A stretch of 64,000 bases of DNA from Thalassotalea psychrophila (GTDB lineage Bacteria; Pseudomonadota; Gammaproteobacteria; Enterobacterales; Alteromonadaceae): positions 4,154,001-4,218,000 of the forward strand of contig NZ_CP134145.1 of assembly GCF_031583595.1 (NCBI RefSeq). The letters are read 5' to 3'. Numbering within the stretch: the first letter of the stretch is position 1; the number at the start of each line of letters is the position of its first letter. Below are positions 1-64,000 of this stretch, one piece after another. The notes under the pieces are model-generated. The model saw only the letters and a program-made list of their open reading frames with translations, searched no databases and was not told where the DNA came from. The position numbers were made by a program, and so were the translations under genes.

Positions 1-467
<467 letters not shown>

Positions 468-552
468 TTACCAGTATTAATAATATCCTATTAACACAAA
501 TTATTAATCCAATGTAAACACTTGTTTGAAAATAACTGAATCAAGCTACTCG

Positions 553-1959
553 CTAAGGATAAACAAAATGTGCAACAGCAACGATTACCGGAAGAGTCAC
601 TATGGTTCTTAAAATAAAAATAACAAATAAATCCAAGATGTTAACTGGGATTTTAGTACCCAATAACATAGCGCCTACTTCTGAAAGGTAAATTAATTGC
701 GTTATAGATAAAGCGGCAACAACAAAACGAGTAAACTCCGACTCTACTCCAGCAATTAAAATAGCGGGTAAGAACATATCAGCGAAACCAATGACTACAG
801 ACTTTGCTGCTATGGCAGCTTCAGGAACTTGCAATAATTCCAAATATGGAACGAACGGCATACCTAAATAATCAAATACCGGCGTGTACTCTGCGCAAAC
901 TAAAGCAATGGTACCTATTCCCATTACGACTGGGATCACCACAAATAACATTTCTAACGCATTTTGAATGCCATGAACTAATACATTGGATAAACTTTTT
1001 ATCTCTGCCGAACGTTGTAAAGCTAGCTTAAAACCATGACTAAATATGTTTTCATCATCAGGAATTTTATGAGCATCAGGATCAGGTTGTGTACCATCAA
1101 TGTATAACTGTTTTTTCAAACTTAGTGGTGGCAAGCGCGGCACAATAAGCGCGGCAACAAATCCGGCAAGGCAAACAGCAGCATAAAATGGCACAAACAT
1201 ATGCACTAAGCCAACCTCGGCGATAACAATTAAACTGAATGTGATCGACACGGCAGAAAAGGTTGTACCAACAACAGCAGCTTCTCGTTGCGTATATATT
1301 TTTTGTTCATATTGTTTACTGGTAAGTAACACCCCTACCGTGCCATCGCCTAACCAAGAGGTCGTACAATCAATTGCTGAACGGCCAGGTAAATTAAATA
1401 AAGGTCGCATTACTTTGCTAAATAGTGTGCCAATAAACTCTAGTAAACCAAAATTTAACAGTAATGGTAATAATAAGCCGGCAAAAATAAATACTGAGAA
1501 TAAAATCGGCATTAAATCATGTAATAACAAGCCGCCTGTATTTTTGCTCCAAATCATTTCAGAGCCTAATTGTAAATAAACAAGCGCGGCAAAGGCAGCC
1601 CCTAAGCAGCGAATAATTAGCCATACGGGGGTTACGTAAAATAAACTGCCAAAAAATGATGATGGGTGGATACTTGCAGGACGAAAAACACTACAAACGA
1701 TGCTGAGCAATGTACTGATAAATATGATCCCACAAACCATTTCTATAATAAAACTTGCTGCAAATTTCTGTAAAATCTTTGCAACGACGGCTACAGGTAT
1801 ACTTGTTTCTCCTAAATACTCTATCGGAAACATAAAAAACATCACACCAATAAAGGAAGGTATTGAGAACATTGCAATGTTACGAACAGAGATTAAATCT
1901 TTCATTTTTTTTATTTTATTAACCATTAAATTAACAAAAACTATGGCACATATTGACAA
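553..1959 (-). CDS. YjiH-like membrane protein with nucleoside-recognition GATE domain
   Basis: Integral membrane protein with about ten hydrophobic segments. The stretch with LFNLPGRSAIDCTTSWLGDG and the later LIAGVESEFTRFVVAALS resemble the paired gate motifs of YjiH/nucleoside-recognition proteins, whose transported substrate is not settled. The first 18 residues (start at 1959) may not be translated: a start at M19 (position 1905) leaves a more typical N-terminus, but neither start has a clear ribosome-binding site. It is a single gene, transcribed away from trmA. I am confident of the family and make no claim on substrate. Confidence 0.7.
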   Translation of the reverse strand: MSICAIVFVNLMVNKIKKMKDLISVRNIAMFSIPSFIGVMFFMFPIEYLGETSIPVAVVAKILQKFAASFIIEMVCGIIFISTLLSIVCSVFRPASIHPSSFFGSLFYVTPVWLIIRCLGAAFAALVYLQLGSEMIWSKNTGGLLLHDLMPILFSVFIFAGLLLPLLLNFGLLEFIGTLFSKVMRPLFNLPGRSAIDCTTSWLGDGTVGVLLTSKQYEQKIYTQREAAVVGTTFSAVSITFSLIVIAEVGLVHMFVPFYAAVCLAGFVAALIVPRLPPLSLKKQLYIDGTQPDPDAHKIPDDENIFSHGFKLALQRSAEIKSLSNVLVHGIQNALEMLFVVIPVVMGIGTIALVCAEYTPVFDYLGMPFVPYLELLQVPEAAIAAKSVVIGFADMFLPAILIAGVESEFTRFVVAALSITQLIYLSEVGAMLLGTKIPVNILDLFVIFILRTIVTLPVIVAVAHFVYP

Positions 1960-2087
1960 ATATGCACGATTCTTAATGATTTTTAGCTGACAAGCTTAAA
2001 ATTAACTATGATTTACTAGACAAAAGAATAACTATCGCTAAACTCTGCGCTCTAATATTTAAATACGATTGAAAGGCACTTTTTAAC

Positions 2088-3182
2088 ATGTTCAGTCACA
2101 TACACCCAGACAACTATCAAGATCAACTTGATCAGAAAAAAACAGCGATGTCGGCTATGTTTGCTCCGTTTTCGGTACCAGAGGCAGAAATATTTACTTC
2201 TGAGCCTTTAAATTACCGATTACGCGCCGAATTTAGGGTGTGGCATGAAGGTGAAGATCTTTATTACATCATGTTTAATAAAGAAACTCGCGAAAAATAC
2301 CGTGTTGATAATTTTCCTGTTGCTAGTCAAATTATCAATGATGCAATGAAGGCCCTTTTAGACAACATTAGAAATAATGAGGTATTACGTCGTAAGTTAT
2401 TCCAAGTTGATTTTCTCTCAACGCTAAGTGGAGAACTATTAATTAGCCTGCTGTATCACAAACAGTTAGATGAAGAATGGCACGAGCAAGCACAAATATT
2501 AAAAACAACCCTTTCAACAACAGCACCAATTAACCTTATTGGCCGAGCTCGCAAGTTAAAAATAGTATTAGGTAAAGAGTATGTTACCGAAGTACTAACG
2601 GTAAAGGGTAAAAAATTACAGTACCAACAAGTAGAGAACAGTTTCACCCAACCTAACGGTGGTGTGAACGAAAAAATGCTTACCTGGGCTAGCGATGCAA
2701 CTGAAAACTCAAAGGGTGATTTGGTTGAACTTTATTGTGGTAACGGTAATTTTAGTATCGCCTTAGCGCCAAATTTTGAAAAGGTCTTGGCCACAGAGAT
2801 CTCAAAAAGCTCAGTGTATTCAGCCCAACTTAATATTACTGCTAATAATATCGAAAACTTAGACATTATTAGAATGTCGAGTGAAGAATTTAGTCAGGCG
2901 ATGAATGGTGAACGAGAATTTCGCCGGTTACAAGGTTTTGACTTAAGTAAATATAGTTACGATACCGTATTGGTTGATCCACCTAGGGCTGGAATGGATG
3001 ATGCTTCTTGCGAACTGGTATCACGGTTTGAAAAAATTATTTATATTTCATGTAACCCGCAAACACTACATGACAATTTAGAAATTCTTTGTAAAACTCA
3101 TAAAGTTGATCAATTTGCTTTGTTCGACCAATTCCCTTACACCGACCATATTGAGTGTGGTGTGATCTTGAGCCGCAAGTAA
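2088..3182 (+). CDS. trmA: tRNA (uracil-5-)-methyltransferase TrmA
   Basis: Makes ribothymidine (m5U54) in the T-loop of tRNAs using S-adenosylmethionine. The 364 residues match the family length (E. coli 366). Visible motifs: the SAM-binding [10 protein letters not shown] near residue 217, VDPPRAGMD near 300, the catalytic-cysteine motif ISCNPQTL near 323, and the C-terminal [11 protein letters not shown] carrying the catalytic glutamate. It is monocistronic and convergent with fabR, with 21 bp between the two stop codons. Confidence 0.96.
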
Positions 3183-3203
3183 ATTAAGAGTACTAGCCAA
3201 GCC

Positions 3204-3827
3204 CTAGCTTTTGGGGCTTGTCGCTCTTGAGCTTAAATCTATTGCACCGCGAGCAATAATTCTTAATTGTTTGATCATTCGTTCAGCCAAATCAGCTTTT
3301 TCTTCATCGCTGGCATCTAACGCTTCAGCTCCAGTGCTGAATACAATAGTAACTGCAGCATTAGCTTGCAGATAACTAGTTTCGGCATCTAATTTATTCG
3401 CCTTTTGCAAATAATCACAGAGTTCCATAGTGAAGTATCTTATCTCTCGACTTACAGCAGCCCGAAACTCTGGAGATGTACCAGAGCGTTCACGCAGTAA
3501 TAATCTAAACTCATTGCCATTTGATTCAATAAATTCCATAAAGGTTTTTACTGAAATTTGTATCACCGAACCGCCCTTTTCAATTCGCTGTCTGGCTTGA
3601 CGCATTAATTGTCTTAAGGTTAAACCTGACTCATCAACTAAGGTTAAACCCAATTCATCCATATCATTGAAATGGCGATAAAAAGATGTTGCTGCAAGAC
3701 CTGCCTCTTTAGCGACCTCCCGTAAGCTTAAATTTGAGAAACTGCGATCAGCGCTTAATTGATTTAACGCGGCATCGATTAATAACCGACGAGTTTTCTC
3801 TTTTTGTTGCGCTCTAATTCCAGACAT
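3204..3827 (-). CDS. fabR: TetR-family repressor of unsaturated fatty-acid synthesis, FabR
   Basis: DNA-binding repressor that senses the balance of unsaturated and saturated acyl chains and controls fatty-acid unsaturation genes (known for E. coli FabR). The N-terminal helix-turn-helix contains [20 protein letters not shown] and is followed by [12 protein letters not shown] and [18 protein letters not shown], all very close to E. coli FabR. I start it at [11 protein letters not shown] (3827) because FabR proteins begin there; an upstream in-frame start at 3905 would add 26 unconserved residues and run close to the operator. It is divergent from the desaturase gene, its probable target. Confidence 0.93.
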
Positions 3828-3924
3828 AGTTTGCTGATTTCTAATGAGATTAAAATTTATTATGGTAAATGATACCACAACTTTTAAAACTGGTACTTGA
3901 CTCATTCAAAACAAAAGTTAAAAT

Positions 3925-3942
3925 GGTGTACACTTGTACGCT
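3925..3942. promoter_or_regulatory. FabR-type operator
   Basis: The palindromic sequence GGTGTACACTTGTACGCT lies between the divergent fabR and desaturase starts. Its reverse strand AGCGTACAAGTGTACACC nearly repeats the FabR site upstream of E. coli fabB. The placement, 27 bp upstream of the desaturase ATG and 98 bp upstream of the fabR start, fits repression of the desaturase and possibly autoregulation. Confidence 0.72.
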
Positions 3943-3968
3943 CAAATTATTATATAGAAGAGATTTTA

Positions 3969-5087
3969 ATGACCAAGCCTCGTTTGCTATGGATAAACAT
4001 CCTAGTTTTCTTAGCCACTTTCCTTATTGCCGCCGTCGCCGTTCCTTATAGAGCTATTACCCACGGATTTGATAGTTTCGAAATAATAGCAGCAATAACT
4101 TGTTTTTGTTTTTGTGGTCTTTCTATAACTGCCGGCTATCATCGTTTATGGTCACATCGTACATATAAAGCCCATGCATCGGTAAGGTTTATCTATGCAA
4201 TTGGCGGCGCATTTGCACTACAAAATAGTATTTTGCATTGGAGCTCTGATCACCGAGTGCATCATAAGCACGTAGACAATAATGACATTGACCCATATTC
4301 GGCAAAGAAAGGCTTCTGGTTTTCACATATTGGCTGGATGTTAAGAGACTACCATCGCGAAACGTATAATAATTACGATAATGTTAGGGACTTACAAAAA
4401 GAGAAAATTGTAATGTGGCAGCACAAGAACTATTTATTGCTCACCATCATTACTAATTTTGGCATACCTATTGGTCTGGGTTTTTTACATGGTGATATTT
4501 GGTCGAGTGTGTTACTTATTGGTGTTATGCGATTAGTACTTAGCCATCACACTACATTCTTTATTAACTCTCTTGCCCATATATGGGGAAAACAAACCTA
4601 TACCAAAAAAAATACTGCTCGCGATAACGGCATATTAGCATTTTTCACATTTGGCGAGGGTTACCATAATTTTCATCACATCTTCGAAAATGATTACCGC
4701 AATGGCATACGCTGGTTTCATTTTGATCCGACGAAATGGATTATCAAGGGGTGTAATTATTTGAATTTAGCGCATAGCTTAAGAAAAACACCTGAAGATA
4801 AAATCGCTAAAGCAAAAGCTCATATGCAATTAGTTAACAGTCAAAATAAATTGCAGCATTCTATTCATGCTGAAGAGTTAATTACTAAATTACAACATGA
4901 ATACGACTTGCTGATAGAGCAAATGACCTTGTATTACGAAACAAAGAAAAAGCTTATTGCCCAAAAAAGTAATAAACTTTCGGAAGATGTTGAACGTTCT
5001 AGCTTAGTTCAGCACTACAAAGAGCTGAAACAGAACCTAAACCAGTGTTATAAAAACTGGGATTTATTGAGAGCACAATATGCTTAA
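3969..5087 (+). CDS. acyl-CoA/acyl-lipid delta-9-type fatty acid desaturase
   Basis: Membrane di-iron desaturase that puts a double bond into acyl chains, probably for membrane fluidity at low temperature. The three histidine boxes are present: HRLWSH at residues 58-63, HRVHHKH near 95, and EGYHNFHH near 233, between hydrophobic segments. I choose the ATG at 3969 (MTKPRLLW, preceded by AGAAGAGA) because the longer reading from 3897 runs through the operator and adds unrelated residues. The C-terminal 100 residues are a charged, probably coiled-coil extension. The FabR-type operator upstream suggests control by unsaturated acyl-chain level. Confidence 0.9.
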   Translation: MTKPRLLWINILVFLATFLIAAVAVPYRAITHGFDSFEIIAAITCFCFCGLSITAGYHRLWSHRTYKAHASVRFIYAIGGAFALQNSILHWSSDHRVHHKHVDNNDIDPYSAKKGFWFSHIGWMLRDYHRETYNNYDNVRDLQKEKIVMWQHKNYLLLTIITNFGIPIGLGFLHGDIWSSVLLIGVMRLVLSHHTTFFINSLAHIWGKQTYTKKNTARDNGILAFFTFGEGYHNFHHIFENDYRNGIRWFHFDPTKWIIKGCNYLNLAHSLRKTPEDKIAKAKAHMQLVNSQNKLQHSIHAEELITKLQHEYDLLIEQMTLYYETKKKLIAQKSNKLSEDVERSSLVQHYKELKQNLNQCYKNWDLLRAQYA

Positions 5088-5610
5088 AAACATGCTTAGA
5101 TTTACGTTAATTTTATTTTCTATAAGTTTGAATTCTGTTTTTGCATATTCTGCAGAAACAAAACAAATAGGTGAAGGCTTTACTATTTATTTAGTTAGGC
5201 ATGCAGAGAAACAACTAAACGTAAAAGATCCTGAGTTAACATCATGCGGACATAATAGAGCTGAATCTATTGCAAAACAATTAGAGCTTATTAATTTAGA
5301 TAAGCTCTATAGCACTAACTTCAAGCGAACTATGCAAACGGCTAAGCCAATTGCAACATTGAAAAGTTTGGAGGTTGAGTCATATAATCCGAAAGATCTA
5401 CAACAAGTCGCAACTCAATTAATACATAAGCAAGAAAATGCAGTAGTGGTTGGTCATAGTAACACTACTGCTGTTTTAGCTGGTTTATTAGCAAACCAGC
5501 CATTAGGTAGTTTTGATGAGTCTGTTTACGACAGAATTTATCAAGTCGTGCTATTTAAAGGTTCTGTGCAATTAAATGTTTTGCAGCAAAGCTTTGTTTG
5601 TAGCGAATAG
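5080..5610 (+). CDS. exported histidine phosphatase (phosphoglycerate-mutase-like fold)
   Basis: 176 residues: an N-terminal signal peptide (about 1-24, ending FAYSAE) followed by a histidine-phosphatase domain. The catalytic motif YLVRHAEK is near residue 38 and the second histidine is in VVVGHSNTTAVLAG near 126; the conserved arginine region is NFKRTMQTA. The start overlaps the desaturase end by 8 bp, so the two are probably co-transcribed and translationally coupled. The substrate is unknown; the family includes SixA-like phosphohistidine phosphatases and broad-specificity phosphatases. Confidence 0.82.
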   Translation: MLKNMLRFTLILFSISLNSVFAYSAETKQIGEGFTIYLVRHAEKQLNVKDPELTSCGHNRAESIAKQLELINLDKLYSTNFKRTMQTAKPIATLKSLEVESYNPKDLQQVATQLIHKQENAVVVGHSNTTAVLAGLLANQPLGSFDESVYDRIYQVVLFKGSVQLNVLQQSFVCSE

Positions 5611-5624
5611 CATTTAGTATACTA

Positions 5625-5834
5625 ATACCAAGTCCATTAATTATCTGCTCATTTTTACTGGTTAAAATGAATAACTACTGCGTTATAAAATCTTCAAGTA
5701 CAAAAGCATGGATGCTGTAGGTAGAGCGACGCAGGATGCCAAAGCCGAGAATAACTACTTATAAAATTTTATGCCTTGTATTTATCCCTTTTACCTCACT
5801 AAAAAGTAGATCACATAATTAATGGAATTGGTAT
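5625..5834 (+). repeat. MITE-like dispersed repeat, copy 1
   Basis: A 210-bp non-coding unit begins ATACCAAGTCCATTAATTAT and ends with the near-inverse ATTAATGGAATTGGTAT, so it has imperfect terminal inverted repeats. A second copy lies inverted at 48898-49106, with the same internal landmarks (GTAGAGCGACGCAGGATGCC and ATAAAATTTTATGCCTTGTA). No open reading frame was seen. The size and ends fit a miniature inverted-repeat element mobilised in trans. Confidence 0.8.
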
Positions 5835-5843
5835 ATGTTGGTG

Positions 5844-6266
5844 TTAAATATCTTCAGGGTTTGTCGTAGATTTTTTACCCGCTTTAATAACTTCAACTTG
5901 TTCGACTCTAAATGGCTGTCCCCATTGTTGAATGGTCATTATATCGTTATCGACTTTACCAAAAATTTTTATTATGGCGCCGTTTTGCTGATACTTTTTA
6001 TCTAAATTGAGTGGTAAAAAACGCTCACCATTGTCACCAATAAAGCCAAAAAATCCACCTTCAAGGTTGTAAAACTTTAATGTGCCTACATACCATTGCC
6101 CTTGCATTGGTGCTTTGCTTAATTCACTAGGCGGTGGAGGAGTATGATGTTTCATTGGTAATGCTTCTTTTTTTGTTGTCGGTTTTTCTTGAGGCTGATC
6201 ATTTGCACAAGCAACAAGACTTAAACTTACTAACATCGCTGTGCATAGATAATTTCTTTTTCGCAT
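5844..6266 (-). CDS. small predicted lipoprotein of unknown function
   Basis: 140 residues with a lipoprotein signal peptide: positively charged MRKR, a hydrophobic stretch, and the lipobox LVAC with the cysteine at residue 20. A Lys/Pro-rich linker (PTTKKE, HTPPPPSE) follows, then a compact C-terminal domain of about 75 residues rich in aromatic and glycine residues (LKFYNLEGGFFGFIGDNG). That domain might be a small beta-barrel, possibly OB/cold-shock-like, but I do not recognise the family. It is monocistronic; its stop lies 10 bp from the MITE copy. Confidence 0.65.
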   Translation of the reverse strand: MRKRNYLCTAMLVSLSLVACANDQPQEKPTTKKEALPMKHHTPPPPSELSKAPMQGQWYVGTLKFYNLEGGFFGFIGDNGERFLPLNLDKKYQQNGAIIKIFGKVDNDIMTIQQWGQPFRVEQVEVIKAGKKSTTNPEDI

Positions 6267-6415
6267 AATGATTCCTTAAGCTGCAATTATGTAATTCGAT
6301 TCTTTAAGAACAACAAAGTTCAAATAGTACTGATAGCATTAATGAAGATTTTCTCACCGAGCTTCCCTAAAAAAGTTTAAAGTGAGTGTTTAGAATGATA
6401 GCCAACCTAAAGTCT

Positions 6416-7231
6416 CTAATCAATTTTATGCATATGCACATCCATTTGCGGATAAGGTATATTAATACCTTCTTTATTAAAGGTTTTATAGGTATTTTCA
6501 TTCATATCAAAAAATACATCCCAATAATCTTCAGCATTTACCCAAGCACGAACAGCAAAATTAACTGAACTATCAGCTAAAGCAGAAACGGCTATAAAAA
6601 CTTCAGGGTCTTTTAAAATACGTACATCGTTATCGCACATACTTTTAATTATCGCTTTAGCTTTATCCACATCATCACCATACCCCATGCCAATTGTCCA
6701 ATCGACACGACGTTGACTTTCAGTTGAATAATTAATCATCGAGCCTGTAGCTAAACCACCATTGGGGATAATAATTGTCTTATTATCCGGTGTTTTTAAT
6801 ATAGTATTAAAAATTTGAATTTCAGAGACCTTACCTACGTAGCCCTGACCATCAATTACGTCGCCAATTTTGAAAGGTTTGAAAACTAAGATCATCACGC
6901 CACCAGCAAAATTTTGCAATGTCCCCGATAATGCCATACCTACAGCCAAACCTGCGGCACCTAATATTGCGATAAAAGAAGTCATTTCAATGCCAATCAT
7001 GCCTAGCACTGTTATAGCTAGCAACACTTTTAAAAGTGTTGAGCATAAGCCTTTAACAAAAGGTTTTAGAGATTGATCAACGTTGCCTTTCTCTAATACT
7101 TTGCCTAAGCCCAAAATAAGAGCTTTTATGATCCATGCACCAATGATCCAAACGAAAATAGCGGCAACTATTTTGGGGCCGAACTCCATGACAAGAGCAG
7201 TGAGTTGTTCTATTAGTTTTTGATGGTCCAT
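6416..7231 (-). CDS. mscS: small-conductance mechanosensitive channel, MscS family
   Basis: Inner-membrane channel opened by membrane tension, releasing solutes on osmotic downshock. The 271 residues match the short MscS class (E. coli 286). Three transmembrane segments lie in the first 115 residues; the pore-lining TM3 carries LGAAGLAVGMALSGTLQNFA, followed by KPFKIGDVI and the conserved IIIPNG of the beta domain. It stands alone downstream of the repeat cluster at 7.4 kb. Confidence 0.93.
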   Translation of the reverse strand: MDHQKLIEQLTALVMEFGPKIVAAIFVWIIGAWIIKALILGLGKVLEKGNVDQSLKPFVKGLCSTLLKVLLAITVLGMIGIEMTSFIAILGAAGLAVGMALSGTLQNFAGGVMILVFKPFKIGDVIDGQGYVGKVSEIQIFNTILKTPDNKTIIIPNGGLATGSMINYSTESQRRVDWTIGMGYGDDVDKAKAIIKSMCDNDVRILKDPEVFIAVSALADSSVNFAVRAWVNAEDYWDVFFDMNENTYKTFNKEGINIPYPQMDVHMHKID

Positions 7232-7380
7232 TTTGAATCCTAAAAAATTTTATAATAAAGGTAAGTATAGGATTAATAAATTGAAAAAATAAAATGAGTA
7301 TATAAATATGCTTAAAACTAAGAACCTGAACTAAATTTAGGAAAATGGGGATATTCTAACAAGTGTCGGTTACATGGATT

Positions 7381-7730
7381 TTTTGTAAGCTCGCTGTCAA
7401 ATATGGAGGTTCCACCCAAAAGCACGGTGGAATGACGGCGTAAGTTAATTAGTAACGCGATACTCAACTATATTTAGAAAAAGTATGACGTCATGTTTTT
7501 GTAAGCTCGCTGTCAAATATGGGGGTTCCACCCAAAAGCACGGTGGAATGACGGCGTAAGTTAATTAGTAACGCGGTTACTCAACTATATTTAGAAAAAG
7601 TATGACGTCATGTTTTTGTAAGCTCGCTGTCAAGCATGGGGGTTCCACCCAAAAGCACGGTGGAATGACGGCGTAAGTTAATTAGTAACGCGAATACTCA
7701 AATATACTGAGAAAGAGTATGACGTCATTC
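7381..7730. repeat. three tandem 116-117 bp repeat units
   Basis: Units begin at 7381, 7497 and 7614 with TTTTGTAAGCTCGCTGTCAA and end near TATGACGTCAT. They differ by only a few substitutions and one-base indels. Each holds a short inverted repeat TTCCACC...GGTGGAA. Single diverged relatives start at 31643 and 50645, likewise downstream of tuf genes. Confidence 0.9.
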
Positions 7731-7823
7731 TGGAGGAGCTCAAGCGACATCCAGGACCTCCTAAATTCACAGTGTGCCAAGAAACAATAACTTTTCGTTT
7801 CTCGTTTCTATATTTGACCCAAT

Positions 7824-7851
7824 AAAAAAGGCCGCGTTAGCGACCTTTTTT
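7824..7851 (-). terminator. rho-independent terminator of tuf1
   Basis: On the minus strand, AAAAAAGGTCGC, loop TAAC, GCGGCCTTTTTT form a stem with a T-tract directly after the tuf1 stop codon. The A-tract on the other side may allow it to work in both directions. Confidence 0.85.
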
Positions 7852-7872
7852 AGTGTGTTTTAAAATTATCGA

Positions 7873-9057
7873 CTAGTCGATGATTTTAGAAACAACACCA
7901 GCACCAACTGTACGGCCACCTTCACGGATAGCGAAGCGTAAACCTTCTTCCATCGCGATTGGGTTGATTAGCTCAACAACAAACTTAAGGTTGTCGCCAG
8001 GCATTACCATTTCAACACCAGCAGGAAGCTCTACAGCACCTGTGATATCTGTTGTACGGAAGTAAAACTGTGGACGGTATCCTTTGAAGAATGGAGTATG
8101 ACGACCACCTTCATCTTTACTTAACACGTATACTTCTGATTCGAATTTAGTGTGTGGGTTAACTGAACCAGGCTTACATAATACTTGGCCACGTTGTACG
8201 TCTTCACGCTTAGTACCACGTAATAATACACCACAGTTCTCGCCAGCACGACCTTCGTCAAGAAGCTTACGGAACATTTCAACACCAGTACAAGTAGTAA
8301 GAGTAGTGTCTTTGATACCTACGATAGCAACTTCGTCACCAACTTTTACGATACCACGTTCAACACGACCTGTTACAACTGTACCACGGCCTTGGATTGA
8401 GAAAACATCTTCGATTGGAAGAATGAAATCACCATCGATAGCACGCTCTGGCTCTGGAATGTAAGAATCAAGTGCGTCAGCTAGTTCAACAACTTTCTCT
8501 TCCCATTTAGCTTCACCTTGAAGTGCGCCTAATGCAGAACCTTGGATTACTGGTAAGTCATCACCTGGGAAATCGTATTCTGAAAGAAGTTCACGAACTT
8601 CCATTTCTACTAATTCTAATAACTCTTCGTCATCTACCATGTCACATTTGTTCATGAAAACAATAATGAATGGAACACCAACTTGGCGAGATAATAAGAT
8701 GTGCTCACGTGTTTGTGGCATAGGACCATCTGTAGCAGCAACTACTAAGATAGCGCCATCCATTTGGGCAGCACCTGTGATCATGTTTTTAACATAATCG
8801 GCGTGACCAGGACAATCTACGTGTGCATAGTGACGTGATTCTGTATCGTACTCAATGTGAGAAGTATTGATTGTAATACCACGCTCACGTTCTTCTGGAG
8901 CGTTATCGATTTGTGCGAAATCTTTAACTTCACCACCGTGTACTTTAGTAAGTACAGCTGAGATTGCAGCAGTTAATGTTGTTTTACCGTGATCGACGTG
9001 ACCGATTGTACCAACGTTAACGTGCGGTTTATTACGTTCAAATTTTTCTTTAGCCAT
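7873..9057 (-). CDS. tuf: elongation factor Tu, copy 1
   Basis: GTPase that delivers aminoacyl-tRNA to the ribosome. The 394 residues are full length, with G1 GHVDHGKT at 19-26, DCPGHADY (G3) and NKCDM (G4), then the two beta-barrel domains. The protein is identical to copy 3 (51188-52372); copy 2 differs at three residues (DTES here, DTDA there; EKVVE here, EKVIE there). This copy is outside the usual str and tRNA-tufB operons: it stands alone, head to head with a second EF-G gene, with its own terminator. Confidence 0.97.
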
Positions 9058-9432
9058 TGTTCTAATACCTTAAAGTTATATACAACTGGGCGGCAACCCA
9101 ATCTTTTTTGTTTACTACTATATATATGTATTCGATTCTCAATAAATTCTAGTTGAACAATCAAAAATTGACCAACAATTATACAGAGAGTCTTTTTCAG
9201 TGGCACAATTTAGCAAACTCTCTCTATATTGTCTAAACTTTATGCTTTTATAGAGCAAAAATAACTAAAATAATTGCAAAAACACTGATTTTAGGCGCCT
9301 AAAGGTATTAATTTACAAAAATATACAACTAAGTTGATTAATTTTTATCAAATTATGATGTTAGTTTTGCTTAGTTGATGTATAATCCGCGCAAAATTTT
9401 TTAACATAATTTCAATTAAACAGAGTAATACA
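9058..9432. promoter_or_regulatory. divergent promoter region of tuf1 and fusA2
   Basis: 375 AT-rich bp without a credible gene. A TATAAT hexamer at 9381-9386 lies 47 bp upstream of the fusA2 ATG, and a minus-strand TATAAT at 9178-9183 lies about 120 bp upstream of the tuf1 ATG; neither has an ideal -35 partner. I see no obvious operator. Confidence 0.5.
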
Positions 9433-11529
9433 ATGGCAGATTTATCAAAATACAGAAACATTGGTATTTTCGCTCACGTTGATGCTGGTAAAACCACAAC
9501 AACTGAACGTATATTAAAACTAACAGGTATGATCCATAAAATTGGTGAAGTACATGATGGTGAGTCAACAACTGACTTTATGGAACAAGAAGCTGAGCGC
9601 GGTATTACTATCCAATCTGCTGCTGTTACATGTGAGTGGAAAAAACATCGCTTTAACGTAATCGACACCCCTGGTCACGTTGACTTTACAGTAGAAGTTT
9701 ACCGTTCATTAAAAGTACTAGATGGCGGCATCGGTGTTTTCTGTGGTTCAGGTGGTGTTGAACCACAATCAGAAACAAACTGGCGTTACGCAAACGACTC
9801 TAAAGTAGCTCGTTTGATCTTCGTAAACAAATTAGACCGTTTAGGTGCTGATTTTTACCGTGTAACTGATCAAGTTAAAAACGTATTAGGTGCTAACCCA
9901 CTTATTATGACTTTGCCAATTGGTGAAGAAGACGATTTCGTTGGTGTTGTAGACGTATTAACTCAAAAAGCATACTACTGGGATGATTCAGGTCAGCCAG
10001 AAAACTACGAAGTAAAAGACATCCCTGCCAATATGGTTGACGATGCTGCTGTATACCGTGAGCAACTAATTGAAACAGCTTTAGAAGCTGATGAAGATAT
10101 GTTGATGGATTACTTAGAAGGTGAAATGACACCTACTGAAGAGCAAATCAAAGCATGTATTCGTAAAGGTACTCGCGAAATTATGTTCTTCCCGACATAC
10201 TGTGGTTCTGCTTTCAAGAACAAAGGTATGCAATTATTGCTTGATGCCGTTGTTGATTATTTGCCGTCTCCTACAGATGTTAATCCACAACCACTTACTG
10301 ATGAAGAAGGTGAGGCTACTGGTGAATACGCAATCGTTTCTCCAGATGAAACATTCAAAGCGTTAGCATTCAAAATCACTGATGACCGTTTTGGTACATT
10401 AACTTTCGTACGTGTTTATTCTGGTGTTCTTAAGAAAGGCGATACAATTCTTAATGCTGCAACAGGAAAAACTGAGCGTGTTGGCCGTATGTGTGAAATG
10501 CAAGCAGATGACCGTAACGAACTTACTTCAGCACAAGCTGGTGATATCATCGCGATTGTTGGTATGAAAAGTAACGTTCAGACAGGTCACACATTATGTG
10601 ATCCTAAAGACCCAATCATCCTAGAAGCTATGGTATTCCCTAAGCCTGTAATTTCAATCTCAGTAGCACCAAAAGATAAAGGTTCAACTGAGAAAATGGG
10701 TATTGCTATCGGTAAAATGGTAGCTGAAGATCCTACGTTTAAAGTTGAAACTGACGAAGATTCAGGTGAAACAATCTTATCTGGTATGGGTGAACTTCAC
10801 TTAGATATCAAAGTAGATATCCTTAAGCGTACCTACGGTGTTGAATTAGCTGTTGGTAAACCTCAAGTTGCTTACCGTGAAACTATCACTCAAGAAATTG
10901 AAGATTCTTACACGCATAAGAAGCAATCTGGTGGTTCTGGTCAGTTTGGTAAGATTGATTACCGCATCAAGCCAGGCGAGCCTAACTCAGGTTTCACATT
11001 TACATCTACTGTTGTTGGCGGTAACGTTCCTAAGGAATTCTTCCCAGCTGTTGAGAAAGGTTTCAAGTCAATGATGGATACTGGTGTTCTAGCTGGTTTC
11101 CCTGTATTAGACGTTGAAGTTGAATTATTCGATGGTGGCTTCCATGCTGTCGATTCATCTGCTGTTGCATTTGAAATCGCTGCTAAAGGCGCTTTCCGTC
11201 AATCAATACCTAAAGCTGGCGCACAGTTAATCGAACCTATCATGAAAGTTGATGTGTTTACGCCTGATGACCACGTTGGTGATGTTATTGGTGATTTAAA
11301 CCGTCGTCGTGGCATGATCTCTGGTCAAGACGCTGGCGTTTCTGGTGTTCGTATTAAAGCTGAAGTTCCTCTTTCTGAAATGTTCGGTTACATCGGTTCT
11401 CTACGTACAATGACATCAGGTCGTGGTCAATTCTCTATGGAATTTAGCCATTACAATGCATGTCCAAATAACGTAGCTGAAACAGTAATCGCTGAAGTTA
11501 AAGAGCGTGAAGCTGCTAAGAAAAAATAA
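9433..11529 (+). CDS. fusA2: second elongation factor G (EF-G2-type paralogue)
   Basis: 698-residue translational GTPase with G1 [13 protein letters not shown] at the N-terminus, DTPGHVDF (G3) and NKLDR (G4), then EF-G domains II to V; domain IV contains [20 protein letters not shown]. It is clearly distinct from the str-operon EF-G at 33484-35589: its switch I region reads [20 protein letters not shown] and it lacks the usual [12 protein letters not shown] wording. Paralogues of this kind can specialise in ribosome recycling or stress; which applies here cannot be read from sequence. It is divergent from tuf1. Confidence 0.9.
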
Positions 11530-11556
11530 TTAGTTATATAATTATTTAATTCTTAT

Positions 11557-11582
11557 AAAAGGTCGCATTAGCGGCCTTTTTT
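11557..11582 (+). terminator. rho-independent terminator of fusA2
   Basis: AAAAGGTCGCATTAGCGGCC followed by TTTTTT, 28 bp after the fusA2 stop. The stem GGTCGC/GCGGCC nearly repeats the tuf1 terminator. Confidence 0.85.
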
Positions 11583-11712
11583 GTACATGGAAGTATTTAT
11601 CCTCCTGTGCCATGGATGGCGATAAAGGAGGGTTTGTTGCCTGAAATTTGACAGAGAATAAATAGAGAAATATTGCGTAACATATGCCGAATTAGAAAGT
11701 ATACACCGTTTT

Positions 11713-11733
11713 CCCGTCATGTTTTTGGACGGG
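11713..11733. repeat. short palindromic intergenic repeat (CCCGTC...GACGGG)
   Basis: CCCGTC, a 9-base loop and GACGGG, followed by ATCTCCTCCGG. A related hairpin lies inverted at 49185-49205 with flanks GGAGAT and ATGACGG, so this is a dispersed family. It lies between fusA2 and the end of the cytochrome operon and could also help end transcription. Confidence 0.55.
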
Positions 11734-11787
11734 ATCTCCTCCGGCGTATTGTGCATAGATATTTACTATCTTGATAAAGGGTATTAG

Positions 11788-14031
11788 TTATTGGCTAATA
11801 GGATGCATTTCTGAAATATCCTGTGGCGCACCTGGACCATGACAAAATTGGCATTGCTCTAACACGATTCCTTCATCAATATCACTTTGTGTGGTTGAGA
11901 AACTGCCACCATTTGATTCAATATGCCCTTTTACTAAATCACTATCATGGCATGAACTACATACTGCGGCAGTTGGTGAAGTAACTGTATCATCATTTGG
12001 ATTTGCTATATCGGCGCCAGTATTAGACGTTGTACCTAAAACACCTTCAGTAAGTGGTAAGGTGTAAGTACCTTCGCTATGACACAAGGTACAATCACCA
12101 ACCTCGGCAGGGAAGACACCATCATAAACGTGAGTAGTAAAACCTTGGTAGCCAACAATTTGTAATGGTTTTTCGCGTTTATTCGAACCATGAATACCAT
12201 GGATCATAGTTTTAAAATCTATCGATTCTTCAGCTTTGCCATCAGTAGGAGGATTCGCGGCGACTGATCTTACCCGTTTATCGGTATTTCGTGGGTTATG
12301 ACACATAACACAAGCTTCTAAATTATCGTTACGGTTACCACCATGCATAGAAAGTTCACTATGACAGCCAAAACAATTTGTTATATCTACAACCTTTCTA
12401 CGAGGAATTGGTGTTGAATCATCTATCGCAAAATAGCTCACCACGTTAGTTAGTGGTACTTGCTGAAAATCAGGATTGTTAGCGTCGCCAAAATTAACAG
12501 CTGGATGACCTTCAATATTTACTCCACCGCTTCCTGTAGTGGCAATAGAAGGTGCTAAGCTACCATCTGGCATCGCAATACTAGACAGTACGCTAAAACT
12601 ACCATCTCCTACAGCTACGGCCTCTGTTAACGCATTTACTTGTACAGCACTGGCATTATCACCTTGATTACCGGTATTAGTATAATCGGTTGTCGACCAG
12701 GCGATATCAATCGTTAATGAGCTATTAGCATTGGTAAACTCTTCGTCATTTAAAATATCATATAAAGCATCATTATCTTCTGGGTTGCTTATGTTGAACT
12801 GTATTAGAGGAAACTCACCCGGAGCGGTTTGAGTAATACTTAAGATAGTTGCAACAAATTGAGATTTAGCTTCCGTAACCAAATTTTTGTGTTTATCTTC
12901 AATAGAGCCCGCAATAGCAGAATTTTGATGACAACTTCTACAATTAGTATTATCGACTTGTCCACCCATGTGCTCATCAAACTTGAGTTCATCATGACAT
13001 GAGCCACAAGCTTGCATAGTAACTACTTCTCGCCAGTTATCTCCACTAGATGTTACAGTCACTCCGGCTATTGCCGTAGCGCCGCCAGCATGGCATTGAC
13101 CACACTCAAGAATATCGTTTGGAAAACTAACCCCACTATAATCATGCAATGAATCTTGATAGCCATAAATTTGGTAACTACCGCCTGCTTGTACTGAAGG
13201 TAGGTCTTTACCACGATGAATTTTATGGATCATGTTTTTAAAGTTCACCGTATTACCGCTATTAGCATCTGTGCTGCCTGGGTTATGGCAAGTTACGCAA
13301 TAATCAACTTCTACACGTCCGCCACCATGCATGGCCAATTGCCCGTGACAAGCATTACAGTTTTCTGTTGCAACAATGTGTTGGCTGAAAATACCATCGT
13401 ATTGAGTTTTTCCTGAGCTAGGCTCCCAATCAAAGGTGACATTTACTGGTTCGTCTAAATTGGCTATTTGTAATCCGACTCTATGGGTAAAACTTTCTTG
13501 GTAACTTAAATTTAATCCTTGAATTTCAGCTTGCTGGAGAATGGTTTGGTTACTTGTTTCGAGCGGCTGACTAAATGTGTATTGATAGACGCCATTATTA
13601 AAGTTAACAAAACTACCAACACTGGCCTTTTCTGTGGTTGCCTGTAATTTTGGCTCGGTGCCTGTGCCTACTCCAGGTTGTTCTATTTTATTAATATAAG
13701 ATTGCCAGTTGCCAGTTAGGTTTCCTTCAGCGCCAATCGTCAGTTTGGCTACTGTAAATTGCACATCGTCGGCGATAACCGTGGTAATTGGTGTACTGTC
13801 AGCGTTAAAAAGTTGAAATTGTACTGTTAACTTGCCTGAATCAACTGCTGCAGAGGTGATAAAGTTACCAGGGGTAATTTCTTCTAACTCAGCTGTCTGA
13901 GTTAAGTCTTGGCTAGCGCTATCTATTTCAGAACTGTCACCACTGTCTCCGCCACAGGCGACAGCCATGCAGGCTGACAGCAATACAAAAACAAACTGTA
14001 GTGATAATTTTTTATATCTAGCCATTTGCAT
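11788..14031 (-). CDS. OmcA/MtrC-family decaheme outer-membrane lipoprotein (second copy)
   Basis: Predicted cell-surface terminal reductase that passes electrons to extracellular acceptors such as Fe(III) or Mn(IV) oxides. The 747 residues have a lipoprotein signal with lipobox LSAC (Cys21; Cys26 is an alternative) and ten CXXCH motifs in two groups of five: CNACH, CVTCH, CGQCH, CGSCH, CRSCH, then CFGCH, CVMCH, CTLCH, CSSCH, CQFCH. The two pentaheme groups sit between beta-rich segments, as in MtrC/OmcA. It is the last gene of the operon, 14 bp after its paralogue. Which metal it reduces cannot be read from sequence. Confidence 0.9.
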   Translation of the reverse strand: MQMARYKKLSLQFVFVLLSACMAVACGGDSGDSSEIDSASQDLTQTAELEEITPGNFITSAAVDSGKLTVQFQLFNADSTPITTVIADDVQFTVAKLTIGAEGNLTGNWQSYINKIEQPGVGTGTEPKLQATTEKASVGSFVNFNNGVYQYTFSQPLETSNQTILQQAEIQGLNLSYQESFTHRVGLQIANLDEPVNVTFDWEPSSGKTQYDGIFSQHIVATENCNACHGQLAMHGGGRVEVDYCVTCHNPGSTDANSGNTVNFKNMIHKIHRGKDLPSVQAGGSYQIYGYQDSLHDYSGVSFPNDILECGQCHAGGATAIAGVTVTSSGDNWREVVTMQACGSCHDELKFDEHMGGQVDNTNCRSCHQNSAIAGSIEDKHKNLVTEAKSQFVATILSITQTAPGEFPLIQFNISNPEDNDALYDILNDEEFTNANSSLTIDIAWSTTDYTNTGNQGDNASAVQVNALTEAVAVGDGSFSVLSSIAMPDGSLAPSIATTGSGGVNIEGHPAVNFGDANNPDFQQVPLTNVVSYFAIDDSTPIPRRKVVDITNCFGCHSELSMHGGNRNDNLEACVMCHNPRNTDKRVRSVAANPPTDGKAEESIDFKTMIHGIHGSNKREKPLQIVGYQGFTTHVYDGVFPAEVGDCTLCHSEGTYTLPLTEGVLGTTSNTGADIANPNDDTVTSPTAAVCSSCHDSDLVKGHIESNGGSFSTTQSDIDEGIVLEQCQFCHGPGAPQDISEMHPISQ

Positions 14032-14045
14032 AGTTAACTACCATC

Positions 14046-16397
14046 CTACCGTTTATGGACCATTTCAACATCGGCCGCTTCACCCGGGCCATGACATAAT
14101 GCACAACTCTCTGTAGTGCTTTGAACCAAATCATAACCTTCGTTGAATTTTGCACCACCGGTTGAAATCATATGCGTTTGCACTTCTGCTGAGTCATGAC
14201 ACGAACTACAGGTTGCAGCTGTAGGTGTTGTATATTGTTCTGTAATACCAGTAAATATTGGCGTATTAAAAGCTAATGGCAATTGTGTGGTACCTTCTAT
14301 ATGACAGCTATCACAATTAGCTATATCACCAGGAAAATGAATATCTTCAGAAAATTCTCCTCGATATGGTTCTTCTCTTATATCTGTAGCGTGCACGCCG
14401 TGAATTAGATACCTGAAATCTGCATATTCATCAAAACCAAGGCTGGCACCATGACATGATGCGCAAACTAAAGGTTCCCCACTAGGTACTGCATGGAAGT
14501 TAACATGACCTTTTTCAACCATTGAAAATCTATTATGACAACTATTACACTTATCGATAGACACCACACTTCTTCTTGGCGTTACCGCGGCTTCACTACT
14601 TGCAAAAAATTCTATAGGACTCTTGATCGGACTTACATCTTCAAATTCAGTTAAGGTCGTATTGGGACCATTTGCATGACCAAGCATTAATACCGCAATA
14701 CTATCCTGTCCTTCAGGGATCGTTTCAGGTATTAGCCCCATATCTAAAACAAAGCTGTTATCTGAGCCTGCTTTTAAAATACTTTCAGCAATGGCATCAA
14801 TTTCAATATTTAAAGCATCAAATCCCACCAACCCTTCATTATCAAAATCACTGGCAGCATCCCATGCAACTCCCACTCTAATTTTACCATCAAAAATTGC
14901 GGTATCTTTGATATCTATCGGTGTACCATTTTCAGTAACATTGAACGTAACCACCGGGCTTTCACCTGGACCTGTATTAATGACACTTTCTATATTCATT
15001 GCATAAGTTAATGCTTTTTCAGTATAACTATCACGGTGGATTTGATTAGCCTGTATGTCATTTGGATTTTCAGCACCATCATCAACATGGCATCCAGTAC
15101 AGTTAGTTTCATCAGAGAAACCAGGATGGTTAGGCCCTGGTAAGGGATCCCCATCTAATGTTGAGTTATCGACAAACAATTTTTCATGGCATGAGCTACA
15201 AGCTTGCTTAGTGGGGTTAGAGACCCAACTATGACCATCTTCAGTTATTTTTGCGGATGGCTCTGGGATCATTTGGGTTTGGGTAAACAGAATATCTTCG
15301 TTACCAGCATGGCAGCTACCACAATTTTTTATATTTTGTGGAAAACCGGTAGTTGAATAATCGTGCTCGCTATTTTGATAGCCCCAAATAGTAAATGGTT
15401 TGCCTTCAACAACATTTGGTAAATTTCGACCAAAATGAATTTTATGAACAAGCTGTTTAAAGTCGACTGAATTGCCACTGTTACTGTCGTTGGTATCTGG
15501 GTTATGACAGGTAACACAATAATCTGTTCGGGTTCTTCCGCCACCATGGGTTGCCAATTGGCCATGGCATGAATTACAGGTTTCTTCAGTAACAATTTGG
15601 CGAGCATTATGTGTCTCATAAAAGGTGTCAGACAGAGATGTACCGCTAATACCATCAGTTGCGGAAGCGACCTCAGCAGGTACAAAGTCAACACAGATGT
15701 TTTCAACATCAGCATTAAAACTAAACTGGATACAGCTTCTGTGGACCTCTGTCAGAGTTGCTACGTCTGCAAACTGAAACGGAAATGTATAATTCCACGT
15801 GCCATCGCCATTATTTTCAAATTGACCATTACTATCTGAAGTTGCCTGAGTTAAAACTGATTTACCGGTAGCAAATTCACTTTGCACTTTTTTAGCTGTG
15901 TCATCAATTAGCTCTGGATCAGATTCTTCAGTAAAGGAAGTACAAGCATTATTGGTATCATCCATATCAGCCTGCGAACGACAAATAGGATCTTCAGATT
16001 TAATAAAATAGCTTGTCCAGCTTTGGCCTTGAGAATCACCTGGGTTTGGTACTAATTTGGCTAAGGTGAATCCTGCATTACTCGAACCCAAGTCAACAAT
16101 TTGAGTAGTACCATTTACCATTAAATTAAATGTTAGTGTTAAGTTTTGCTCAATAACAACACCGGTAATCCCTGTAGAAATAGTATCATCTTCTGTAATA
16201 TCACCTGATTCAATTAACCCGTTACTTGGCGGTGGTAATGGTGTTGGCGGTGGCGTAGTTGGTGGTGTGCCACTTGCTGGCGGTGGAGTTGATTCTACTC
16301 CCTGAGCTCTGTCGCCACCGGTGTCACCATCACAACCAGAAAGAGTTAAACTTCCTAGCAAAGAGAGCATGACTAAAAATGTAGTTTTCCTAAACAT
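14046..16397 (-). CDS. OmcA/MtrC-family decaheme outer-membrane lipoprotein (first copy)
   Basis: 783 residues, with lipobox LSGC (Cys22) and a Pro/Thr-rich linker near residues 38-58, then a beta-rich segment and ten CXXCH motifs: CNSCH, CVTCH, CGSCH, CSSCH, CTGCH, then CNSCH, CASCH, CDSCH, CSSCH, CALCH. Heme-flanking text such as CHGQLATHGGGR and the C-terminal CALCHGPGEAAD mirror the downstream paralogue, so the pair arose by duplication, though the copies have diverged widely. It should sit at the outer face of the MtrA/MtrB-type conduit. It starts 17 bp after the barrel gene. Confidence 0.9.
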   Translation of the reverse strand: MFRKTTFLVMLSLLGSLTLSGCDGDTGGDRAQGVESTPPPASGTPPTTPPPTPLPPPSNGLIESGDITEDDTISTGITGVVIEQNLTLTFNLMVNGTTQIVDLGSSNAGFTLAKLVPNPGDSQGQSWTSYFIKSEDPICRSQADMDDTNNACTSFTEESDPELIDDTAKKVQSEFATGKSVLTQATSDSNGQFENNGDGTWNYTFPFQFADVATLTEVHRSCIQFSFNADVENICVDFVPAEVASATDGISGTSLSDTFYETHNARQIVTEETCNSCHGQLATHGGGRTRTDYCVTCHNPDTNDSNSGNSVDFKQLVHKIHFGRNLPNVVEGKPFTIWGYQNSEHDYSTTGFPQNIKNCGSCHAGNEDILFTQTQMIPEPSAKITEDGHSWVSNPTKQACSSCHEKLFVDNSTLDGDPLPGPNHPGFSDETNCTGCHVDDGAENPNDIQANQIHRDSYTEKALTYAMNIESVINTGPGESPVVTFNVTENGTPIDIKDTAIFDGKIRVGVAWDAASDFDNEGLVGFDALNIEIDAIAESILKAGSDNSFVLDMGLIPETIPEGQDSIAVLMLGHANGPNTTLTEFEDVSPIKSPIEFFASSEAAVTPRRSVVSIDKCNSCHNRFSMVEKGHVNFHAVPSGEPLVCASCHGASLGFDEYADFRYLIHGVHATDIREEPYRGEFSEDIHFPGDIANCDSCHIEGTTQLPLAFNTPIFTGITEQYTTPTAATCSSCHDSAEVQTHMISTGGAKFNEGYDLVQSTTESCALCHGPGEAADVEMVHKR

Positions 16398-16414
16398 TGT
16401 TCACCTCAAAAGCC

Positions 16415-18913
16415 CTATTCAATTTGATACTTAAAAGAAAGTTGAAACACATGTAATTGGTCATTAGCCGGGCGTTGACCTGTACCTAAAACTTTCGCAA
16501 TTGAATTTGGATTTACCTGATCATATGCCCAATTTTTGCCACTAAAACGGTAATACTGGTAGCTAAAAGAGAAGCTCATATTGGGTTTATAATGATATAA
16601 GGTATTAAATTCAAAATGATGTTCTTTATTGCTCGCATCAGGCAATCCTATATTGGTTAAATCGCCAGCTCCACCTGATGAAAAATTGTCGTTCTTGCTG
16701 GTTGAGTCACTTAATCTATAATCAAAGTCCATCTCAATAGTCTTAGGTAAATAATCCCAATGTGCCGATAAACCTAGAGAAATGGTGCTGTCTTCTGGTT
16801 TTATCTGCCAATTTCTTGCACTGTCACTGGCTTGTGGTAATGGTGCATATTGCTCGAAAGCACTTTTTTCATAACCACCAGTAAACTCCCTACCAGTTTG
16901 ATCAAACTCATAACTGTCATAACTTAAATAACTCGAAAAGTTTATTGTGTTGGAGTAAATCCAAACGCCATTTAAGGAGCTTAAAAATGATTTGTCATTA
17001 ATTAGGCCTAAAGTCGATTTATCGTATTCATTTTCTTTATAGCTAATATCAAAGTTAGCGTGAATATGATCTTCTATTGGATAGCTGAAATTAGCTTTGC
17101 CACTCATTTGTTCACGATTTGACAAATAGTGTTGGCTCAATAATGGATGATTAGTATATCGTTGGCTTTCTGGTGTTTGGTTAATCAGCTGAGCGTCAAA
17201 CAATGAATAATAAGAACGATCCCAATGGTATAAAGATGCAGATCTATCTTTAAAGCCTATTTCAAACCTACTCGCCAGATTGTTTTCAGAATACGCTCTT
17301 AATTTTAGTTTTATGGTATTTTCAATCGTGCTGTTAACCGCATAGTTATAACGATCAATTTCTTCATAAGCATAAATTAAAGAAGCTTTACTACGACTTG
17401 GCAGCCTATAGTTAGTTGTTAATTCAAAATAGTTGGAATTTTTACTATGCGCAGCATTATAGTGCCTGAATTTTTCATCAATTGGAGCCCAAGTGTCTGC
17501 AAAAACAACTTGATACGCATCTCTTGGGCTTTGATTGTCGCGTTCGCTATATCGGTAAAGCCCCTTAAAGTTGAGAGTGTTTGAATAACGATACAGTGCA
17601 GATGTTTTGGCGGTGATAGTAACTACTTCACCGTCTAAACTTGTGCGCGGTAATTCTCCTACAACAAGCTGGCTATTTATCGTATACGGTAAATAGTTAT
17701 CATCTTGGCTTGCTAACGAATAAGAAGTATCAGCAAAAAAACGTAATTTTGGAGAGTGAATATAATGACCTAATACCCGAAGTTGATGAAAGTCATTGTC
17801 TGGAGCAACGCCTATTTGACCAGTTCCATCTGGGTAAGCAACATTAGGGCCTATTAACGATGAATATGGATTTTGCCAAGTAAGCGATGACTTTTCATTT
17901 TCAAACTGAGAAAATAGATAATCAGCTTTTACTGAATAACTTGATTGGTTATAGGCTATTGAAAGTTCCATTTTATTTGTTGTTTGATCAATAGCTTGCG
18001 GTAAAATTGTCGAGTGACCATTTTGCACATTTGCATAAAGTGCCGCACCTGTCGTTTTTATGCCAGTTTTCTCTTCAGTACTGAAATCAGAGGTTAGAAA
18101 CCAATTTTTGCCAAAGTACTGCGAGTATTCTAAGTTAAGCTGCTCACGTTCTAAGGTTTGTTCAAATGAGCTTGCCGTAACATTAAATGCTGACATGCCA
18201 TCAGTGGTTTGCGCTGCTACCCAACTATTCGGTAAGGTAAATAAGCCTCTTGGTAAAACTAGTCCATCACGGTTAGTTGAGTAAGGTGTTAATCCAGTAA
18301 AATTGTTTACTTGCTGAATTTGATTAAAATTAAACTCAACCTTATAAGCTCGTACCTGCCCTATTTTAAAGCTTAATTCACGGTTATCTAACCCTAGATT
18401 TTGTGCATCTACCTGCCAATAATCAATAAATGAATTAGCGGTATTAAAATCTCTATAGTAGCCAGATAAATTTACATGCGTGCCCTCTTCACTTAAACCG
18501 TTATATCGACCAAAACTAAAAGTGTCATCAGTTACATGAAGTACATCCACTTGCACAAAGCCTGGTGAATTCACTTCTTGCACTACTATTTTAGGCTGAT
18601 ATTTTTCTTCAGCTAAAAAGGCAAAGGGATCTTCCTCTGCATCACTCGCTTTAGCTTCAACTTGTTTACTTTCTTTAGGTAGGGCTTTAGGTTGATATTT
18701 TTCTTCCGCTAGAAACGCGAATGGATCTTCATCCTTTTCATTTGCTTTAGCGTTATCTTGTTTATTTTCTTCGGGTAGAGCTTTAGGTTGATATTTTTCT
18801 TCAGCTAAAAACGCGAATGGGTTTTCTTCTTCACTTTCCTGCTGCGCATAACTATTAATGCTGACCAAGCTTAATGCGAGCAAGTAAGTAGAACACCATT
18901 CAGTTTTGTTCAT
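16415..18913 (-). CDS. MtrB/PioB-family decaheme-associated outer-membrane beta-barrel
   Basis: The barrel threads the periplasmic decaheme cytochrome through the outer membrane so electrons can cross. The 832 residues have a signal peptide ending SYA at residue 23, then about 700 residues of alternating hydrophobic/polar strands ending in FQLSFKYQIE, a typical barrel C-terminus. Before the barrel, the motif PFAFLAEEKYQPK occurs three times (residues 32-44, 64-76, 96-108) with an exact 32-residue period. No CXXC motif is seen in the mature N-terminus, unlike Shewanella MtrB. It lies between the decaheme and surface cytochrome genes, as expected for a conduit. Confidence 0.88.
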   Translation of the reverse strand: MNKTEWCSTYLLALSLVSINSYAQQESEEENPFAFLAEEKYQPKALPEENKQDNAKANEKDEDPFAFLAEEKYQPKALPKESKQVEAKASDAEEDPFAFLAEEKYQPKIVVQEVNSPGFVQVDVLHVTDDTFSFGRYNGLSEEGTHVNLSGYYRDFNTANSFIDYWQVDAQNLGLDNRELSFKIGQVRAYKVEFNFNQIQQVNNFTGLTPYSTNRDGLVLPRGLFTLPNSWVAAQTTDGMSAFNVTASSFEQTLEREQLNLEYSQYFGKNWFLTSDFSTEEKTGIKTTGAALYANVQNGHSTILPQAIDQTTNKMELSIAYNQSSYSVKADYLFSQFENEKSSLTWQNPYSSLIGPNVAYPDGTGQIGVAPDNDFHQLRVLGHYIHSPKLRFFADTSYSLASQDDNYLPYTINSQLVVGELPRTSLDGEVVTITAKTSALYRYSNTLNFKGLYRYSERDNQSPRDAYQVVFADTWAPIDEKFRHYNAAHSKNSNYFELTTNYRLPSRSKASLIYAYEEIDRYNYAVNSTIENTIKLKLRAYSENNLASRFEIGFKDRSASLYHWDRSYYSLFDAQLINQTPESQRYTNHPLLSQHYLSNREQMSGKANFSYPIEDHIHANFDISYKENEYDKSTLGLINDKSFLSSLNGVWIYSNTINFSSYLSYDSYEFDQTGREFTGGYEKSAFEQYAPLPQASDSARNWQIKPEDSTISLGLSAHWDYLPKTIEMDFDYRLSDSTSKNDNFSSGGAGDLTNIGLPDASNKEHHFEFNTLYHYKPNMSFSFSYQYYRFSGKNWAYDQVNPNSIAKVLGTGQRPANDQLHVFQLSFKYQIE
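18595..18825 (-). repeat. 96-bp tandem coding repeat in the barrel gene
   Basis: Three 96-bp units, each including TTAGGCTGATATTTTTCTTC or a near match on the plus strand, encode the 32-residue repeat in the mature N-terminus of the barrel protein. The spacers between the conserved 13-residue cores are acidic/Lys-rich and more diverged than the cores. Confidence 0.85.
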
Positions 18914-18919
18914 ATCATA

Positions 18920-19858
18920 CTACCTTGTTAACCTTGAGCCGGAAGGATGATTTGAACCATGAATTTGAGAGTGACAGTTTAAGCAATTTTTTCCTAATAA
19001 AAATTCAGAGCCTTGGCCTGTATTTGCTAAACCACTTCCATCATGCTGTACGCTAGGGTGAAATGCTGCTGAATGGCATTGTTGACATAAAAATGGCCCG
19101 CGGGCTTTCAATAAACTGGCATTAACCGAACCATGTGGTTTATGACAAATAGTACATTCTTCGGCAACAGGTGCATGCTCAAATAAAAATGGTCCTCGTT
19201 TTTCAGCATGGCATGAAAAACAGGTATCATTTACCGTAGGTTCATTTAACGAATGTTCACTAATATTACCATGTGGGTTATGGCAATCTACACAAGTTGT
19301 TTTACCTTCTAAAATTGGATGGCTAGACGGCATATGGGCAGAAGCTTGTACTGATTTATGACAAGTAAAACAAGTTTCTGATTGTTCTAATCTAACTAGA
19401 ACATCGTCTATTCTGTCGTGGATGTTATGACATGACAAGCATGATAATTCTTCATCATTGTGTACCCCACTTAACCACATCAATTGGTTTCCTTTTTCAT
19501 GACAGTCTAAGCACACAGCAGATTGCTCGTTAAATTTACTTGGCCATTTAGGACCAAAACTTAAACTTGGAGAATTATCTCTTGGTACTTTGCCATGCTC
19601 TAAACTAGGCCCATGGCAAGCAACACAAGTTTGATTACTTTTACCAAATACCTTTCCATGCGGTGTTTGCCAAATAGCATGAATAGGCGTTTCCTGTGTT
19701 TCTTGATGACACCCCAAACAATTAACTTCGGTCTCCACTTCATCAACAGTTGTTTCTTCTGCCAACACACTATTTGTTGTAAATACCAAAAGCACGGTTA
19801 ACAACATACTAGGTAAGTATGTATTCAAAGCTTTAGCAATTTTTATTTTTTTAATCAC
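18920..19858 (-). CDS. DmsE/MtrA-family periplasmic decaheme cytochrome c
   Basis: Periplasmic electron carrier that fits inside the MtrB-type barrel. The 312 residues have a signal peptide ending SVLA (about 1-33) and ten CXXCH motifs: CLGCH, CVACH, CLDCH, CLSCH, CFTCH, CVDCH, CFSCH, CTICH, CQQCH, CLNCH. The C-terminal CHSQIHGSNHPSG is the family signature ending. Length and heme count match DmsE/MtrA. It lies 6 bp upstream of the barrel gene, consistent with coupled synthesis of the two partners. Confidence 0.92.
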   Translation of the reverse strand: MIKKIKIAKALNTYLPSMLLTVLLVFTTNSVLAEETTVDEVETEVNCLGCHQETQETPIHAIWQTPHGKVFGKSNQTCVACHGPSLEHGKVPRDNSPSLSFGPKWPSKFNEQSAVCLDCHEKGNQLMWLSGVHNDEELSCLSCHNIHDRIDDVLVRLEQSETCFTCHKSVQASAHMPSSHPILEGKTTCVDCHNPHGNISEHSLNEPTVNDTCFSCHAEKRGPFLFEHAPVAEECTICHKPHGSVNASLLKARGPFLCQQCHSAAFHPSVQHDGSGLANTGQGSEFLLGKNCLNCHSQIHGSNHPSGSRLTR

Positions 19859-19882
19859 GCTTTAACTTTCCTTGCGAATTTA

Positions 19883-21451
19883 TTACTGCAAAATAAAATC
19901 TGTATCAATACCATCAGATGACATGGTCAATGGTAAAGAAACTTTATGCTCTGCGCCTGATTTACCATCTAAATGGATGGCAATACCGAAGGTAATATCA
20001 TTACCCTCAATAAGCGGTTTCACTTCATCAGCTATTGCTTTGTTAATGATCACAGTCCACATACCATTAGCAAATGTTGCGCTAGCAGTTAATTGTCCAG
20101 GGTCAGTTTCTTTACGCTCATCTAAAACCATGAACCTTTGTAAACTAGCAAACTTTCCTTCGCTTAAATTCACTCGCCACAATTCAACAAATTCACCATT
20201 AGCTGTCATTTCATCGAGTGTTTTTTTATCATGTTCAACACTAGCAAAACCTACACTGTGCAGTTGTTTTAGCGATGTTAATAAATATTTAGTTTTATCA
20301 AGTCCTCTATCTCGGCCCATACCTGGTAAATCGCCATGACATGATGCCCAGCAACCACCTTTTGCAAAGGCATCGACTTGGCCATTATCAAACATTAAAG
20401 CAAGGCTAGAATCATTTTTACTGCCTTGCCACGTGATTGTGAATTGCACTGCCGATGCCATTTTTTTAACCGCCACATCAGCTTCAACACTTGCAATAAC
20501 ACCTTCAGGAGCAAGTACTTTGCCTAATTCTTTTGCATCTCCTAAATGACATTGACGACAATTTCTGCCCTGACGTAATGCTTGCGCACCGGGATGCTCT
20601 TCCAATAACCAGTCGCCATCTGATTGGCCTGGATGAAATACATCGACAAGCATTGACGATAATCCGCCTTCACGTAACTTAGCAAAATTATCTGTATCTA
20701 CATGGGCAACACCAAGATGACAATCAACACAGGTTCGGTCTTTATGCTGCATCACTAAATGGTAATTTTTGGCTTTAAGGCTTACCTCACTACTTAGCTG
20801 CATCTCTTTAAAATCATGACAATTTCGACAACCTAACGATCTATTTTCCAACATCATTAATTGTGGTTTAGGGTTTGCATGTGGGTTATGACAGTTTGAA
20901 CATGGTGGGTTTTTATCAATTAAATCAGTAAAATGATGCATGCCATTTTTTTGCACTTTATGACAAACCGTACACACTTCGGCCTGAGTGTCTGCAACTC
21001 TTACCGGATCAACATCTACATGAACATCATGACAAGTAACACACGTTACCTCTTCATTAGCATGTTTACCCGCCCGCCATTCTTTGTGGGTAGTGGTTTT
21101 TTCATGACAGTTTAAACATGTATTATTTTGTTCATCGATAGAGCTTGTCCATCTAGGACCATAACTCGTTCTAGGCTTAATTTTAGTCGGAGTTGCAGCA
21201 TGTGTTTGACTATCACCATGACAAGCAACACAGCCTTCATTATTCACTGGCGATTCTTTTATCATTTCATCCCAATGCTTGCTGTTGTGCATAGCTTTAA
21301 TCTTAGGGATCACCTCTGGATCATGGCAACTGGTACATTCAATTTTTGCCGATATTTGTTGTGCATTAACGTTACTCGTTATAAATAAACTAAGTAATAC
21401 CGATAACACAACAACTGCTGAAGGCAATTTAAACACAGTAATTTGTTGCAT
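19883..21451 (-). CDS. multiheme cytochrome c with C-terminal ethylbenzene-dehydrogenase-like heme domain
   Basis: About 522 residues. A signal peptide (ending NVNA) precedes a region with nine CXXCH motifs (CTSCH, CVACH, CLNCH, CVTCH, CTVCH, CSNCH, CRNCH, CVDCH, CRQCH) like the DmsE/NrfB type. The C-terminal 190 residues look like the EB_dh / DMSO-reductase-type heme-binding beta domain and contain GGCWASCHGDLPGMG, a tenth site with CX3CH spacing. I start it at the ATG at 21451, preceded by AGAAAGGAAAT; the longer reading to 21478 uses a TTG and overlaps the upstream stop. It probably links the NapC-type quinol oxidase to the decaheme conduit. The domain name is from memory of the family. 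Confidence 0.78.
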   Translation of the reverse strand: MQQITVFKLPSAVVVLSVLLSLFITSNVNAQQISAKIECTSCHDPEVIPKIKAMHNSKHWDEMIKESPVNNEGCVACHGDSQTHAATPTKIKPRTSYGPRWTSSIDEQNNTCLNCHEKTTTHKEWRAGKHANEEVTCVTCHDVHVDVDPVRVADTQAEVCTVCHKVQKNGMHHFTDLIDKNPPCSNCHNPHANPKPQLMMLENRSLGCRNCHDFKEMQLSSEVSLKAKNYHLVMQHKDRTCVDCHLGVAHVDTDNFAKLREGGLSSMLVDVFHPGQSDGDWLLEEHPGAQALRQGRNCRQCHLGDAKELGKVLAPEGVIASVEADVAVKKMASAVQFTITWQGSKNDSSLALMFDNGQVDAFAKGGCWASCHGDLPGMGRDRGLDKTKYLLTSLKQLHSVGFASVEHDKKTLDEMTANGEFVELWRVNLSEGKFASLQRFMVLDERKETDPGQLTASATFANGMWTVIINKAIADEVKPLIEGNDITFGIAIHLDGKSGAEHKVSLPLTMSSDGIDTDFILQ

Positions 21452-21474
21452 ATTTCCTTTCTCCAAACCAAAAA

Positions 21475-22146
21475 TCAATGTGTGTCTGCTTCAACAATGG
21501 CAGCAACGTCTTCAGACAAATGAGTTAGCCCTTGATGGCAATCAATACAGGTTTTACCCTCACTTTTCATAACCGCATGAAACTCCTGCGCTTTCGCAGT
21601 TTGCAATTCAAATACCATTTGCGATACTTCATGACAATTTCGACACTCTTGGGAATCATTCGCTTTTAACCGAGCAATTTCTTTATCTCGCATGTGTACT
21701 ACTTTTGATAAATATTGCTCAGTTGTATCTAGCTCACCAGAAAAATATGACCATAATTCGCGCGATGCGATAATTTTACGCCACATTTTATTGCCAAATT
21801 CAACAGGTACATGACAACTAGAGCACACAGGTCGTACTCCGGTTTTATTCTTGAAGTGAGTAGATTTATGATACGTTTCAGCCGTTGCGCCTGGTTGTAA
21901 ATGACATCCTGTACAGAACTCCTCGGTATTTGTTAGCCCCATACCTACTTCAAAGCCAATAACACTACCTACCCCAACAAAGATGCCAACTGTTATCAAA
22001 AAGAAGCTGGTATATACAGCCCCCTTATTGAAAAACCGCGAAACAATAAACGCAATTATCAGTAGAACAACCACAATGGCAAATATTACTATCACTAAAC
22101 CAAAAGGTTCGAGTAATTCAAAAATCCATTCCATAAAATCTAGCAT
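21475..22146 (-). CDS. NapC/NirT-type tetraheme membrane cytochrome c (CymA-like role)
   Basis: Membrane-anchored cytochrome that takes electrons from quinol and feeds periplasmic cytochromes. The 223 residues have four CXXCH motifs (CTGCH at 78-82, CSSCH, CRNCH, CIDCH), with EEFCTGCH after the membrane part and CIDCHQGLTHL at the end, as in NapC/NirT. Unusually there are two hydrophobic segments (about 17-36 and 43-65), whereas CymA/NapC have one. The operon position suggests it supplies this conduit directly, in the role CymA plays in Shewanella. Confidence 0.85.
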   Translation of the reverse strand: MLDFMEWIFELLEPFGLVIVIFAIVVVLLIIAFIVSRFFNKGAVYTSFFLITVGIFVGVGSVIGFEVGMGLTNTEEFCTGCHLQPGATAETYHKSTHFKNKTGVRPVCSSCHVPVEFGNKMWRKIIASRELWSYFSGELDTTEQYLSKVVHMRDKEIARLKANDSQECRNCHEVSQMVFELQTAKAQEFHAVMKSEGKTCIDCHQGLTHLSEDVAAIVEADTH

Positions 22147-22177
22147 TGATTATTACCTTTATTATTGTTCATATTAG

Positions 22178-25100
22178 TTATGGTGTTGATAAAAGTGCAT
22201 CGGCGATTGCTTTAAGTTGAGCGTCAGTACGATCTCCAACCATATCTACAGGGCCAGCTTTTAATTGTTCAAATGTAAAATCAGTTAAAGGATAACCATT
22301 ACCTGGATGTGGCTGCCCCATACCATTACCAGAATGACATATGCCACAATCCCCTTCAAAGATAGCTTCACCATCTGTTATCAAGGCTGTTATTTCTAAA
22401 ATTTGATAATCGGATAAGTAAGTGAAGTCTGGCATACTTACAGCTTCTGTAATGGCAGTTTTAAGTTGTTCAAAGGTACGGTCGGTAATATCCCAACCAG
22501 GTGTTCCGTAGCCATTACCGATATGACACATTCCACAATTTGGCGTAGCGAAGAATGATTCTGCATCAAATAACGCATCTGATAACGCAGATATTTCTAC
22601 ATCTCTTAGGAAGTTTAGGTCGCTCATCATTCCTATACCATTTGGTATATCACCTCCTCCAAATATTGCATTAGTTATCTGCTCTACAGTCGAGTTGGTG
22701 CGGTCTGAGTAGGATCCCCCATCATCCATGCCATTGCCTACGTGACAATGGTCACAGTGTTCTTCGTATAAAGCTACACCGTCAGGGCTCTTCATTAAGT
22801 TTGCTATTTCTGCTATTTGGAAATCAGATAAGTGAGCAAAATCTCCCATAGTCGGACGTGCAATAATCGCAGCTTTAAGCTCATCGAATGATTTATCTGT
22901 TAGATCTGTTGGCGTAGTCGCATTTCCGTAGCCATTACCGGCATGACAAAAACCACAGCCTGTATCACTTTCAAAGAATGATTCTGAGTTGAATACAAAA
23001 TTTGATATTTCTTGGATTTGACGTTGATCGAGTATATCGATTTCATCATCACCTAACATTGGTGGGGTGAATCTAATAACATTAGTTATTTCTTCAGCAG
23101 TTTTACCAGCTAGATCTTCTTTTGTGTGACAAGCAGCACCACATCTAGTGTCAAATAAATCAGCGGGACTAGAAATTGCTATTGCTATTTCTTCTATTTG
23201 GCGAGGGGTTAAAGCTGTAAGGGTCGGATCATCCTTCATACTTCCATTGTTAGCTATCGCACCAGTTATTTGTTCAAAGTTTTTATTTGTTTTGTCAAAA
23301 CCAATAGTACCAGTGCCGAATCCATTCGCTATATGACATCCTCCACACTTAGCTACAAACAGTGTTTCTCCGTTAATAAGTTCATCTGCGATTACTTGAA
23401 TTTGGCGAGGGTTTAAATTCTCTGTGAAGTTAGGAGCTCCATTTCCCATACTAAAACCAATTTGAGTTGTTATTTCCTCGACTGTAGCATTCTCTTTCAT
23501 AACGTCTACGGGGTCGTGACAAGAACTACCACTACACGAATCTTGCAGTAATTTCTGAGGATCTGTAATTGCTACTTCCACTGAAGTTACTTGACGTTCA
23601 TTTAAAGCAAAGCCTGGTCCAATCTCCATTCCTTCATCTAGAATTTGCTGTACATTCTTATTGGTCTTATCGCTATAAATAGGTTCATCTGGGCCTAAAC
23701 CATTTGCAGTATGACAACTAGCTCCACAAGTACTTGTGAAGATTTGCTCGCCATCTAATGCTAAGTAATCAGATATCACTTGAATTTGGCGATCATTAAC
23801 GACTACTACGCCCATCTCATCACCAGCGTTATTCGCAATTGCAGTTTTTATTTGTTCAAAGGTTGCATCACCCTTTTCTTCCTTGCTATGACAACTACTA
23901 CATTTCTCTATAAATAACTCAGGGATATTAGTTATAGCTAGTTCGATGGCGTGTAACTCTGCATCATTAACAGTTACAGTCATTTTACCATCATCGATAG
24001 CACCACGAATTTGCTGCGCATTTTTATTTGTTTTGTCACCAAAAACACCAATCTCATTTACTGTATGACAATGCCCACACTTAGTATCAAATAATGCAGT
24101 TCCATCTAAAGGTACAAGGTAATCTGAAATTTCTAGTAATTGACGCTCATTCAACACTTCGTAATCAGGAATCATCATTGGATCAAATTTGCCAATAGCC
24201 CAGGAAATCTGCTCAGGGGTTTTATCGGCAAGTTCATCAAAGCCGTGGCAAGTTGAGCACTCTGCAGCAAAGAATTGTGGCGTATTGCTTATTGCCAATT
24301 CTATGGCTAATAGCTCTTCAGCGGTTAATTCAATTGCCCCCATACCTCCAAAGTCACTCGCTATTGCCCCCTCAATTTGAGCAACATTTTTATGGGTCTT
24401 ATCACTAATGGTACCCACTCCATGTCCATTAGCAGTATGACAACCACTTGTACCACATGTTGTTTCAAATAAAGCTACACCATCTATTATTTCAGGCACT
24501 AACGCATCTGCAATAGCCTGCAATTCAGGATCTGTTAAATGCCCTATCATACTGTCTGGTGCTTTGCTAAGTTGCTCGAAAGTATAACCAGTTAAGTCAC
24601 GCCCAATCGTTCCAGAACCCAAGCCATTACCAATATGACAATCACCACATTCACTTTCAAATAATGCTTCGCCATCTATTATCTCAGGCACTAAAGCATC
24701 AGCAATAGCCTGCAATTCAGGATCTGTTAAATGCCCTATCATACTGTCTGGTGCATTGCTAAGTTGCTCGAAAGTATAACCGGTTAAGTCACGCCCAATC
24801 GTTCCAGAACCCAAGCCATTACCAATATGACAATCACCACATTCACTTTCAAATAATGCTTCGCCATCTATTATCTCAGGCACTAAAGCATCAGCAATAG
24901 CCTGCAATTCAGGATCTGTTAAATGCCCTATCATACTGTCTGGTGCATTGCTAAGTTGCTCGAAAGTATAACCGGTTAAGTCACGCCCAATCGTTCCAGA
25001 ACCCAAGCCATTACCAATATGACAATCACCACATTCACTTTCAAATAAAGCTTCACCATCGATTGGCGGCTCTACAACTTCACCTTCAATAGAAACAGTA

Positions 25101-25792
25101 ACAATATCAGTTGCACTTAAGCCATCATTATCAGTTACCGTAAGTTCAAATACTAAATCACTAGCTTCAATATTTGGAACAGTGAACTTTGTAGTTGGGA
25201 AAGTAGGGTTAATTAAAGTAACGGTTTCACCTGAAGTTTGCTGCCACTGATAACTTACAATACTGCCATCAGAGTCAGTGCCGATGCCGAATAAATTAAC
25301 AACATCGCCATACATTGCAGCTTTATCAGATCCTGCTTCTGCTGTTGGTGGAATTGTGCCACCGCCTCCATCAACTTGTACGGTAATATCAACAGTATCT
25401 GTGGCAAAATTACTTTCTGAGCCGGTAACTGTTAATTCGAACGTTAAAACATTATCTACTGGATTGCTTGGGCTGGTGAAACTTGCGGTGGCATTGTCTG
25501 AATTTAACAGTGATACGATATCACCAGAGGTTTGTGTCCAGGCATAACTGCTAATGGTTCCGTTATCTGTTGAACCCGAGCCGGGTAAAGTAACTATTGC
25601 TTGGGGAGTTACTTGTTGGTCAACACCTGCATTGGCGGTAATGTTGGTATCGGGATTTTCATCGTTATCATCATCGTCGTCATGATCACAGCCTGCCAGT
25701 GACAACATACTGATGACGAACAAGAGCCGATAAAAAATTTTGAAATGAAATAATGTTGCTGAAAGTAACCCCGAACTATTACCTAAACGCAT
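22178..25792 (-). CDS. giant lipoprotein with two PKD-like domains and 15 single-heme cytochrome c modules
   Basis: 1204 residues. Lipobox LAGC (Cys35), then an Asp-rich stretch, two PKD/Ig-like beta domains (about 50-140 and 147-237), and from about residue 246 a string of about 15 modules of about 64 residues. Each module has one heme motif followed by a Met and a helix such as LTDPELQAIADAL, the pattern of monoheme class I cytochrome c with His/Met ligands. I count 11 CXXCH, two CX3CH (CGASCH, CGAACH) and two CX4CH (CGTSGCH, CSGSSCH). The first three modules are nearly identical. It leads the operon, 31 bp before the NapC-type gene. It is probably anchored at the outer membrane or cell surface as an electron wire or store; I know no named family with this layout. 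Confidence 0.8.
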   Translation of the reverse strand: MRLGNSSGLLSATLFHFKIFYRLLFVISMLSLAGCDHDDDDDNDENPDTNITANAGVDQQVTPQAIVTLPGSGSTDNGTISSYAWTQTSGDIVSLLNSDNATASFTSPSNPVDNVLTFELTVTGSESNFATDTVDITVQVDGGGGTIPPTAEAGSDKAAMYGDVVNLFGIGTDSDGSIVSYQWQQTSGETVTLINPTFPTTKFTVPNIEASDLVFELTVTDNDGLSATDIVTVSIEGEVVEPPIDGEALFESECGDCHIGNGLGSGTIGRDLTGYTFEQLSNAPDSMIGHLTDPELQAIADALVPEIIDGEALFESECGDCHIGNGLGSGTIGRDLTGYTFEQLSNAPDSMIGHLTDPELQAIADALVPEIIDGEALFESECGDCHIGNGLGSGTIGRDLTGYTFEQLSKAPDSMIGHLTDPELQAIADALVPEIIDGVALFETTCGTSGCHTANGHGVGTISDKTHKNVAQIEGAIASDFGGMGAIELTAEELLAIELAISNTPQFFAAECSTCHGFDELADKTPEQISWAIGKFDPMMIPDYEVLNERQLLEISDYLVPLDGTALFDTKCGHCHTVNEIGVFGDKTNKNAQQIRGAIDDGKMTVTVNDAELHAIELAITNIPELFIEKCSSCHSKEEKGDATFEQIKTAIANNAGDEMGVVVVNDRQIQVISDYLALDGEQIFTSTCGASCHTANGLGPDEPIYSDKTNKNVQQILDEGMEIGPGFALNERQVTSVEVAITDPQKLLQDSCSGSSCHDPVDVMKENATVEEITTQIGFSMGNGAPNFTENLNPRQIQVIADELINGETLFVAKCGGCHIANGFGTGTIGFDKTNKNFEQITGAIANNGSMKDDPTLTALTPRQIEEIAIAISSPADLFDTRCGAACHTKEDLAGKTAEEITNVIRFTPPMLGDDEIDILDQRQIQEISNFVFNSESFFESDTGCGFCHAGNGYGNATTPTDLTDKSFDELKAAIIARPTMGDFAHLSDFQIAEIANLMKSPDGVALYEEHCDHCHVGNGMDDGGSYSDRTNSTVEQITNAIFGGGDIPNGIGMMSDLNFLRDVEISALSDALFDAESFFATPNCGMCHIGNGYGTPGWDITDRTFEQLKTAITEAVSMPDFTYLSDYQILEITALITDGEAIFEGDCGICHSGNGMGQPHPGNGYPLTDFTFEQLKAGPVDMVGDRTDAQLKAIADALLSTP
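24481..25056 (-). repeat. three 192-bp tandem repeats coding 64-residue cytochrome modules
   Basis: Units 24481-24672, 24673-24864 and 24865-25056 have an exact 192-bp period. The second and third are almost base-identical; the first has silent and one replacement change (SKAPDS against SNAPDS). Each encodes one CGDCH heme module, so the array changes heme number in steps of one without shifting the frame. Confidence 0.95.
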
Positions 25793-26090
25793 GCTTCAAC
25801 CTAATTTCTATTGATAAATTTGAACTGTCAGAAAGTTCTATAACAGTATAAAAAAAATACATACTAAAAAGATTAGTAGACTTTTTCGTTTTGAGGTAAT
25901 TTTTCGTTAAAAATATGTTAAAAAAACAAGGTGTTATTTTCTTCATATTGTATATAAAGGTTAGATTTTATAAATATTTTCCAATTGCAGTTATTGAACA
26001 GTGTACTGTGCGATTTATAACCTATATGTAACCTTGAAAACGTACAAATATTGTCGTTAAATAACATTTTTTATCATTTCAGTAAAAAAC

Positions 26091-26104
26091 TTGATCTAAA
26101 TCAA
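26091..26104. promoter_or_regulatory. FNR/EtrA-type binding site
   Basis: TTGATCTAAATCAA matches the FNR consensus TTGATNNNNATCAA at all ten defined positions. Its centre is about 62 bp upstream of the start point predicted from the promoter at 26125-26153, the standard class I activator position. It may also act on the divergent cytochrome operon, which starts 299 bp away. Confidence 0.72.
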
Positions 26105-26111
26105 CAAATAC

Positions 26112-26132
26112 AAATGAGAATTGTTTGCATTT
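26112..26132. promoter_or_regulatory. Fur-like operator overlapping the porin promoter
   Basis: AAATGAGAATTGTTTGCATTT is an imperfect palindrome of the AAATGANAAT type found in Fur boxes. It covers the -35 hexamer, so an iron-loaded repressor bound here would block transcription. It is weaker than the box upstream of feoA. Confidence 0.5.
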
Positions 26133-26153
26133 AGATTTAGCTTTCGCTATAGT
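26125..26153 (+). promoter_or_regulatory. sigma70 promoter of the porin gene
   Basis: TTGCAT (26125-26130), a 17-bp spacer and TATAGT (26148-26153), about 52 bp upstream of the ATG. The FNR-type box upstream and the Fur-like box over the -35 fit together geometrically. Confidence 0.55.
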
Positions 26154-26205
26154 CTCGCCATAAAATAATTATCCATTAAAAAACATCTTTACCAGGGAAA
26201 CCCAA

Positions 26206-27390
26206 ATGATGAAAAAATCAATTATCGCTACTGCGCTTATTTCTTTATTTGCAACCAATGCGATGGCAGCTGAGGAAACTCAAGAATTACGTGACGTTAT
26301 TGCCGAGCAACAAAAAGTTTTAAAGTCTTTAGAAGCCCGTTTAAACGAAACTGAAAGCCGTCTTGAAGCAACAGCTAGCCAAGTTGATGAAAATGCATCT
26401 GCCAGCCCGTTTGCTAATACAACGATTGGCGGTTACGGTGAACTTCACTACAACAACTACGAAGATGAAGATGCTGAGGTTGATTTCCATCGCTTTGTTT
26501 TATTCTTTGGCCATGAGTTTGATTCAAAAACACGTTTCTTCTCTGAATTTGAACTAGAGCATTCACTAGCCGGTGACGGTGAAGACAAGCCAGGTGAGGT
26601 TGAGTTAGAACAAGCTTACGTTGAATATGATTACAGCAAAAACATTACAACTAAAGCTGGTTTATTTTTAGTACCTGTAGGTATTATCAATGAAACTCAT
26701 GAGCCACCAACATTCTACGGTGTTGAGCGTAACGGTGTTGAGAAGAATATTATTCCTGCGACTTGGTGGGAAGCAGGTCTTGCAGGTAACTTTAAAGTTG
26801 CTCCTGGCTTAAGCATTGACGCAGCAATTACGAGTGGGTTGAATGTAGTTAATGATGTAAGTGATAAAAACGCTTATTTAGTTCGTAAAGGTCGTCAAAA
26901 AGTGGCTGAAGCAAGTGCTGAAAACCTAGCTTATACCGCCCGTGTAAAATACACAGCAATTTCAGGCTTAGAATTAGCCGCTACAGTTCAATATCAAACT
27001 GATATCACTCAAAGTGCAGCGGGTGTAGATGAAGCCGCAGCGACATTGATTGAAGCACACGCAATTTATCAAGTTAATGACTTTACAGTTCGTGCATTAT
27101 ACGCCACTTGGGATATTGATGGCGATGAAGCAGCTTCACTTGGTCGTGATGAGCAAACAGGCTGGTATGTGGAGCCTTCTTACAAAATTAACGAAGAGTT
27201 TGGCGTATTTGCACGTTACTCTGAATATAATAACCAAGCAGGCGATAGTTCTTCTGACGCAGTAGAGTCAACAAGTGCAGGTATCAACTATTGGTTACAT
27301 GAAAATGTGGTATTTAAAGCAGATGTTGAAGAATTAAGTGGTGCTAAAGATTCTAAAGGCTTTAACTTAGGTTTCGGTTACCAGTTTTAA
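26206..27390 (+). CDS. outer-membrane porin with N-terminal coiled coil (phosphate-selective-porin-like)
   Basis: 394 residues: a signal peptide ending AMAA (about 1-22), a heptad-like stretch (about 25-62, LRDVIAEQQKVLKSLEARL), then a beta-barrel of about 330 residues ending LGFGYQF with a terminal Phe, as in trimeric porins. Features such as GGYGELHYNNY and FGHEFDSKTRFFSEFELEH resemble Porin_O_P/DcaP-like proteins. It is followed by flavin and Feo genes and preceded by FNR- and Fur-type boxes, so it may admit an iron complex or electron shuttle; that is inference. Confidence 0.8.
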   Translation: MMKKSIIATALISLFATNAMAAEETQELRDVIAEQQKVLKSLEARLNETESRLEATASQVDENASASPFANTTIGGYGELHYNNYEDEDAEVDFHRFVLFFGHEFDSKTRFFSEFELEHSLAGDGEDKPGEVELEQAYVEYDYSKNITTKAGLFLVPVGIINETHEPPTFYGVERNGVEKNIIPATWWEAGLAGNFKVAPGLSIDAAITSGLNVVNDVSDKNAYLVRKGRQKVAEASAENLAYTARVKYTAISGLELAATVQYQTDITQSAAGVDEAAATLIEAHAIYQVNDFTVRALYATWDIDGDEAASLGRDEQTGWYVEPSYKINEEFGVFARYSEYNNQAGDSSSDAVESTSAGINYWLHENVVFKADVEELSGAKDSKGFNLGFGYQF

Positions 27391-27458
27391 TTACAGATAA
27401 TTGGTTTGTATAAAAAACAATTAACATTAAAGTGAGTAAGGTAACCCTTATTCACTTT

Positions 27459-27506
27459 ATTCATTTAAGAAATAAATGGATAATACGATTTATTTCTTAA
27501 ATGAAT
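27459..27506. repeat. perfect 19-bp inverted repeat between the porin and FMN-binding genes
   Basis: ATTCATTTAAGAAATAAAT at 27459-27477, a 10-base loop, and its exact reverse complement at 27488-27506. Directly before it is a second hairpin, AAAGTGAGTAAGG with CCTTATTCACTTT (about 27429-27459), which could end transcription after the porin. The 19-bp stem has no T-tract after it; it could be an RNA-processing or stabilising structure, or the remnant of an element. Confidence 0.75.
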
Positions 27507-27584
27507 AGAAACACAGGTGCTATATTTACGGATTAATTTTTCTTTAAAATAGCAACCACAATTGCATTAGCTAAAAGGCACTGC

Positions 27585-28103
27585 GTGAACAAAATAATCT
27601 TCATTCTATTAATATTAACTGGCAGTGCATTTTCAGTAGTTGCTGACGGTGTTTATCAGTCTAATGAGCAATTTTTAGAGCAAGCATTTAATGCAGAAAT
27701 ACCAAAAGCAGAAGCGTTATGGTTAACTGTTGATGATAAAACAGTAATCAGTGCCATAATGAGTCGCAAGTTCAACCAACTACGAGTACGATTCTGGCAA
27801 CAGGATGGTGCAACAGTGTGGATACTTGATGAAATTGGCAAAGAAAAGCCAATCACCATTGGTGTTCATATCAAAAACGAAAAAATAGTTAACCTTAAGG
27901 TGCTGGCATTTCGTGAAAGCCGTGGTGATGAAGTTCGTCATCAGTTTTTTACCAAGCAATTTATTAATGCTGAGTTAAATGAAGAGAATCAGTTAACTCA
28001 GCATATCGATGGCATTACCGGTGCAACGCTGTCGGTTAGAGCATTAAACAAAGTCGCTCGTCTTGCACTTTGGCTAGATAACAAAACCCAAGTGACACAA
28101 TAA
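27585..28103 (+). CDS. periplasmic FMN-binding (covalently flavinylated) protein
   Basis: 172 residues with a signal peptide ending VVADG (about 1-21) and one FMN_bind domain. The C-terminal motif DGITGATLS (142-150) fits the flavinylation site, in which ApbE attaches FMN to the last Thr of the TGAT core (Thr148). No apbE lies in the window, so the transferase must act from elsewhere. The start codon is GTG at 27585. It lies 5 bp upstream of a PepSY membrane protein gene and probably receives electrons from it, as in described flavin-based extracytosolic electron-transfer pairs. The downstream feo genes suggest ferric iron as an acceptor. Confidence 0.85.
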   Translation: MNKIIFILLILTGSAFSVVADGVYQSNEQFLEQAFNAEIPKAEALWLTVDDKTVISAIMSRKFNQLRVRFWQQDGATVWILDEIGKEKPITIGVHIKNEKIVNLKVLAFRESRGDEVRHQFFTKQFINAELNEENQLTQHIDGITGATLSVRALNKVARLALWLDNKTQVTQ

Positions 28104-28108
28104 ATAAT

Positions 28109-28882
28109 ATGGTTAAAGCATCTAAAAAATCTCTTCACACAAAAATCATACGTCACTTACGTGAGTGGCATCGCAAATCTGGAATTTTTGCTGCATTCCT
28201 ACTGATTTTTTTATCTATTTCGGGTATTGCACTTAATCATACCGAAGCTTTTAAGCTTGGCCATACTGCCATTACCAACCAATGGTTGCTGCAACATTAT
28301 GGGATCAAAGACCCTAGCAATTCAAAGTACTTCTTTAATAAACAATTTAGTGTAAGCGATGGCTATATATTTAAGAATGACATTTTGCTGCAAGAAGGCT
28401 CAGAGAATGTAATAGCTATCGGCCAATATTTAGAATTTGATCTGGTGTTAACGCAAAGCAAGCTATCACTTTTTGATGATAGTGGTGAATTGGTTGATCA
28501 AATCACCCATAGTGATGGCCTGCCTTCTGGTATTAAAGCAATGGCCATTAATACTAACGCGAATAACAACACCATCATATTAAACACCCTAAATGGTTAT
28601 TATCAAAGTGGACAACACTTGCTTGAATGGCAAAAAGTAGATTTCATTGTTGAACCTTCGTGGATTAAAGCTGATCAAGTTACAAGCGACAACATAAATG
28701 ATGCCAAGTTACGTTATAAATCACAATTTCTTACGTTAGAACGAGTAGTGCTAGATGCACATTCAGGTCGGATATTTGGCGATTATATGGTGTTGTTTAT
28801 GGATATTATTGCTCTTGCCATAATTATTCTTTCGCTCAGTGGCTTATATATTTGGATCCGTTACGCACGTTCCAAACGATAA
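28109..28882 (+). CDS. PepSY-associated membrane protein
   Basis: 257 residues with a conserved N-terminal WHRKSGIFAAFLLIFLSISG helix (about 20-42), a large periplasmic part (about 45-225) and a second membrane helix near the C-terminus (VLFMDIIALAIIILSLSGLYIWI), the layout of PepSY-TM proteins. Such proteins are thought to carry electrons across the inner membrane to flavinylated partners, and some act in ferric-siderophore reduction. The first helix has a histidine (HRKSG) that could bind heme. Spacing to the flavoprotein gene is 5 bp, so co-transcription is very likely. Confidence 0.8.
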   Translation: MVKASKKSLHTKIIRHLREWHRKSGIFAAFLLIFLSISGIALNHTEAFKLGHTAITNQWLLQHYGIKDPSNSKYFFNKQFSVSDGYIFKNDILLQEGSENVIAIGQYLEFDLVLTQSKLSLFDDSGELVDQITHSDGLPSGIKAMAINTNANNNTIILNTLNGYYQSGQHLLEWQKVDFIVEPSWIKADQVTSDNINDAKLRYKSQFLTLERVVLDAHSGRIFGDYMVLFMDIIALAIIILSLSGLYIWIRYARSKR

Positions 28883-28906
28883 TCATTGCTATTCACCGCA
28901 AATTTA

Positions 28907-28920
28907 TTGCTTTACATCAA
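28907..28920. promoter_or_regulatory. FNR-like site upstream of feoA
   Basis: TTGCTTTACATCAA differs from TTGATNNNNATCAA at two of the ten defined positions. It lies about 60 bp upstream of the Fur box. E. coli feoABC is likewise FNR-activated and Fur-repressed, which supports the call by analogy. Confidence 0.42.
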
Positions 28921-28977
28921 TTATTAACTGATTAAATCAATTTTTAATTGCTGAAATGGCTATGATTTTATAAACTG

Positions 28978-28995
28978 TAATGAGAATCATTATTA
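28978..28995. promoter_or_regulatory. Fur box upstream of feoA
   Basis: TAATGAGAATCATTATTA closely matches the Fur consensus GATAATGATAATCATTATC and lies 15 bp upstream of the feoA ATG. Iron-loaded Fur should repress feoAB here. Confidence 0.82.
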
Positions 28996-29010
28996 TTTAA
29001 GGTAGTTTTC

Positions 29011-29235
29011 ATGACCCTAGTTGAATTGCAAAAAAGCCAACGAGCTAAAATTAGTTATCTTCCAGATAACTTCGATTTGACCGCGCAATTAATGGAACAA
29101 GGTTTTGCCTTAAAGTCTGAAGTTTGTATGGCGCAAAAAGCACCATTTAACGGCCCTATTGCGTTTCACCTGCACGGCACTAAAATTTGCCTTGCTACTG
29201 ATGTTGCCAAACAAATTGGTATAGAACTAGTCTAA
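29011..29235 (+). CDS. feoA: ferrous iron transport protein A
   Basis: 74-residue SH3-like cytosolic protein needed for FeoB function. Visible features are LMEQGFALKSEVCMAQKAPFNGPIAFHLHG, paraphrased as the two beta-hairpins of the fold, and a C-terminal LATDVAKQIGIEL helix. An AAGGTAG ribosome site lies 6 bp upstream. Its last base overlaps the feoB start, so translation is coupled. Confidence 0.92.
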   Translation: MTLVELQKSQRAKISYLPDNFDLTAQLMEQGFALKSEVCMAQKAPFNGPIAFHLHGTKICLATDVAKQIGIELV

Positions 29236-31421
29236 TGTCACAACTCTCCCATATTGCCCTTGTCGGCTTTGCTAATGCCGGAAAAAGTACTTTTTTTAAT
29301 AATCTTACCGGCTCAAAACAACAAACAGGAAACTGGACTGGAGTTACCGTTGCCAGTACACAAAAGCAATGTAGCTTACTTGGTCAAACAAGAGTACTGT
29401 CAGATTTACCCGGTATCAGCTCGTTAACAGCGAAAGCACATCAAAGTAAAGATCTATCAATAACCAAAGATTTTCTTAAAAACGAAAGCGTCGATTATCT
29501 GATCAACATTGTTGATGCTACGCAATTAAAAAGACAACTGTATTTAACTACACAATTATTAGAGCTTGGCTTACCAATGTGTGTGGTATTAAATAAATCT
29601 GATCGTAAAGAAGTTGATGAAATAGACTTTGATATTCTTTCCGAGCAATTAGGCTGCCCGGTAATTGCAGTGAACAGTTTTGATAAAAATACAACTACTC
29701 AAGTTGAAGCTGTTATGGCGGCGTCCACAAAAAATAGTGCTCGTCCTAAAAACCTAGTTTTACCTGAAAATATTTTAACTCAAATGACAGATAACAACTG
29801 TAATTTACTTGAGTTAGAACAAGGCGGTTGTCAGAACGATCAATGTCATAATGCAGATACTATTGCTATTATGCAGTCACGTTACAACTTTATTAATGAC
29901 TTATTAGCAAAAGCGACTATCGCTGCCAACGAATCTCATTCATTTAGTGATAAATTAGACAAATTCATCTTGCATCCTTTCCTTGGATTGCCAGTATTTT
30001 TACTGATGATGTATTTGTTATTTATGTTCGCTATCAATGTTGGTAGTGCATTTATCGATTTTTTCGATATTTTCGCCGGTGCCATTTTTGTCGATTACCC
30101 ACAGTACCACCTTGCCCAATTAGATTTACCAGTTTGGCTATTAACAATTATCGAAGGAGCAGGCTTAGGCATTCAAACTGTTGCGACGTTTATTCCTGTA
30201 ATCGCCTGTCTATTTATTGGTTTATCGCTATTAGAAAGCAGCGGTTATTTGGCTAGAGCAGCATTTGTTGTTGATAGCTTAATGCAAAAAATAGGTTTAC
30301 CCGGTAAAGCGTTTGTGCCGTTAATTGTTGGATTTGGTTGTACTGTACCTGCGGTGATGTCAGCTCGCATTTTAGATAGCGAACGAGAACGCATTACCAC
30401 AATTATGATGGCACCGTTTATGTCTTGTGGTGCTAGGCTACCTGTTTATGCGTTATTCGCTACGGCATTTTTCCCTGATTCAGGGCAAAATATAGTATTT
30501 TTATTATATTTGCTTGGTATCGCTGCGGCGTTATTTACCGGATTATTACTTAAACATACGATATTAATGGGTACTAATTCTGTCAATATCTTAGAATTGC
30601 CATTATATGAACTTCCAAAGCTTTCATATTTAGCTAAACGCGTTTGGCAACGAACTCGTTCGTTTATTCTTGGTGCAGGTAAAACCATTGTAATTGTTGT
30701 TTGTATTTTAAACTTTTTTAATTCTTTAGGTACCGATGGCGAATTCGGTCATCAAGATACTCAAGAATCATTATTAAGCCAAACAGCACAAGTGGTAACC
30801 CCGTTATTGCAGCCAATGGGTATCAAAGAAGACAATTGGCAAGCCAGTGTTGGTATCATCACCGGTATATTTGCCAAAGAGGCATTAGTTGCAACGTTCA
30901 ATAGTTTATATTCAGCTCCTGAAACAGAAGCGAGTGAATTAAGCTCGATAACAGAACTATGGGATGAAGCTTATGCAACAGTATTAGAGAATTTACTAGG
31001 TATTAAGGCTGACGACCCACTTGGTACCGATATTGGTGATGTATCTGATATTCATATTGCCGCACAACAGCAAGGTGTTGAAGAGAGCACCATTACCATC
31101 ATGCAAACAGCATTTGCTGGCACCATTGGTGCATTCAGTTATTTGTTGTTTATATTGCTTTACACGCCGTGTGCTGCTGCTATGGGTGCCATTAAGAATG
31201 AAGTTGGTACTCGTTGGGCTACATTTGCCGGAGTATGGAGTTTCGCCCTTGCATATCTAGCCGCAACTTTTGTTTTCCAGGTTGCTAATTTAGCAGCACA
31301 ACCAGTATACGCAAGCATTTGTATCGTTTCGGTAATTGCAACATTTGTATTAATTTATGCTTGGCTGAAACGATTTGGCAAACAGATCCTAACTATTCCA
31401 GTGCAAGTATCTTTTCGCTAA
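29235..31421 (+). CDS. feoB: ferrous iron transporter B
   Basis: Inner-membrane Fe(II) importer with an N-terminal GTPase. 728 residues. G1 GFANAGKST at 11-19, G3 DLPGISSL, G4 LNKSD, then a cysteine-bearing stretch GGCQNDQCH, and a C-terminal permease with the gate regions VGFGCTVPAVMSAR and FMSCGARLPVYALF. The G1 loop has Ala where many FeoB proteins have Cys (GNPNCGKTT). No feoC follows; a terminator does. It completes a block in which upstream gene products could reduce Fe(III) for this importer. Confidence 0.96.
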   Translation: MSQLSHIALVGFANAGKSTFFNNLTGSKQQTGNWTGVTVASTQKQCSLLGQTRVLSDLPGISSLTAKAHQSKDLSITKDFLKNESVDYLINIVDATQLKRQLYLTTQLLELGLPMCVVLNKSDRKEVDEIDFDILSEQLGCPVIAVNSFDKNTTTQVEAVMAASTKNSARPKNLVLPENILTQMTDNNCNLLELEQGGCQNDQCHNADTIAIMQSRYNFINDLLAKATIAANESHSFSDKLDKFILHPFLGLPVFLLMMYLLFMFAINVGSAFIDFFDIFAGAIFVDYPQYHLAQLDLPVWLLTIIEGAGLGIQTVATFIPVIACLFIGLSLLESSGYLARAAFVVDSLMQKIGLPGKAFVPLIVGFGCTVPAVMSARILDSERERITTIMMAPFMSCGARLPVYALFATAFFPDSGQNIVFLLYLLGIAAALFTGLLLKHTILMGTNSVNILELPLYELPKLSYLAKRVWQRTRSFILGAGKTIVIVVCILNFFNSLGTDGEFGHQDTQESLLSQTAQVVTPLLQPMGIKEDNWQASVGIITGIFAKEALVATFNSLYSAPETEASELSSITELWDEAYATVLENLLGIKADDPLGTDIGDVSDIHIAAQQQGVEESTITIMQTAFAGTIGAFSYLLFILLYTPCAAAMGAIKNEVGTRWATFAGVWSFALAYLAATFVFQVANLAAQPVYASICIVSVIATFVLIYAWLKRFGKQILTIPVQVSFR

Positions 31422-31447
31422 TATAGTTTAAAATATGAATTAGAAAT

Positions 31448-31483
31448 AAAGAGGATTGAGCCTATGGCTTAATCCTCTTTTTG
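31448..31483 (+). terminator. rho-independent terminator of feoB
   Basis: AAAGAGGATTGAGCC, a 4-base loop and GGCTTAATCCTCTTT followed by more T residues, 26 bp after the feoB stop. Confidence 0.85.
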
Positions 31484-31574
31484 TTTTATGGGATTTGAGA
31501 TTGTAAGCTGAGATCCTGAAATAAAATCAGGAAAATGGTTTGGAGATTTTATCAGATGTGGATTACATGGAAGT

Positions 31575-31621
31575 GGGGTCAGAGCAAAATTTACTGAGAA
31601 AGTAAATTTTGGTCTGACCCC
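31575..31621. repeat. REP-like hairpin with GGGGTCAGAG ends
   Basis: GGGGTCAGAGCAAAATTTACT and its near-exact inverse ending GGTCTGACCCC, with a loop of about five bases. A second hairpin with the same GGGTCAGAG tip but a different stem is at 62453-62497. Such palindromes are common in gammaproteobacteria and are often linked to REP-associated tyrosine transposases; no such gene is in this window. Confidence 0.7.
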
Positions 31622-31642
31622 GTTGGGTTGTGACGTCAACTT

Positions 31643-31800
31643 TTTTGTAAGCTCACTGTCAAATATGGAGGTTCCATCCAAAAGCACGATGGAATGACGT
31701 GGTTTAAGTTGATTAATAACACGATGGCTCAACTATTTTCGAAAAAATATAACGTCATTCCGGAGGAGCTCAAGCGACATCCGGGACCTCCCAATTTGAC
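31643..31800. repeat. single diverged copy of the tuf-flank repeat
   Basis: It starts TTTTGTAAGCTCACTGTCAA like the tandem units at 7381-7730, keeps the hairpin TTCCATC...GATGGAA with compensating changes, and runs into CGGAGGAGCTCAAGCGACAT. The paired changes in the hairpin suggest that its structure is maintained. Confidence 0.8.
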
Positions 31801-31825
31801 AGCGCGCCAAGTAACAATAGCTCTT

Positions 31826-31867
31826 CGTTTCTCGTTTCTCGTTTCTCGTTTCTCGTTTCTCGTTTCT
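31826..31867. repeat. heptanucleotide microsatellite (CGTTTCT)6
   Basis: Six perfect units. The same heptamer occurs four times at 50833-50860 and twice at 7796-7809, each time downstream of a tuf gene after the sequence ACAATA(G/A)CT. Confidence 0.95.
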
Positions 31868-31879
31868 AAATCCTAAAAA

Positions 31880-31907
31880 CAAAAAAAGCGCCGAAGCGCT
31901 TTTTTTA
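31880..31907 (-). terminator. displaced tuf2 terminator
   Basis: AAAAAAAGCGC/GCGCTTTTTTT stem with loop CGAA, just beyond the displaced tuf 3' end. It duplicates the terminator at 32143-32169. Confidence 0.8.
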
Positions 31908-31929
31908 AGGTTTGGTATTTACCAAAACA

Positions 31930-31962
31930 TTAGTCGATGATTTTAGAAACAACACCAGCACC
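31930..31962 (-). pseudogene. displaced 3' end of tuf (11 codons), tuf2 locus
   Basis: On the minus strand it reads [14 protein letters not shown], identical in protein to the last codons of EF-Tu, and is followed by a copy of the tuf 3' flank (TTTGGTAAATACCAAA) and terminator. Upstream the match stops abruptly at the 180-bp insert. Confidence 0.88.
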
Positions 31963-32142
31963 GATTACGCCATGGATGGCGTGTATGCCGAAAATGCAGG
32001 AGCAATTTTTCGGTCAGTACGGCTCAAGTAAATCATAAATGATTTATCTGCAAGCCAGAGGCTTACAGCGATAACTAAAAATAGTGCCTATTTCCTTATC
32101 GTTATCGTCATCACGGAACACCGTGAAGCTGGCCGTACAAAC
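31963..32142. mobile_element. 180-bp insert between the two tuf 3' ends (copy at tuf2)
   Basis: Non-coding block with short palindromes (ACGCCATGGATGGCGT, TAAATCATAAATGATTTA, CACGGAACACCGTG). It is flanked by direct repeats of the tuf 3' end plus terminator, as expected when an element inserts in a gene end and restores it. An almost identical copy is at 50959-51137. Whether it was ever mobile is an inference. Confidence 0.55.
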
Positions 32143-32169
32143 AAAAAAAGCGCCGAAGCGCTTTTTTTT
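32143..32169 (-). terminator. rho-independent terminator of tuf2
   Basis: Minus-strand stem AAAAAAAAGCGC, loop TTCG, GCGCTTTTTTT, 23 bp after the tuf2 stop codon. Confidence 0.85.
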
Positions 32170-32192
32170 AAGGTTTGGTGTTTACCAAATCA

Positions 32193-33377
32193 TTAGTCAA
32201 TGATTTTAGAAACAACACCAGCACCAACTGTACGGCCACCTTCACGGATAGCGAAGCGTAAACCTTCTTCCATCGCGATTGGGTTGATTAGCTCAACAAC
32301 AAACTTAAGGTTGTCGCCAGGCATTACCATTTCAACACCTGCAGGAAGCTCTACAGCACCTGTGATATCTGTTGTACGGAAGTAAAACTGTGGACGGTAT
32401 CCTTTGAAGAATGGAGTATGACGACCACCTTCATCTTTACTTAACACGTATACTTCTGATTCGAATTTAGTGTGTGGGTTAACTGAACCAGGCTTACATA
32501 ATACTTGGCCACGTTGTACGTCTTCACGCTTAGTACCACGTAATAATACACCACAGTTCTCGCCAGCACGACCTTCGTCAAGAAGCTTACGGAACATTTC
32601 AACACCAGTACAAGTAGTAAGCGTAGTGTCTTTGATACCTACGATAGCAACTTCGTCACCAACTTTTACGATACCACGTTCAACACGACCAGTTACAACA
32701 GTACCACGGCCTTGAATTGAGAAAACATCTTCGATTGGAAGAATGAAATCACCATCGATAGCACGCTCTGGCTCTGGAATGTAAGAATCAAGTGCATCTG
32801 CAAGCTCAATTACTTTTTCTTCCCATTTAGCTTCACCTTGAAGTGCGCCTAATGCTGAACCTTGGATTACTGGTAAGTCATCACCTGGGAAATCGTATTC
32901 TGAAAGAAGTTCACGAACTTCCATCTCTACTAATTCTAGTAATTCTTCGTCATCTACCATGTCACATTTGTTCATGAAAACAATAATGAATGGAACACCA
33001 ACTTGGCGAGATAATAAGATGTGCTCACGTGTTTGTGGCATAGGACCATCTGTAGCAGCAACTACTAAGATAGCGCCATCCATTTGAGCAGCACCAGTGA
33101 TCATGTTTTTAACATAATCGGCGTGACCAGGACAATCTACGTGTGCATAGTGACGTGCATCAGTATCATACTCAATGTGAGAAGTATTGATTGTAATACC
33201 ACGTTCACGCTCTTCAGGAGCGTTATCGATTTGTGCGAAATCTTTAACTTCACCACCGTGTACTTTTGTAAGTACAGCTGAGATTGCAGCAGTTAATGTT
33301 GTTTTACCGTGATCGACGTGACCGATAGTACCAACGTTAACGTGCGGTTTATTACGTTCGAATTTTTCTTTAGCCAT
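32193..33377 (-). CDS. tuf: elongation factor Tu, copy 2 (str operon)
   Basis: 394 residues with the same motifs as copy 1 ([21 protein letters not shown]). It differs from copies 1 and 3 in three residues: Asp-Ala for Glu-Ser before RHYAH, and Ile for Val in EEKVIEL. It lies 106 bp after fusA, in the classical rpsL-rpsG-fusA-tuf order, so this is the tufA equivalent. Its 3' portion matches copy 1 better and its 5' half is the most distinct, a mosaic pattern. Confidence 0.97.
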
Positions 33378-33483
33378 TGTTCTAATACCTTAAAAGTTTA
33401 TAGTAAGCATACTCCAATATGAGCAAGCTTGAATTTAAATTACTAAGTAAGATTAATTATCTTAATTAGTTTGCCAATTGGAA

Positions 33484-35589
33484 TTAATATCCGCTTGGCT
33501 GACAAATTGATTCTGTTACATTTTTTGGAGCTGCATTGTATTGCTTAAACTCCATTGAGTAAGATGCACGGCCTTGAGTTGCACTACGTAAATCGGTAGC
33601 ATAACCAAACATTTCTGACAGTGGCACTAATGCCGTTACTATCTTAGAGCCTGCAGGACCTTCATCCATCCCCTCAATCATGCCGCGACGTCTGTTTAAA
33701 TCACCAACTACGTCACCCATGTTTTCTTCTGGTGTTGTTACTTCAACTTTCATCATAGGCTCAAGTAATGCAGGGTTTGCTTCTAACACACCTTGCCTAA
33801 AGCCTATTGAAGCAGCTACTTTAAAAGCCATTTCGTTTGAGTCAACATCATGGAATGAACCGTCATATAAAGTTGCTTTGATATCTAACAATGGAAAACC
33901 AGCTAAAACGCCGTTTTGCATTTGTTCTTCACAACCCTTTTCAACAGCACCCCAGTATTCTTTTGGTACAGCACCACCAACAATCTCACTCTCAAATTGG
34001 AACCCTTCGCCTTCAGCTAAAGGTTCAATTCTAAGCCAAACATGTCCAAATTGACCACGTCCACCAGATTGTCGTACAAACTTACCTTCAACTTCCACGC
34101 TTTTGCGAATAGTCTCACGATAAGATACTTGTGGTTTACCAACATTACAATCTACTTTAAACTCACGTTTCATTCGATCAACAAGGACATCTAAGTGAAG
34201 TTCACCCATGCCAGAGATAATCGTTTGACCAGTTTCATCATCAGTTTCAACACGAAATGATGGATCTTCTGCTGCAAGTTTACCTAAAGCTACACCCATT
34301 TTATCTTGGTCAGCTTGAGTTCTAGGCTCTACTGCGATAGAAATTACCGGTTCTGGAAATTCCATACGCTCTAATGTGATCACCTTTTGAGGGTCACATA
34401 ACGTATCACCCGTTGTTACGTCTTTCATACCAATTAAGGCCGCGATGTCACCAGCACGAACTTCTTTGATTTCTGAACGATCATTAGCGTGCATTTGTAC
34501 AATACGGCCAATTCGTTCTTTTTTCGCTTTAACTGCATTGTATACCGCATCGCCAGAGTTAACCACACCCGAATATACCCGGATAAAAGTAAGTGTCCCT
34601 ACGAATGGGTCAGTTGCAATTTTAAACGCCAGAGCTGCAAATGGAGCGCTGTCATCGGCTTCGCGAGTACCTTCGGTTTCGTTTTTATCGTTGTTAATAC
34701 CTGTTATTGCCTTAACTTCTGTAGGCGATGGTAAATATTCTACGACTGCATCAAGAACCGCTTGTACACCTTTGTTCTTGAAAGCTGAGCCACAAGTTAC
34801 TAGGATGATTTCATTATCTAAGCTACGAGTTCGTAACCCGGCTTTGATATCAGCTTCAGATAATTCACCTTCTTCTAGGTATTTATCCATCAACTCTTCA
34901 GAAGCCTCTGCAGCAGATTCAACTAAGTGTTCGCGCCACTCTTCGGCTAAATCCTGCATATCACTTGGGATGTCTTCATAACTGAAGGTCATACCGTGAT
35001 CTTCTTCATTCCAGTTTATTGCCTTCATCTTAATAAGATCGACAACACCGGTAAATTCTTCTTCACTACCAATGGCTAGTTGCATTGGTACAGGATTCGC
35101 ACCAAGGCGGTCCTTCATTTGTTCAACAACACTCAGGAAATTGGCACCAGTACGGTCCATTTTATTTACGAACACTAAACGTGGTACTTCGTATTTTTCC
35201 ATTTGACGCCATACGGTTTCAGTTTGAGGCTGAACACCAGATGAAGCGCAAAGTACTAATACAGCACCGTCGAGTACACGCAAAGAGCGTTCTACTTCAA
35301 TAGTAAAATCTACATGGCCGGGAGTGTCGATGATATTGATACGGTGGTCTTTAAATTGACCTTCCATGCCTTTCCAGAAACAGGTAGTAGCAGCGGATGT
35401 GATAGTGATACCACGTTCCTGCTCTTGTTCCATCCAGTCCATGGTAGCAGCGCCGTCATGTACTTCACCAATTCTATGAGATAAACCAGTATAAAATAGT
35501 ACACGTTCAGTTGTTGTCGTTTTGCCAGCATCTACGTGAGCACAGATACCGATATTACGGTATAGCTCAATAGGAGTCTTACGAGCCAC
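33484..35589 (-). CDS. fusA: elongation factor G (str operon)
   Basis: Canonical translocase, 701 residues: G1 [20 protein letters not shown]3 DTPGHVDF, G4 NKMDR, then domains II-V with [15 protein letters not shown] in domain IV and [14 protein letters not shown] in domain V. The C-terminus ends [17 protein letters not shown], where EF-G usually ends in a short basic tail after the NVA-AI motif. The change is confined to about the last ten residues and need not affect function. It lies 77 bp after rpsG, with an attenuator-like hairpin between. Confidence 0.96.
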
Positions 35590-35629
35590 TTTACTTAATC
35601 CTTGTTCTAAGGTTGCCCTTAGATAACAG

Positions 35630-35658
35630 AAAAAGGCCGGCCAATTGCTTGGCCAGCC
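35630..35658 (-). terminator. attenuator-like hairpin between rpsG and fusA
   Basis: Minus strand GGCTGGCCAAGCAATTGGCC then GGCCTTTTTC: a GC-rich stem followed by a short T-run inside the str operon. It probably gives partial termination or processing, since fusA and tuf lie beyond it. Confidence 0.6.
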
Positions 35659-35666
35659 ATATTATC

Positions 35667-36185
<519 letters not shown>

Positions 36186-36223
36186 TTAAATTAGGTTGTT
36201 TGGCCTTACTTGACGGAGTTCCG

Positions 36224-36616
<393 letters not shown>

Positions 36617-36673
36617 TTATACATGTGCTTAGTTACAGTTTATTTCTGTAATTTCAGCACGCTCTTAAACGTG

Positions 36674-36710
36674 AAAATCCGCGACCCTACTTATAGGGTC
36701 GCGGAATTTT
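36674..36710 (-). terminator. strong hairpin terminator after rpoC (possibly bidirectional)
   Basis: AAAATCCGCGACCCTA with its inverse TAGGGTCGCGGAATTTT, a 12-bp GC-rich stem flanked by A and T runs, about 115 bp after the rpoC stop and before rpsL. Weaker hairpins lie nearer rpoC (GGCAAAAG...CTTTTGCC, about 36783-36810). Confidence 0.75.
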
Positions 36711-36823
36711 ATAGGTCAAGCACCTAACTGTCAAGTTATACAAGGAAGATCCTTGATCTTTTTTGTACAGTTTATGATCACCGGCAAAAGATCTTAACAG
36801 ACCTTTTGCCTAATGATTATGCT

Positions 36824-39800
36824 TTATTCGTCACCACTTGGAGCAAAACCGCCTAACAGGTCTGCATTTAATGCATCTGTTAGTGCTTGTTCAGCGTCTT
36901 CAGCGGAAACTGTTGTTTCTTCTTCAACAGCAGCATTGGCTTTATTCATGCGATTTTGATGATACGCATAACCAGTACCTGCAGGAATTAGACGACCAAC
37001 TATTACGTTTTCTTTCAGTCCACGTAAGTCATCTTTCTTACCTGCAACAGCAGCTTCAGTAAGTACACGAGTTGTTTCTTGGAACGATGCAGCAGAAATA
37101 AATGACTCTGTTGCAAGTGACGCTTTAGTAATACCTAGCATAAGAGTTTGGAACTCAGCTGGTTCTTTACCTTGCGCTTCCAATTCACGGTTAGCAATTT
37201 TAACGCGTGCTACTTCAACTTGCTCACCAGGTAAGAAGTTACTGTCACCAGCTGTCATGATCTCACACTTGCGGATCATCTGACGAACAATTACTTCGAT
37301 GTGCTTATCGTTGATTTTTACACCTTGTAAACGGTATACATCTTGTACTTCGTTAACAATGTAGTTAGCAACATGGTCAATACCACGTAAACGTAAGATA
37401 TCGTGAGGAGACTCAGGACCATCGGCGATAACTTCACCTTTAAGTACAGATTCACCTTCGAACACGTTAAGTTGACGCCATTTTGGGATCATCTCTTCGT
37501 ATACTTCACCACTTGGTTGAGTGATTAATAAACGACGCTTACCTTTAGTTTCTTTACCGAAACCAATGATACCTGTTTTCTCAGCAAGAATTGCAGGCTC
37601 TTTTGGCTTACGAGCTTCAAATAAATCAGCAACACGTGGAAGACCACCGGTAATATCACGAGTTTTTGATGACTCTTGTGGGATACGTGCTAACGCATCA
37701 CCGATATTTACTTCCGCACCATCTTCAAGGTTAACAATTGCGTTACCAGGTAAGAAGTATTGTGCAGGAATTTGTGTTCCAGCGATCATTACATCATTAC
37801 CTTTCTTATCTACAAGCTTAACCATTGGGCGCATTTCTTTACCAGCTGAACCACGTTGTGCAGGGTCAGTGATAACGATACTTGATAAACCTGTTAGTTC
37901 ATCAGTTTCACGCTCCATAGTTACCTTATCAATAAGGTCTACGAATTGAATTTTACCACCTACTTCAGTGATAATTGGATGCGTATGCGGGTCCCAGTTA
38001 GCGATAGTTTCGCCAGCTGCGATTGCTTTGCCGTCTGCTTTATTCAAGATTGAACCGTAAGGAACTTTATAACGTTCTTTTTCACGACCTAATTCATCAA
38101 TAACAGTAATTTCTGATGAACGTGATGTGATTACTAGTTTCTTCTCAGAGTTAGTAACAAACTTCGCATTTTGAAGTTTTAATGTACCAGTGTTTTTAAC
38201 TTGTACGCTGTTTTCAGCAGATGCACGAGATGCTGCACCACCGATATGGAACGTACGCATCGTTAACTGTGTACCCGGCTCACCGATTGATTGTGCTGCC
38301 ACAACACCGATTGCTTCACCTTGGTTGATAAGGTGACCACGAGCCAAATCACGACCGTAACATAATGCACAAACACCAAAATCTGTATCACAAGTAATGA
38401 TTGAGCGTACCCAAACTTGATCCACTGAGTGTTCTTCTAACGTGTCACAATCTGCTTCGTCAAGTAAACTGTTACGTGCGAAAAGTACATCTTCAGTACC
38501 TGGTGTAAACACATCTTGTGCTACAACACGACCAAGAACACGTTCACGTAGAGGTTCTACAACATCACCGCCTTCAATAAGCGGAGTCATTAATAGACCT
38601 TCTTCAATACCACAATCGCTTTCAGTTACAACTAAATCTTGTGCAACATCAACTAGACGACGAGTTAAGTAACCCGAGTTAGCTGTTTTAAGTGCCGTAT
38701 CGGCCAAACCTTTACGAGCACCATGAGTAGAGATGAAGTATTGTAATACGTTCAAACCTTCACGGAAGTTCGCTGTGATTGGCGTTTCGATGATTGAACC
38801 ATCTGGCTTAGCCATTAGACCACGCATACCGGCTAATTGACGAATCTGAGCGGCACTACCACGAGCACCAGAGTCAGCCATCATGAAGATAGAGTTGAAT
38901 GAGTCTTGCTCTTCCATCTCACCGTCGCGGTTTAAGATTGATTCTTTTGATAAGTTGTCCATCATCGCTTTCGAAACTTTTTCGTTAGCAGATGACCAGA
39001 TATCAATTACTTTATTGTATTTCTCACCAGCAGTTACAAGACCAGATTCAAATTGCTCCTGGATCTCTTTAACTTCTTCTTCACAGGCTTCAATGATAGT
39101 GTATTTCGCATCTGGAATTACCATATCGTCGATACCAACTGAAGCACCCGCGATCATCGCGTAGTGGAAACCGGTATACATAATTTGGTCAGCAAACATT
39201 ACTGTCTCTTTTAGACCCAGATTACGATACGAATGGTTAATCAGTGTAGAGATCTGCTTCTTACCTAATGGCTTATTAATAAGCTCATACGGTAAACCTT
39301 TAGGACATACTTGCCAGAAAAGTGCGCGACCAATAGTTGTATCAATCATAGATACAACATCTTCACCATTTACAAATTCAGTGATACGAATTTTCACGCG
39401 AGCGTGTAATTCTGCAACTTCTGTACGGTAGGCTTTTTCTGCTTCTTTCACAGATTTAAAGACCATACCTTCACCTTTACCATTAACACAATCACGTGAT
39501 AAATAATAAAGACCTAATACAACATCCTGTGAAGGAACGATGATTGGGTCGCCGTTAGCTGGTGATAATACGTTATTGGTAGACATCATTAACGCACGAG
39601 CTTCTAATTGAGCTTCGATTGTTAAAGGAACGTGTACCGCCATTTGGTCACCATCGAAATCGGCATTGTATGCCGCACAAACTAGTGGGTGTAAATGGAT
39701 TGCTTTACCTTCGATTAGTACTGGTTCGAACGCTTGGATACCAAGTCTATGAAGAGTTGGTGCACGGTTAAGCATAACCGGATGTTCACGGATTACTTCA

Positions 39801-41038
39801 TCAAGTACATCCCAAACTTCACCACCTTCACGTTCAACTAGTTTTTTAGCAGCTTTAATTGTAGTCGCAAGACCACGAGCTTCTAATTTACCGTAGATGA
39901 AAGGTTTAAATAACTCTAATGCCATCTTCTTAGGAAGACCACATTGATGTAAACGTAGTGTTGGACCAACCGTGATTACAGAACGACCAGAGTAATCAAC
40001 ACGCTTACCAAGTAAATTCTGACGGAAACGACCTTGCTTACCCTTGATCATATCAGCAAGAGATTTAAGAGGACGTTTGTTAGAACCAGTAATTGCACGA
40101 CCACGACGACCGTTATCTAATAACGCATCAACAGACTCTTGTAACATACGTTTTTCGTTACGTACGATAATGTCTGGTGCTACTAAATCTAGTAGACGTT
40201 TAAGACGGTTGTTACGGTTAATAACACGACGATATAAATCGTTCAGATCAGACGTAGCAAAACGACCGCCATCTAGTGGAACTAGTGGACGTAGATCTGG
40301 TGGAAGGATCGGAAGAACCGACATAATCATCCATTCTGGTTTGTTACCAGATTGAGCGAATGCTTCCATTAATTTTAAACGTTTAGTGATTTTTTTACGC
40401 TTAGTTTCACTACCAATTTCAGGTAGCTCTTCACGCATTTGATCAATTTCAGCGTTTAAGTCAATTTCTTTCAAAAGGGCTAAAACTGCTTCAGCGCCCA
40501 TTTTTGCGTCAAATTCATCACCGTGTTCTTCAAGAGAGTCTAAGTACTCTTCTTCGGTTAAAATTTGGCTGCGCTCTAATGTAGTCATACCAGGTTCGGT
40601 AACAACATAAGATTCGAAATATAATACACGTTCAATATCACGCAATGTCATATCAAGTAATAAACCGATACGAGATGGCAATGATTTTAAGAACCAGATG
40701 TGAGCAACTGGGCTAGCTAATTCGATGTGTCCCATACGGTCACGACGAACTTTAGTTAGCGTTACTTCAACACCACATTTTTCACAAATAACACCACGAT
40801 GCTTAAGGCGCTTGTACTTGCCACATAAACATTCGTAATCTTTTACTGGTCCGAAAATTCGGGCACAGAAAAGTCCGTCACGCTCTGGTTTGAACGTACG
40901 GTAGTTGATGGTTTCTGGCTTTTTAACTTCACCAAATGACCATGAACGGATCATGTCTGGTGAGGCTAGACCAATTCGAATACCATCGAATTCTTCAGTT
41001 TGATTCTGTTGCTTAAGAAACTTAAGTAAATCTTTCAC
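36824..41038 (-). CDS. rpoC: RNA polymerase beta' subunit
   Basis: 1404 residues (E. coli 1407). The N-terminal zinc site reads [20 protein letters not shown], the catalytic magnesium loop [12 protein letters not shown], and the second zinc site [19 protein letters not shown]. The trigger-loop region [12 protein letters not shown] follows. It is 86 bp after rpoB, in the same transcript. Confidence 0.99.
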
Positions 41039-41124
41039 ACTTCATCTCCTGTCGGAGTTAACATCTGGGGAGAGCTTTACGCCCTCCCCGTATACTGTCT
41101 AATAAATTAGTTCAGCTATTCAGG

Positions 41125-44100
41125 TTATTCCTTGTCCAGTTCGATATTGATACCTAACGAACGGATTTCTTTCAACAATACGTTGAATGACTCAGGCATT
41201 CCTGGTTCCATACGGTGATCACCGTCAACAAGGTTTTTGTACATTTTAGTACGACCGTTAACGTCATCAGATTTAACCGTAAGCATTTCTTGTAGAGTGT
41301 AAGCAGCACCGTATGCTTCAAGTGCCCATACTTCCATCTCACCGAAACGTTGACCACCAAATTGCGCTTTACCACCAAGTGGTTGTTGCGTAACTAGTGA
41401 GTAAGAACCAGTAGAACGTGCATGCATCTTGTCATCAACTAAGTGATTCAGTTTCAGCATGTACATATAACCTACGGTAACAGGACGCTCAAATGCACGA
41501 CCAGTACGGCCGTCAAATAAAGTGAACTGACCGCTTTCTGGCATATCTGCCAAACGGAATAGTTCTTTAATTTCTTTTTCTGCAGCACCATCAAACGCTG
41601 GTGTTGCAATTGGTAAACCGGCACGAAGGTTATCAGCTAAACGCTTAACTTCATCATCAGAGAAGCTATCAATGTCTACTACTTGGCGAGATTCGCCAAC
41701 TGCGTAAACATCTTTCAAGAATATACGAAGTTTCGCTAATTCTTGCTGCTCTTTGATCATACGGTCAATTTTTTCACCGATACCGCGACACGCCATACCT
41801 AAGTGAGTTTCTAAAACCTGACCGATGTTCATACGTGAAGGTACACCAAGAGGGTTAAGCACGATATCTACCGGCTCACCATTCTTGTCATGTGGCATAT
41901 CTTCCACAGGAACAACGTTAGAGATAACACCTTTGTTACCATGACGACCAGCCATCTTGTCACCTGGTTGTAAGCGACGCTTAACAGCAAGGTAAACTTT
42001 AACGATTTTAAGTACGCCTGGTTGTAAGTCATCACCTTGAGTGATCTTACGACGTTTAACTTCATATTTCTTATCAAAGTCAGCTTTAATGGCATCATAC
42101 TGCTCGGCAATTTGCTCAAGTTCAGTTTGTTGACCTTCATCGCTTAGGCTTTGACTTAACCATTGGTCACGAGACATACCATTAAGGTCAGACTCATTTA
42201 AACCAGATGATAATAGAAGTTTCTTAGCACGGGCATAAATACCATCTTCTAAAATGCTGAATTCATCGCCAAGATCTTTCTTAACTTCTTTCAATTGCAT
42301 TTCTTCAATTTCCATCGCACGGGCGTCTTTTTCAACACCGTCGCGAGTGAATACTTGAACATCGATGATAGTACCTGAAACTGAGTTTGGTACACGTAAA
42401 GAGCTGTCTTTAACGTCAGCTGCTTTCTCACCGAAGATAGCACGTAATAATTTTTCTTCTGGTGTTAACTGAGTTTCACCCTTAGGAGTAACTTTACCCA
42501 CTAAGATGTCGCCGCCGTTAACTTCTGCACCGATGTATACAACACCTGATTCATCTAATTTAGATAATGCAGACTCACCAACGTTAGGGATATCAGAAGT
42601 AATCTCTTCTGAGCCTAATTTGGTGTCACGAGCGATACATGATAATTCCTGAATATGAATAGTAGTGAAACGATCTTCTTTCGTTACACGTTCAGAAATC
42701 AACATTGAATCCTCGAAGTTATAACCATTCCAAGGCATGAATGCGATACGCATGTTTTGACCAAGAGCCAACTCACCTAAATCGGTAGAAGGACCATCGG
42801 CTAACACGTCACCACGTTGCACTGGTTCGCCAACATTACAAGTTGGACGTTGGTTAATACAAGTATTCTGGTTAGAACGAGTGTATTTAGTTAAGTTGTA
42901 GATATCGATACCAGCTTCACCGGCATGCATTTCGTTTTCGTTAACACGAACAACGATACGACTCGCATCTACATAGTCAACAACACCGCCACGTTTGGCA
43001 ACGGCCGTTACACCTGAATCTACAGCAATAGTTTTTTCCATACCGGTACCAACTAAAGGCTTATCAACTTTTAGTGTAGGTACTGCTTGACGTTGCATGT
43101 TCGCGCCCATCAAGGCACGGTTAGCATCATCATGCTCTAGGAATGGAATAAGTGATGCCGCCACAGAGATAATTTGCTGTGGTGATACATCCATATATTG
43201 AACTTGTTCTGCAGACAAAAGAGTAAATTCATTCTTATGACGACAGTTAACTAAGCCTTCTACTAAACGTTTGTCAGCGTCAACTGCAGCATTCGCCTGA
43301 GCGATTACAAAGTTGCCTTCTTCGATAGCAGATAAATAATCAATATCATCAGTGATAAGACCGTCTACTACTTTACGGTATGGAGTTTCTAAGAAACCAT
43401 AGTCGTTAGTACGGGCATAACATGATAATGAGTTAATCAAACCGATGTTTGGACCTTCCGGCGTTTCGATTGGACATACACGACCGTAATGGGTTGGATG
43501 TACATCACGTACTTCAAAACCTGCGCGCTCACGTGTTAAACCACCAGGGCCTAACGCTGAGATACGACGTTTATGAGTAACTTCCGATAACGGGTTGTTC
43601 TGATCCATAAACTGTGACAACTGTGAAGAACCAAAGAATTCTTTAACAGCTGCAGAAATAGGCTTAGCGTTGATTAAATCTTGTGGCATTACTGCATCAA
43701 GATCACCAAGACTTAAACGCTCACGTACAGCACGTTCAACACGAACTAGACCAACGCGGAATTGGTTTTCAGCCATTTCACCAACAGAACGGATACGACG
43801 GTTACCTAAGTGATCGATATCGTCCACTTCGCCTTTACCGTCACGGATTGAAATTAACGTTTTCATTACCGAGATGATGTCATCATGCGATAAGATACCA
43901 GAGCCAGTGCTTTCTGAGCGACCAACACGGCGGTTAAATTTCATGCGACCAACAGTTGATAAGTCATAACGTTCTTCGGCGAAGAATAAGTTCTGAAATA
44001 ATGCTTCAGCAGCATCTTTTGTTGGTGGCTCACCTGGACGCATCATACGATAAATTTCAACTAACGCTTCTAAGCGGTTAGTAGAGTTATCAACACGTAA

Positions 44101-45153
44101 GGTGTCTGACATGTATGAACCACAATCGAATTCATTCATGTATAAAGTGTCAAAAGTCTTAAAGCCAGCTTCAGTTAATTCAGCTAATAGCTCTAGTGTT
44201 AATTCAGCATTCGCTTCAGCGATTACTTCACCAGTACTTTTGTTCACATGCTCTTTAGCAAGTACGCGACCAACAATATAGTCAGCAGGTACATCTAAGG
44301 TAGTGACATCGGCTTTACCTAAAGCACGGATGTGACGAGCAGTGATACGACGACCTTGTTCTACAAGTACATCGCCGTTTGGTAATTTGAGATCAAACGT
44401 TGCGGTTTCACCACGTAAACGTTCTGGCACAAGTTCCATAACTAACTTGTTTTTCTTGATATCAAAACGTGTTGTTTCAAAGAACATTTCCAGAATTTCT
44501 TCTGTTGTATATTCTAAGGCACGTAACATAATTGATGCAGGTAACTTACGACGTCTATCTATACGTACAAATAAGTTATCTTTAGGATCGAATTCAAAGT
44601 CTAACCATGAACCACGGTAAGGAATAACGCGGGCGTTATATAACACTTTACCTGATGAGTGGGTTTTACCTTTATCGTGATCGAAGAAAACACCCGGAGA
44701 ACGATGTAATTGCGAAACAATAACACGCTCAGTACCATTAATTACAAAGGTACCATTATCCGTCATCAATGGGATTTCGCCCATGTAGACTTCTTGTTCT
44801 TTAATATCTTTAACTGTACCGGCTGCGGCTTCTTTATCGTAAATTACCATGCGTAATTTAACACGTAGAGCGGCAGAGTAAGTTACACCGCGAATTTGAC
44901 ATTCTTTAACATCAAATAACGGCTCACCTAAACGGTAGCTAACATACTGTAATTCTGAATTACCAGAATAACTTTTTATTGGAAATACGCTACGGAAAGC
45001 GGCTTCTAAGCCTACTGCACCCGTTGCATCGATATCAATAAACTTGCGGAAAGATTCGAGTTGGATAGACAACAGGAATGGATAATCCATTACCTGAACA
45101 CTTTTACCAAAGTCCTTTCGAATACGCTTCTTCTCAGAATAAGAGTAAACCAT
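41125..45153 (-). CDS. rpoB: RNA polymerase beta subunit
   Basis: 1342 residues, the E. coli length. The rifampicin region [18 protein letters not shown] ... [12 protein letters not shown] is wild type at the common resistance positions. The C-terminal clamp part includes [18 protein letters not shown]. It follows rplL after a 243-bp spacer with an attenuator. Confidence 0.99.
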
Positions 45154-45329
45154 GGGTTCCTCATCTAGCTGGTTATGGCCAAGTCTGACTTATTTTAAGT
45201 CAGGAATAAAACTGATTGTTAACCAAAAAATAACACTGTTAAATTTCGATTAACAATCAATAATGCACTGTTTTGATTCAAAAAAGAACCAAAATATTGA
45301 GTTGATTAAAAATCAATCTCTTTTAGCGC

Positions 45330-45358
45330 AAAAAGGCCGGTGATATAAATCACCAGCC
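45330..45358 (-). terminator. attenuator between rplL and rpoB
   Basis: Minus strand GGCTGGTGATTTATATCACCGG then CCTTTTTGCGC, 38 bp after the rplL stop. Its place matches the rplL-rpoB attenuator of E. coli, which lets only part of the transcripts through and sets the ribosomal-protein to polymerase ratio. That role is by analogy. Confidence 0.72.
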
Positions 45359-45396
45359 ATTGCCTAATTTAGGCAACTAATCTGTATAAAAACAGA

Positions 45397-45762
45397 TTAT
45401 TTGATCTCAACAGAAGCACCAGCTTCTTCAAGAGTTTTCTTAAGCTCTTCAGCTTCAGCTTTTTCAACGCCTTCTTTGATCGCTTTAGGAGCTGACTCAA
45501 CTAAGTCTTTAGCTTCTTTAAGGCCTAGACCTGTAGCGCCACGAACAGCTTTGATTACTGCAACTTTCTTCTCACCGAATGAAGTCATTACAACGTCAAA
45601 TTCAGTTTGCTCTTCAGCAGCACCACCAGCGTCAGCTGCAACAGCAACGCCAACAGCAGCAGTTACGCCGAATTTTTCTTCCATTGCTTCAACTAAAGCA
45701 ACAACATCCATTACAGACATGTCTGCAATTGCGTTTAAAATATCTTCTTGAGAGATAGACAT
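45397..45762 (-). CDS. rplL: 50S ribosomal protein L7/L12
   Basis: 121 residues: N-terminal dimerisation helix region [20 protein letters not shown], an Ala/Gly-rich hinge near 35-52, then the C-terminal factor-binding domain with [20 protein letters not shown]. The stalk protein recruits EF-Tu and EF-G. It lies 72 bp after rplJ. Confidence 0.98.
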
Positions 45763-45834
45763 AATGTTTTTCCTATTTCTTTAAAACAGCTAATACGCTG
45801 TTATATAACTATATAAATATAAGCTAACAGCGAA

Positions 45835-46329
45835 TTATGCTGCTGCTTCTTCTTTCTGATCACGAACTGCAGCAATAGTGCGAGCAAGTTTGCCTGCAGA
45901 TGCTTCTTTCATAACGCTCATTACACGTGCAATAGCTTCGTCGTAAGTAGGTAATTTCGCTAATACCGAAATATCTACAACGTTGCCTTCAAATGCTGCG
46001 GCTTTTAATTCAAAGTTTTCGTTAGATTTAGCGAAATCTGAGAACAAACGTGCTGCAGCACCTGGGTGCTCGTTTGAAAATGCAATTAATGAAGGACCAA
46101 CTAATGTATCAGAGATACATGAGAATTCAGTTCCTTCCAATGCGCGACGTGCTAATGTGTTACGAACAACCTTCATCCATACACCATTTTCACGAGCTTC
46201 TTTACGCAAAGTAGTAATTGCATCAACTGTTACACCGCGAGAATCCACGATTACAGCTGATTGAGCGCCAGTAGCAGCTTCTTGAACTTCAGCAACAATT
46301 GCTTTTTTATCATCAAGATTGATAGCCAT
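45835..46329 (-). CDS. rplJ: 50S ribosomal protein L10
   Basis: 164 residues: [36 protein letters not shown] and [16 protein letters not shown] are typical; the Ala/Glu-rich end is the L7/L12 anchoring helix. It forms the stalk base and represses its own mRNA through the leader directly upstream. Confidence 0.98.
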
Positions 46330-46571
46330 TGGCTTTAACTCCTGGTTTCACCGGACGAATCCGATATTTAAAACTCCTAAGATAATCTTTTACCTTAGGC
46401 CATTACGGCGAGAGCCAGAAATTTAGGAAAATATCTGGGTAATCACCATCTACGTAGGACATTAAGTAGTTATCACCATACTCATAAAGTACTTAAGGCT
46501 TTAACAACACCTACGGTCTTGGACGGGAGCTGAGTATCTAAAAAGACACCAGCACCTACCAAATTTTTAGG
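46330..46571 (-). ncRNA. L10 leader (autoregulatory mRNA element)
   Basis: About 242 nt of untranslated leader between the rplJ promoter and the rplJ start. It contains GTCCAAGACCGTAGGTG (46509-46525 on the minus strand), nearly the GTCC-AAGACCGCAGGTG signature of the gammaproteobacterial L10(L12)4-binding leader. Binding of L10 there blocks rplJ translation in E. coli. Confidence 0.8.
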
Positions 46572-46577
46572 GGCGAA

Positions 46578-46606
46578 ATTATAGTCTAATTTCAACCCCT
46601 TGTAAA
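46578..46606 (-). promoter_or_regulatory. sigma70 promoter of rplJL-rpoBC
   Basis: Minus strand TTTACA (46606-46601), 17-bp spacer, TATAAT (46583-46578). It lies just after rplA and gives the L10 leader its full length. Confidence 0.75.
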
Positions 46607-46614
46607 ACGCTAAA

Positions 46615-47313
46615 TTAAGCGATTGTCAACGAGTTTTGAGCGATGTTAATACCAGCACCCATAGTTGTTGATAAACTGATTTTAGCAAGGTATGCACCTT
46701 TTGCTTGAGCTGGCTTAGCTTTGCTAAGAGCAGCAAGTAAAGCTACTAAATTTTCTTCTAATTGAGCGTTTTCAAAGTCAGCCTTACCGATTGTAGAATG
46801 GATGATACCATTCTTATCGTTACGGTAACGAACCTGACCAGCTTTAGCATTTTTAACTGCTGTAGCTACGTCTGGAGTTACAGTACCAACTTTAGGGTTA
46901 GGCATTAAGCCGCGAGGACCTAATACTTGACCAAGTTGACCTACAACACGCATTGCATCTGGAGTAGCAATAACTACGTCAAAATCCATTACGCCAGCTT
47001 TAACTTGTTCAGCTAAATCTTCCATACCGATAATGTCAGCACCAGCTTCTTGAGCCTTCTCAACATTAGCGCCTTGAGTAAATACTGCGACACGTACGTT
47101 ACGACCAGTACCGTTTGGCAATACTGTAGCGCCACGAACGTTTTGATCAGATTTACGTGCGTCAATGCCTAGCTTAACAGCTACATCAACACTTTCTCTG
47201 AAGTTAGCAGTAGCTAACTCTTTAAGAAGTGCTAAAGCTTCATTGATTTCATATTCTTTTGTTACGTCTACTTTTTCACGGATAAGACGAGCGCGTTTTG
47301 ATAATTTAGCCAT
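46615..47313 (-). CDS. rplA: 50S ribosomal protein L1
   Basis: 232 residues: [16 protein letters not shown] at the start, then [20 protein letters not shown] and [18 protein letters not shown]1 forms the mobile stalk at the E site and in E. coli represses the L11 operon. Three bp separate it from rplK. Confidence 0.98.
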
Positions 47314-47316
47314 TGA

Positions 47317-47745
47317 TTAGTCCTCTACCACTAAACCCATTGAACGAGCAGAGCCCGCAATGGTACGCACTGCAGCTTCTAGTGAGCCCGCAGTTAAATC
47401 AGGTTCTTTAGTCTTAACGATTTCTTCAAGTTGTGCAGTAGTTACTGTACCAACTTTTTCAGTGTTAGGACGGCCTGAACCACTCTTGATACCAGCAGCT
47501 TTCTTAAGTAAGTAAGAAGCAGGTGGAGTTTTTGTTTCAAAAGTGAAAGAACGATCGTTGTATACAGTAATAACTACTGGTACAGGAGCGCCTTTTTCTA
47601 AAGAATCTGTTTTTGCGTTGAACGCTTTACAGAATTCCATAATATTTACACCGTGTTGACCTAGTGCAGGACCAACTGGTGGTGACGGGTTAGCTGCACC
47701 AGCAGCAACCTGTAGCTTGATTAGAGCTTGGACTTTTTTAGCCAT
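47317..47745 (-). CDS. rplK: 50S ribosomal protein L11
   Basis: 142 residues: [39 protein letters not shown] and the C-terminal [16 protein letters not shown]. Binds the GTPase-centre rRNA. It is normally joined to nusG, but here it has its own promoter because about 1.6 kb intervenes. Confidence 0.98.
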
Positions 47746-47846
47746 GGTTTTTATACCTTTAGTATGGGTGCAAACGCTATTAGTTAAAACAGCTCCCCGT
47801 TAACAAAAAACGATTTTATTCGAAGTTCAAATAAAATCGGCAGCGG

Positions 47847-47876
47847 ATTATATATTAACCAGAGGCATAAGTGCAA
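47847..47876 (-). promoter_or_regulatory. sigma70 promoter of rplKA
   Basis: Minus strand TTGCAC (47876-47871), 18-bp spacer, TATAAT (47852-47847), about 100 bp upstream of the rplK ATG. It lies between the rplK start and the end of the TauE/SafE gene, so rplKA can be expressed independently of nusG. Confidence 0.72.
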
Positions 47877-47957
47877 GGATGAATTGTGAATTTGTTTAAA
47901 AAAGAGGCGAAAGAAAAGAACGAGGGGCTAGAAACGGAGAAACAAAGAGCGAAACCA

Positions 47958-48860
47958 CTATATAAAATCGATTAAACCTATTACACCTACAAATAAGATC
48001 CAACTGCCTAGAAACAGCTTTAATTTTTGTGGACCTAAAGCCTGCGCGATGAACCTGGCAACTAATGCCCCAATAATCGCGCCAGGGGCAGCAAATAATA
48101 AAACCTCTAAATTAATAAGTTGCTCATTAATAAAATATGGAATGCCACTTAATACCGATAAAGAAGAAACTATTACTCCTGCTGCAACTGAAAACATCAC
48201 TGAAAATCCGCGTAACAGTAAAATAACGGCAAGGATCTCACCAACACCAACTGAGATCCAAGCAGTGATAATTCCACCAATAAAACTGGAGATAGCAATT
48301 AGCAACAGCTCGAGTTTAGTTAGTTGTTTAACACCGCGGTGTGTTGACCGTTTCCCTAGATATACACAATGGTATAAAACGACGATACCAAATACTAATG
48401 AAAACACACTAAAAATCGTGTTTATTGACGTCACAGGCAGTAAGGATAAATATTGCACACAATAGATACCAGCAATCGACATTGGAATACTACAAGCTAA
48501 AGCTTGATATAAAAGGTTAACTCTTTCTATTTTTTGACTACTGTCACGGTTAAAAAATATTAACCAAGAAATACTACCTACAGTCATACCAAAACATTGA
48601 ATAGCAAAGCTTGTAGCAACAACCTCATCTATCGCCATACCTAGCGCATTAAATGAAGGAACAAAAACAACGCCCCCTCCAGCTCCGGTAGAGTTTGCTG
48701 TTATAGCGCCACCAATACCTAAGAAGAAAAACGCGCCAAATTCTTGCAGTTTAGCTAATGAATTCTCAAGCTGAATAAAAAGAGCAGACCAAAGTACAAT
48801 AAATAATAAGGCTATAACAAATAGATATTTTTGCTGTTTAGATAATGAGGACGGCAACAT
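47958..48860 (-). CDS. TauE/SafE-family membrane transporter
   Basis: 300 residues with about eight or nine hydrophobic segments. The N-terminal half contains GGAITANSTGAGGGVVFVPS, like the glycine-rich motif of TauE/SafE (sulfite exporter) proteins; the mirrored motif FIGGIITAWISVGVGEILAV is in the second half. The substrate is unknown; family members move sulfite, sulfonates or other organic anions. It sits on the same strand inside the normally contiguous nusG-rplK pair. Confidence 0.8.
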   Translation of the reverse strand: MLPSSLSKQQKYLFVIALLFIVLWSALFIQLENSLAKLQEFGAFFFLGIGGAITANSTGAGGGVVFVPSFNALGMAIDEVVATSFAIQCFGMTVGSISWLIFFNRDSSQKIERVNLLYQALACSIPMSIAGIYCVQYLSLLPVTSINTIFSVFSLVFGIVVLYHCVYLGKRSTHRGVKQLTKLELLLIAISSFIGGIITAWISVGVGEILAVILLLRGFSVMFSVAAGVIVSSLSVLSGIPYFINEQLINLEVLLFAAPGAIIGALVARFIAQALGPQKLKLFLGSWILFVGVIGLIDFI

Positions 48861-48897
48861 TAATAAAGAAGTTTTCTAGGGAAATTGTAGTTATCAT

Positions 48898-49106
48898 ATA
48901 CCAATTCTATTAATTATGTGATCAACTTTTTAGTGAGATAAAATGGATAAATACAAGGCATAAAATTTTATAAGTAGTCATTCTCGGCTTTGGCATCCTG
49001 CGTCGCTCTACCTGCAGCATCCATGCCTTCGTACTTAAGATTTTATAACGCAGTATTTGTTCTTTTTAGCCAGTAAAAATGAGCAGATAATTATTGGACT
49101 TGGTAT
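48898..49106 (-). repeat. MITE-like dispersed repeat, copy 2
   Basis: 209 bp, the inverted counterpart of 5625-5834. It begins ATACCAATTCTATTAATTAT and ends with ATTGGACTTGGTAT, and shares the GGCATCCTGCGTCGCTCTAC core. The copies differ by scattered substitutions, so they are not very recent. Confidence 0.8.
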
Positions 49107-49184
49107 CAATGCAGCTTTGTAATAGATAAAACCCTTTCTCTTTAATATTTTATCGTATAGATGCTCATTGTAAGTTGTGGAGAT

Positions 49185-49205
49185 CCCGTTCAACAACATA
49201 ACGGG
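49185..49205. repeat. short palindromic intergenic repeat (CCCGTT...AACGGG)
   Basis: With flanks GGAGAT on the left and ATGACGG on the right, it is the reverse-oriented relative of 11713-11733. Confidence 0.55.
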
Positions 49206-49291
49206 ATGACGGTTAACTGTTTCTAAACGACGTTAAGGCATTACAAGTGCTAACTGTCCATGGCAATTTGCATACGCTCACCCCTTAACGT

Positions 49292-49320
49292 AAAAAGCCA
49301 GAGCAATGCTCTGGCTTTTA
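49292..49320 (-). terminator. rho-independent terminator of nusG
   Basis: Minus strand AAAAGCCAGAGC, short loop, GCTCTGGCTTTTT, 19 bp after the nusG stop. It confirms that the secE-nusG transcript ends before rplK. Confidence 0.88.
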
Positions 49321-49338
49321 AATTGATTTGAAAAAAGT

Positions 49339-49887
49339 TTAACCTTTTTCTACCTGAGCAAACTCAAGTTCAACTGGCGTAGAACGACCGAAGATAGATA
49401 CCGATACTTTAATGCGGCTCTTCTCGTAGTCAAGCTCTTCAACAACACCGTTAAAGTCTGCAAATGGTCCGTCAATAACACGAACAACTTCGCCTGGCTC
49501 AAACAATGTTTTAGGTCTTGGTTGATCAACAGATTCTTCAAGACGTTGCAAAATACGATCAGCTTCTTTTTGTGAAATAGGTCTAGGACGATCAGTAGTA
49601 CCGCCGATGAAACCTAATACACGAGGTACACTTTTTACTAAATGCCATGCTTCCAGATCATCAGGAACCATTTCAATCAAAACGTAACCTGGGAAGAACT
49701 TGCGTGCACTTTTACGCTTTTGACCAGCGCGCATTTCAACAACTTCTTCTGTTGGTACAAGTATTTGACCAAATTTATCTTCTAAGCCTTGAATTTCAAT
49801 GTGCTCTAAAAGAGTTTTTTGTACACGAGCTTCATAACCAGAAAACGCTTGTACAACATACCATCTTAATTTTCTATCTTCAGACAT
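49339..49887 (-). CDS. nusG: transcription termination/antitermination factor NusG
   Basis: 182 residues: [20 protein letters not shown] at the N-terminus (NGN domain), [11 protein letters not shown], and the KOW motif [19 protein letters not shown] near 125. Binds RNA polymerase and couples it to Rho or the ribosome. It follows secE by 3 bp. Confidence 0.98.
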
Positions 49888-49890
49888 AAA

Positions 49891-50271
49891 TTACACCTGT
49901 AATGAAGTGATAAAGTTTACGATAGCAAATAATGCGCTATCTAAGCCCCATAAAATTAGAGACATAATCGCTGTTGCTACAAGAACAATAGCAGTCGTTT
50001 GAATTGCTTCTTGTCTAGTAGGCCAAACAACTTTACGTACTTCTGTACGAGATTCTTTAGCAAAAGATACTGCGTTACGACCTTTTTCAGTCTGCATAGC
50101 AATTAAGCCAGCAACAACAACCGCCGCAACTACGCCAAGGGCACGGTATAATGGAGACATGTCACCGTAGTAATAATTACCGAAAACGGCACCACCTAAA
50201 AGTAGGAAAACTAATACCCACTTCACTGAATCTAGAGAACCACTAGTTTGGTTTTCTGCACTTGCATTCAT
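49891..50271 (-). CDS. secE: preprotein translocase subunit SecE
   Basis: 126 residues with three membrane helices, as in gammaproteobacteria: about 18-35, 43-60 and 94-115. The conserved KESRTEVRKVVWPTRQE lies before the last helix. Part of the SecYEG channel. It lies 65 bp after tRNA-Trp and is probably on the same transcript. Confidence 0.96.
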   Translation of the reverse strand: MNASAENQTSGSLDSVKWVLVFLLLGGAVFGNYYYGDMSPLYRALGVVAAVVVAGLIAMQTEKGRNAVSFAKESRTEVRKVVWPTRQEAIQTTAIVLVATAIMSLILWGLDSALFAIVNFITSLQV

Positions 50272-50336
50272 AACTTACAACCTGTTCCTGTCATTAGGAC
50301 AAAACTACCCCGTCTAATGACGAGGTTTGGATAATA

Positions 50337-50412
50337 TGGCAGGGGTGGAGAGATTCGAACTCCCAACATTCGGATTTGGAATCCGACGTTCTGCCGTTGG
50401 AACTACACCCCT
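50337..50412 (-). tRNA. trpT: tRNA-Trp (CCA)
   Basis: 76-nt cloverleaf on the minus strand: acceptor AGGGGTG/CACCCCT, anticodon loop TTCCAAA giving CCA, T-arm GGAGTTCGAATCTCC, and an encoded CCA end. It precedes secE. Confidence 0.97.
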
Positions 50413-50507
50413 AAATTTTTTGATACCTTAAAAAGGTACACATACACTTATCATGCGGTTCTTAGATTTTGTTTGGAAAATTAAGATTACATCAGAAGTG
50501 AGGGGCC

Positions 50508-50535
50508 ATTATACGTTGTAAAATCTATTACTCAA
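50508..50535 (-). promoter_or_regulatory. promoter of tRNA-Trp-secE-nusG
   Basis: Minus strand TTGAGT (50535-50530), 16-bp spacer, TATAAT (50513-50508), followed by the GC-rich discriminator GGCCCC typical of growth-rate-controlled stable-RNA promoters. Confidence 0.7.
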
Positions 50536-50644
50536 GCGAAAATTGGAAAAAGAAACGAGGAACGAGAACATTCATCCAATGACCCTCTAATTTCTTTCAT
50601 TTTAGAAACGAATAGCAGTACTTTTTAGAAGTAGGGGCATATTG

Positions 50645-50810
50645 TTTTGTAAGCTCGCTGTCAAATACGGAGGTCCCTGATGTCGCTTGAGCTCCTCCGG
50701 AATGACGGAATACTTTTTCAAATATATTTGAGTATCCAAGGAGCTAGTTAACTTAAACTACGTCATCCTGTGCGAGTATAAACGAGACACGGGACCTCCT
50801 AACTTCACAA
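50645..50810. repeat. rearranged copy of the tuf-flank repeat
   Basis: It starts TTTTGTAAGCTCGCTGTCAA like the other copies, then carries GGAGGTCCCTGATGTCGCTT in opposite orientation to the element at 31755-31791, and ends with GGGACCTCCTAACTTCACA. Confidence 0.7.
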
Positions 50811-50832
50811 CGTGCTTAGAACAATAGCTTTT

Positions 50833-50860
50833 CGTTTCTCGTTTCTCGTTTCTCGTTTCT
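50833..50860. repeat. heptanucleotide microsatellite (CGTTTCT)4
   Basis: Four perfect units downstream of tuf3. The unit count differs between the three tuf loci (2, 6, 4). Confidence 0.95.
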
Positions 50861-50874
50861 AATTTTCAGACATA

Positions 50875-50902
50875 AAAAAGGCCGCGTTAGCGACCTTTTT
50901 TT
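50875..50902 (-). terminator. displaced terminator at the tuf3 locus
   Basis: Stem GGTCGC/GCGGCC with A and T tracts, following the displaced tuf end. Its stem matches the tuf1 terminator, not the GCGC stem used at tuf2. Confidence 0.8.
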
Positions 50903-50925
50903 AAGGTTTGGTATTTACCAAAACA

Positions 50926-50958
50926 TTAGTCGATGATTTTAGAAACAACACCAGCACC
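50926..50958 (-). pseudogene. displaced 3' end of tuf (11 codons), tuf3 locus
   Basis: Same 33 bp as 31930-31962 ([14 protein letters not shown]), with the same junction to the 180-bp insert. Confidence 0.88.
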
Positions 50959-51137
50959 GATTACGCCATGGATGGCGTGTATGCCGAAAATGCAGGAGCA
51001 ATTTTTCGGTCAGTACGGCTCAAGTAAATCATAAATGATTTATCTGCAAGCCAGAGGCTTACAGCGATAACTAAAAATAGTGCCTATTTCCTTATCGTTA
51101 TCGTCATCACGGAACACCGTGAAGCTGGCCGTACAAA
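50959..51137. mobile_element. 180-bp insert between the two tuf 3' ends (copy at tuf3)
   Basis: Essentially the same sequence as 31963-32142 through GGCCGTACAAAC. The two copies lie in the same place relative to tuf, so they were probably copied together with the gene rather than inserted twice. Confidence 0.55.
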
Positions 51138-51164
51138 CAAAAAAAGCGCCGAAGCGCTTTTTTT
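51138..51164 (-). terminator. rho-independent terminator of tuf3
   Basis: Minus-strand stem AAAAAAAGCGC, loop TTCG, GCGCTTTTTTT, the same as at tuf2. Confidence 0.85.
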
Positions 51165-51187
51165 AAGGTTTGGTATTTACCAAATCA

Positions 51188-52372
51188 TTAGTCAATGATT
51201 TTAGATACAACACCAGCACCAACAGTACGGCCACCTTCACGGATAGCGAAGCGTAAACCTTCTTCCATCGCGATTGGGTTGATTAGCTCAACAACAAACT
51301 TCAAGTTGTCGCCTGGCATTACCATTTCAACACCAGCAGGAAGCTCTACAGCACCTGTGATATCTGTTGTACGGAAGTAAAACTGTGGACGGTATCCTTT
51401 GAAGAATGGAGTATGACGACCACCTTCATCTTTACTTAACACGTATACTTCTGATTCGAATTTAGTGTGTGGGTTAACTGAACCAGGCTTACATAATACT
51501 TGGCCACGTTGTACGTCTTCACGCTTAGTACCACGTAATAATACACCACAGTTCTCGCCAGCACGACCTTCGTCAAGAAGCTTACGGAACATTTCAACAC
51601 CAGTACAAGTAGTAAGCGTAGTGTCTTTGATACCTACGATAGCAACTTCGTCACCAACTTTTACGATACCACGTTCAACACGACCTGTTACAACTGTACC
51701 ACGGCCTTGGATTGAGAAAACATCTTCGATTGGAAGAATGAAGTCACCATCGATAGCACGCTCTGGCTCTGGAATGTAAGAATCAAGTGCGTCAGCTAGT
51801 TCAACAACTTTCTCTTCCCATTTAGCTTCACCTTGAAGTGCGCCTAATGCAGAACCTTGGATTACTGGTAAGTCATCACCTGGGAAATCGTATTCTGAAA
51901 GAAGTTCACGAACTTCCATTTCTACTAATTCTAATAACTCTTCGTCATCTACCATGTCACATTTGTTCATGAAAACAATAATGAATGGAACACCAACTTG
52001 GCGAGATAATAAGATGTGCTCACGTGTTTGTGGCATAGGACCATCTGTAGCAGCAACTACTAAGATAGCACCATCCATTTGGGCAGCACCAGTGATCATG
52101 TTTTTAACATAATCGGCGTGACCAGGACAATCTACGTGTGCATAGTGACGTGATTCTGTATCGTACTCAATGTGAGAAGTATTGATTGTAATACCACGCT
52201 CACGTTCTTCTGGAGCGTTATCGATTTGTGCGAAATCTTTAACTTCACCACCGTGTACTTTAGTAAGTACAGCTGAGATTGCAGCAGTTAATGTTGTTTT
52301 ACCGTGATCGACGTGACCGATTGTACCAACGTTAACGTGCGGTTTATTACGTTCGAATTTTTCTTTAGCCAT
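51188..52372 (-). CDS. tuf: elongation factor Tu, copy 3 (tRNA-linked, tufB equivalent)
   Basis: 394 residues, identical in protein to copy 1. It follows thrU-tyrU-glyT-thrT directly, the arrangement of E. coli tufB, and is probably made from the tRNA-containing transcript. Its last 120 bp differ by silent changes from copies 1 and 2 (for example ATTTTAGATACAAC against ATTTTAGAAACAAC on the plus strand), while its 5' half matches copy 1. Confidence 0.97.
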
Positions 52373-52470
52373 TGTTAAATACCTTTAAAATAATTATAAA
52401 ATTGATTCTATTTTTTAAGGTAAAGACGAAAGATATATATTGAATAAGTAATTTCAGAGGGGGCAGAGAA

Positions 52471-52546
52471 TGGTGCTAATAGACAGATTCGAACTGTCGA
52501 CCTCACCCTTACCAAGGGTGCGCTCTACCAACTGAGCTATATCAGC
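52471..52546 (-). tRNA. thrT: tRNA-Thr (GGT)
   Basis: 76 nt: acceptor GCTGATA/TATTAGC, anticodon loop TTGGTAA giving GGT, T-arm with GTTCGAATC, encoded CCA. Last tRNA before tuf3. Confidence 0.96.
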
Positions 52547-52559
52547 GCTTATAAAAATA

Positions 52560-52633
52560 TGGAGCGGACGGCGAGAATCGAACTCGCAGCTTTAGCTTGG
52601 AAGGCTAAGGTATTACCACTATACGACGTCCGC
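52560..52633 (-). tRNA. glyT: tRNA-Gly (TCC)
   Basis: 74 nt: acceptor GCGGACG/CGTCCGC, anticodon loop CTTCCAA giving TCC, T-arm with GTTCGATTC, encoded CCA. Confidence 0.96.
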
Positions 52634-52664
52634 ATATCTATTAGACTATCTTTACAATAAAAAA

Positions 52665-52749
52665 TGGTGGAGGGAGGTGGATTCGAACCACCGAAGGCTG
52701 AGCCGTCAGATTTACAATCTGATCCCTTTGGCCACTCGGGAACCCCTCC
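52665..52749 (-). tRNA. tyrU: tRNA-Tyr (GTA)
   Basis: 85 nt with a long variable arm: 5' GGAGGGG, anticodon loop TTGTAAA giving GTA, T-arm with GTTCGAATC, encoded CCA. Confidence 0.96.
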
Positions 52750-52781
52750 AATATTTTTTAACACTTTGGAAAGTGTATTAA

Positions 52782-52857
<76 letters not shown>

Positions 52858-52876
52858 ACTGCATTAAGTGGAGCGA

Positions 52877-52905
52877 ATTCTAGATGAATGTTTTGCACCA
52901 TGCAA
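52877..52905 (-). promoter_or_regulatory. sigma70 promoter of the tRNA-tuf3 operon
   Basis: Minus strand TTGCAT (52905-52900), 17-bp spacer, TAGAAT (52882-52877), 20 bp before thrU, with an AT-rich upstream tract that could act as an UP element. Confidence 0.75.
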
Positions 52906-53020
52906 TAGCTAAATTAAAAAAAATGCTGTTTTTTTTCTAGTTGCTGTTTTTTCAGCCAAATTTGTAATAAAAATATTAATATTTTTATTAAATCATAACA
53001 ACTTTAGTCCGATAAAAGTT

Positions 53021-53737
53021 TTATAGAAATCGCTTCATACCGATAAAGACTAAATTATCAATATAAGTAGCTTTAAATTGCCCTAATCGATTTAGCTCTG
53101 AGCCATTACCTCCTGTAAAAATAACTCTTTCAACACTATGTTCCGTGTTTTTCGTCATCTCTACAGCGCCGTGTACTGCAGCAGAGGCTGTAGACCAACA
53201 ACCTAAATTTACATTATCACTGGTAGTTTTTCCAAACTTTAAAACATCAATTTCACTTTGTTCAGCAAATACTTTTTCAGTATTTTTAAACAATGCTTGC
53301 ATCATCATATCAACCCCAGGAACAATCCATCCACCCTGATGCTGCTTATACTTATCTAATACATCAAAAGTTATCGCTGTTCCTGCATCCACTATTAAAA
53401 GGTTTTCCTTTGGATAAAGGTATTGCGCTCCAAGTACCGCTAACCAGCGATCAACGCCCATAGTGGAATAGTTTTCATAACTATTTTTAACACCAAAGGA
53501 TTCAGCTTCTGTAGACAAAGGTTTTATTTGAATATCTAGTGATTCTGCCCATGCATGTATTTCTTGTGAAAAAATAGGGTTAGAAACAGAAGCAATTACA
53601 ATTGATGATATATGGTCAAAACTGCTTAATAACTTTAAAAAGTCAAAAGTTGAGCAGTGATTAATTTTAGATAATTGCTTATTTTCAAGTAGAGCATATT
53701 TTACTAGGGTATTACCTACATCAATCAATAATTCCAT
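53021..53737 (-). CDS. coaX: type III pantothenate kinase
   Basis: First step of coenzyme A synthesis from pantothenate. The 238 residues show the ASKHA-fold motifs DVGNTLVKYAL at the N-terminus, GVDRWLAVLGA near 100 and DAGTAITFDVL near 120. Its start shares its base with the birA stop, so the pair is translationally coupled. Third gene of a murB-birA-coaX operon. Confidence 0.94.
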   Translation of the reverse strand: MELLIDVGNTLVKYALLENKQLSKINHCSTFDFLKLLSSFDHISSIVIASVSNPIFSQEIHAWAESLDIQIKPLSTEAESFGVKNSYENYSTMGVDRWLAVLGAQYLYPKENLLIVDAGTAITFDVLDKYKQHQGGWIVPGVDMMMQALFKNTEKVFAEQSEIDVLKFGKTTSDNVNLGCWSTASAAVHGAVEMTKNTEHSVERVIFTGGNGSELNRLGQFKATYIDNLVFIGMKRFL

Positions 53738-54711
53738 TAAACACCTCGTAAGCTAACTTCGCCGCCATAAATTGGGAGCTGTTTACCATCGACTTCTAAT
53801 AACAAAGCCCCACTACTATTTATACCTTTGCAAATTCCTCTGGTTTCTTTATCACCCGTTAATAATTTCACTTGTTTATTATAGAAGAAGTCTTGTCGTT
53901 GCCAGTCATCTAACATTGGTGCCAAACCGAACTGGTGATGTTGTTCTAAGCGTTCGCTGATCTTAGCGATCAATTGCGCAGAAAGGATATTCCTGTCAAC
54001 GTCTCGGTTTAATTCATTGCCCAAATCGGTCCATGGCTGATCAATTTTATCTGCGCTTTGTTTCGGCATATTAATATTTAAACCTAAACCAATTACACAA
54101 TTTCCTGGACCAATGCTTTGTCCTTCTAACTCGACAAGGATCCCAGCAAGCTTTTTACCATTTATGTAAATATCATTCGGCCATTTCAATTGCACATCAA
54201 GGCCGTACTGTTGTTGCAAAACATCGCTAACAGCGATACCTACGACTAAAGAAATTCCCATTGCAGCAGACATGCCCTGCTCTAAATACCAATACATAGA
54301 TAAATATAAGTGCGACCCAAATGGTGAAACCCACTCTTTACCTCTGCGACCTCTTCCAGCAGATTGAAACTCTGATACACAAGTTTGACCATGAGTGACA
54401 TTATTTGGTAAACGGCGCATTAAATATGAGTTAGTCGAATCGATAATGCTATGCACTTCTACAAGGTTTTTGCGTTTAAGATTTGCAAGTTGAGTAGTAA
54501 TTGTTTGCGCGTCTAATAGAGTAATGCTTTGCGCTAATTTATAGCCTTTACCTTGCACAGAAAATATATCTAGGCCCATTTCAGTTAATACTTTAACGTG
54601 TTTTGAAATAGCTGTTCTACTTACACTTAACTGCTGGGCCAAGTGTTGGCCTGAAATAAATTGGCCATCCGCTAATTGACGAATTAGCTCTTCTCGTACT
54701 ACTTTTGCCAT
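53737..54711 (-). CDS. birA: biotin-protein ligase and biotin operon repressor
   Basis: 324 residues: N-terminal winged helix (about 1-65, SGQHLAQQLSVSRTAISKHV), then the ligase domain with the biotinyl-AMP loop GRGRRGKEW and KWPNDIYINGKKLAGIL, and a C-terminal SH3-like domain. Activates biotin and attaches it to carrier proteins. It overlaps murB by one base. Confidence 0.95.
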   Translation of the reverse strand: MAKVVREELIRQLADGQFISGQHLAQQLSVSRTAISKHVKVLTEMGLDIFSVQGKGYKLAQSITLLDAQTITTQLANLKRKNLVEVHSIIDSTNSYLMRRLPNNVTHGQTCVSEFQSAGRGRRGKEWVSPFGSHLYLSMYWYLEQGMSAAMGISLVVGIAVSDVLQQQYGLDVQLKWPNDIYINGKKLAGILVELEGQSIGPGNCVIGLGLNINMPKQSADKIDQPWTDLGNELNRDVDRNILSAQLIAKISERLEQHHQFGLAPMLDDWQRQDFFYNKQVKLLTGDKETRGICKGINSSGALLLEVDGKQLPIYGGEVSLRGV

Positions 54712-55742
54712 TAGTTAATATCTTCTATACGTTGTTCGCCTTGCGCCGAAATTAACCTAACTTCAGGTTCAAGAGCTACATTAAATATTTTCTTTACTGT
54801 GTTTTGTACGTGACGAGCAAGTTCTATCACATTTTTACCCGTTGCATTATTACTATTGATTAATACTAATGCTTGTAACTTATGCACTGCTGCGCCGCCA
54901 ATACTAACACCTTTTAATTGACTCTCTTGTATTAACCAACCAGCAGCAAGCTTCATATCAGAGCCTTTAGCTGGGTAGGCAGGAAAATCTGGGTATTGGG
55001 CTTTGATAGCAGCAAATGTCTGATGATCAACAATTGGATTTTTAAAAAAACTACCGGCATTCGGAATAACTTTAGGATCGGGTAATTTACTTTCCCTAAT
55101 GGCAATGACAGTATCAAAAACTTGTTGCGGGCTAGGAGTATCACCAAGTTCATTTAACCCTTGATACTTTAAAGTAGGCTGCCAAAATTTATTCAGTTTC
55201 AAGCCTATAGCAATGACAACGCCTTTATTTTTTAATGCGTTTTTAAATATACTATCTCGATAAGAGAACTGGCAATGCTCTGCTGGCAATCTAACAACTT
55301 TCAAACTTTGAAAATCAAACCAATCAACATAATCACATACATTGGCAAACTCCACCCCGTATGCGCCAATATTTTGTATTGGCGCGGCACCACAGTTACC
55401 TGGTATTAACGCCAAATTCTCAAGGCCTGCCATATTGTTAGATAAACAATATTGCACCAATTCATGCCAGTTTTCGCCACTTGCTACATGTATATGAAAA
55501 TTATTATCTTCATCATTAACATTGATACCGCGAAGATCAGGGCAAAATATTGTGCCTTGGTAATTTTCCACGAACAAAGAATTACTGCCACCGCCTAAAA
55601 TATAAAATTGTTCAGGTAAGTTTTGCGCAAATTCTTTAACTTGCTCGACTGTTTTAGCAAACACTATATCTTTTGCAGAAACATCTAATGCAAAACTGTT
55701 TAAATTTTTAAGTGGATAATTTTTGTGATGCATGAAAAACAT
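54711..55742 (-). CDS. murB: UDP-N-acetylenolpyruvoylglucosamine reductase
   Basis: FAD enzyme of peptidoglycan precursor synthesis. 343 residues, matching type I MurB. The FAD-binding motif ILGGGSNSLF is near 48, then IPGNCGAAPIQNIGAYGVE and FKNPIVD near the substrate site. The start could be MFFMHHKN (55742) or the internal MHHKN (55733); neither has a clear ribosome site. First gene of the operon. Confidence 0.94.
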   Translation of the reverse strand: MFFMHHKNYPLKNLNSFALDVSAKDIVFAKTVEQVKEFAQNLPEQFYILGGGSNSLFVENYQGTIFCPDLRGINVNDEDNNFHIHVASGENWHELVQYCLSNNMAGLENLALIPGNCGAAPIQNIGAYGVEFANVCDYVDWFDFQSLKVVRLPAEHCQFSYRDSIFKNALKNKGVVIAIGLKLNKFWQPTLKYQGLNELGDTPSPQQVFDTVIAIRESKLPDPKVIPNAGSFFKNPIVDHQTFAAIKAQYPDFPAYPAKGSDMKLAAGWLIQESQLKGVSIGGAAVHKLQALVLINSNNATGKNVIELARHVQNTVKKIFNVALEPEVRLISAQGEQRIEDIN

Positions 55743-55820
55743 TATTATTAGGTTTGATTCGATTGTAACGGATAAGGGGAATAGATTCTAGGAACTAAGG
55801 ACTAAGGAACTATGAATAAG

Positions 55821-55858
55821 AGCTTGGAGCTTGGAGCTTGGAGCTTGGAGCTTGGAGC
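55821..55858. repeat. heptanucleotide microsatellite (AGCTTGG)5
   Basis: Five perfect units plus three bases, between hemE and murB. Just before it (about 55790-55812) is a decayed CTAGGAACTAAGGACTAAGG tract, related to the CTAGGAA array after rsd. Confidence 0.93.
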
Positions 55859-55871
55859 CATTTTAAAATAC

Positions 55872-55892
55872 AAAAGGAGCCGAAGCTCCTCT
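55872..55892 (-). terminator. rho-independent terminator of hemE
   Basis: Minus strand AGGAGC, loop TTCG, GCTCCTTTTG, 22 bp after the hemE stop. Confidence 0.75.
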
Positions 55893-55914
55893 TATTTATA
55901 TTTCATCTCATCTT

Positions 55915-56982
55915 TTACTTATGAAATGGTTTACTAAATTTGTGGACTGCATCAATAAAATAACCTGCATGTTCTGGGTTCACATCAGGGTGAATACCAT
56001 GACCTAAGTTAAATACATGGCCTGTACCAGTATCACCAAAACCGTTTAATATAGTTTGCACTTCTTGCTCAATACGCTCTTTAGGTGCGTATAACATTGA
56101 AGGGTCCATATTACCTTGTAATGCAACTTTATCACCTACTCGAGCTTTAGCGTCTTCAATGTTAATAGTCCAATCAAGGCCTACAGCATCACAACCTGTA
56201 GCAGCAATAGATTCTAACCACATGCCACCATTTTTAGTGAATAACGTCACTGGCACTTTGCGACCTTCATTTTCACGGGTTAAACCGTCAACGATTTTTG
56301 CCATATACTGTAATGAGAATTCTTTATACATCGCTGGTGAAAGTACGCCACCCCAAGTATCAAATACCATCACAGATTGTGCACCAGCAGCAATTTGTGC
56401 ATTTAAGTATGAAATAACTGAGTCAGCTAATTTATCAAGTAATAAATGCAATGTTTGTGGATCGCTAAACATCATTTTTTTAATTTTTGTGAATGCTTTC
56501 GAACTGCCGCCTTCGATCATATAAGTAGCAAGTGTCCACGGACTACCTGAGAAACCAATTAAAGGTACTTCACCTTTAAGTTCCTTACGAATAGAGCGCA
56601 CTGCATTCATAACATATTGTAATTCGCCTTCAGGATCTGGATGGCCAATTTTTTTAACATCGGCAGCGCAAGTGATTGGACGTTCAAACTTAGGACCTTC
56701 ACCGGTTTCAAAGTACAGCCCTAATCCCATAGCATCAGGAATTGTTAATATATCACTAAATAAAATGGCTGCATCTAACGGGAAACGACGTAATGGCTGA
56801 ATTGTCACTTCTGTAGCAAGTTCAGTATTACGGCACAGAGCCATAAAGTCGCCTGCATCTTTACGAACTTCTTTATACTCAGGTAAATATCTACCTGCTT
56901 GACGCATCATCCAAACAGGAGTGTAATCAACAGGTTGGCGTAAAAGGGCTCTTAAATAAGTGTCATTCTTTAATGTTGTCAT
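55915..56982 (-). CDS. hemE: uroporphyrinogen decarboxylase
   Basis: Removes four carboxyl groups from uroporphyrinogen III in heme synthesis. 355 residues: [15 protein letters not shown] near 25, [12 protein letters not shown] near 70, [17 protein letters not shown] near 145 and a C-terminal [14 protein letters not shown]. Single gene with its own terminator; the many cytochromes in the window imply a high heme demand but no special link is seen. Confidence 0.97.
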
Positions 56983-57147
56983 TTTTAATACTTGAAATGC
57001 TGTTAAATAATTATGGCCGCCATTCTACCCAAAGTTACTCACAGTTACTATGATCTAGGGCAAACTTTATCTCAAATTTAAAAACAATGTTGGCTAAAGG
57101 TTAAGCGAAAGTTAAAAGTCTTTTTTGGATTAAATTGTAAAAAAGTG

Positions 57148-57176
57148 TTGCACAATAGAAAATGCTTTGTTATAAA
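57148..57176 (+). promoter_or_regulatory. sigma70 promoter of the candidate small RNA
   Basis: TTGCAC, 17-bp spacer, TATAAA. It points at a terminator 66 bp downstream with no open reading frame between. Confidence 0.6.
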
Positions 57177-57182
57177 CTTTAC

Positions 57183-57272
57183 AAGCTTTAAAGAATAACT
57201 AATAAGAAGCTAGTTCAACTAGACCATACAGCGAGCATTTCAGGCCTTATCTTTGATAAGGCCTTTTTATTT
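57183..57272 (+). ncRNA. candidate small RNA (about 90 nt)
   Basis: Predicted from a good promoter upstream and a strong intrinsic terminator: AGGCCTTATC, loop TTT, GATAAGGCCT, then TTTT. A small hairpin CTAGT-TCA-ACTAG lies near the middle. No ribosome site or reading frame is visible. Alternatively it is an attenuated leader of the nuclease gene that starts at 57338. I recognise no known sRNA. Confidence 0.5.
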
Positions 57273-57337
57273 CCCTAATAAAATAAATACTTACATAAAC
57301 TATACTAGAACCTAGTCTGAATAAGGGATGCAAATAG

Positions 57338-58207
57338 ATGCGGCTGATCTTTATACTTTTTATATTGTGTTTTAGCGCTAATATTTATGCCCTTGGTAGT
57401 AAAGGCCATTGGCTAGTTTGCCAGCTTGCTTTCGAAAACCTTTCTTCAATTCAACAAAATGCATTAACAAAATTAACTAATCATTTTCCAGTTGAACAAA
57501 AACATCAATTAAATGCCTATTTAAATCGATCATCTAACACAGAAGTTACTTTCGCTGATGCTTGCAGTTGGGCTGATGCAATACGAAATGATGAGCAATT
57601 TTTATCATTCAATAGTTGGCATTATTTAAATGTCGGCAGAGAACAGTCAAAAGTTGAAGTTGATGACTGTCGAGGGAATTGCATAATTTCTGCGATTGAA
57701 TACCATCAGCAACAATTTAAAGAACAAACCTACCCTGCATATAAACTAACAGCTCTGCTTTTTCTCGCTCATTGGATAGGAGATATTCATCAACCTCTGC
57801 ATGTAAGTTTTAAATCTGATCTTGGTGGTAATAAAACTAAAGTAATCGATAAAATAAATTCGAACAAGCATCAGTGCAGAAACTTACATCAAGTTTGGGA
57901 TAGATGTCTGTTAAATAAATCATCCAAAAAAGATTTGTTAAGTAACTTAGATATTTCTTTATCTAACGATGAAATAGATTTACTCAATCAGAAAAACATT
58001 ATGAACTGGGCAAATCAATCCCTAAAAATTACCCGAAGTAAATCAATAGGCTATTGCAGTGAAAATAATAGCAATGCAATGTGCCAACCTCTTTCTCAGG
58101 CAATAATGTTTGATCAATCATATTACAGTCGAAATCAACCAATATTGAAAACTCAAATTAAACTTGCTGCAATTAGACTAAATTTATTTTTATCCGAGCA
58201 TTTATAA
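57338..58207 (+). CDS. exported S1/P1-type nuclease
   Basis: Zinc-dependent nuclease for single-stranded nucleic acids, secreted or periplasmic. 289 residues with a signal peptide ending IYALG, leaving the mature protein starting near the conserved Trp of SKGHW. Zinc-ligand motifs seen: SWADAIR near 78, SWHYLNVG near 94, LLFLAHWIGDIHQPLHV near 140, GGNKTKV and NLHQVWDRCL near 182. The six cysteines suggest disulfides. Its likely job is nutrient or phosphate recovery from extracellular DNA/RNA. Confidence 0.88.
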   Translation: MRLIFILFILCFSANIYALGSKGHWLVCQLAFENLSSIQQNALTKLTNHFPVEQKHQLNAYLNRSSNTEVTFADACSWADAIRNDEQFLSFNSWHYLNVGREQSKVEVDDCRGNCIISAIEYHQQQFKEQTYPAYKLTALLFLAHWIGDIHQPLHVSFKSDLGGNKTKVIDKINSNKHQCRNLHQVWDRCLLNKSSKKDLLSNLDISLSNDEIDLLNQKNIMNWANQSLKITRSKSIGYCSENNSNAMCQPLSQAIMFDQSYYSRNQPILKTQIKLAAIRLNLFLSEHL

Positions 58208-58369
58208 TTTATTTAATAAAAATATACGCTTATAAAAAAATGTTCCCTTTCAATTGTTACTTTTGAGTTTGAGCTCTAATTTAATTGTAAAATAAATGTT
58301 GCAATTCCCATTAAAATTCAGTGTTATATAGTTAATCTCATAGTCTTCGCAACGAATTCCGGAGGGACA

Positions 58370-58837
58370 ATGCTAAGTCGTTTAGAACAAGCACAACAAC
58401 AATGGGGCGGTTCATTATCTGCCATCGACAACTGGTTAACTGAGCGTCAAGATGTTCTAGTTGGTTATTGCCAATTAGCTGGGTTACCTCCTTTTGAACA
58501 AACCGATAAAGCCTTACCCAATCGAAATGATATTAAGTCCTTTTGCCAACTTTTGATGGACTATATGTCAGCGGGCCATTTTGAAGTTTTTGATCAAGTA
58601 GTTGCTCAATGTAAAAAAAATGGGCCAAACTCGCTAGCATTAGCACAGCGGATTTATCCAAACATTGCAAAAACTACAGATTTCGGTCTCACTTTTAACG
58701 ATAAATACGCAGAGATTAACTCTGATGAAATTTTAGATAGCTTTGATCAAAGCTTATCATCGTTGGGGCAATTTTTAGAAGATAGATTTGAACTTGAAGA
58801 TCAGTTAATTGAAGCGCTTTATACTAAGCATAGCTAG
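58370..58837 (+). CDS. rsd: regulator of sigma D (anti-sigma70 factor)
   Basis: 155 residues, similar to Rsd/AlgQ: WLTERQDVLVGYCQLAGLPP near 22, LMDYMSAGHFEVFDQV near 62 and the C-terminal LGQFLEDRFELEDQLIEAL. Binds free sigma70 in stationary phase and so favours other sigma factors. It lies near hemE, as in E. coli, and has a strong GGAGGG ribosome site 6 bp upstream. The stop codon TAG is itself part of the first heptamer of the downstream microsatellite. Confidence 0.88.
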   Translation: MLSRLEQAQQQWGGSLSAIDNWLTERQDVLVGYCQLAGLPPFEQTDKALPNRNDIKSFCQLLMDYMSAGHFEVFDQVVAQCKKNGPNSLALAQRIYPNIAKTTDFGLTFNDKYAEINSDEILDSFDQSLSSLGQFLEDRFELEDQLIEALYTKHS

Positions 58838-58882
58838 GAACTAGGAACTAGGAACTAGGAACTAGGAACTAGGAACTAGGAA
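58834..58882. repeat. heptanucleotide microsatellite (CTAGGAA)7 starting at the rsd stop codon
   Basis: Seven perfect units. The rsd stop TAG (58835-58837) is inside unit one, so the array runs directly from the gene end; changes in copy number leave the protein unchanged. Confidence 0.95.
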
Positions 58883-58907
58883 CTATTAAGTATCGACAAG
58901 TTTATAT

Positions 58908-58936
58908 AAAAAAACGAGGCTAATGCCTCGTTTTTT
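58908..58936 (-). terminator. rho-independent terminator of fkpA (possibly bidirectional)
   Basis: AAAAAACGAGGC, loop TAAT, GCCTCGTTTTTT between the converging rsd and fkpA genes; symmetric A/T tracts allow use by both. Confidence 0.82.
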
Positions 58937-59007
58937 CTGCAATACATGCTAGATACTGAAACGAGAATCATCCATGATAGTTCAGCATAAATACATCCTG
59001 TATTTAA

Positions 59008-59766
59008 TTAGTGAGCAGCAGCTTCTTCAGTAGCTGGCGCTGCAGGAGTAACGATATCTATTAATTCAACTTCAAATACTAGTGTCGCGTTGCCTGGGAT
59101 TGGGCCAGTACCGTTAGGTCCATATGCAAGCTCTGAAGGGATAACAAACTTGTACTTAGAACCAACGTTCATTAATTGAACACCTTCAGTCCAACCTTTA
59201 ATTACACGGTTTAATGGGAACTCAATCGGCTCGCCACGATCAACTGAACTATCAAATGTAGTACCGTCAATTAATTTACCTGTGTAATGAACTTTTACAG
59301 TATCAGTTGCAGCTGGTTTTGCACCTTCAGCAGCAGTGATCACTTGGTATTGTAAACCAGACTCTGTAGTTTGAACGCCTTCAACTTTAGCATTTTCAGC
59401 TAAAAAGTTTTTGCCCGCGTCTAAACTTTTTTCGTTATCAATTGTTGCTTGGGCTTGTTTTTTCTCATTCACTTTTTGGTCTAAAGCCATTAGAAGCTGT
59501 TGAATTTCTTCTTGCTCTAATTGTGCACTACCATTTAAGCTTTCAGTAAAACCAGCCATTAATAATTCTTTATCTAAAACAACACCAAACTTTTCTTGTT
59601 CAGTTAAGTTGTTATTCATGTAACTACCAATCGAAGCACCTAAAGCATAAGATTGTTTTTGATCTTCAGTTTCAAGTACAGCAGCTTTTTTCTCTGCTTC
59701 TTGGTTACAGCCCATTAATGCGATTACAGCAACTGCTACCAAAGTTGGTTTAACGATAAATTTCAT
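59008..59766 (-). CDS. fkpA: FKBP-type peptidyl-prolyl isomerase, lipoprotein
   Basis: Periplasmic folding helper. I start it at MKFIVKP (59766), which has GGAG 7 bp upstream; the longer reading to 59778 adds four residues. A lipobox ALMGC precedes an N-terminal helical dimerisation region (QSYALGASIGSYM) and the FKBP domain with VHYTGKLIDGTTFDSS, GEPIEFPLNRVIKGW and PSELAYG. The lipobox suggests a membrane anchor, unlike soluble E. coli FkpA. Confidence 0.9.
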   Translation of the reverse strand: MKFIVKPTLVAVAVIALMGCNQEAEKKAAVLETEDQKQSYALGASIGSYMNNNLTEQEKFGVVLDKELLMAGFTESLNGSAQLEQEEIQQLLMALDQKVNEKKQAQATIDNEKSLDAGKNFLAENAKVEGVQTTESGLQYQVITAAEGAKPAATDTVKVHYTGKLIDGTTFDSSVDRGEPIEFPLNRVIKGWTEGVQLMNVGSKYKFVIPSELAYGPNGTGPIPGNATLVFEVELIDIVTPAAPATEEAAAH

Positions 59767-60033
59767 TTTTTTCTCCAAAAAATAAGTACCACATAAAAGG
59801 AGAAAACCCCTATTACATTAAATTTTAATAATTAAAAAGACACCATATATTAGCGGCAAATAAGATAAAAACCTAGCCCCTAAAATGTACAATAGTCTCA
59901 AAAAATAGACTTAATTAATGATATGGAGGTATTTTTTACCATTTAAAGGGGATAATTTGATCTATTTGGTAATTAAACTTTAACGCAATGGATTATTTAG
60001 CGATAATGCCGACAGATATATTAAGGCATTATT

Positions 60034-60267
60034 ATGACTATAGAGCTACAACAAATAGCAACATTATTAGAGCGTGTTGACAACTTAGAAGCAAAAATTG
60101 CATTTCAAGACGACTTGATTGAGCAACTTAACAATGAAATTACCGTTCATCATGAACTACTTACTGGTGTAAATGAGCAACTAAGGCTTATCGGTCAACG
60201 AGTTAAAGATATGAATACTCCTGAGGTAGGCCGGGTAGAAGATGAAACTCCTCCACCCCATTATTAA
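60034..60267 (+). CDS. slyX: SlyX family protein
   Basis: 77 residues, mostly a coiled coil (LLERVDNLEAKIAFQDDLIE), with the conserved C-terminal ending PPPHY. Function unknown. The order fkpA-slyX-yheV-yheS follows other gammaproteobacteria. Confidence 0.9.
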   Translation: MTIELQQIATLLERVDNLEAKIAFQDDLIEQLNNEITVHHELLTGVNEQLRLIGQRVKDMNTPEVGRVEDETPPPHY

Positions 60268-60278
60268 GGAGGTTATGC

Positions 60279-60470
60279 TTACGGCTTGAAAACGCCTATC
60301 ACCTGTTCTTCGCTGCGAACCTCAGGTTCAACTTGTTCTTCAGGTTGGGTCATTTCCATATTACAGCTAACGCAGGTAACTTTTTCAACACCGTGTTCTT
60401 TGGTTAACGCTAAGGTATCCATAGCATTACATTTTGGGCAGGTTGCACCAGCAATAAATCGTTTTTTCAT
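60279..60470 (-). CDS. yheV: YheV-type zinc-ribbon protein
   Basis: 63 residues with two cysteine pairs: CPKC at 11-14 and CVSC at 33-36, around KKRFIAGA at the start. Probably a small zinc ribbon; the acidic tail is variable. Function unknown. It is convergent with slyX. Confidence 0.87.
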   Translation of the reverse strand: MKKRFIAGATCPKCNAMDTLALTKEHGVEKVTCVSCNMEMTQPEEQVEPEVRSEEQVIGVFKP

Positions 60471-60545
60471 AAAATTAATTAACAGCTAAACTAAAGTAGC
60501 CATTTTACCTTTAAAATAACTTTAAATATAGCGAAGGATACTAAC

Positions 60546-62447
60546 TTGATTCTGGCATCAGAACTTGGTTTCGACCGAGGTTTAAAAACTTTAATAAAAT
60601 CATCAAGCTTTACCATTCATCCGGGTCATAAAGTTGGCCTTGTTGGTGCTAATGGCTGTGGTAAATCTTCGCTATTTGCAGCATTTCTAGGCCAGTTATC
60701 AATAGATAGTGGTATTTTAGATATGCCAAAATCCTGGAAAATCGCCACAGTTAAACAAGAAACGCCTTCATTAAACTGTAGTGCTTTAGATTATGTAATG
60801 GATGGTGATATTGAATATCGTCAACTTGAAGTTCAATTGGAACAAGCCAGAAGTGATGATGACGGTAGCCAAGAAGCATACCTATTAAACAAAATTGATG
60901 TGATAAACGGCTATAGTTTACCGGCAAGAGCCAGTGAATTGCTACACGGCTTAGGTTTTATGCAAGAACAGCTTAATAATAGTGTTAGCAGTTTTTCTGG
61001 TGGTTGGCGTATGCGCTTAAACTTAGCGCAAGCACTAATAAGTAGAGCAGATTTACTATTACTTGATGAACCAACTAACCATTTAGATTTAGATGCTGTT
61101 TTATGGCTGCAACGTTGGTTAAAACGCTTTGATGGTACCCTTGTGCTCATTTCTCATGATCGAGACTTTTTAGATGATGTTATTGGCCAGATCCTACATA
61201 TCGAACATCAAAAAGCAAAATTATACTCAGGTAATTACAGTAGCTTTGAACGTCAAAGAGCCGAGCAACTTGCGCAACAAGACGCGATGTATCAGAAGCA
61301 ACAAAGAGAAGTAAAACATTTAACTTCATTTGTTGACCGCTTCAGGGCAAAAGCGACTAAAGCCAAACAAGCACAATCGAGATTAAAGCGTTTAGAGAAA
61401 TTACCTGACTTAATGCCTGCGCACGTAGACAGCCAATTTAGCTTCAGTTTTGATAATCCGGGTTATATGCCATATCCGCTATTATCGTTAGAACAAACAG
61501 ACTGTGGTTACTCTGAAGACGCAATTATACTTAAAGATGTGACTTTAAATTTAGTTCCTGGTAGCCGCATTGGATTATTAGGCCGAAACGGTGCAGGTAA
61601 ATCAACGCTAATTAAGTCGTTAGCAGGTGAGTTAAAATTACAAAATGGTACTCGTTTTTGTGCGCAAGAGTTAACGATTGGTTATTTCTCTCAACATCAA
61701 CTTGAACAATTGCGCATGGATGAAACCGCAATCAATCAAATCATGCTGGCGAAAACTGACTTTACAGAGCTTCAAGCTAGAAATTACTTAGGTCGTTTTG
61801 GTTTCAGTGGCGAGCAAGCTCTTAATGTAATTAACACCATGTCTGGTGGCGAAAAAGCTCGCTTGGTATTGGCGCTGATCGTATTAGAAAAGCCACAGCT
61901 ATTACTTCTTGATGAACCAACCAACCATTTAGATTTAGAAATGCGCCAAGCTATCGTACTAGCACTACAAGAGTTTGCTGGAGCCATCATATTAATTGCT
62001 CATGATCGCTACTTATTAGAATCATGTGTTGATGAATTCTACATTGTTGGTAACGGTAAAGTGGACAGCTTTGATGGTGATATTGATGACTACCAAAAGT
62101 GGCTTGATGATGATAAAAAATCTGCATTAGCACAAACAAAATCAACCAATGTAAACGTTGACAAAGTAGACAAAAAAGAGCAACGTCGCCAACAAGCAGA
62201 ACTTAGAAAGCAAGCAGCTCCGTTAAGAAAGCAAGCGGATAAACTTGAGAAACAAGTTGAAAAATGGCAACAAGAACTCGAACTAATTGAGCAAGAGTTG
62301 GCATTACCTGAAACTTACGAAGCAGAAAACAAAGCAAAATTAAATGAGTTAATGCTCAAGCAAGGAAAAATCAAACCACAACTTGAAGAAGCAGAAGAAC
62401 AGTGGATGGAACTTGAAGAGCAAATAGAAGAAATCGTTAACGGCTAA
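60546..62447 (+). CDS. yheS: ABC-F type ATPase YheS
   Basis: Soluble tandem ATPase of the ABC-F class, which acts on ribosomes. 633 residues: Walker A GANGCGKSS near 35 and GRNGAGKST near 345, signatures FSGGWRMRL and MSGGEKARL, Walker B LLLLDEPTNHLDL twice, and a Lys/Glu-rich C-terminal coiled coil (about 530-630). The start is a TTG: the N-terminus MILASELGFDRG aligns with E. coli MIVFSSLQIRRG, and AAGGA lies 8 bp upstream. Confidence 0.95.
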   Translation: MILASELGFDRGLKTLIKSSSFTIHPGHKVGLVGANGCGKSSLFAAFLGQLSIDSGILDMPKSWKIATVKQETPSLNCSALDYVMDGDIEYRQLEVQLEQARSDDDGSQEAYLLNKIDVINGYSLPARASELLHGLGFMQEQLNNSVSSFSGGWRMRLNLAQALISRADLLLLDEPTNHLDLDAVLWLQRWLKRFDGTLVLISHDRDFLDDVIGQILHIEHQKAKLYSGNYSSFERQRAEQLAQQDAMYQKQQREVKHLTSFVDRFRAKATKAKQAQSRLKRLEKLPDLMPAHVDSQFSFSFDNPGYMPYPLLSLEQTDCGYSEDAIILKDVTLNLVPGSRIGLLGRNGAGKSTLIKSLAGELKLQNGTRFCAQELTIGYFSQHQLEQLRMDETAINQIMLAKTDFTELQARNYLGRFGFSGEQALNVINTMSGGEKARLVLALIVLEKPQLLLLDEPTNHLDLEMRQAIVLALQEFAGAIILIAHDRYLLESCVDEFYIVGNGKVDSFDGDIDDYQKWLDDDKKSALAQTKSTNVNVDKVDKKEQRRQQAELRKQAAPLRKQADKLEKQVEKWQQELELIEQELALPETYEAENKAKLNELMLKQGKIKPQLEEAEEQWMELEEQIEEIVNG

Positions 62448-62452
62448 AAAAG

Positions 62453-62497
62453 TAGGGTCAGAGTCAGGTTATTAAAAATAACCTGACTCTGACCCTA
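62453..62497. repeat. REP-like hairpin with TAGGGTCAGAGTCAGG stem
   Basis: A perfect inverted repeat of about 20 bp around a 4-base loop (TAGGGTCAGAGTCAGGTTAT / inverse), 6 bp after the yheS stop. Same GGGTCAGAG tip as 31575-31621. It may also work as a terminator for the flanking converging genes. Confidence 0.72.
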
Positions 62498-62504
62498 GTA
62501 TTTC

Positions 62505-62888
62505 CTACAACACCGTACCATTGTCTAGAGTTTTAACTTGGTTTTTGGCTTGTTCAGTAATATTTTTTTGCGCAGTAAGCTGCTGAGTTCGCATACGTTC
62601 CATCGCTTGCTTTCGTTGTGCAAGCATCTGCTCTTTAGTTCTTGAAGATTTATTCAAACCACCACTTGATAAAGTTTTAGGTTTAGTACGTTGTGCTATC
62701 CGAGAAGCATGTTTTGGTTGTTTCGGCTGCTTTTGTGCCGCTAACAACTGTTCCGATAACTTTGCAACTTGCTGTTGTGCCTTAACATTTTCAGCTTCCA
62801 AGTTTGTAATCTCAGAATTTTCCATTGCAGTTGATACGCCATAGCCAATAACCAAACCTGCAGCTAATGATATTATTATTTTTTTCAT
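62505..62888 (-). CDS. small membrane-anchored coiled-coil protein of unknown function
   Basis: 127 residues: an N-terminal hydrophobic segment (MKKIIISLAAGLVIGYGVST) that is a signal anchor or signal peptide, a heptad-like coiled coil (about 25-52), a basic linker rich in Lys, Gln and Pro (KQPKQPKHASR), and a helical C-terminus (MLAQRKQAMERMRTQQ). No family recognised. It is preceded by the terminator of the LRR gene. Confidence 0.6.
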   Translation of the reverse strand: MKKIIISLAAGLVIGYGVSTAMENSEITNLEAENVKAQQQVAKLSEQLLAAQKQPKQPKHASRIAQRTKPKTLSSGGLNKSSRTKEQMLAQRKQAMERMRTQQLTAQKNITEQAKNQVKTLDNGTVL

Positions 62889-62903
62889 TATTCTTATTCC
62901 TAT

Positions 62904-62930
62904 AAAAAAGGGATATTGCTATCCCTTTTT
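62904..62930 (-). terminator. rho-independent terminator of the LRR gene
   Basis: Minus strand AAAAAGGGATA, loop GCAA, TATCCCTTTTTT, 18 bp after the LRR stop codon. Confidence 0.82.
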
Positions 62931-62947
62931 ATTAACTCAATACTATC

Positions 62948-64000
62948 TTATTGAGGAGTTCCGTCAACTTGTACACCTAACCCTTCTAAGGTGATTTTTT
63001 GGCCAGCATCAGTTAATGGTAAAGCATCAATATTCACATAATTCAAACGAGGTTGCCCTTCATCATTGGCAAATAAAACATCCTGAGCGTTACGTAAATC
63101 AATTAATGGTTGAATATCACTAACTAAAGTTGAATTAATACCAATATTGTCTAGATTCGTTAAGGTATCAATACCAGTTAAATCCGCAAGCTGTGTGTTA
63201 TCAATGCCTAAACCATAAATATTAGGTTGATGAGTAATGATAAGTTGCAAAAAGCTATTATCAAACTGACTGTTCCACGCTTGCCCAAATGAATTCAAAG
63301 ACAAACTAGTCATTAATGTTTCAAAATCGGCATAAGGCATCTCACCGTTTAAATATAAATCACGTAATGTTGGCATTTGTGTGAATACATTAAGCTCATT
63401 ACCCAGTTGCGCATAATCCATTCCGATCATGCGTAACGCTGCCACATTAGCTAATGGAGATATATCATAAACATTACTTCCCCATAGGTGAACAGCTTGT
63501 AGTTGCGTCATACCACCAAGAGGAGATAAATCAGTTAGGCTATCATTGTTCGAAATATCCAAGTCTTCTAAACGTGGAATATTAGCAATATTATCCATTT
63601 GCCCATCCTCCAACGTCATACCACTTAAGCCGACACTGGTTAAAGCAGGTAATTGAGTTAATGGAGCCAAATCAACTAAGCCATCATTGCCATTTAACGT
63701 TAACCCATTAAGATTAGTTAACTGATTGATATCAGAAATATCTGCAATAGCTAGGTTACTACAATCAAGCCAAGTTAAATCAACAACATTGGTTGCGCCA
63801 GAATCAGTAACACATTGACCTAATTGACCATCATTAAATACCAAAGTATCTATAGCAACTGTTTGTTGAACAGCTCCATCAACAAAAATATTACCTGGTA
63901 AATTATTCACCTGTTCAGGATCTGTTAAAGGCAGATTGCTCACACCGACATAAGTCAGTTCTGGGTTATTCACCAATGAGCTAATATCAGCAACTAAGGT
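62948..64000 (-). CDS. leucine-rich-repeat protein, C-terminal part (cut by window end)
   Basis: At least 350 residues and open at the window edge: eight more in-frame codons (TLVADISS) precede the first possible start at 63976, so the real start lies outside. It contains repeated units of about 22-25 residues such as LTNLNGLTLNGNDGLVDLAP and DISPLANVAALRMIGMD, an internalin-like LRR solenoid. Such proteins are usually exported and bind other proteins; no signal peptide can be seen because the start is missing. The partner is unknown. Confidence 0.75.
   Translation of the reverse strand, partial: TLVADISSLVNNPELTYVGVSNLPLTDPEQVNNLPGNIFVDGAVQQTVAIDTLVFNDGQLGQCVTDSGATNVVDLTWLDCSNLAIADISDINQLTNLNGLTLNGNDGLVDLAPLTQLPALTSVGLSGMTLEDGQMDNIANIPRLEDLDISNNDSLTDLSPLGGMTQLQAVHLWGSNVYDISPLANVAALRMIGMDYAQLGNELNVFTQMPTLRDLYLNGEMPYADFETLMTSLSLNSFGQAWNSQFDNSFLQLIITHQPNIYGLGIDNTQLADLTGIDTLTNLDNIGINSTLVSDIQPLIDLRNAQDVLFANDEGQPRLNYVNIDALPLTDAGQKITLEGLGVQVDGTPQ

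Follow-up and report, generated by a model that had tools for sequence, protein, structure and literature searches.

The window, the whole stretch of 64,000 nucleotides of Thalassotalea psychrophila DNA that was analysed, contains an operon on the minus strand with the following genes, given in the direction of reading (positions are those of the window):

22178..25792, minus strand: poly-monoheme lipoprotein with PKD domains and 15 modules, 1204 aa, operon gene 1
21475..22146, minus strand: tetraheme cytochrome of the NapC/NirT family, 223 aa (PF03264, 3e-54; four CX2CH motifs)
19883..21478, minus strand: DmsE/MtrA-like cytochrome with an ethylbenzene-dehydrogenase (EB_dh) part, 531 aa (nine CX2CH motifs, one CX3CH)
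18920..19858, minus strand: decaheme cytochrome of the MtrA/DmsE family, 312 aa (TIGR03508, 272 bits, cut-off 192)
16415..18913, minus strand: MtrB/PioB outer-membrane porin, 832 aa (TIGR03509, 323 bits, cut-off 240)
14046..16397, minus strand: decaheme lipoprotein of the OmcA/MtrC family, 783 aa (TIGR03507, 363 bits, cut-off 209)
11788..14031, minus strand: decaheme lipoprotein of the OmcA/MtrC family, 747 aa (TIGR03507, 520 bits)

The initial annotation had described an Mtr-type operon led by the array gene and including a complete outer-membrane conduit. Both points hold, with gaps of 31, -4, 24, 6, 17 and 14 nt to the six downstream cytochrome and porin genes, and with MtrA, MtrB and two OmcA/MtrC proteins encoded among them. 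We read the NapC/NirT-family tetraheme as a CymA-type cytochrome. The divergent neighbours of the operon are FeoA, FeoB and a porin, and the porin and FeoB are kept in both Thalassotalea relatives described below. A scan of positions 25600-26400 returned three promoter-like sites, against 3.6 in shuffled sequences, and one terminator-like site, within the porin gene, against 0.3 (sd 0.7).

The reading frame of the array protein runs from ATG to stop exactly as first annotated, in both coordinates and strand, and divides into the following parts:

25688..25792, minus strand: signal peptide and lipobox LAGC (residues 1-35), followed by an acidic stretch
25379..25630, minus strand: PKD domain 1 (residues 55-138), the best Pfam stretch
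25082..25351, minus strand: PKD domain 2 (about residues 148-237), a Pfam stretch
24485..25060, minus strand: modules 1-3, CX2CH, near-identical copies
24287..24484, minus strand: module 4, CX4CH (residue 446)
23564..24286, minus strand: modules 5-8, module 8 with CX3CH (residue 689); modelled together
23375..23563, minus strand: module 9, CX4CH (residue 753)
22181..23374, minus strand: modules 10-15, module 11 with CX3CH (residue 884)

The lipobox and the two PKD domains that had been claimed are both present, the former as LAGC with Cys35 and the latter as two stretches matching PF22352. The lipobox Cys and the Asp that follows it are kept in both Thalassotalea orthologues, and an Asp at position +2 after the lipid-bearing Cys is common to the array protein and the 783-aa MtrC of the same operon. 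In E. coli, a +2 Asp is an inner-membrane retention signal. Of 31 cysteines in the protein, 30 lie in heme motifs and the remaining one is Cys35; with every Cys thus accounted for, a PKD adhesin carrying chance CXXCH motifs was ruled out.

All 15 of the proposed monoheme modules could be recovered, with 15 heme motifs spaced 58-73 aa apart. Their motifs are not of one type: eleven are CX2CH, and the other four differ, two being CX3CH (residues 689 and 884) and two CX4CH (residues 446 and 753). Since no distance from motif to motif exceeds 73 residues, there is no room for a module without a heme motif. Shuffling the mature protein 2000 times gave a mean of 0.05 and a maximum of 2 heme motifs, compared with the 15 observed. 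Because the heme motifs served as cutting points for the modules, each module has its motif by definition. The Met claimed for each module is found in 15 of 15, between 18 and 25 residues before the module end, whereas by chance this interval would hold a Met in a mean of 3.1 and at most 9 modules (5000 shuffles); taking the three Thalassotalea species together, it is present in 49 of 49 modules. Modules 1-3 are mutually identical at 185-190 of 192 nt and are evidently recent copies.

The Pfam check that the initial annotation had proposed returned Cytochrome_CBB3 (PF13442, class I cytochrome c) at 191.5 bits, summed over modules, against a cut-off of 27, with a single stretch passing E 0.01 by itself. 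A profile built from modules outside Thalassotalea matched all 15 modules, with E-values that relate to a search of 15 sequences only; the matches were partial for module 6 (positions 1-45 of 63) and module 8 (positions 1-34). In a tree of modules (68 columns, 14 of 40 forks open), 11 modules of the array protein sit on long branches, and most of its modules appear more diverged than those of its relatives. Given the short alignment, the open forks and the long branches, we use this tree for the statement on divergence only. A sequencing or repeat artefact was ruled out by orthologues in two more single-contig genomes, with differing array lengths and the Met everywhere.

The initial annotation contrasted this architecture with that of MtrC, OmcA and OmcS, and the His/Met-type monoheme string on a PKD stalk bears this out. 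MtrC/OmcA and OmcS-type proteins are compact, with mostly bis-His, closely packed hemes. An OmcS-type filament polymerises end to end with closely packed bis-His hemes; the one Met per module and the motif spacing of 58-73 aa in the array speak against such a filament. MtrC and OmcA are outer-membrane lipoproteins in an extracellular electron transfer setting, as the array protein is predicted to be. The array protein gave no TIGR03507 match up to E 0.01, on which ground it was rejected as an MtrC/OmcA paralogue; in Pfam, MtrC/MtrF domains II/IV matched it weakly and below the cut-off (24.9 bits against 30). Multiheme cytochromes of this type are likewise described as compact, closely packed and mostly bis-His (PMC11520253).

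PgcA of Geobacter sulfurreducens (GSU1761; 8QJ6, 8QJG, 8QK0), a tethered triheme, is a named precedent that had been missed: like the array, it is a lipoprotein of compact monoheme domains. PgcA takes part in the respiration of Fe(III) oxide (PMC5732950). Its compact domains span residues 261-321 and 352-414, with His/Met ligation in domains I and II, and paralogues with 3-14 hemes are reported (PMC11520253). The best single-domain PDB matches of our modules were PgcA domains I and II: a profile made from Thalassotalea modules alone gave 6.7e-8 and 1.7e-9, and a mixed one 5.3e-18 and 2.6e-17. In both domains, a GGM stretch aligns with the Met of the modules, and in 8QJ6 the aligned Met lies 27 residues after the heme His, the same distance as between the PgcA ligands His274 and Met301 (PMC11520253). 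By sequence, the array thus contains three or more modules homologous to PgcA domains I/II, and His/Met ligation of the same kind is predicted for its modules.

The two proteins differ in other respects. PgcA has three heme domains joined by (PT)x linkers, while the array has 15 modules (19 in one relative) with gaps of about one residue and thus lacks the long (PT)x or PA-rich linkers of the PgcA class. PgcA has a bis-His domain III, the mineral reductase of that class; the array has no such domain, carrying a Met in every module and keeping to one module type up to its C-terminus. Proteins of the PgcA class are secreted or surface-exposed and reduce Fe(III) oxide; on this point the array offers its lipobox. 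Only the array has two PKD domains and a gene within an mtr operon, whereas PgcA works beside other porin-cytochrome conduits. What is new is thus the array length, the nearly absent linkers and the linkage to Mtr; the layout itself has its precedent in PgcA. The term "high-potential", used in the initial annotation, finds no support in these closest structural relatives, since the PgcA domains have Em values between -48 and -106 mV (PMC11520253). Its "flexible" is likewise doubtful: in the three proteins from Thalassotalea, aligned modules are on average 0.9-1.4 residues apart, and a four-module model of middling quality (modules 5-8) places 2-5 residues between the last helix of one module and the first of the next. 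In most collected relatives the mean gap is about 4-11 residues, and the linkers are often proline-rich. That linkers are nearly absent speaks against tethered diffusion of the PgcA kind.

We take EB_dh (PF09459) to be the DOMON domain of the MtrA-DOMON protein named in PMC8805035. With this equation, the T. psychrophila operon resembles mtrCAB Group 6 in gene content, having an mtrA-DOMON gene, a tetraheme gene and a second mtrC beside mtrAB. Group 6 clusters combine an inner-membrane tetraheme, a nonaheme MtrA-DOMON, MtrA and MtrB, with two MtrC-family genes in members outside the Halieaceae; the available text of that source names a monoheme and an octaheme protein in Group 6 but no poly-monoheme one, and places Thalassotalea in Group 2 only (PMC8805035).

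A survey of homologues for module number and Mtr linkage, also proposed at the outset, found the same operon in two other Thalassotalea species, with arrays of 15 and 19 modules, so that the three species have 15, 15 and 19 modules, all in an mtr operon. Of the seven Thalassotalea genomes with mtrB, four lack the array protein, and one genome of another family (G112) has a sister operon, including the MtrA-like EB_dh protein, without the array. A homologue search with residues 430-1204 returned only the array protein and its two Thalassotalea orthologues, the related-locus search gave no relatives of the whole protein, and a plasmid search was empty.

Shorter relatives lie beside mtrAB elsewhere. 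Among 369 sampled genomes of the class, a PKD plus monoheme array was found at most 4 kb from mtrB in 5 of 28 mtrB genomes; the other 23, some of them fragmented assemblies, displayed no such array near mtrB. Eight genomes had an ORF of at least three modules, five of them mtrB genomes and three without an MtrB match, a partly post hoc co-occurrence with a hypergeometric probability of 8e-5 (7e-4 without our own genome). At four loci in four other gammaproteobacterial families (L074, L158, L159, L160), the PKD-array gene adjoins mtrA-mtrB, which are accompanied by small cytochromes with one or two hemes. None of these loci yielded an MtrC/OmcA gene, as if the array served on the MtrC side, and TIGR03507 at E 1e-10 was absent from three of the four genomes, one of the genomes being 72% complete. 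These relatives, together with similar metagenomic proteins known without gene context (P0046, P0049, P0084 and others), likewise have a PKD stalk and 3-12 modules of the same family. The four mtrAB-linked proteins differ from the Thalassotalea array in having no lipobox and, at the N-terminus, a choice-of-anchor V domain that contains a CXXCH of its own and scores above the NCBI cut-off in all four; choice-of-anchor domains mark anchored surface proteins. A simple pattern detected a lipobox in three of the four monoheme proteins neighbouring them. A profile of the PKD-bearing relatives retrieved mostly PKD proteins from diverse phyla; the 80 kept loci held nine ORFs with at least three CX2CH motifs, and none of their ORFs matched mtr genes by BLAST at 1e-8. 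In a literature search mainly covering sources other than subscription journals, and partly in excerpt, we found no poly-monoheme protein described together with mtr genes and no paper on PKD-array relatives beside mtrAB.

With confidence that is evenly divided, we favour the reading that the array protein is a surface lipoprotein, most probably on the outer side of the membrane, that relays and buffers electrons beside the MtrAB conduit. Read from the sequence are the heme motifs, the kept Met, the homology to PgcA domains I and II, the lipobox, the Mtr operon and the recurrence beside mtrAB; heme loading, Met ligation, surface location, the partner and an outward flow as in respiration would follow on this reading. 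The PKD pair of an outer-membrane lipoprotein would lift a row of 15 PgcA-type His/Met domains off the membrane, and the array may be in electron exchange with MtrAB itself or with the MtrC/OmcA proteins that partner it. Electrons could then pass from domain to domain, with up to 15 held, and might reach minerals, humics or neighbouring conduits beyond the range of compact decaheme proteins. That the Met is kept in 49 of 49 modules, although most modules of the array protein have diverged widely, we count in favour of this reading. The PKD domains and the lipobox are compatible with other locations as well, and a type II secretin, present in 8 of 8 genomes searched, is common enough to carry little weight for location. 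The +2 Asp shared with the MtrC of the operon fits the favoured reading, although the E. coli rule for such an Asp points to the inner membrane. Also weighing against it are the sister operon of G112 and the mtrB genomes of the genus and of the class sample in which no array was found, the three array genomes lacking an MtrB match, and the missing lipobox of the four mtrAB-linked relatives. As a tentative extension, which we consider possible but not probable, PKD-stalked PgcA-type monoheme arrays would be unrecognised MtrAB partners that replace MtrC at the outer face in several gammaproteobacterial lineages, the 15-19 nearly linkerless His/Met domains of Thalassotalea forming a rigid or semi-rigid covalent heme rod.

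Less likely than the favoured reading is a periplasmic relay. Here the string would have its anchor in the outer membrane's inner leaflet, or else in the inner membrane, and would cross the periplasm to link the NapC/CymA-type quinol dehydrogenase to MtrA, taking the part that FccA/CctA play in Shewanella and PdsA plays in Vibrio. The array gene is the first of its operon and adjoins the NapC-type gene, and the operon has no gene for a small soluble carrier. The same operon's MtrA-like EB_dh protein could nevertheless fill this role, and G112 has the operon without the array; two PKD and fifteen heme domains seem beyond the needs of the periplasm, and the choice-of-anchor V domains of the four mtrAB-linked relatives also speak against such a location. 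Periplasmic carriers are reported to differ between mtr groups and to travel with them (PMC8805035), and a Geobacter strain that lacked PpcA-E adapted by means of a mutation trapping PgcA in the periplasm (PMC11520253), both of which are in keeping with a relay.

We consider it rather unlikely that the string draws on Fe(II), other cells or minerals as electron sources and passes the electrons inward via MtrAB, as in MtoAB/PioAB. The window encodes two OmcA/MtrC-family proteins and a NapC/CymA-type cytochrome, which together are the reducing set of Shewanella, and the FeoA, FeoB and porin neighbours, suggestive as they are, indicate with FeoAB just Fe(II) import near by. The four related loci, with MtrA, MtrB and small mono- and diheme cytochromes but no MtrC, do resemble MtoAB/PioAB loci (PMC10654088). 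Least probable of all is a mere store, a heme capacitor buffering electrons under an intermittent external acceptor and leaving the conduit's reach as it is. A row of 15-19 hemes fits this, and array lengths that vary (15, 15, 19) among close species, with a Met in each module, would be expected if selection acted on capacity and not on exact geometry, but the PKD stalk would then be purposeless and compact multiheme proteins presumably cheaper.

The tethered monoheme class has been described from one Geobacter protein with three heme domains, for which the proposed mode of electron movement is collision between flexibly linked domains (PMC11520253). The Thalassotalea arrays of 15-19 modules are the longest found in our searches, nearly linkerless and set in a Shewanella-type conduit gene set, and they let one ask how electrons travel once the linkers are gone. 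The shorter relatives beside MtrA/MtrB in four other families suggest outer partners of MtrAB that annotation fails to recognise, so that genomes scored as lacking the MtrC pathway may be mis-scored. The array proteins hint at an overlooked electron route at the cell surface.

The minus-strand ORF at 22178-25792 encodes a protein of 1204 residues (here the array protein), and the main elements that the initial annotation had listed for it, a lipobox, two PKD-like domains and about 15 one-heme modules each with a Met, were found:

N-terminus: signal peptide and lipobox LAGC, with lipid Cys35
After the lipobox, ahead of the modules: two K319L-like PKD domains
Residue 245 to the C-terminal end: 15 modules

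The heme motifs (11 CX2CH, 2 CX3CH and 2 CX4CH) are spaced 58 to 73 residues apart, and shuffling the protein yielded a mean of 0.05 motifs versus the 15 observed. All 31 Cys residues could be assigned, 30 to heme motifs and 1 to the lipobox, and a Met was present 18 to 25 residues ahead of the module end in 15/15 modules (3.1 expected). The protein is strongly acidic (pI 4.05), with a net charge of -2 to -12 for each module. The Pfam family Cytochrome_CBB3 matched with 191.5 bits in total over the modules.

The array gene is followed by six genes on the same strand, separated by 31, -4, 24, 6, 17 and 14 nt. The features of the operon and its surroundings are as follows:

Gene 2, directly after the array gene: NapC/NirT-type tetraheme cytochrome
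19883-21478, minus: DmsE/MtrA-like cytochrome with an ethylbenzene-dehydrogenase (EB_dh) part, 9 CX2CH and one CX3CH
Gene 4: MtrA/DmsE decaheme, above the NCBI cut-off
Gene 5: MtrB, above the NCBI cut-off
Genes 6 and 7, end of the operon: two OmcA/MtrC-family decahemes, both above NCBI cut-offs
26206-31421, plus, divergently transcribed block: porin O/P, FMN-binding, PepSY_TM, FeoA and FeoB
7873-9057, minus: EF-Tu, 394 aa
32193-33377, minus: EF-Tu, 394 aa
51188-52372, minus: EF-Tu, 394 aa

In gene content, the operon is similar to the "Group 6" mtrCAB clusters of PMC8805035. The tight spacing and the cut-off-level matches uphold the earlier reading of an operon with a complete outer-membrane conduit. 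We take the EB_dh part to be the DOMON domain of Group 6 clusters. The divergent block suggests an iron setting. The operon lies between two of the EF-Tu genes, and an EF-G gene is close to each of these two (9433-11529, plus; 33484-35589, minus); the proteins of the first and third EF-Tu genes are identical, and the second differs at 3 positions.

When a Thalassotalea-only module profile was compared with solved structures, the best single-domain matches were domains II (8QJG, 1.7e-9) and I (8QJ6, 6.7e-8) of PgcA, the tethered triheme cytochrome of Geobacter sulfurreducens, both spanning nearly the full profile; five multi-domain chains outscored 8QJG by summed score. A mixed profile of fourteen rows, ten of them from other bacteria, ranked both PgcA domains clearly at the top (5.3e-18 and 2.6e-17; next match, 1.1e-11). 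In 8QJ6, the Met aligned with the module Met follows the heme His by 27 residues, which is also the spacing of the PgcA ligands His274 and Met301 (PMC11520253). Even a profile built without Thalassotalea matched 15/15 modules, the weakest being a partial match to module 8 (12 bits). By sequence, the modules are members of a known domain family. PMC11520253 describes PgcA as the founding member of the tethered monoheme cytochromes, mentions paralogues with 3 to 14 hemes and gives midpoint potentials (Em) of -48 to -106 mV for its domains. A high potential should therefore not be presumed for the modules, and the "high-potential" chain of the initial annotation was not borne out.

Homologue searches returned full-length relatives in T. 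nanhaiensis (1366 aa, 19 modules) and T. fonticola (1138 aa, 15 modules), in which all motifs are CX2CH and the entire operon and its flanks are conserved, including the porin, FMN-binding, PepSY_TM and FeoB genes (the four looked for). Modules were delimited at heme motifs, so that motif presence is true by construction; however, consecutive motifs are never more than 73 residues apart, too close for a motif-less module to fit between them. The modules of both relatives are mostly near-copies, and most of those in the array protein have diverged. Since array length also differs and Met is kept in 49/49 modules of the three proteins, the ligands were retained while much else changed. The array protein occurs in 3/15 genomes of the genus sample and MtrB in 7/15, leaving four MtrB-bearing Thalassotalea genomes without it, and genome G112, from another family, carries the same six-gene operon without it. 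The array protein is thus accessory to the conduit; the simplest account is that an ancestor of the three species acquired it. In the T. psychrophila genome, the module profile found no second array: 15 of its 16 matches fall in the array gene and the last is weak (E 0.007).

Among 200 collected proteins, which are similarity-search matches including the best 120 of 763 and not a census, modules numbered one or more in 78, five or more in 55 and ten or more in 22; Met follows the heme motif in 527/537 modules, and the longest arrays are those of the three Thalassotalea proteins. Mean gaps between aligned modules are 0.9 to 1.4 residues in these three and, in the 52 others with at least 5 modules, approximately 4 to 11 residues (47 proteins), approximately 16 (two) or 33 to 36 (three), the linkers often being proline-rich. 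A middling-quality model of modules 5 to 8 (9 sequences; mean pLDDT 70.6; pTM 0.56; every residue below 90) predicted three to four helices per module, with 2 to 5 residues from the last helix of one module to the first of the next. The Thalassotalea proteins thus share PgcA-type domains with PgcA but carry 15 to 19 of them, nearly linkerless, on PKD domains and encoded first in an mtr operon. As the array protein lacks two PgcA features, the linkers and the bis-His last domain, we do not class it as a PgcA. Three collected PKD proteins (P0031, P0035 and P0037) combine repeated larger heme units (CKQCHGWDRLG) with a single module of the array-protein type at the C-terminus.

The initial annotation had also proposed surveying homologues for module number and mtrA/mtrB linkage. 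In a class sample of 369 genomes, MtrB (E 1e-20) was found in 28 and at least one module (E 1e-8) in at least 20, module counts being lower bounds with up to 17 first-look candidates scored per genome. ORFs with at least three modules occurred in at least eight genomes (G000, which is T. psychrophila itself, G353, G409, G434, G485, G546, G591 and G607). Five of these eight (G000, G409, G485, G546 and G607) carry MtrB, with the array 1.7 to 3.6 kb from mtrB in every case; the probability of at least 5/8 by chance is 8e-5, or 7e-4 without G000, a partly post hoc figure, as the idea came from G546. No MtrB match was found in array-bearing G353, G434 and G591. Lone module matches (E 1e-6) occurred in three more MtrB genomes, on other contigs in G624 and G665 and >50 kb away in G638. 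The PKD and monoheme arrays adjoining mtrAB, and one from G353, are located as follows:

L074, 9505-11199: array adjoining mtrAB
L158, 8198-10420: array adjoining mtrAB
L159, 7849-9930: array adjoining mtrAB
L160, 7984-9849: array adjoining mtrAB
L072, 8546-12826, minus: 1426-aa PKD protein of G353, a genome with no MtrB match

The L072 protein has 13 CX2CH motifs in its array and a further one close to the N-terminus; its linkers are proline-rich. A small monoheme protein accompanies the array at all four mtrAB loci. In G546 and G485 a single strand carries the array gene, the monoheme gene, mtrA and mtrB, in that order, and in G409 and G607 the first two genes are divergent from mtrA-mtrB. 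No MtrC/OmcA gene was found in the 14.8 to 19.9 kb around the four loci, the G409 contig stopping approximately 1.3 kb past mtrB. Across whole genomes, TIGR03507 (E 1e-10) had no match in G546, G485 (72% complete) or G607; its single match in G409 is on a different contig, which bears its own mtrB. All four mtrAB-linked proteins have PKD domains and an N-terminal choice-of-anchor V domain above the NCBI cut-off; a lipobox was found in none.

PgcA homology, the operon, the relatives at MtrC-less loci and the anchoring domains together point to a surface lipoprotein that would relay and buffer electrons passing between the Mtr conduit and acceptors outside the cell, a reading to which we give an even chance. 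The array protein would take or give electrons at the conduit, store them and hand them on at the surface. PgcA itself is required for reduction of Fe(III) oxide but not of electrodes (PMC5732950). A type II secretin, present in 8/8 genomes searched but also in 6/14 controls, is weak support for it. Against such a surface relay, other Thalassotalea genomes with mtr genes lack the array protein, as do most of the class-sample genomes with mtrB, and the lipid anchor does not decide between the membrane faces. A periplasmic relay is a less probable alternative. Exchange at the conduit could also run inward, but a role in electron uptake is rather improbable, and a pure electron store, akin to the heme capacitor once proposed, is slightly less probable still.

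In the open literature searched, we found no description of a link between poly-monoheme arrays and MtrC-less mtrAB loci. What is new here is the occurrence of PgcA-type domains in arrays of 15 to 19, with scarcely any linkers, borne on PKD domains and leading an mtr operon.
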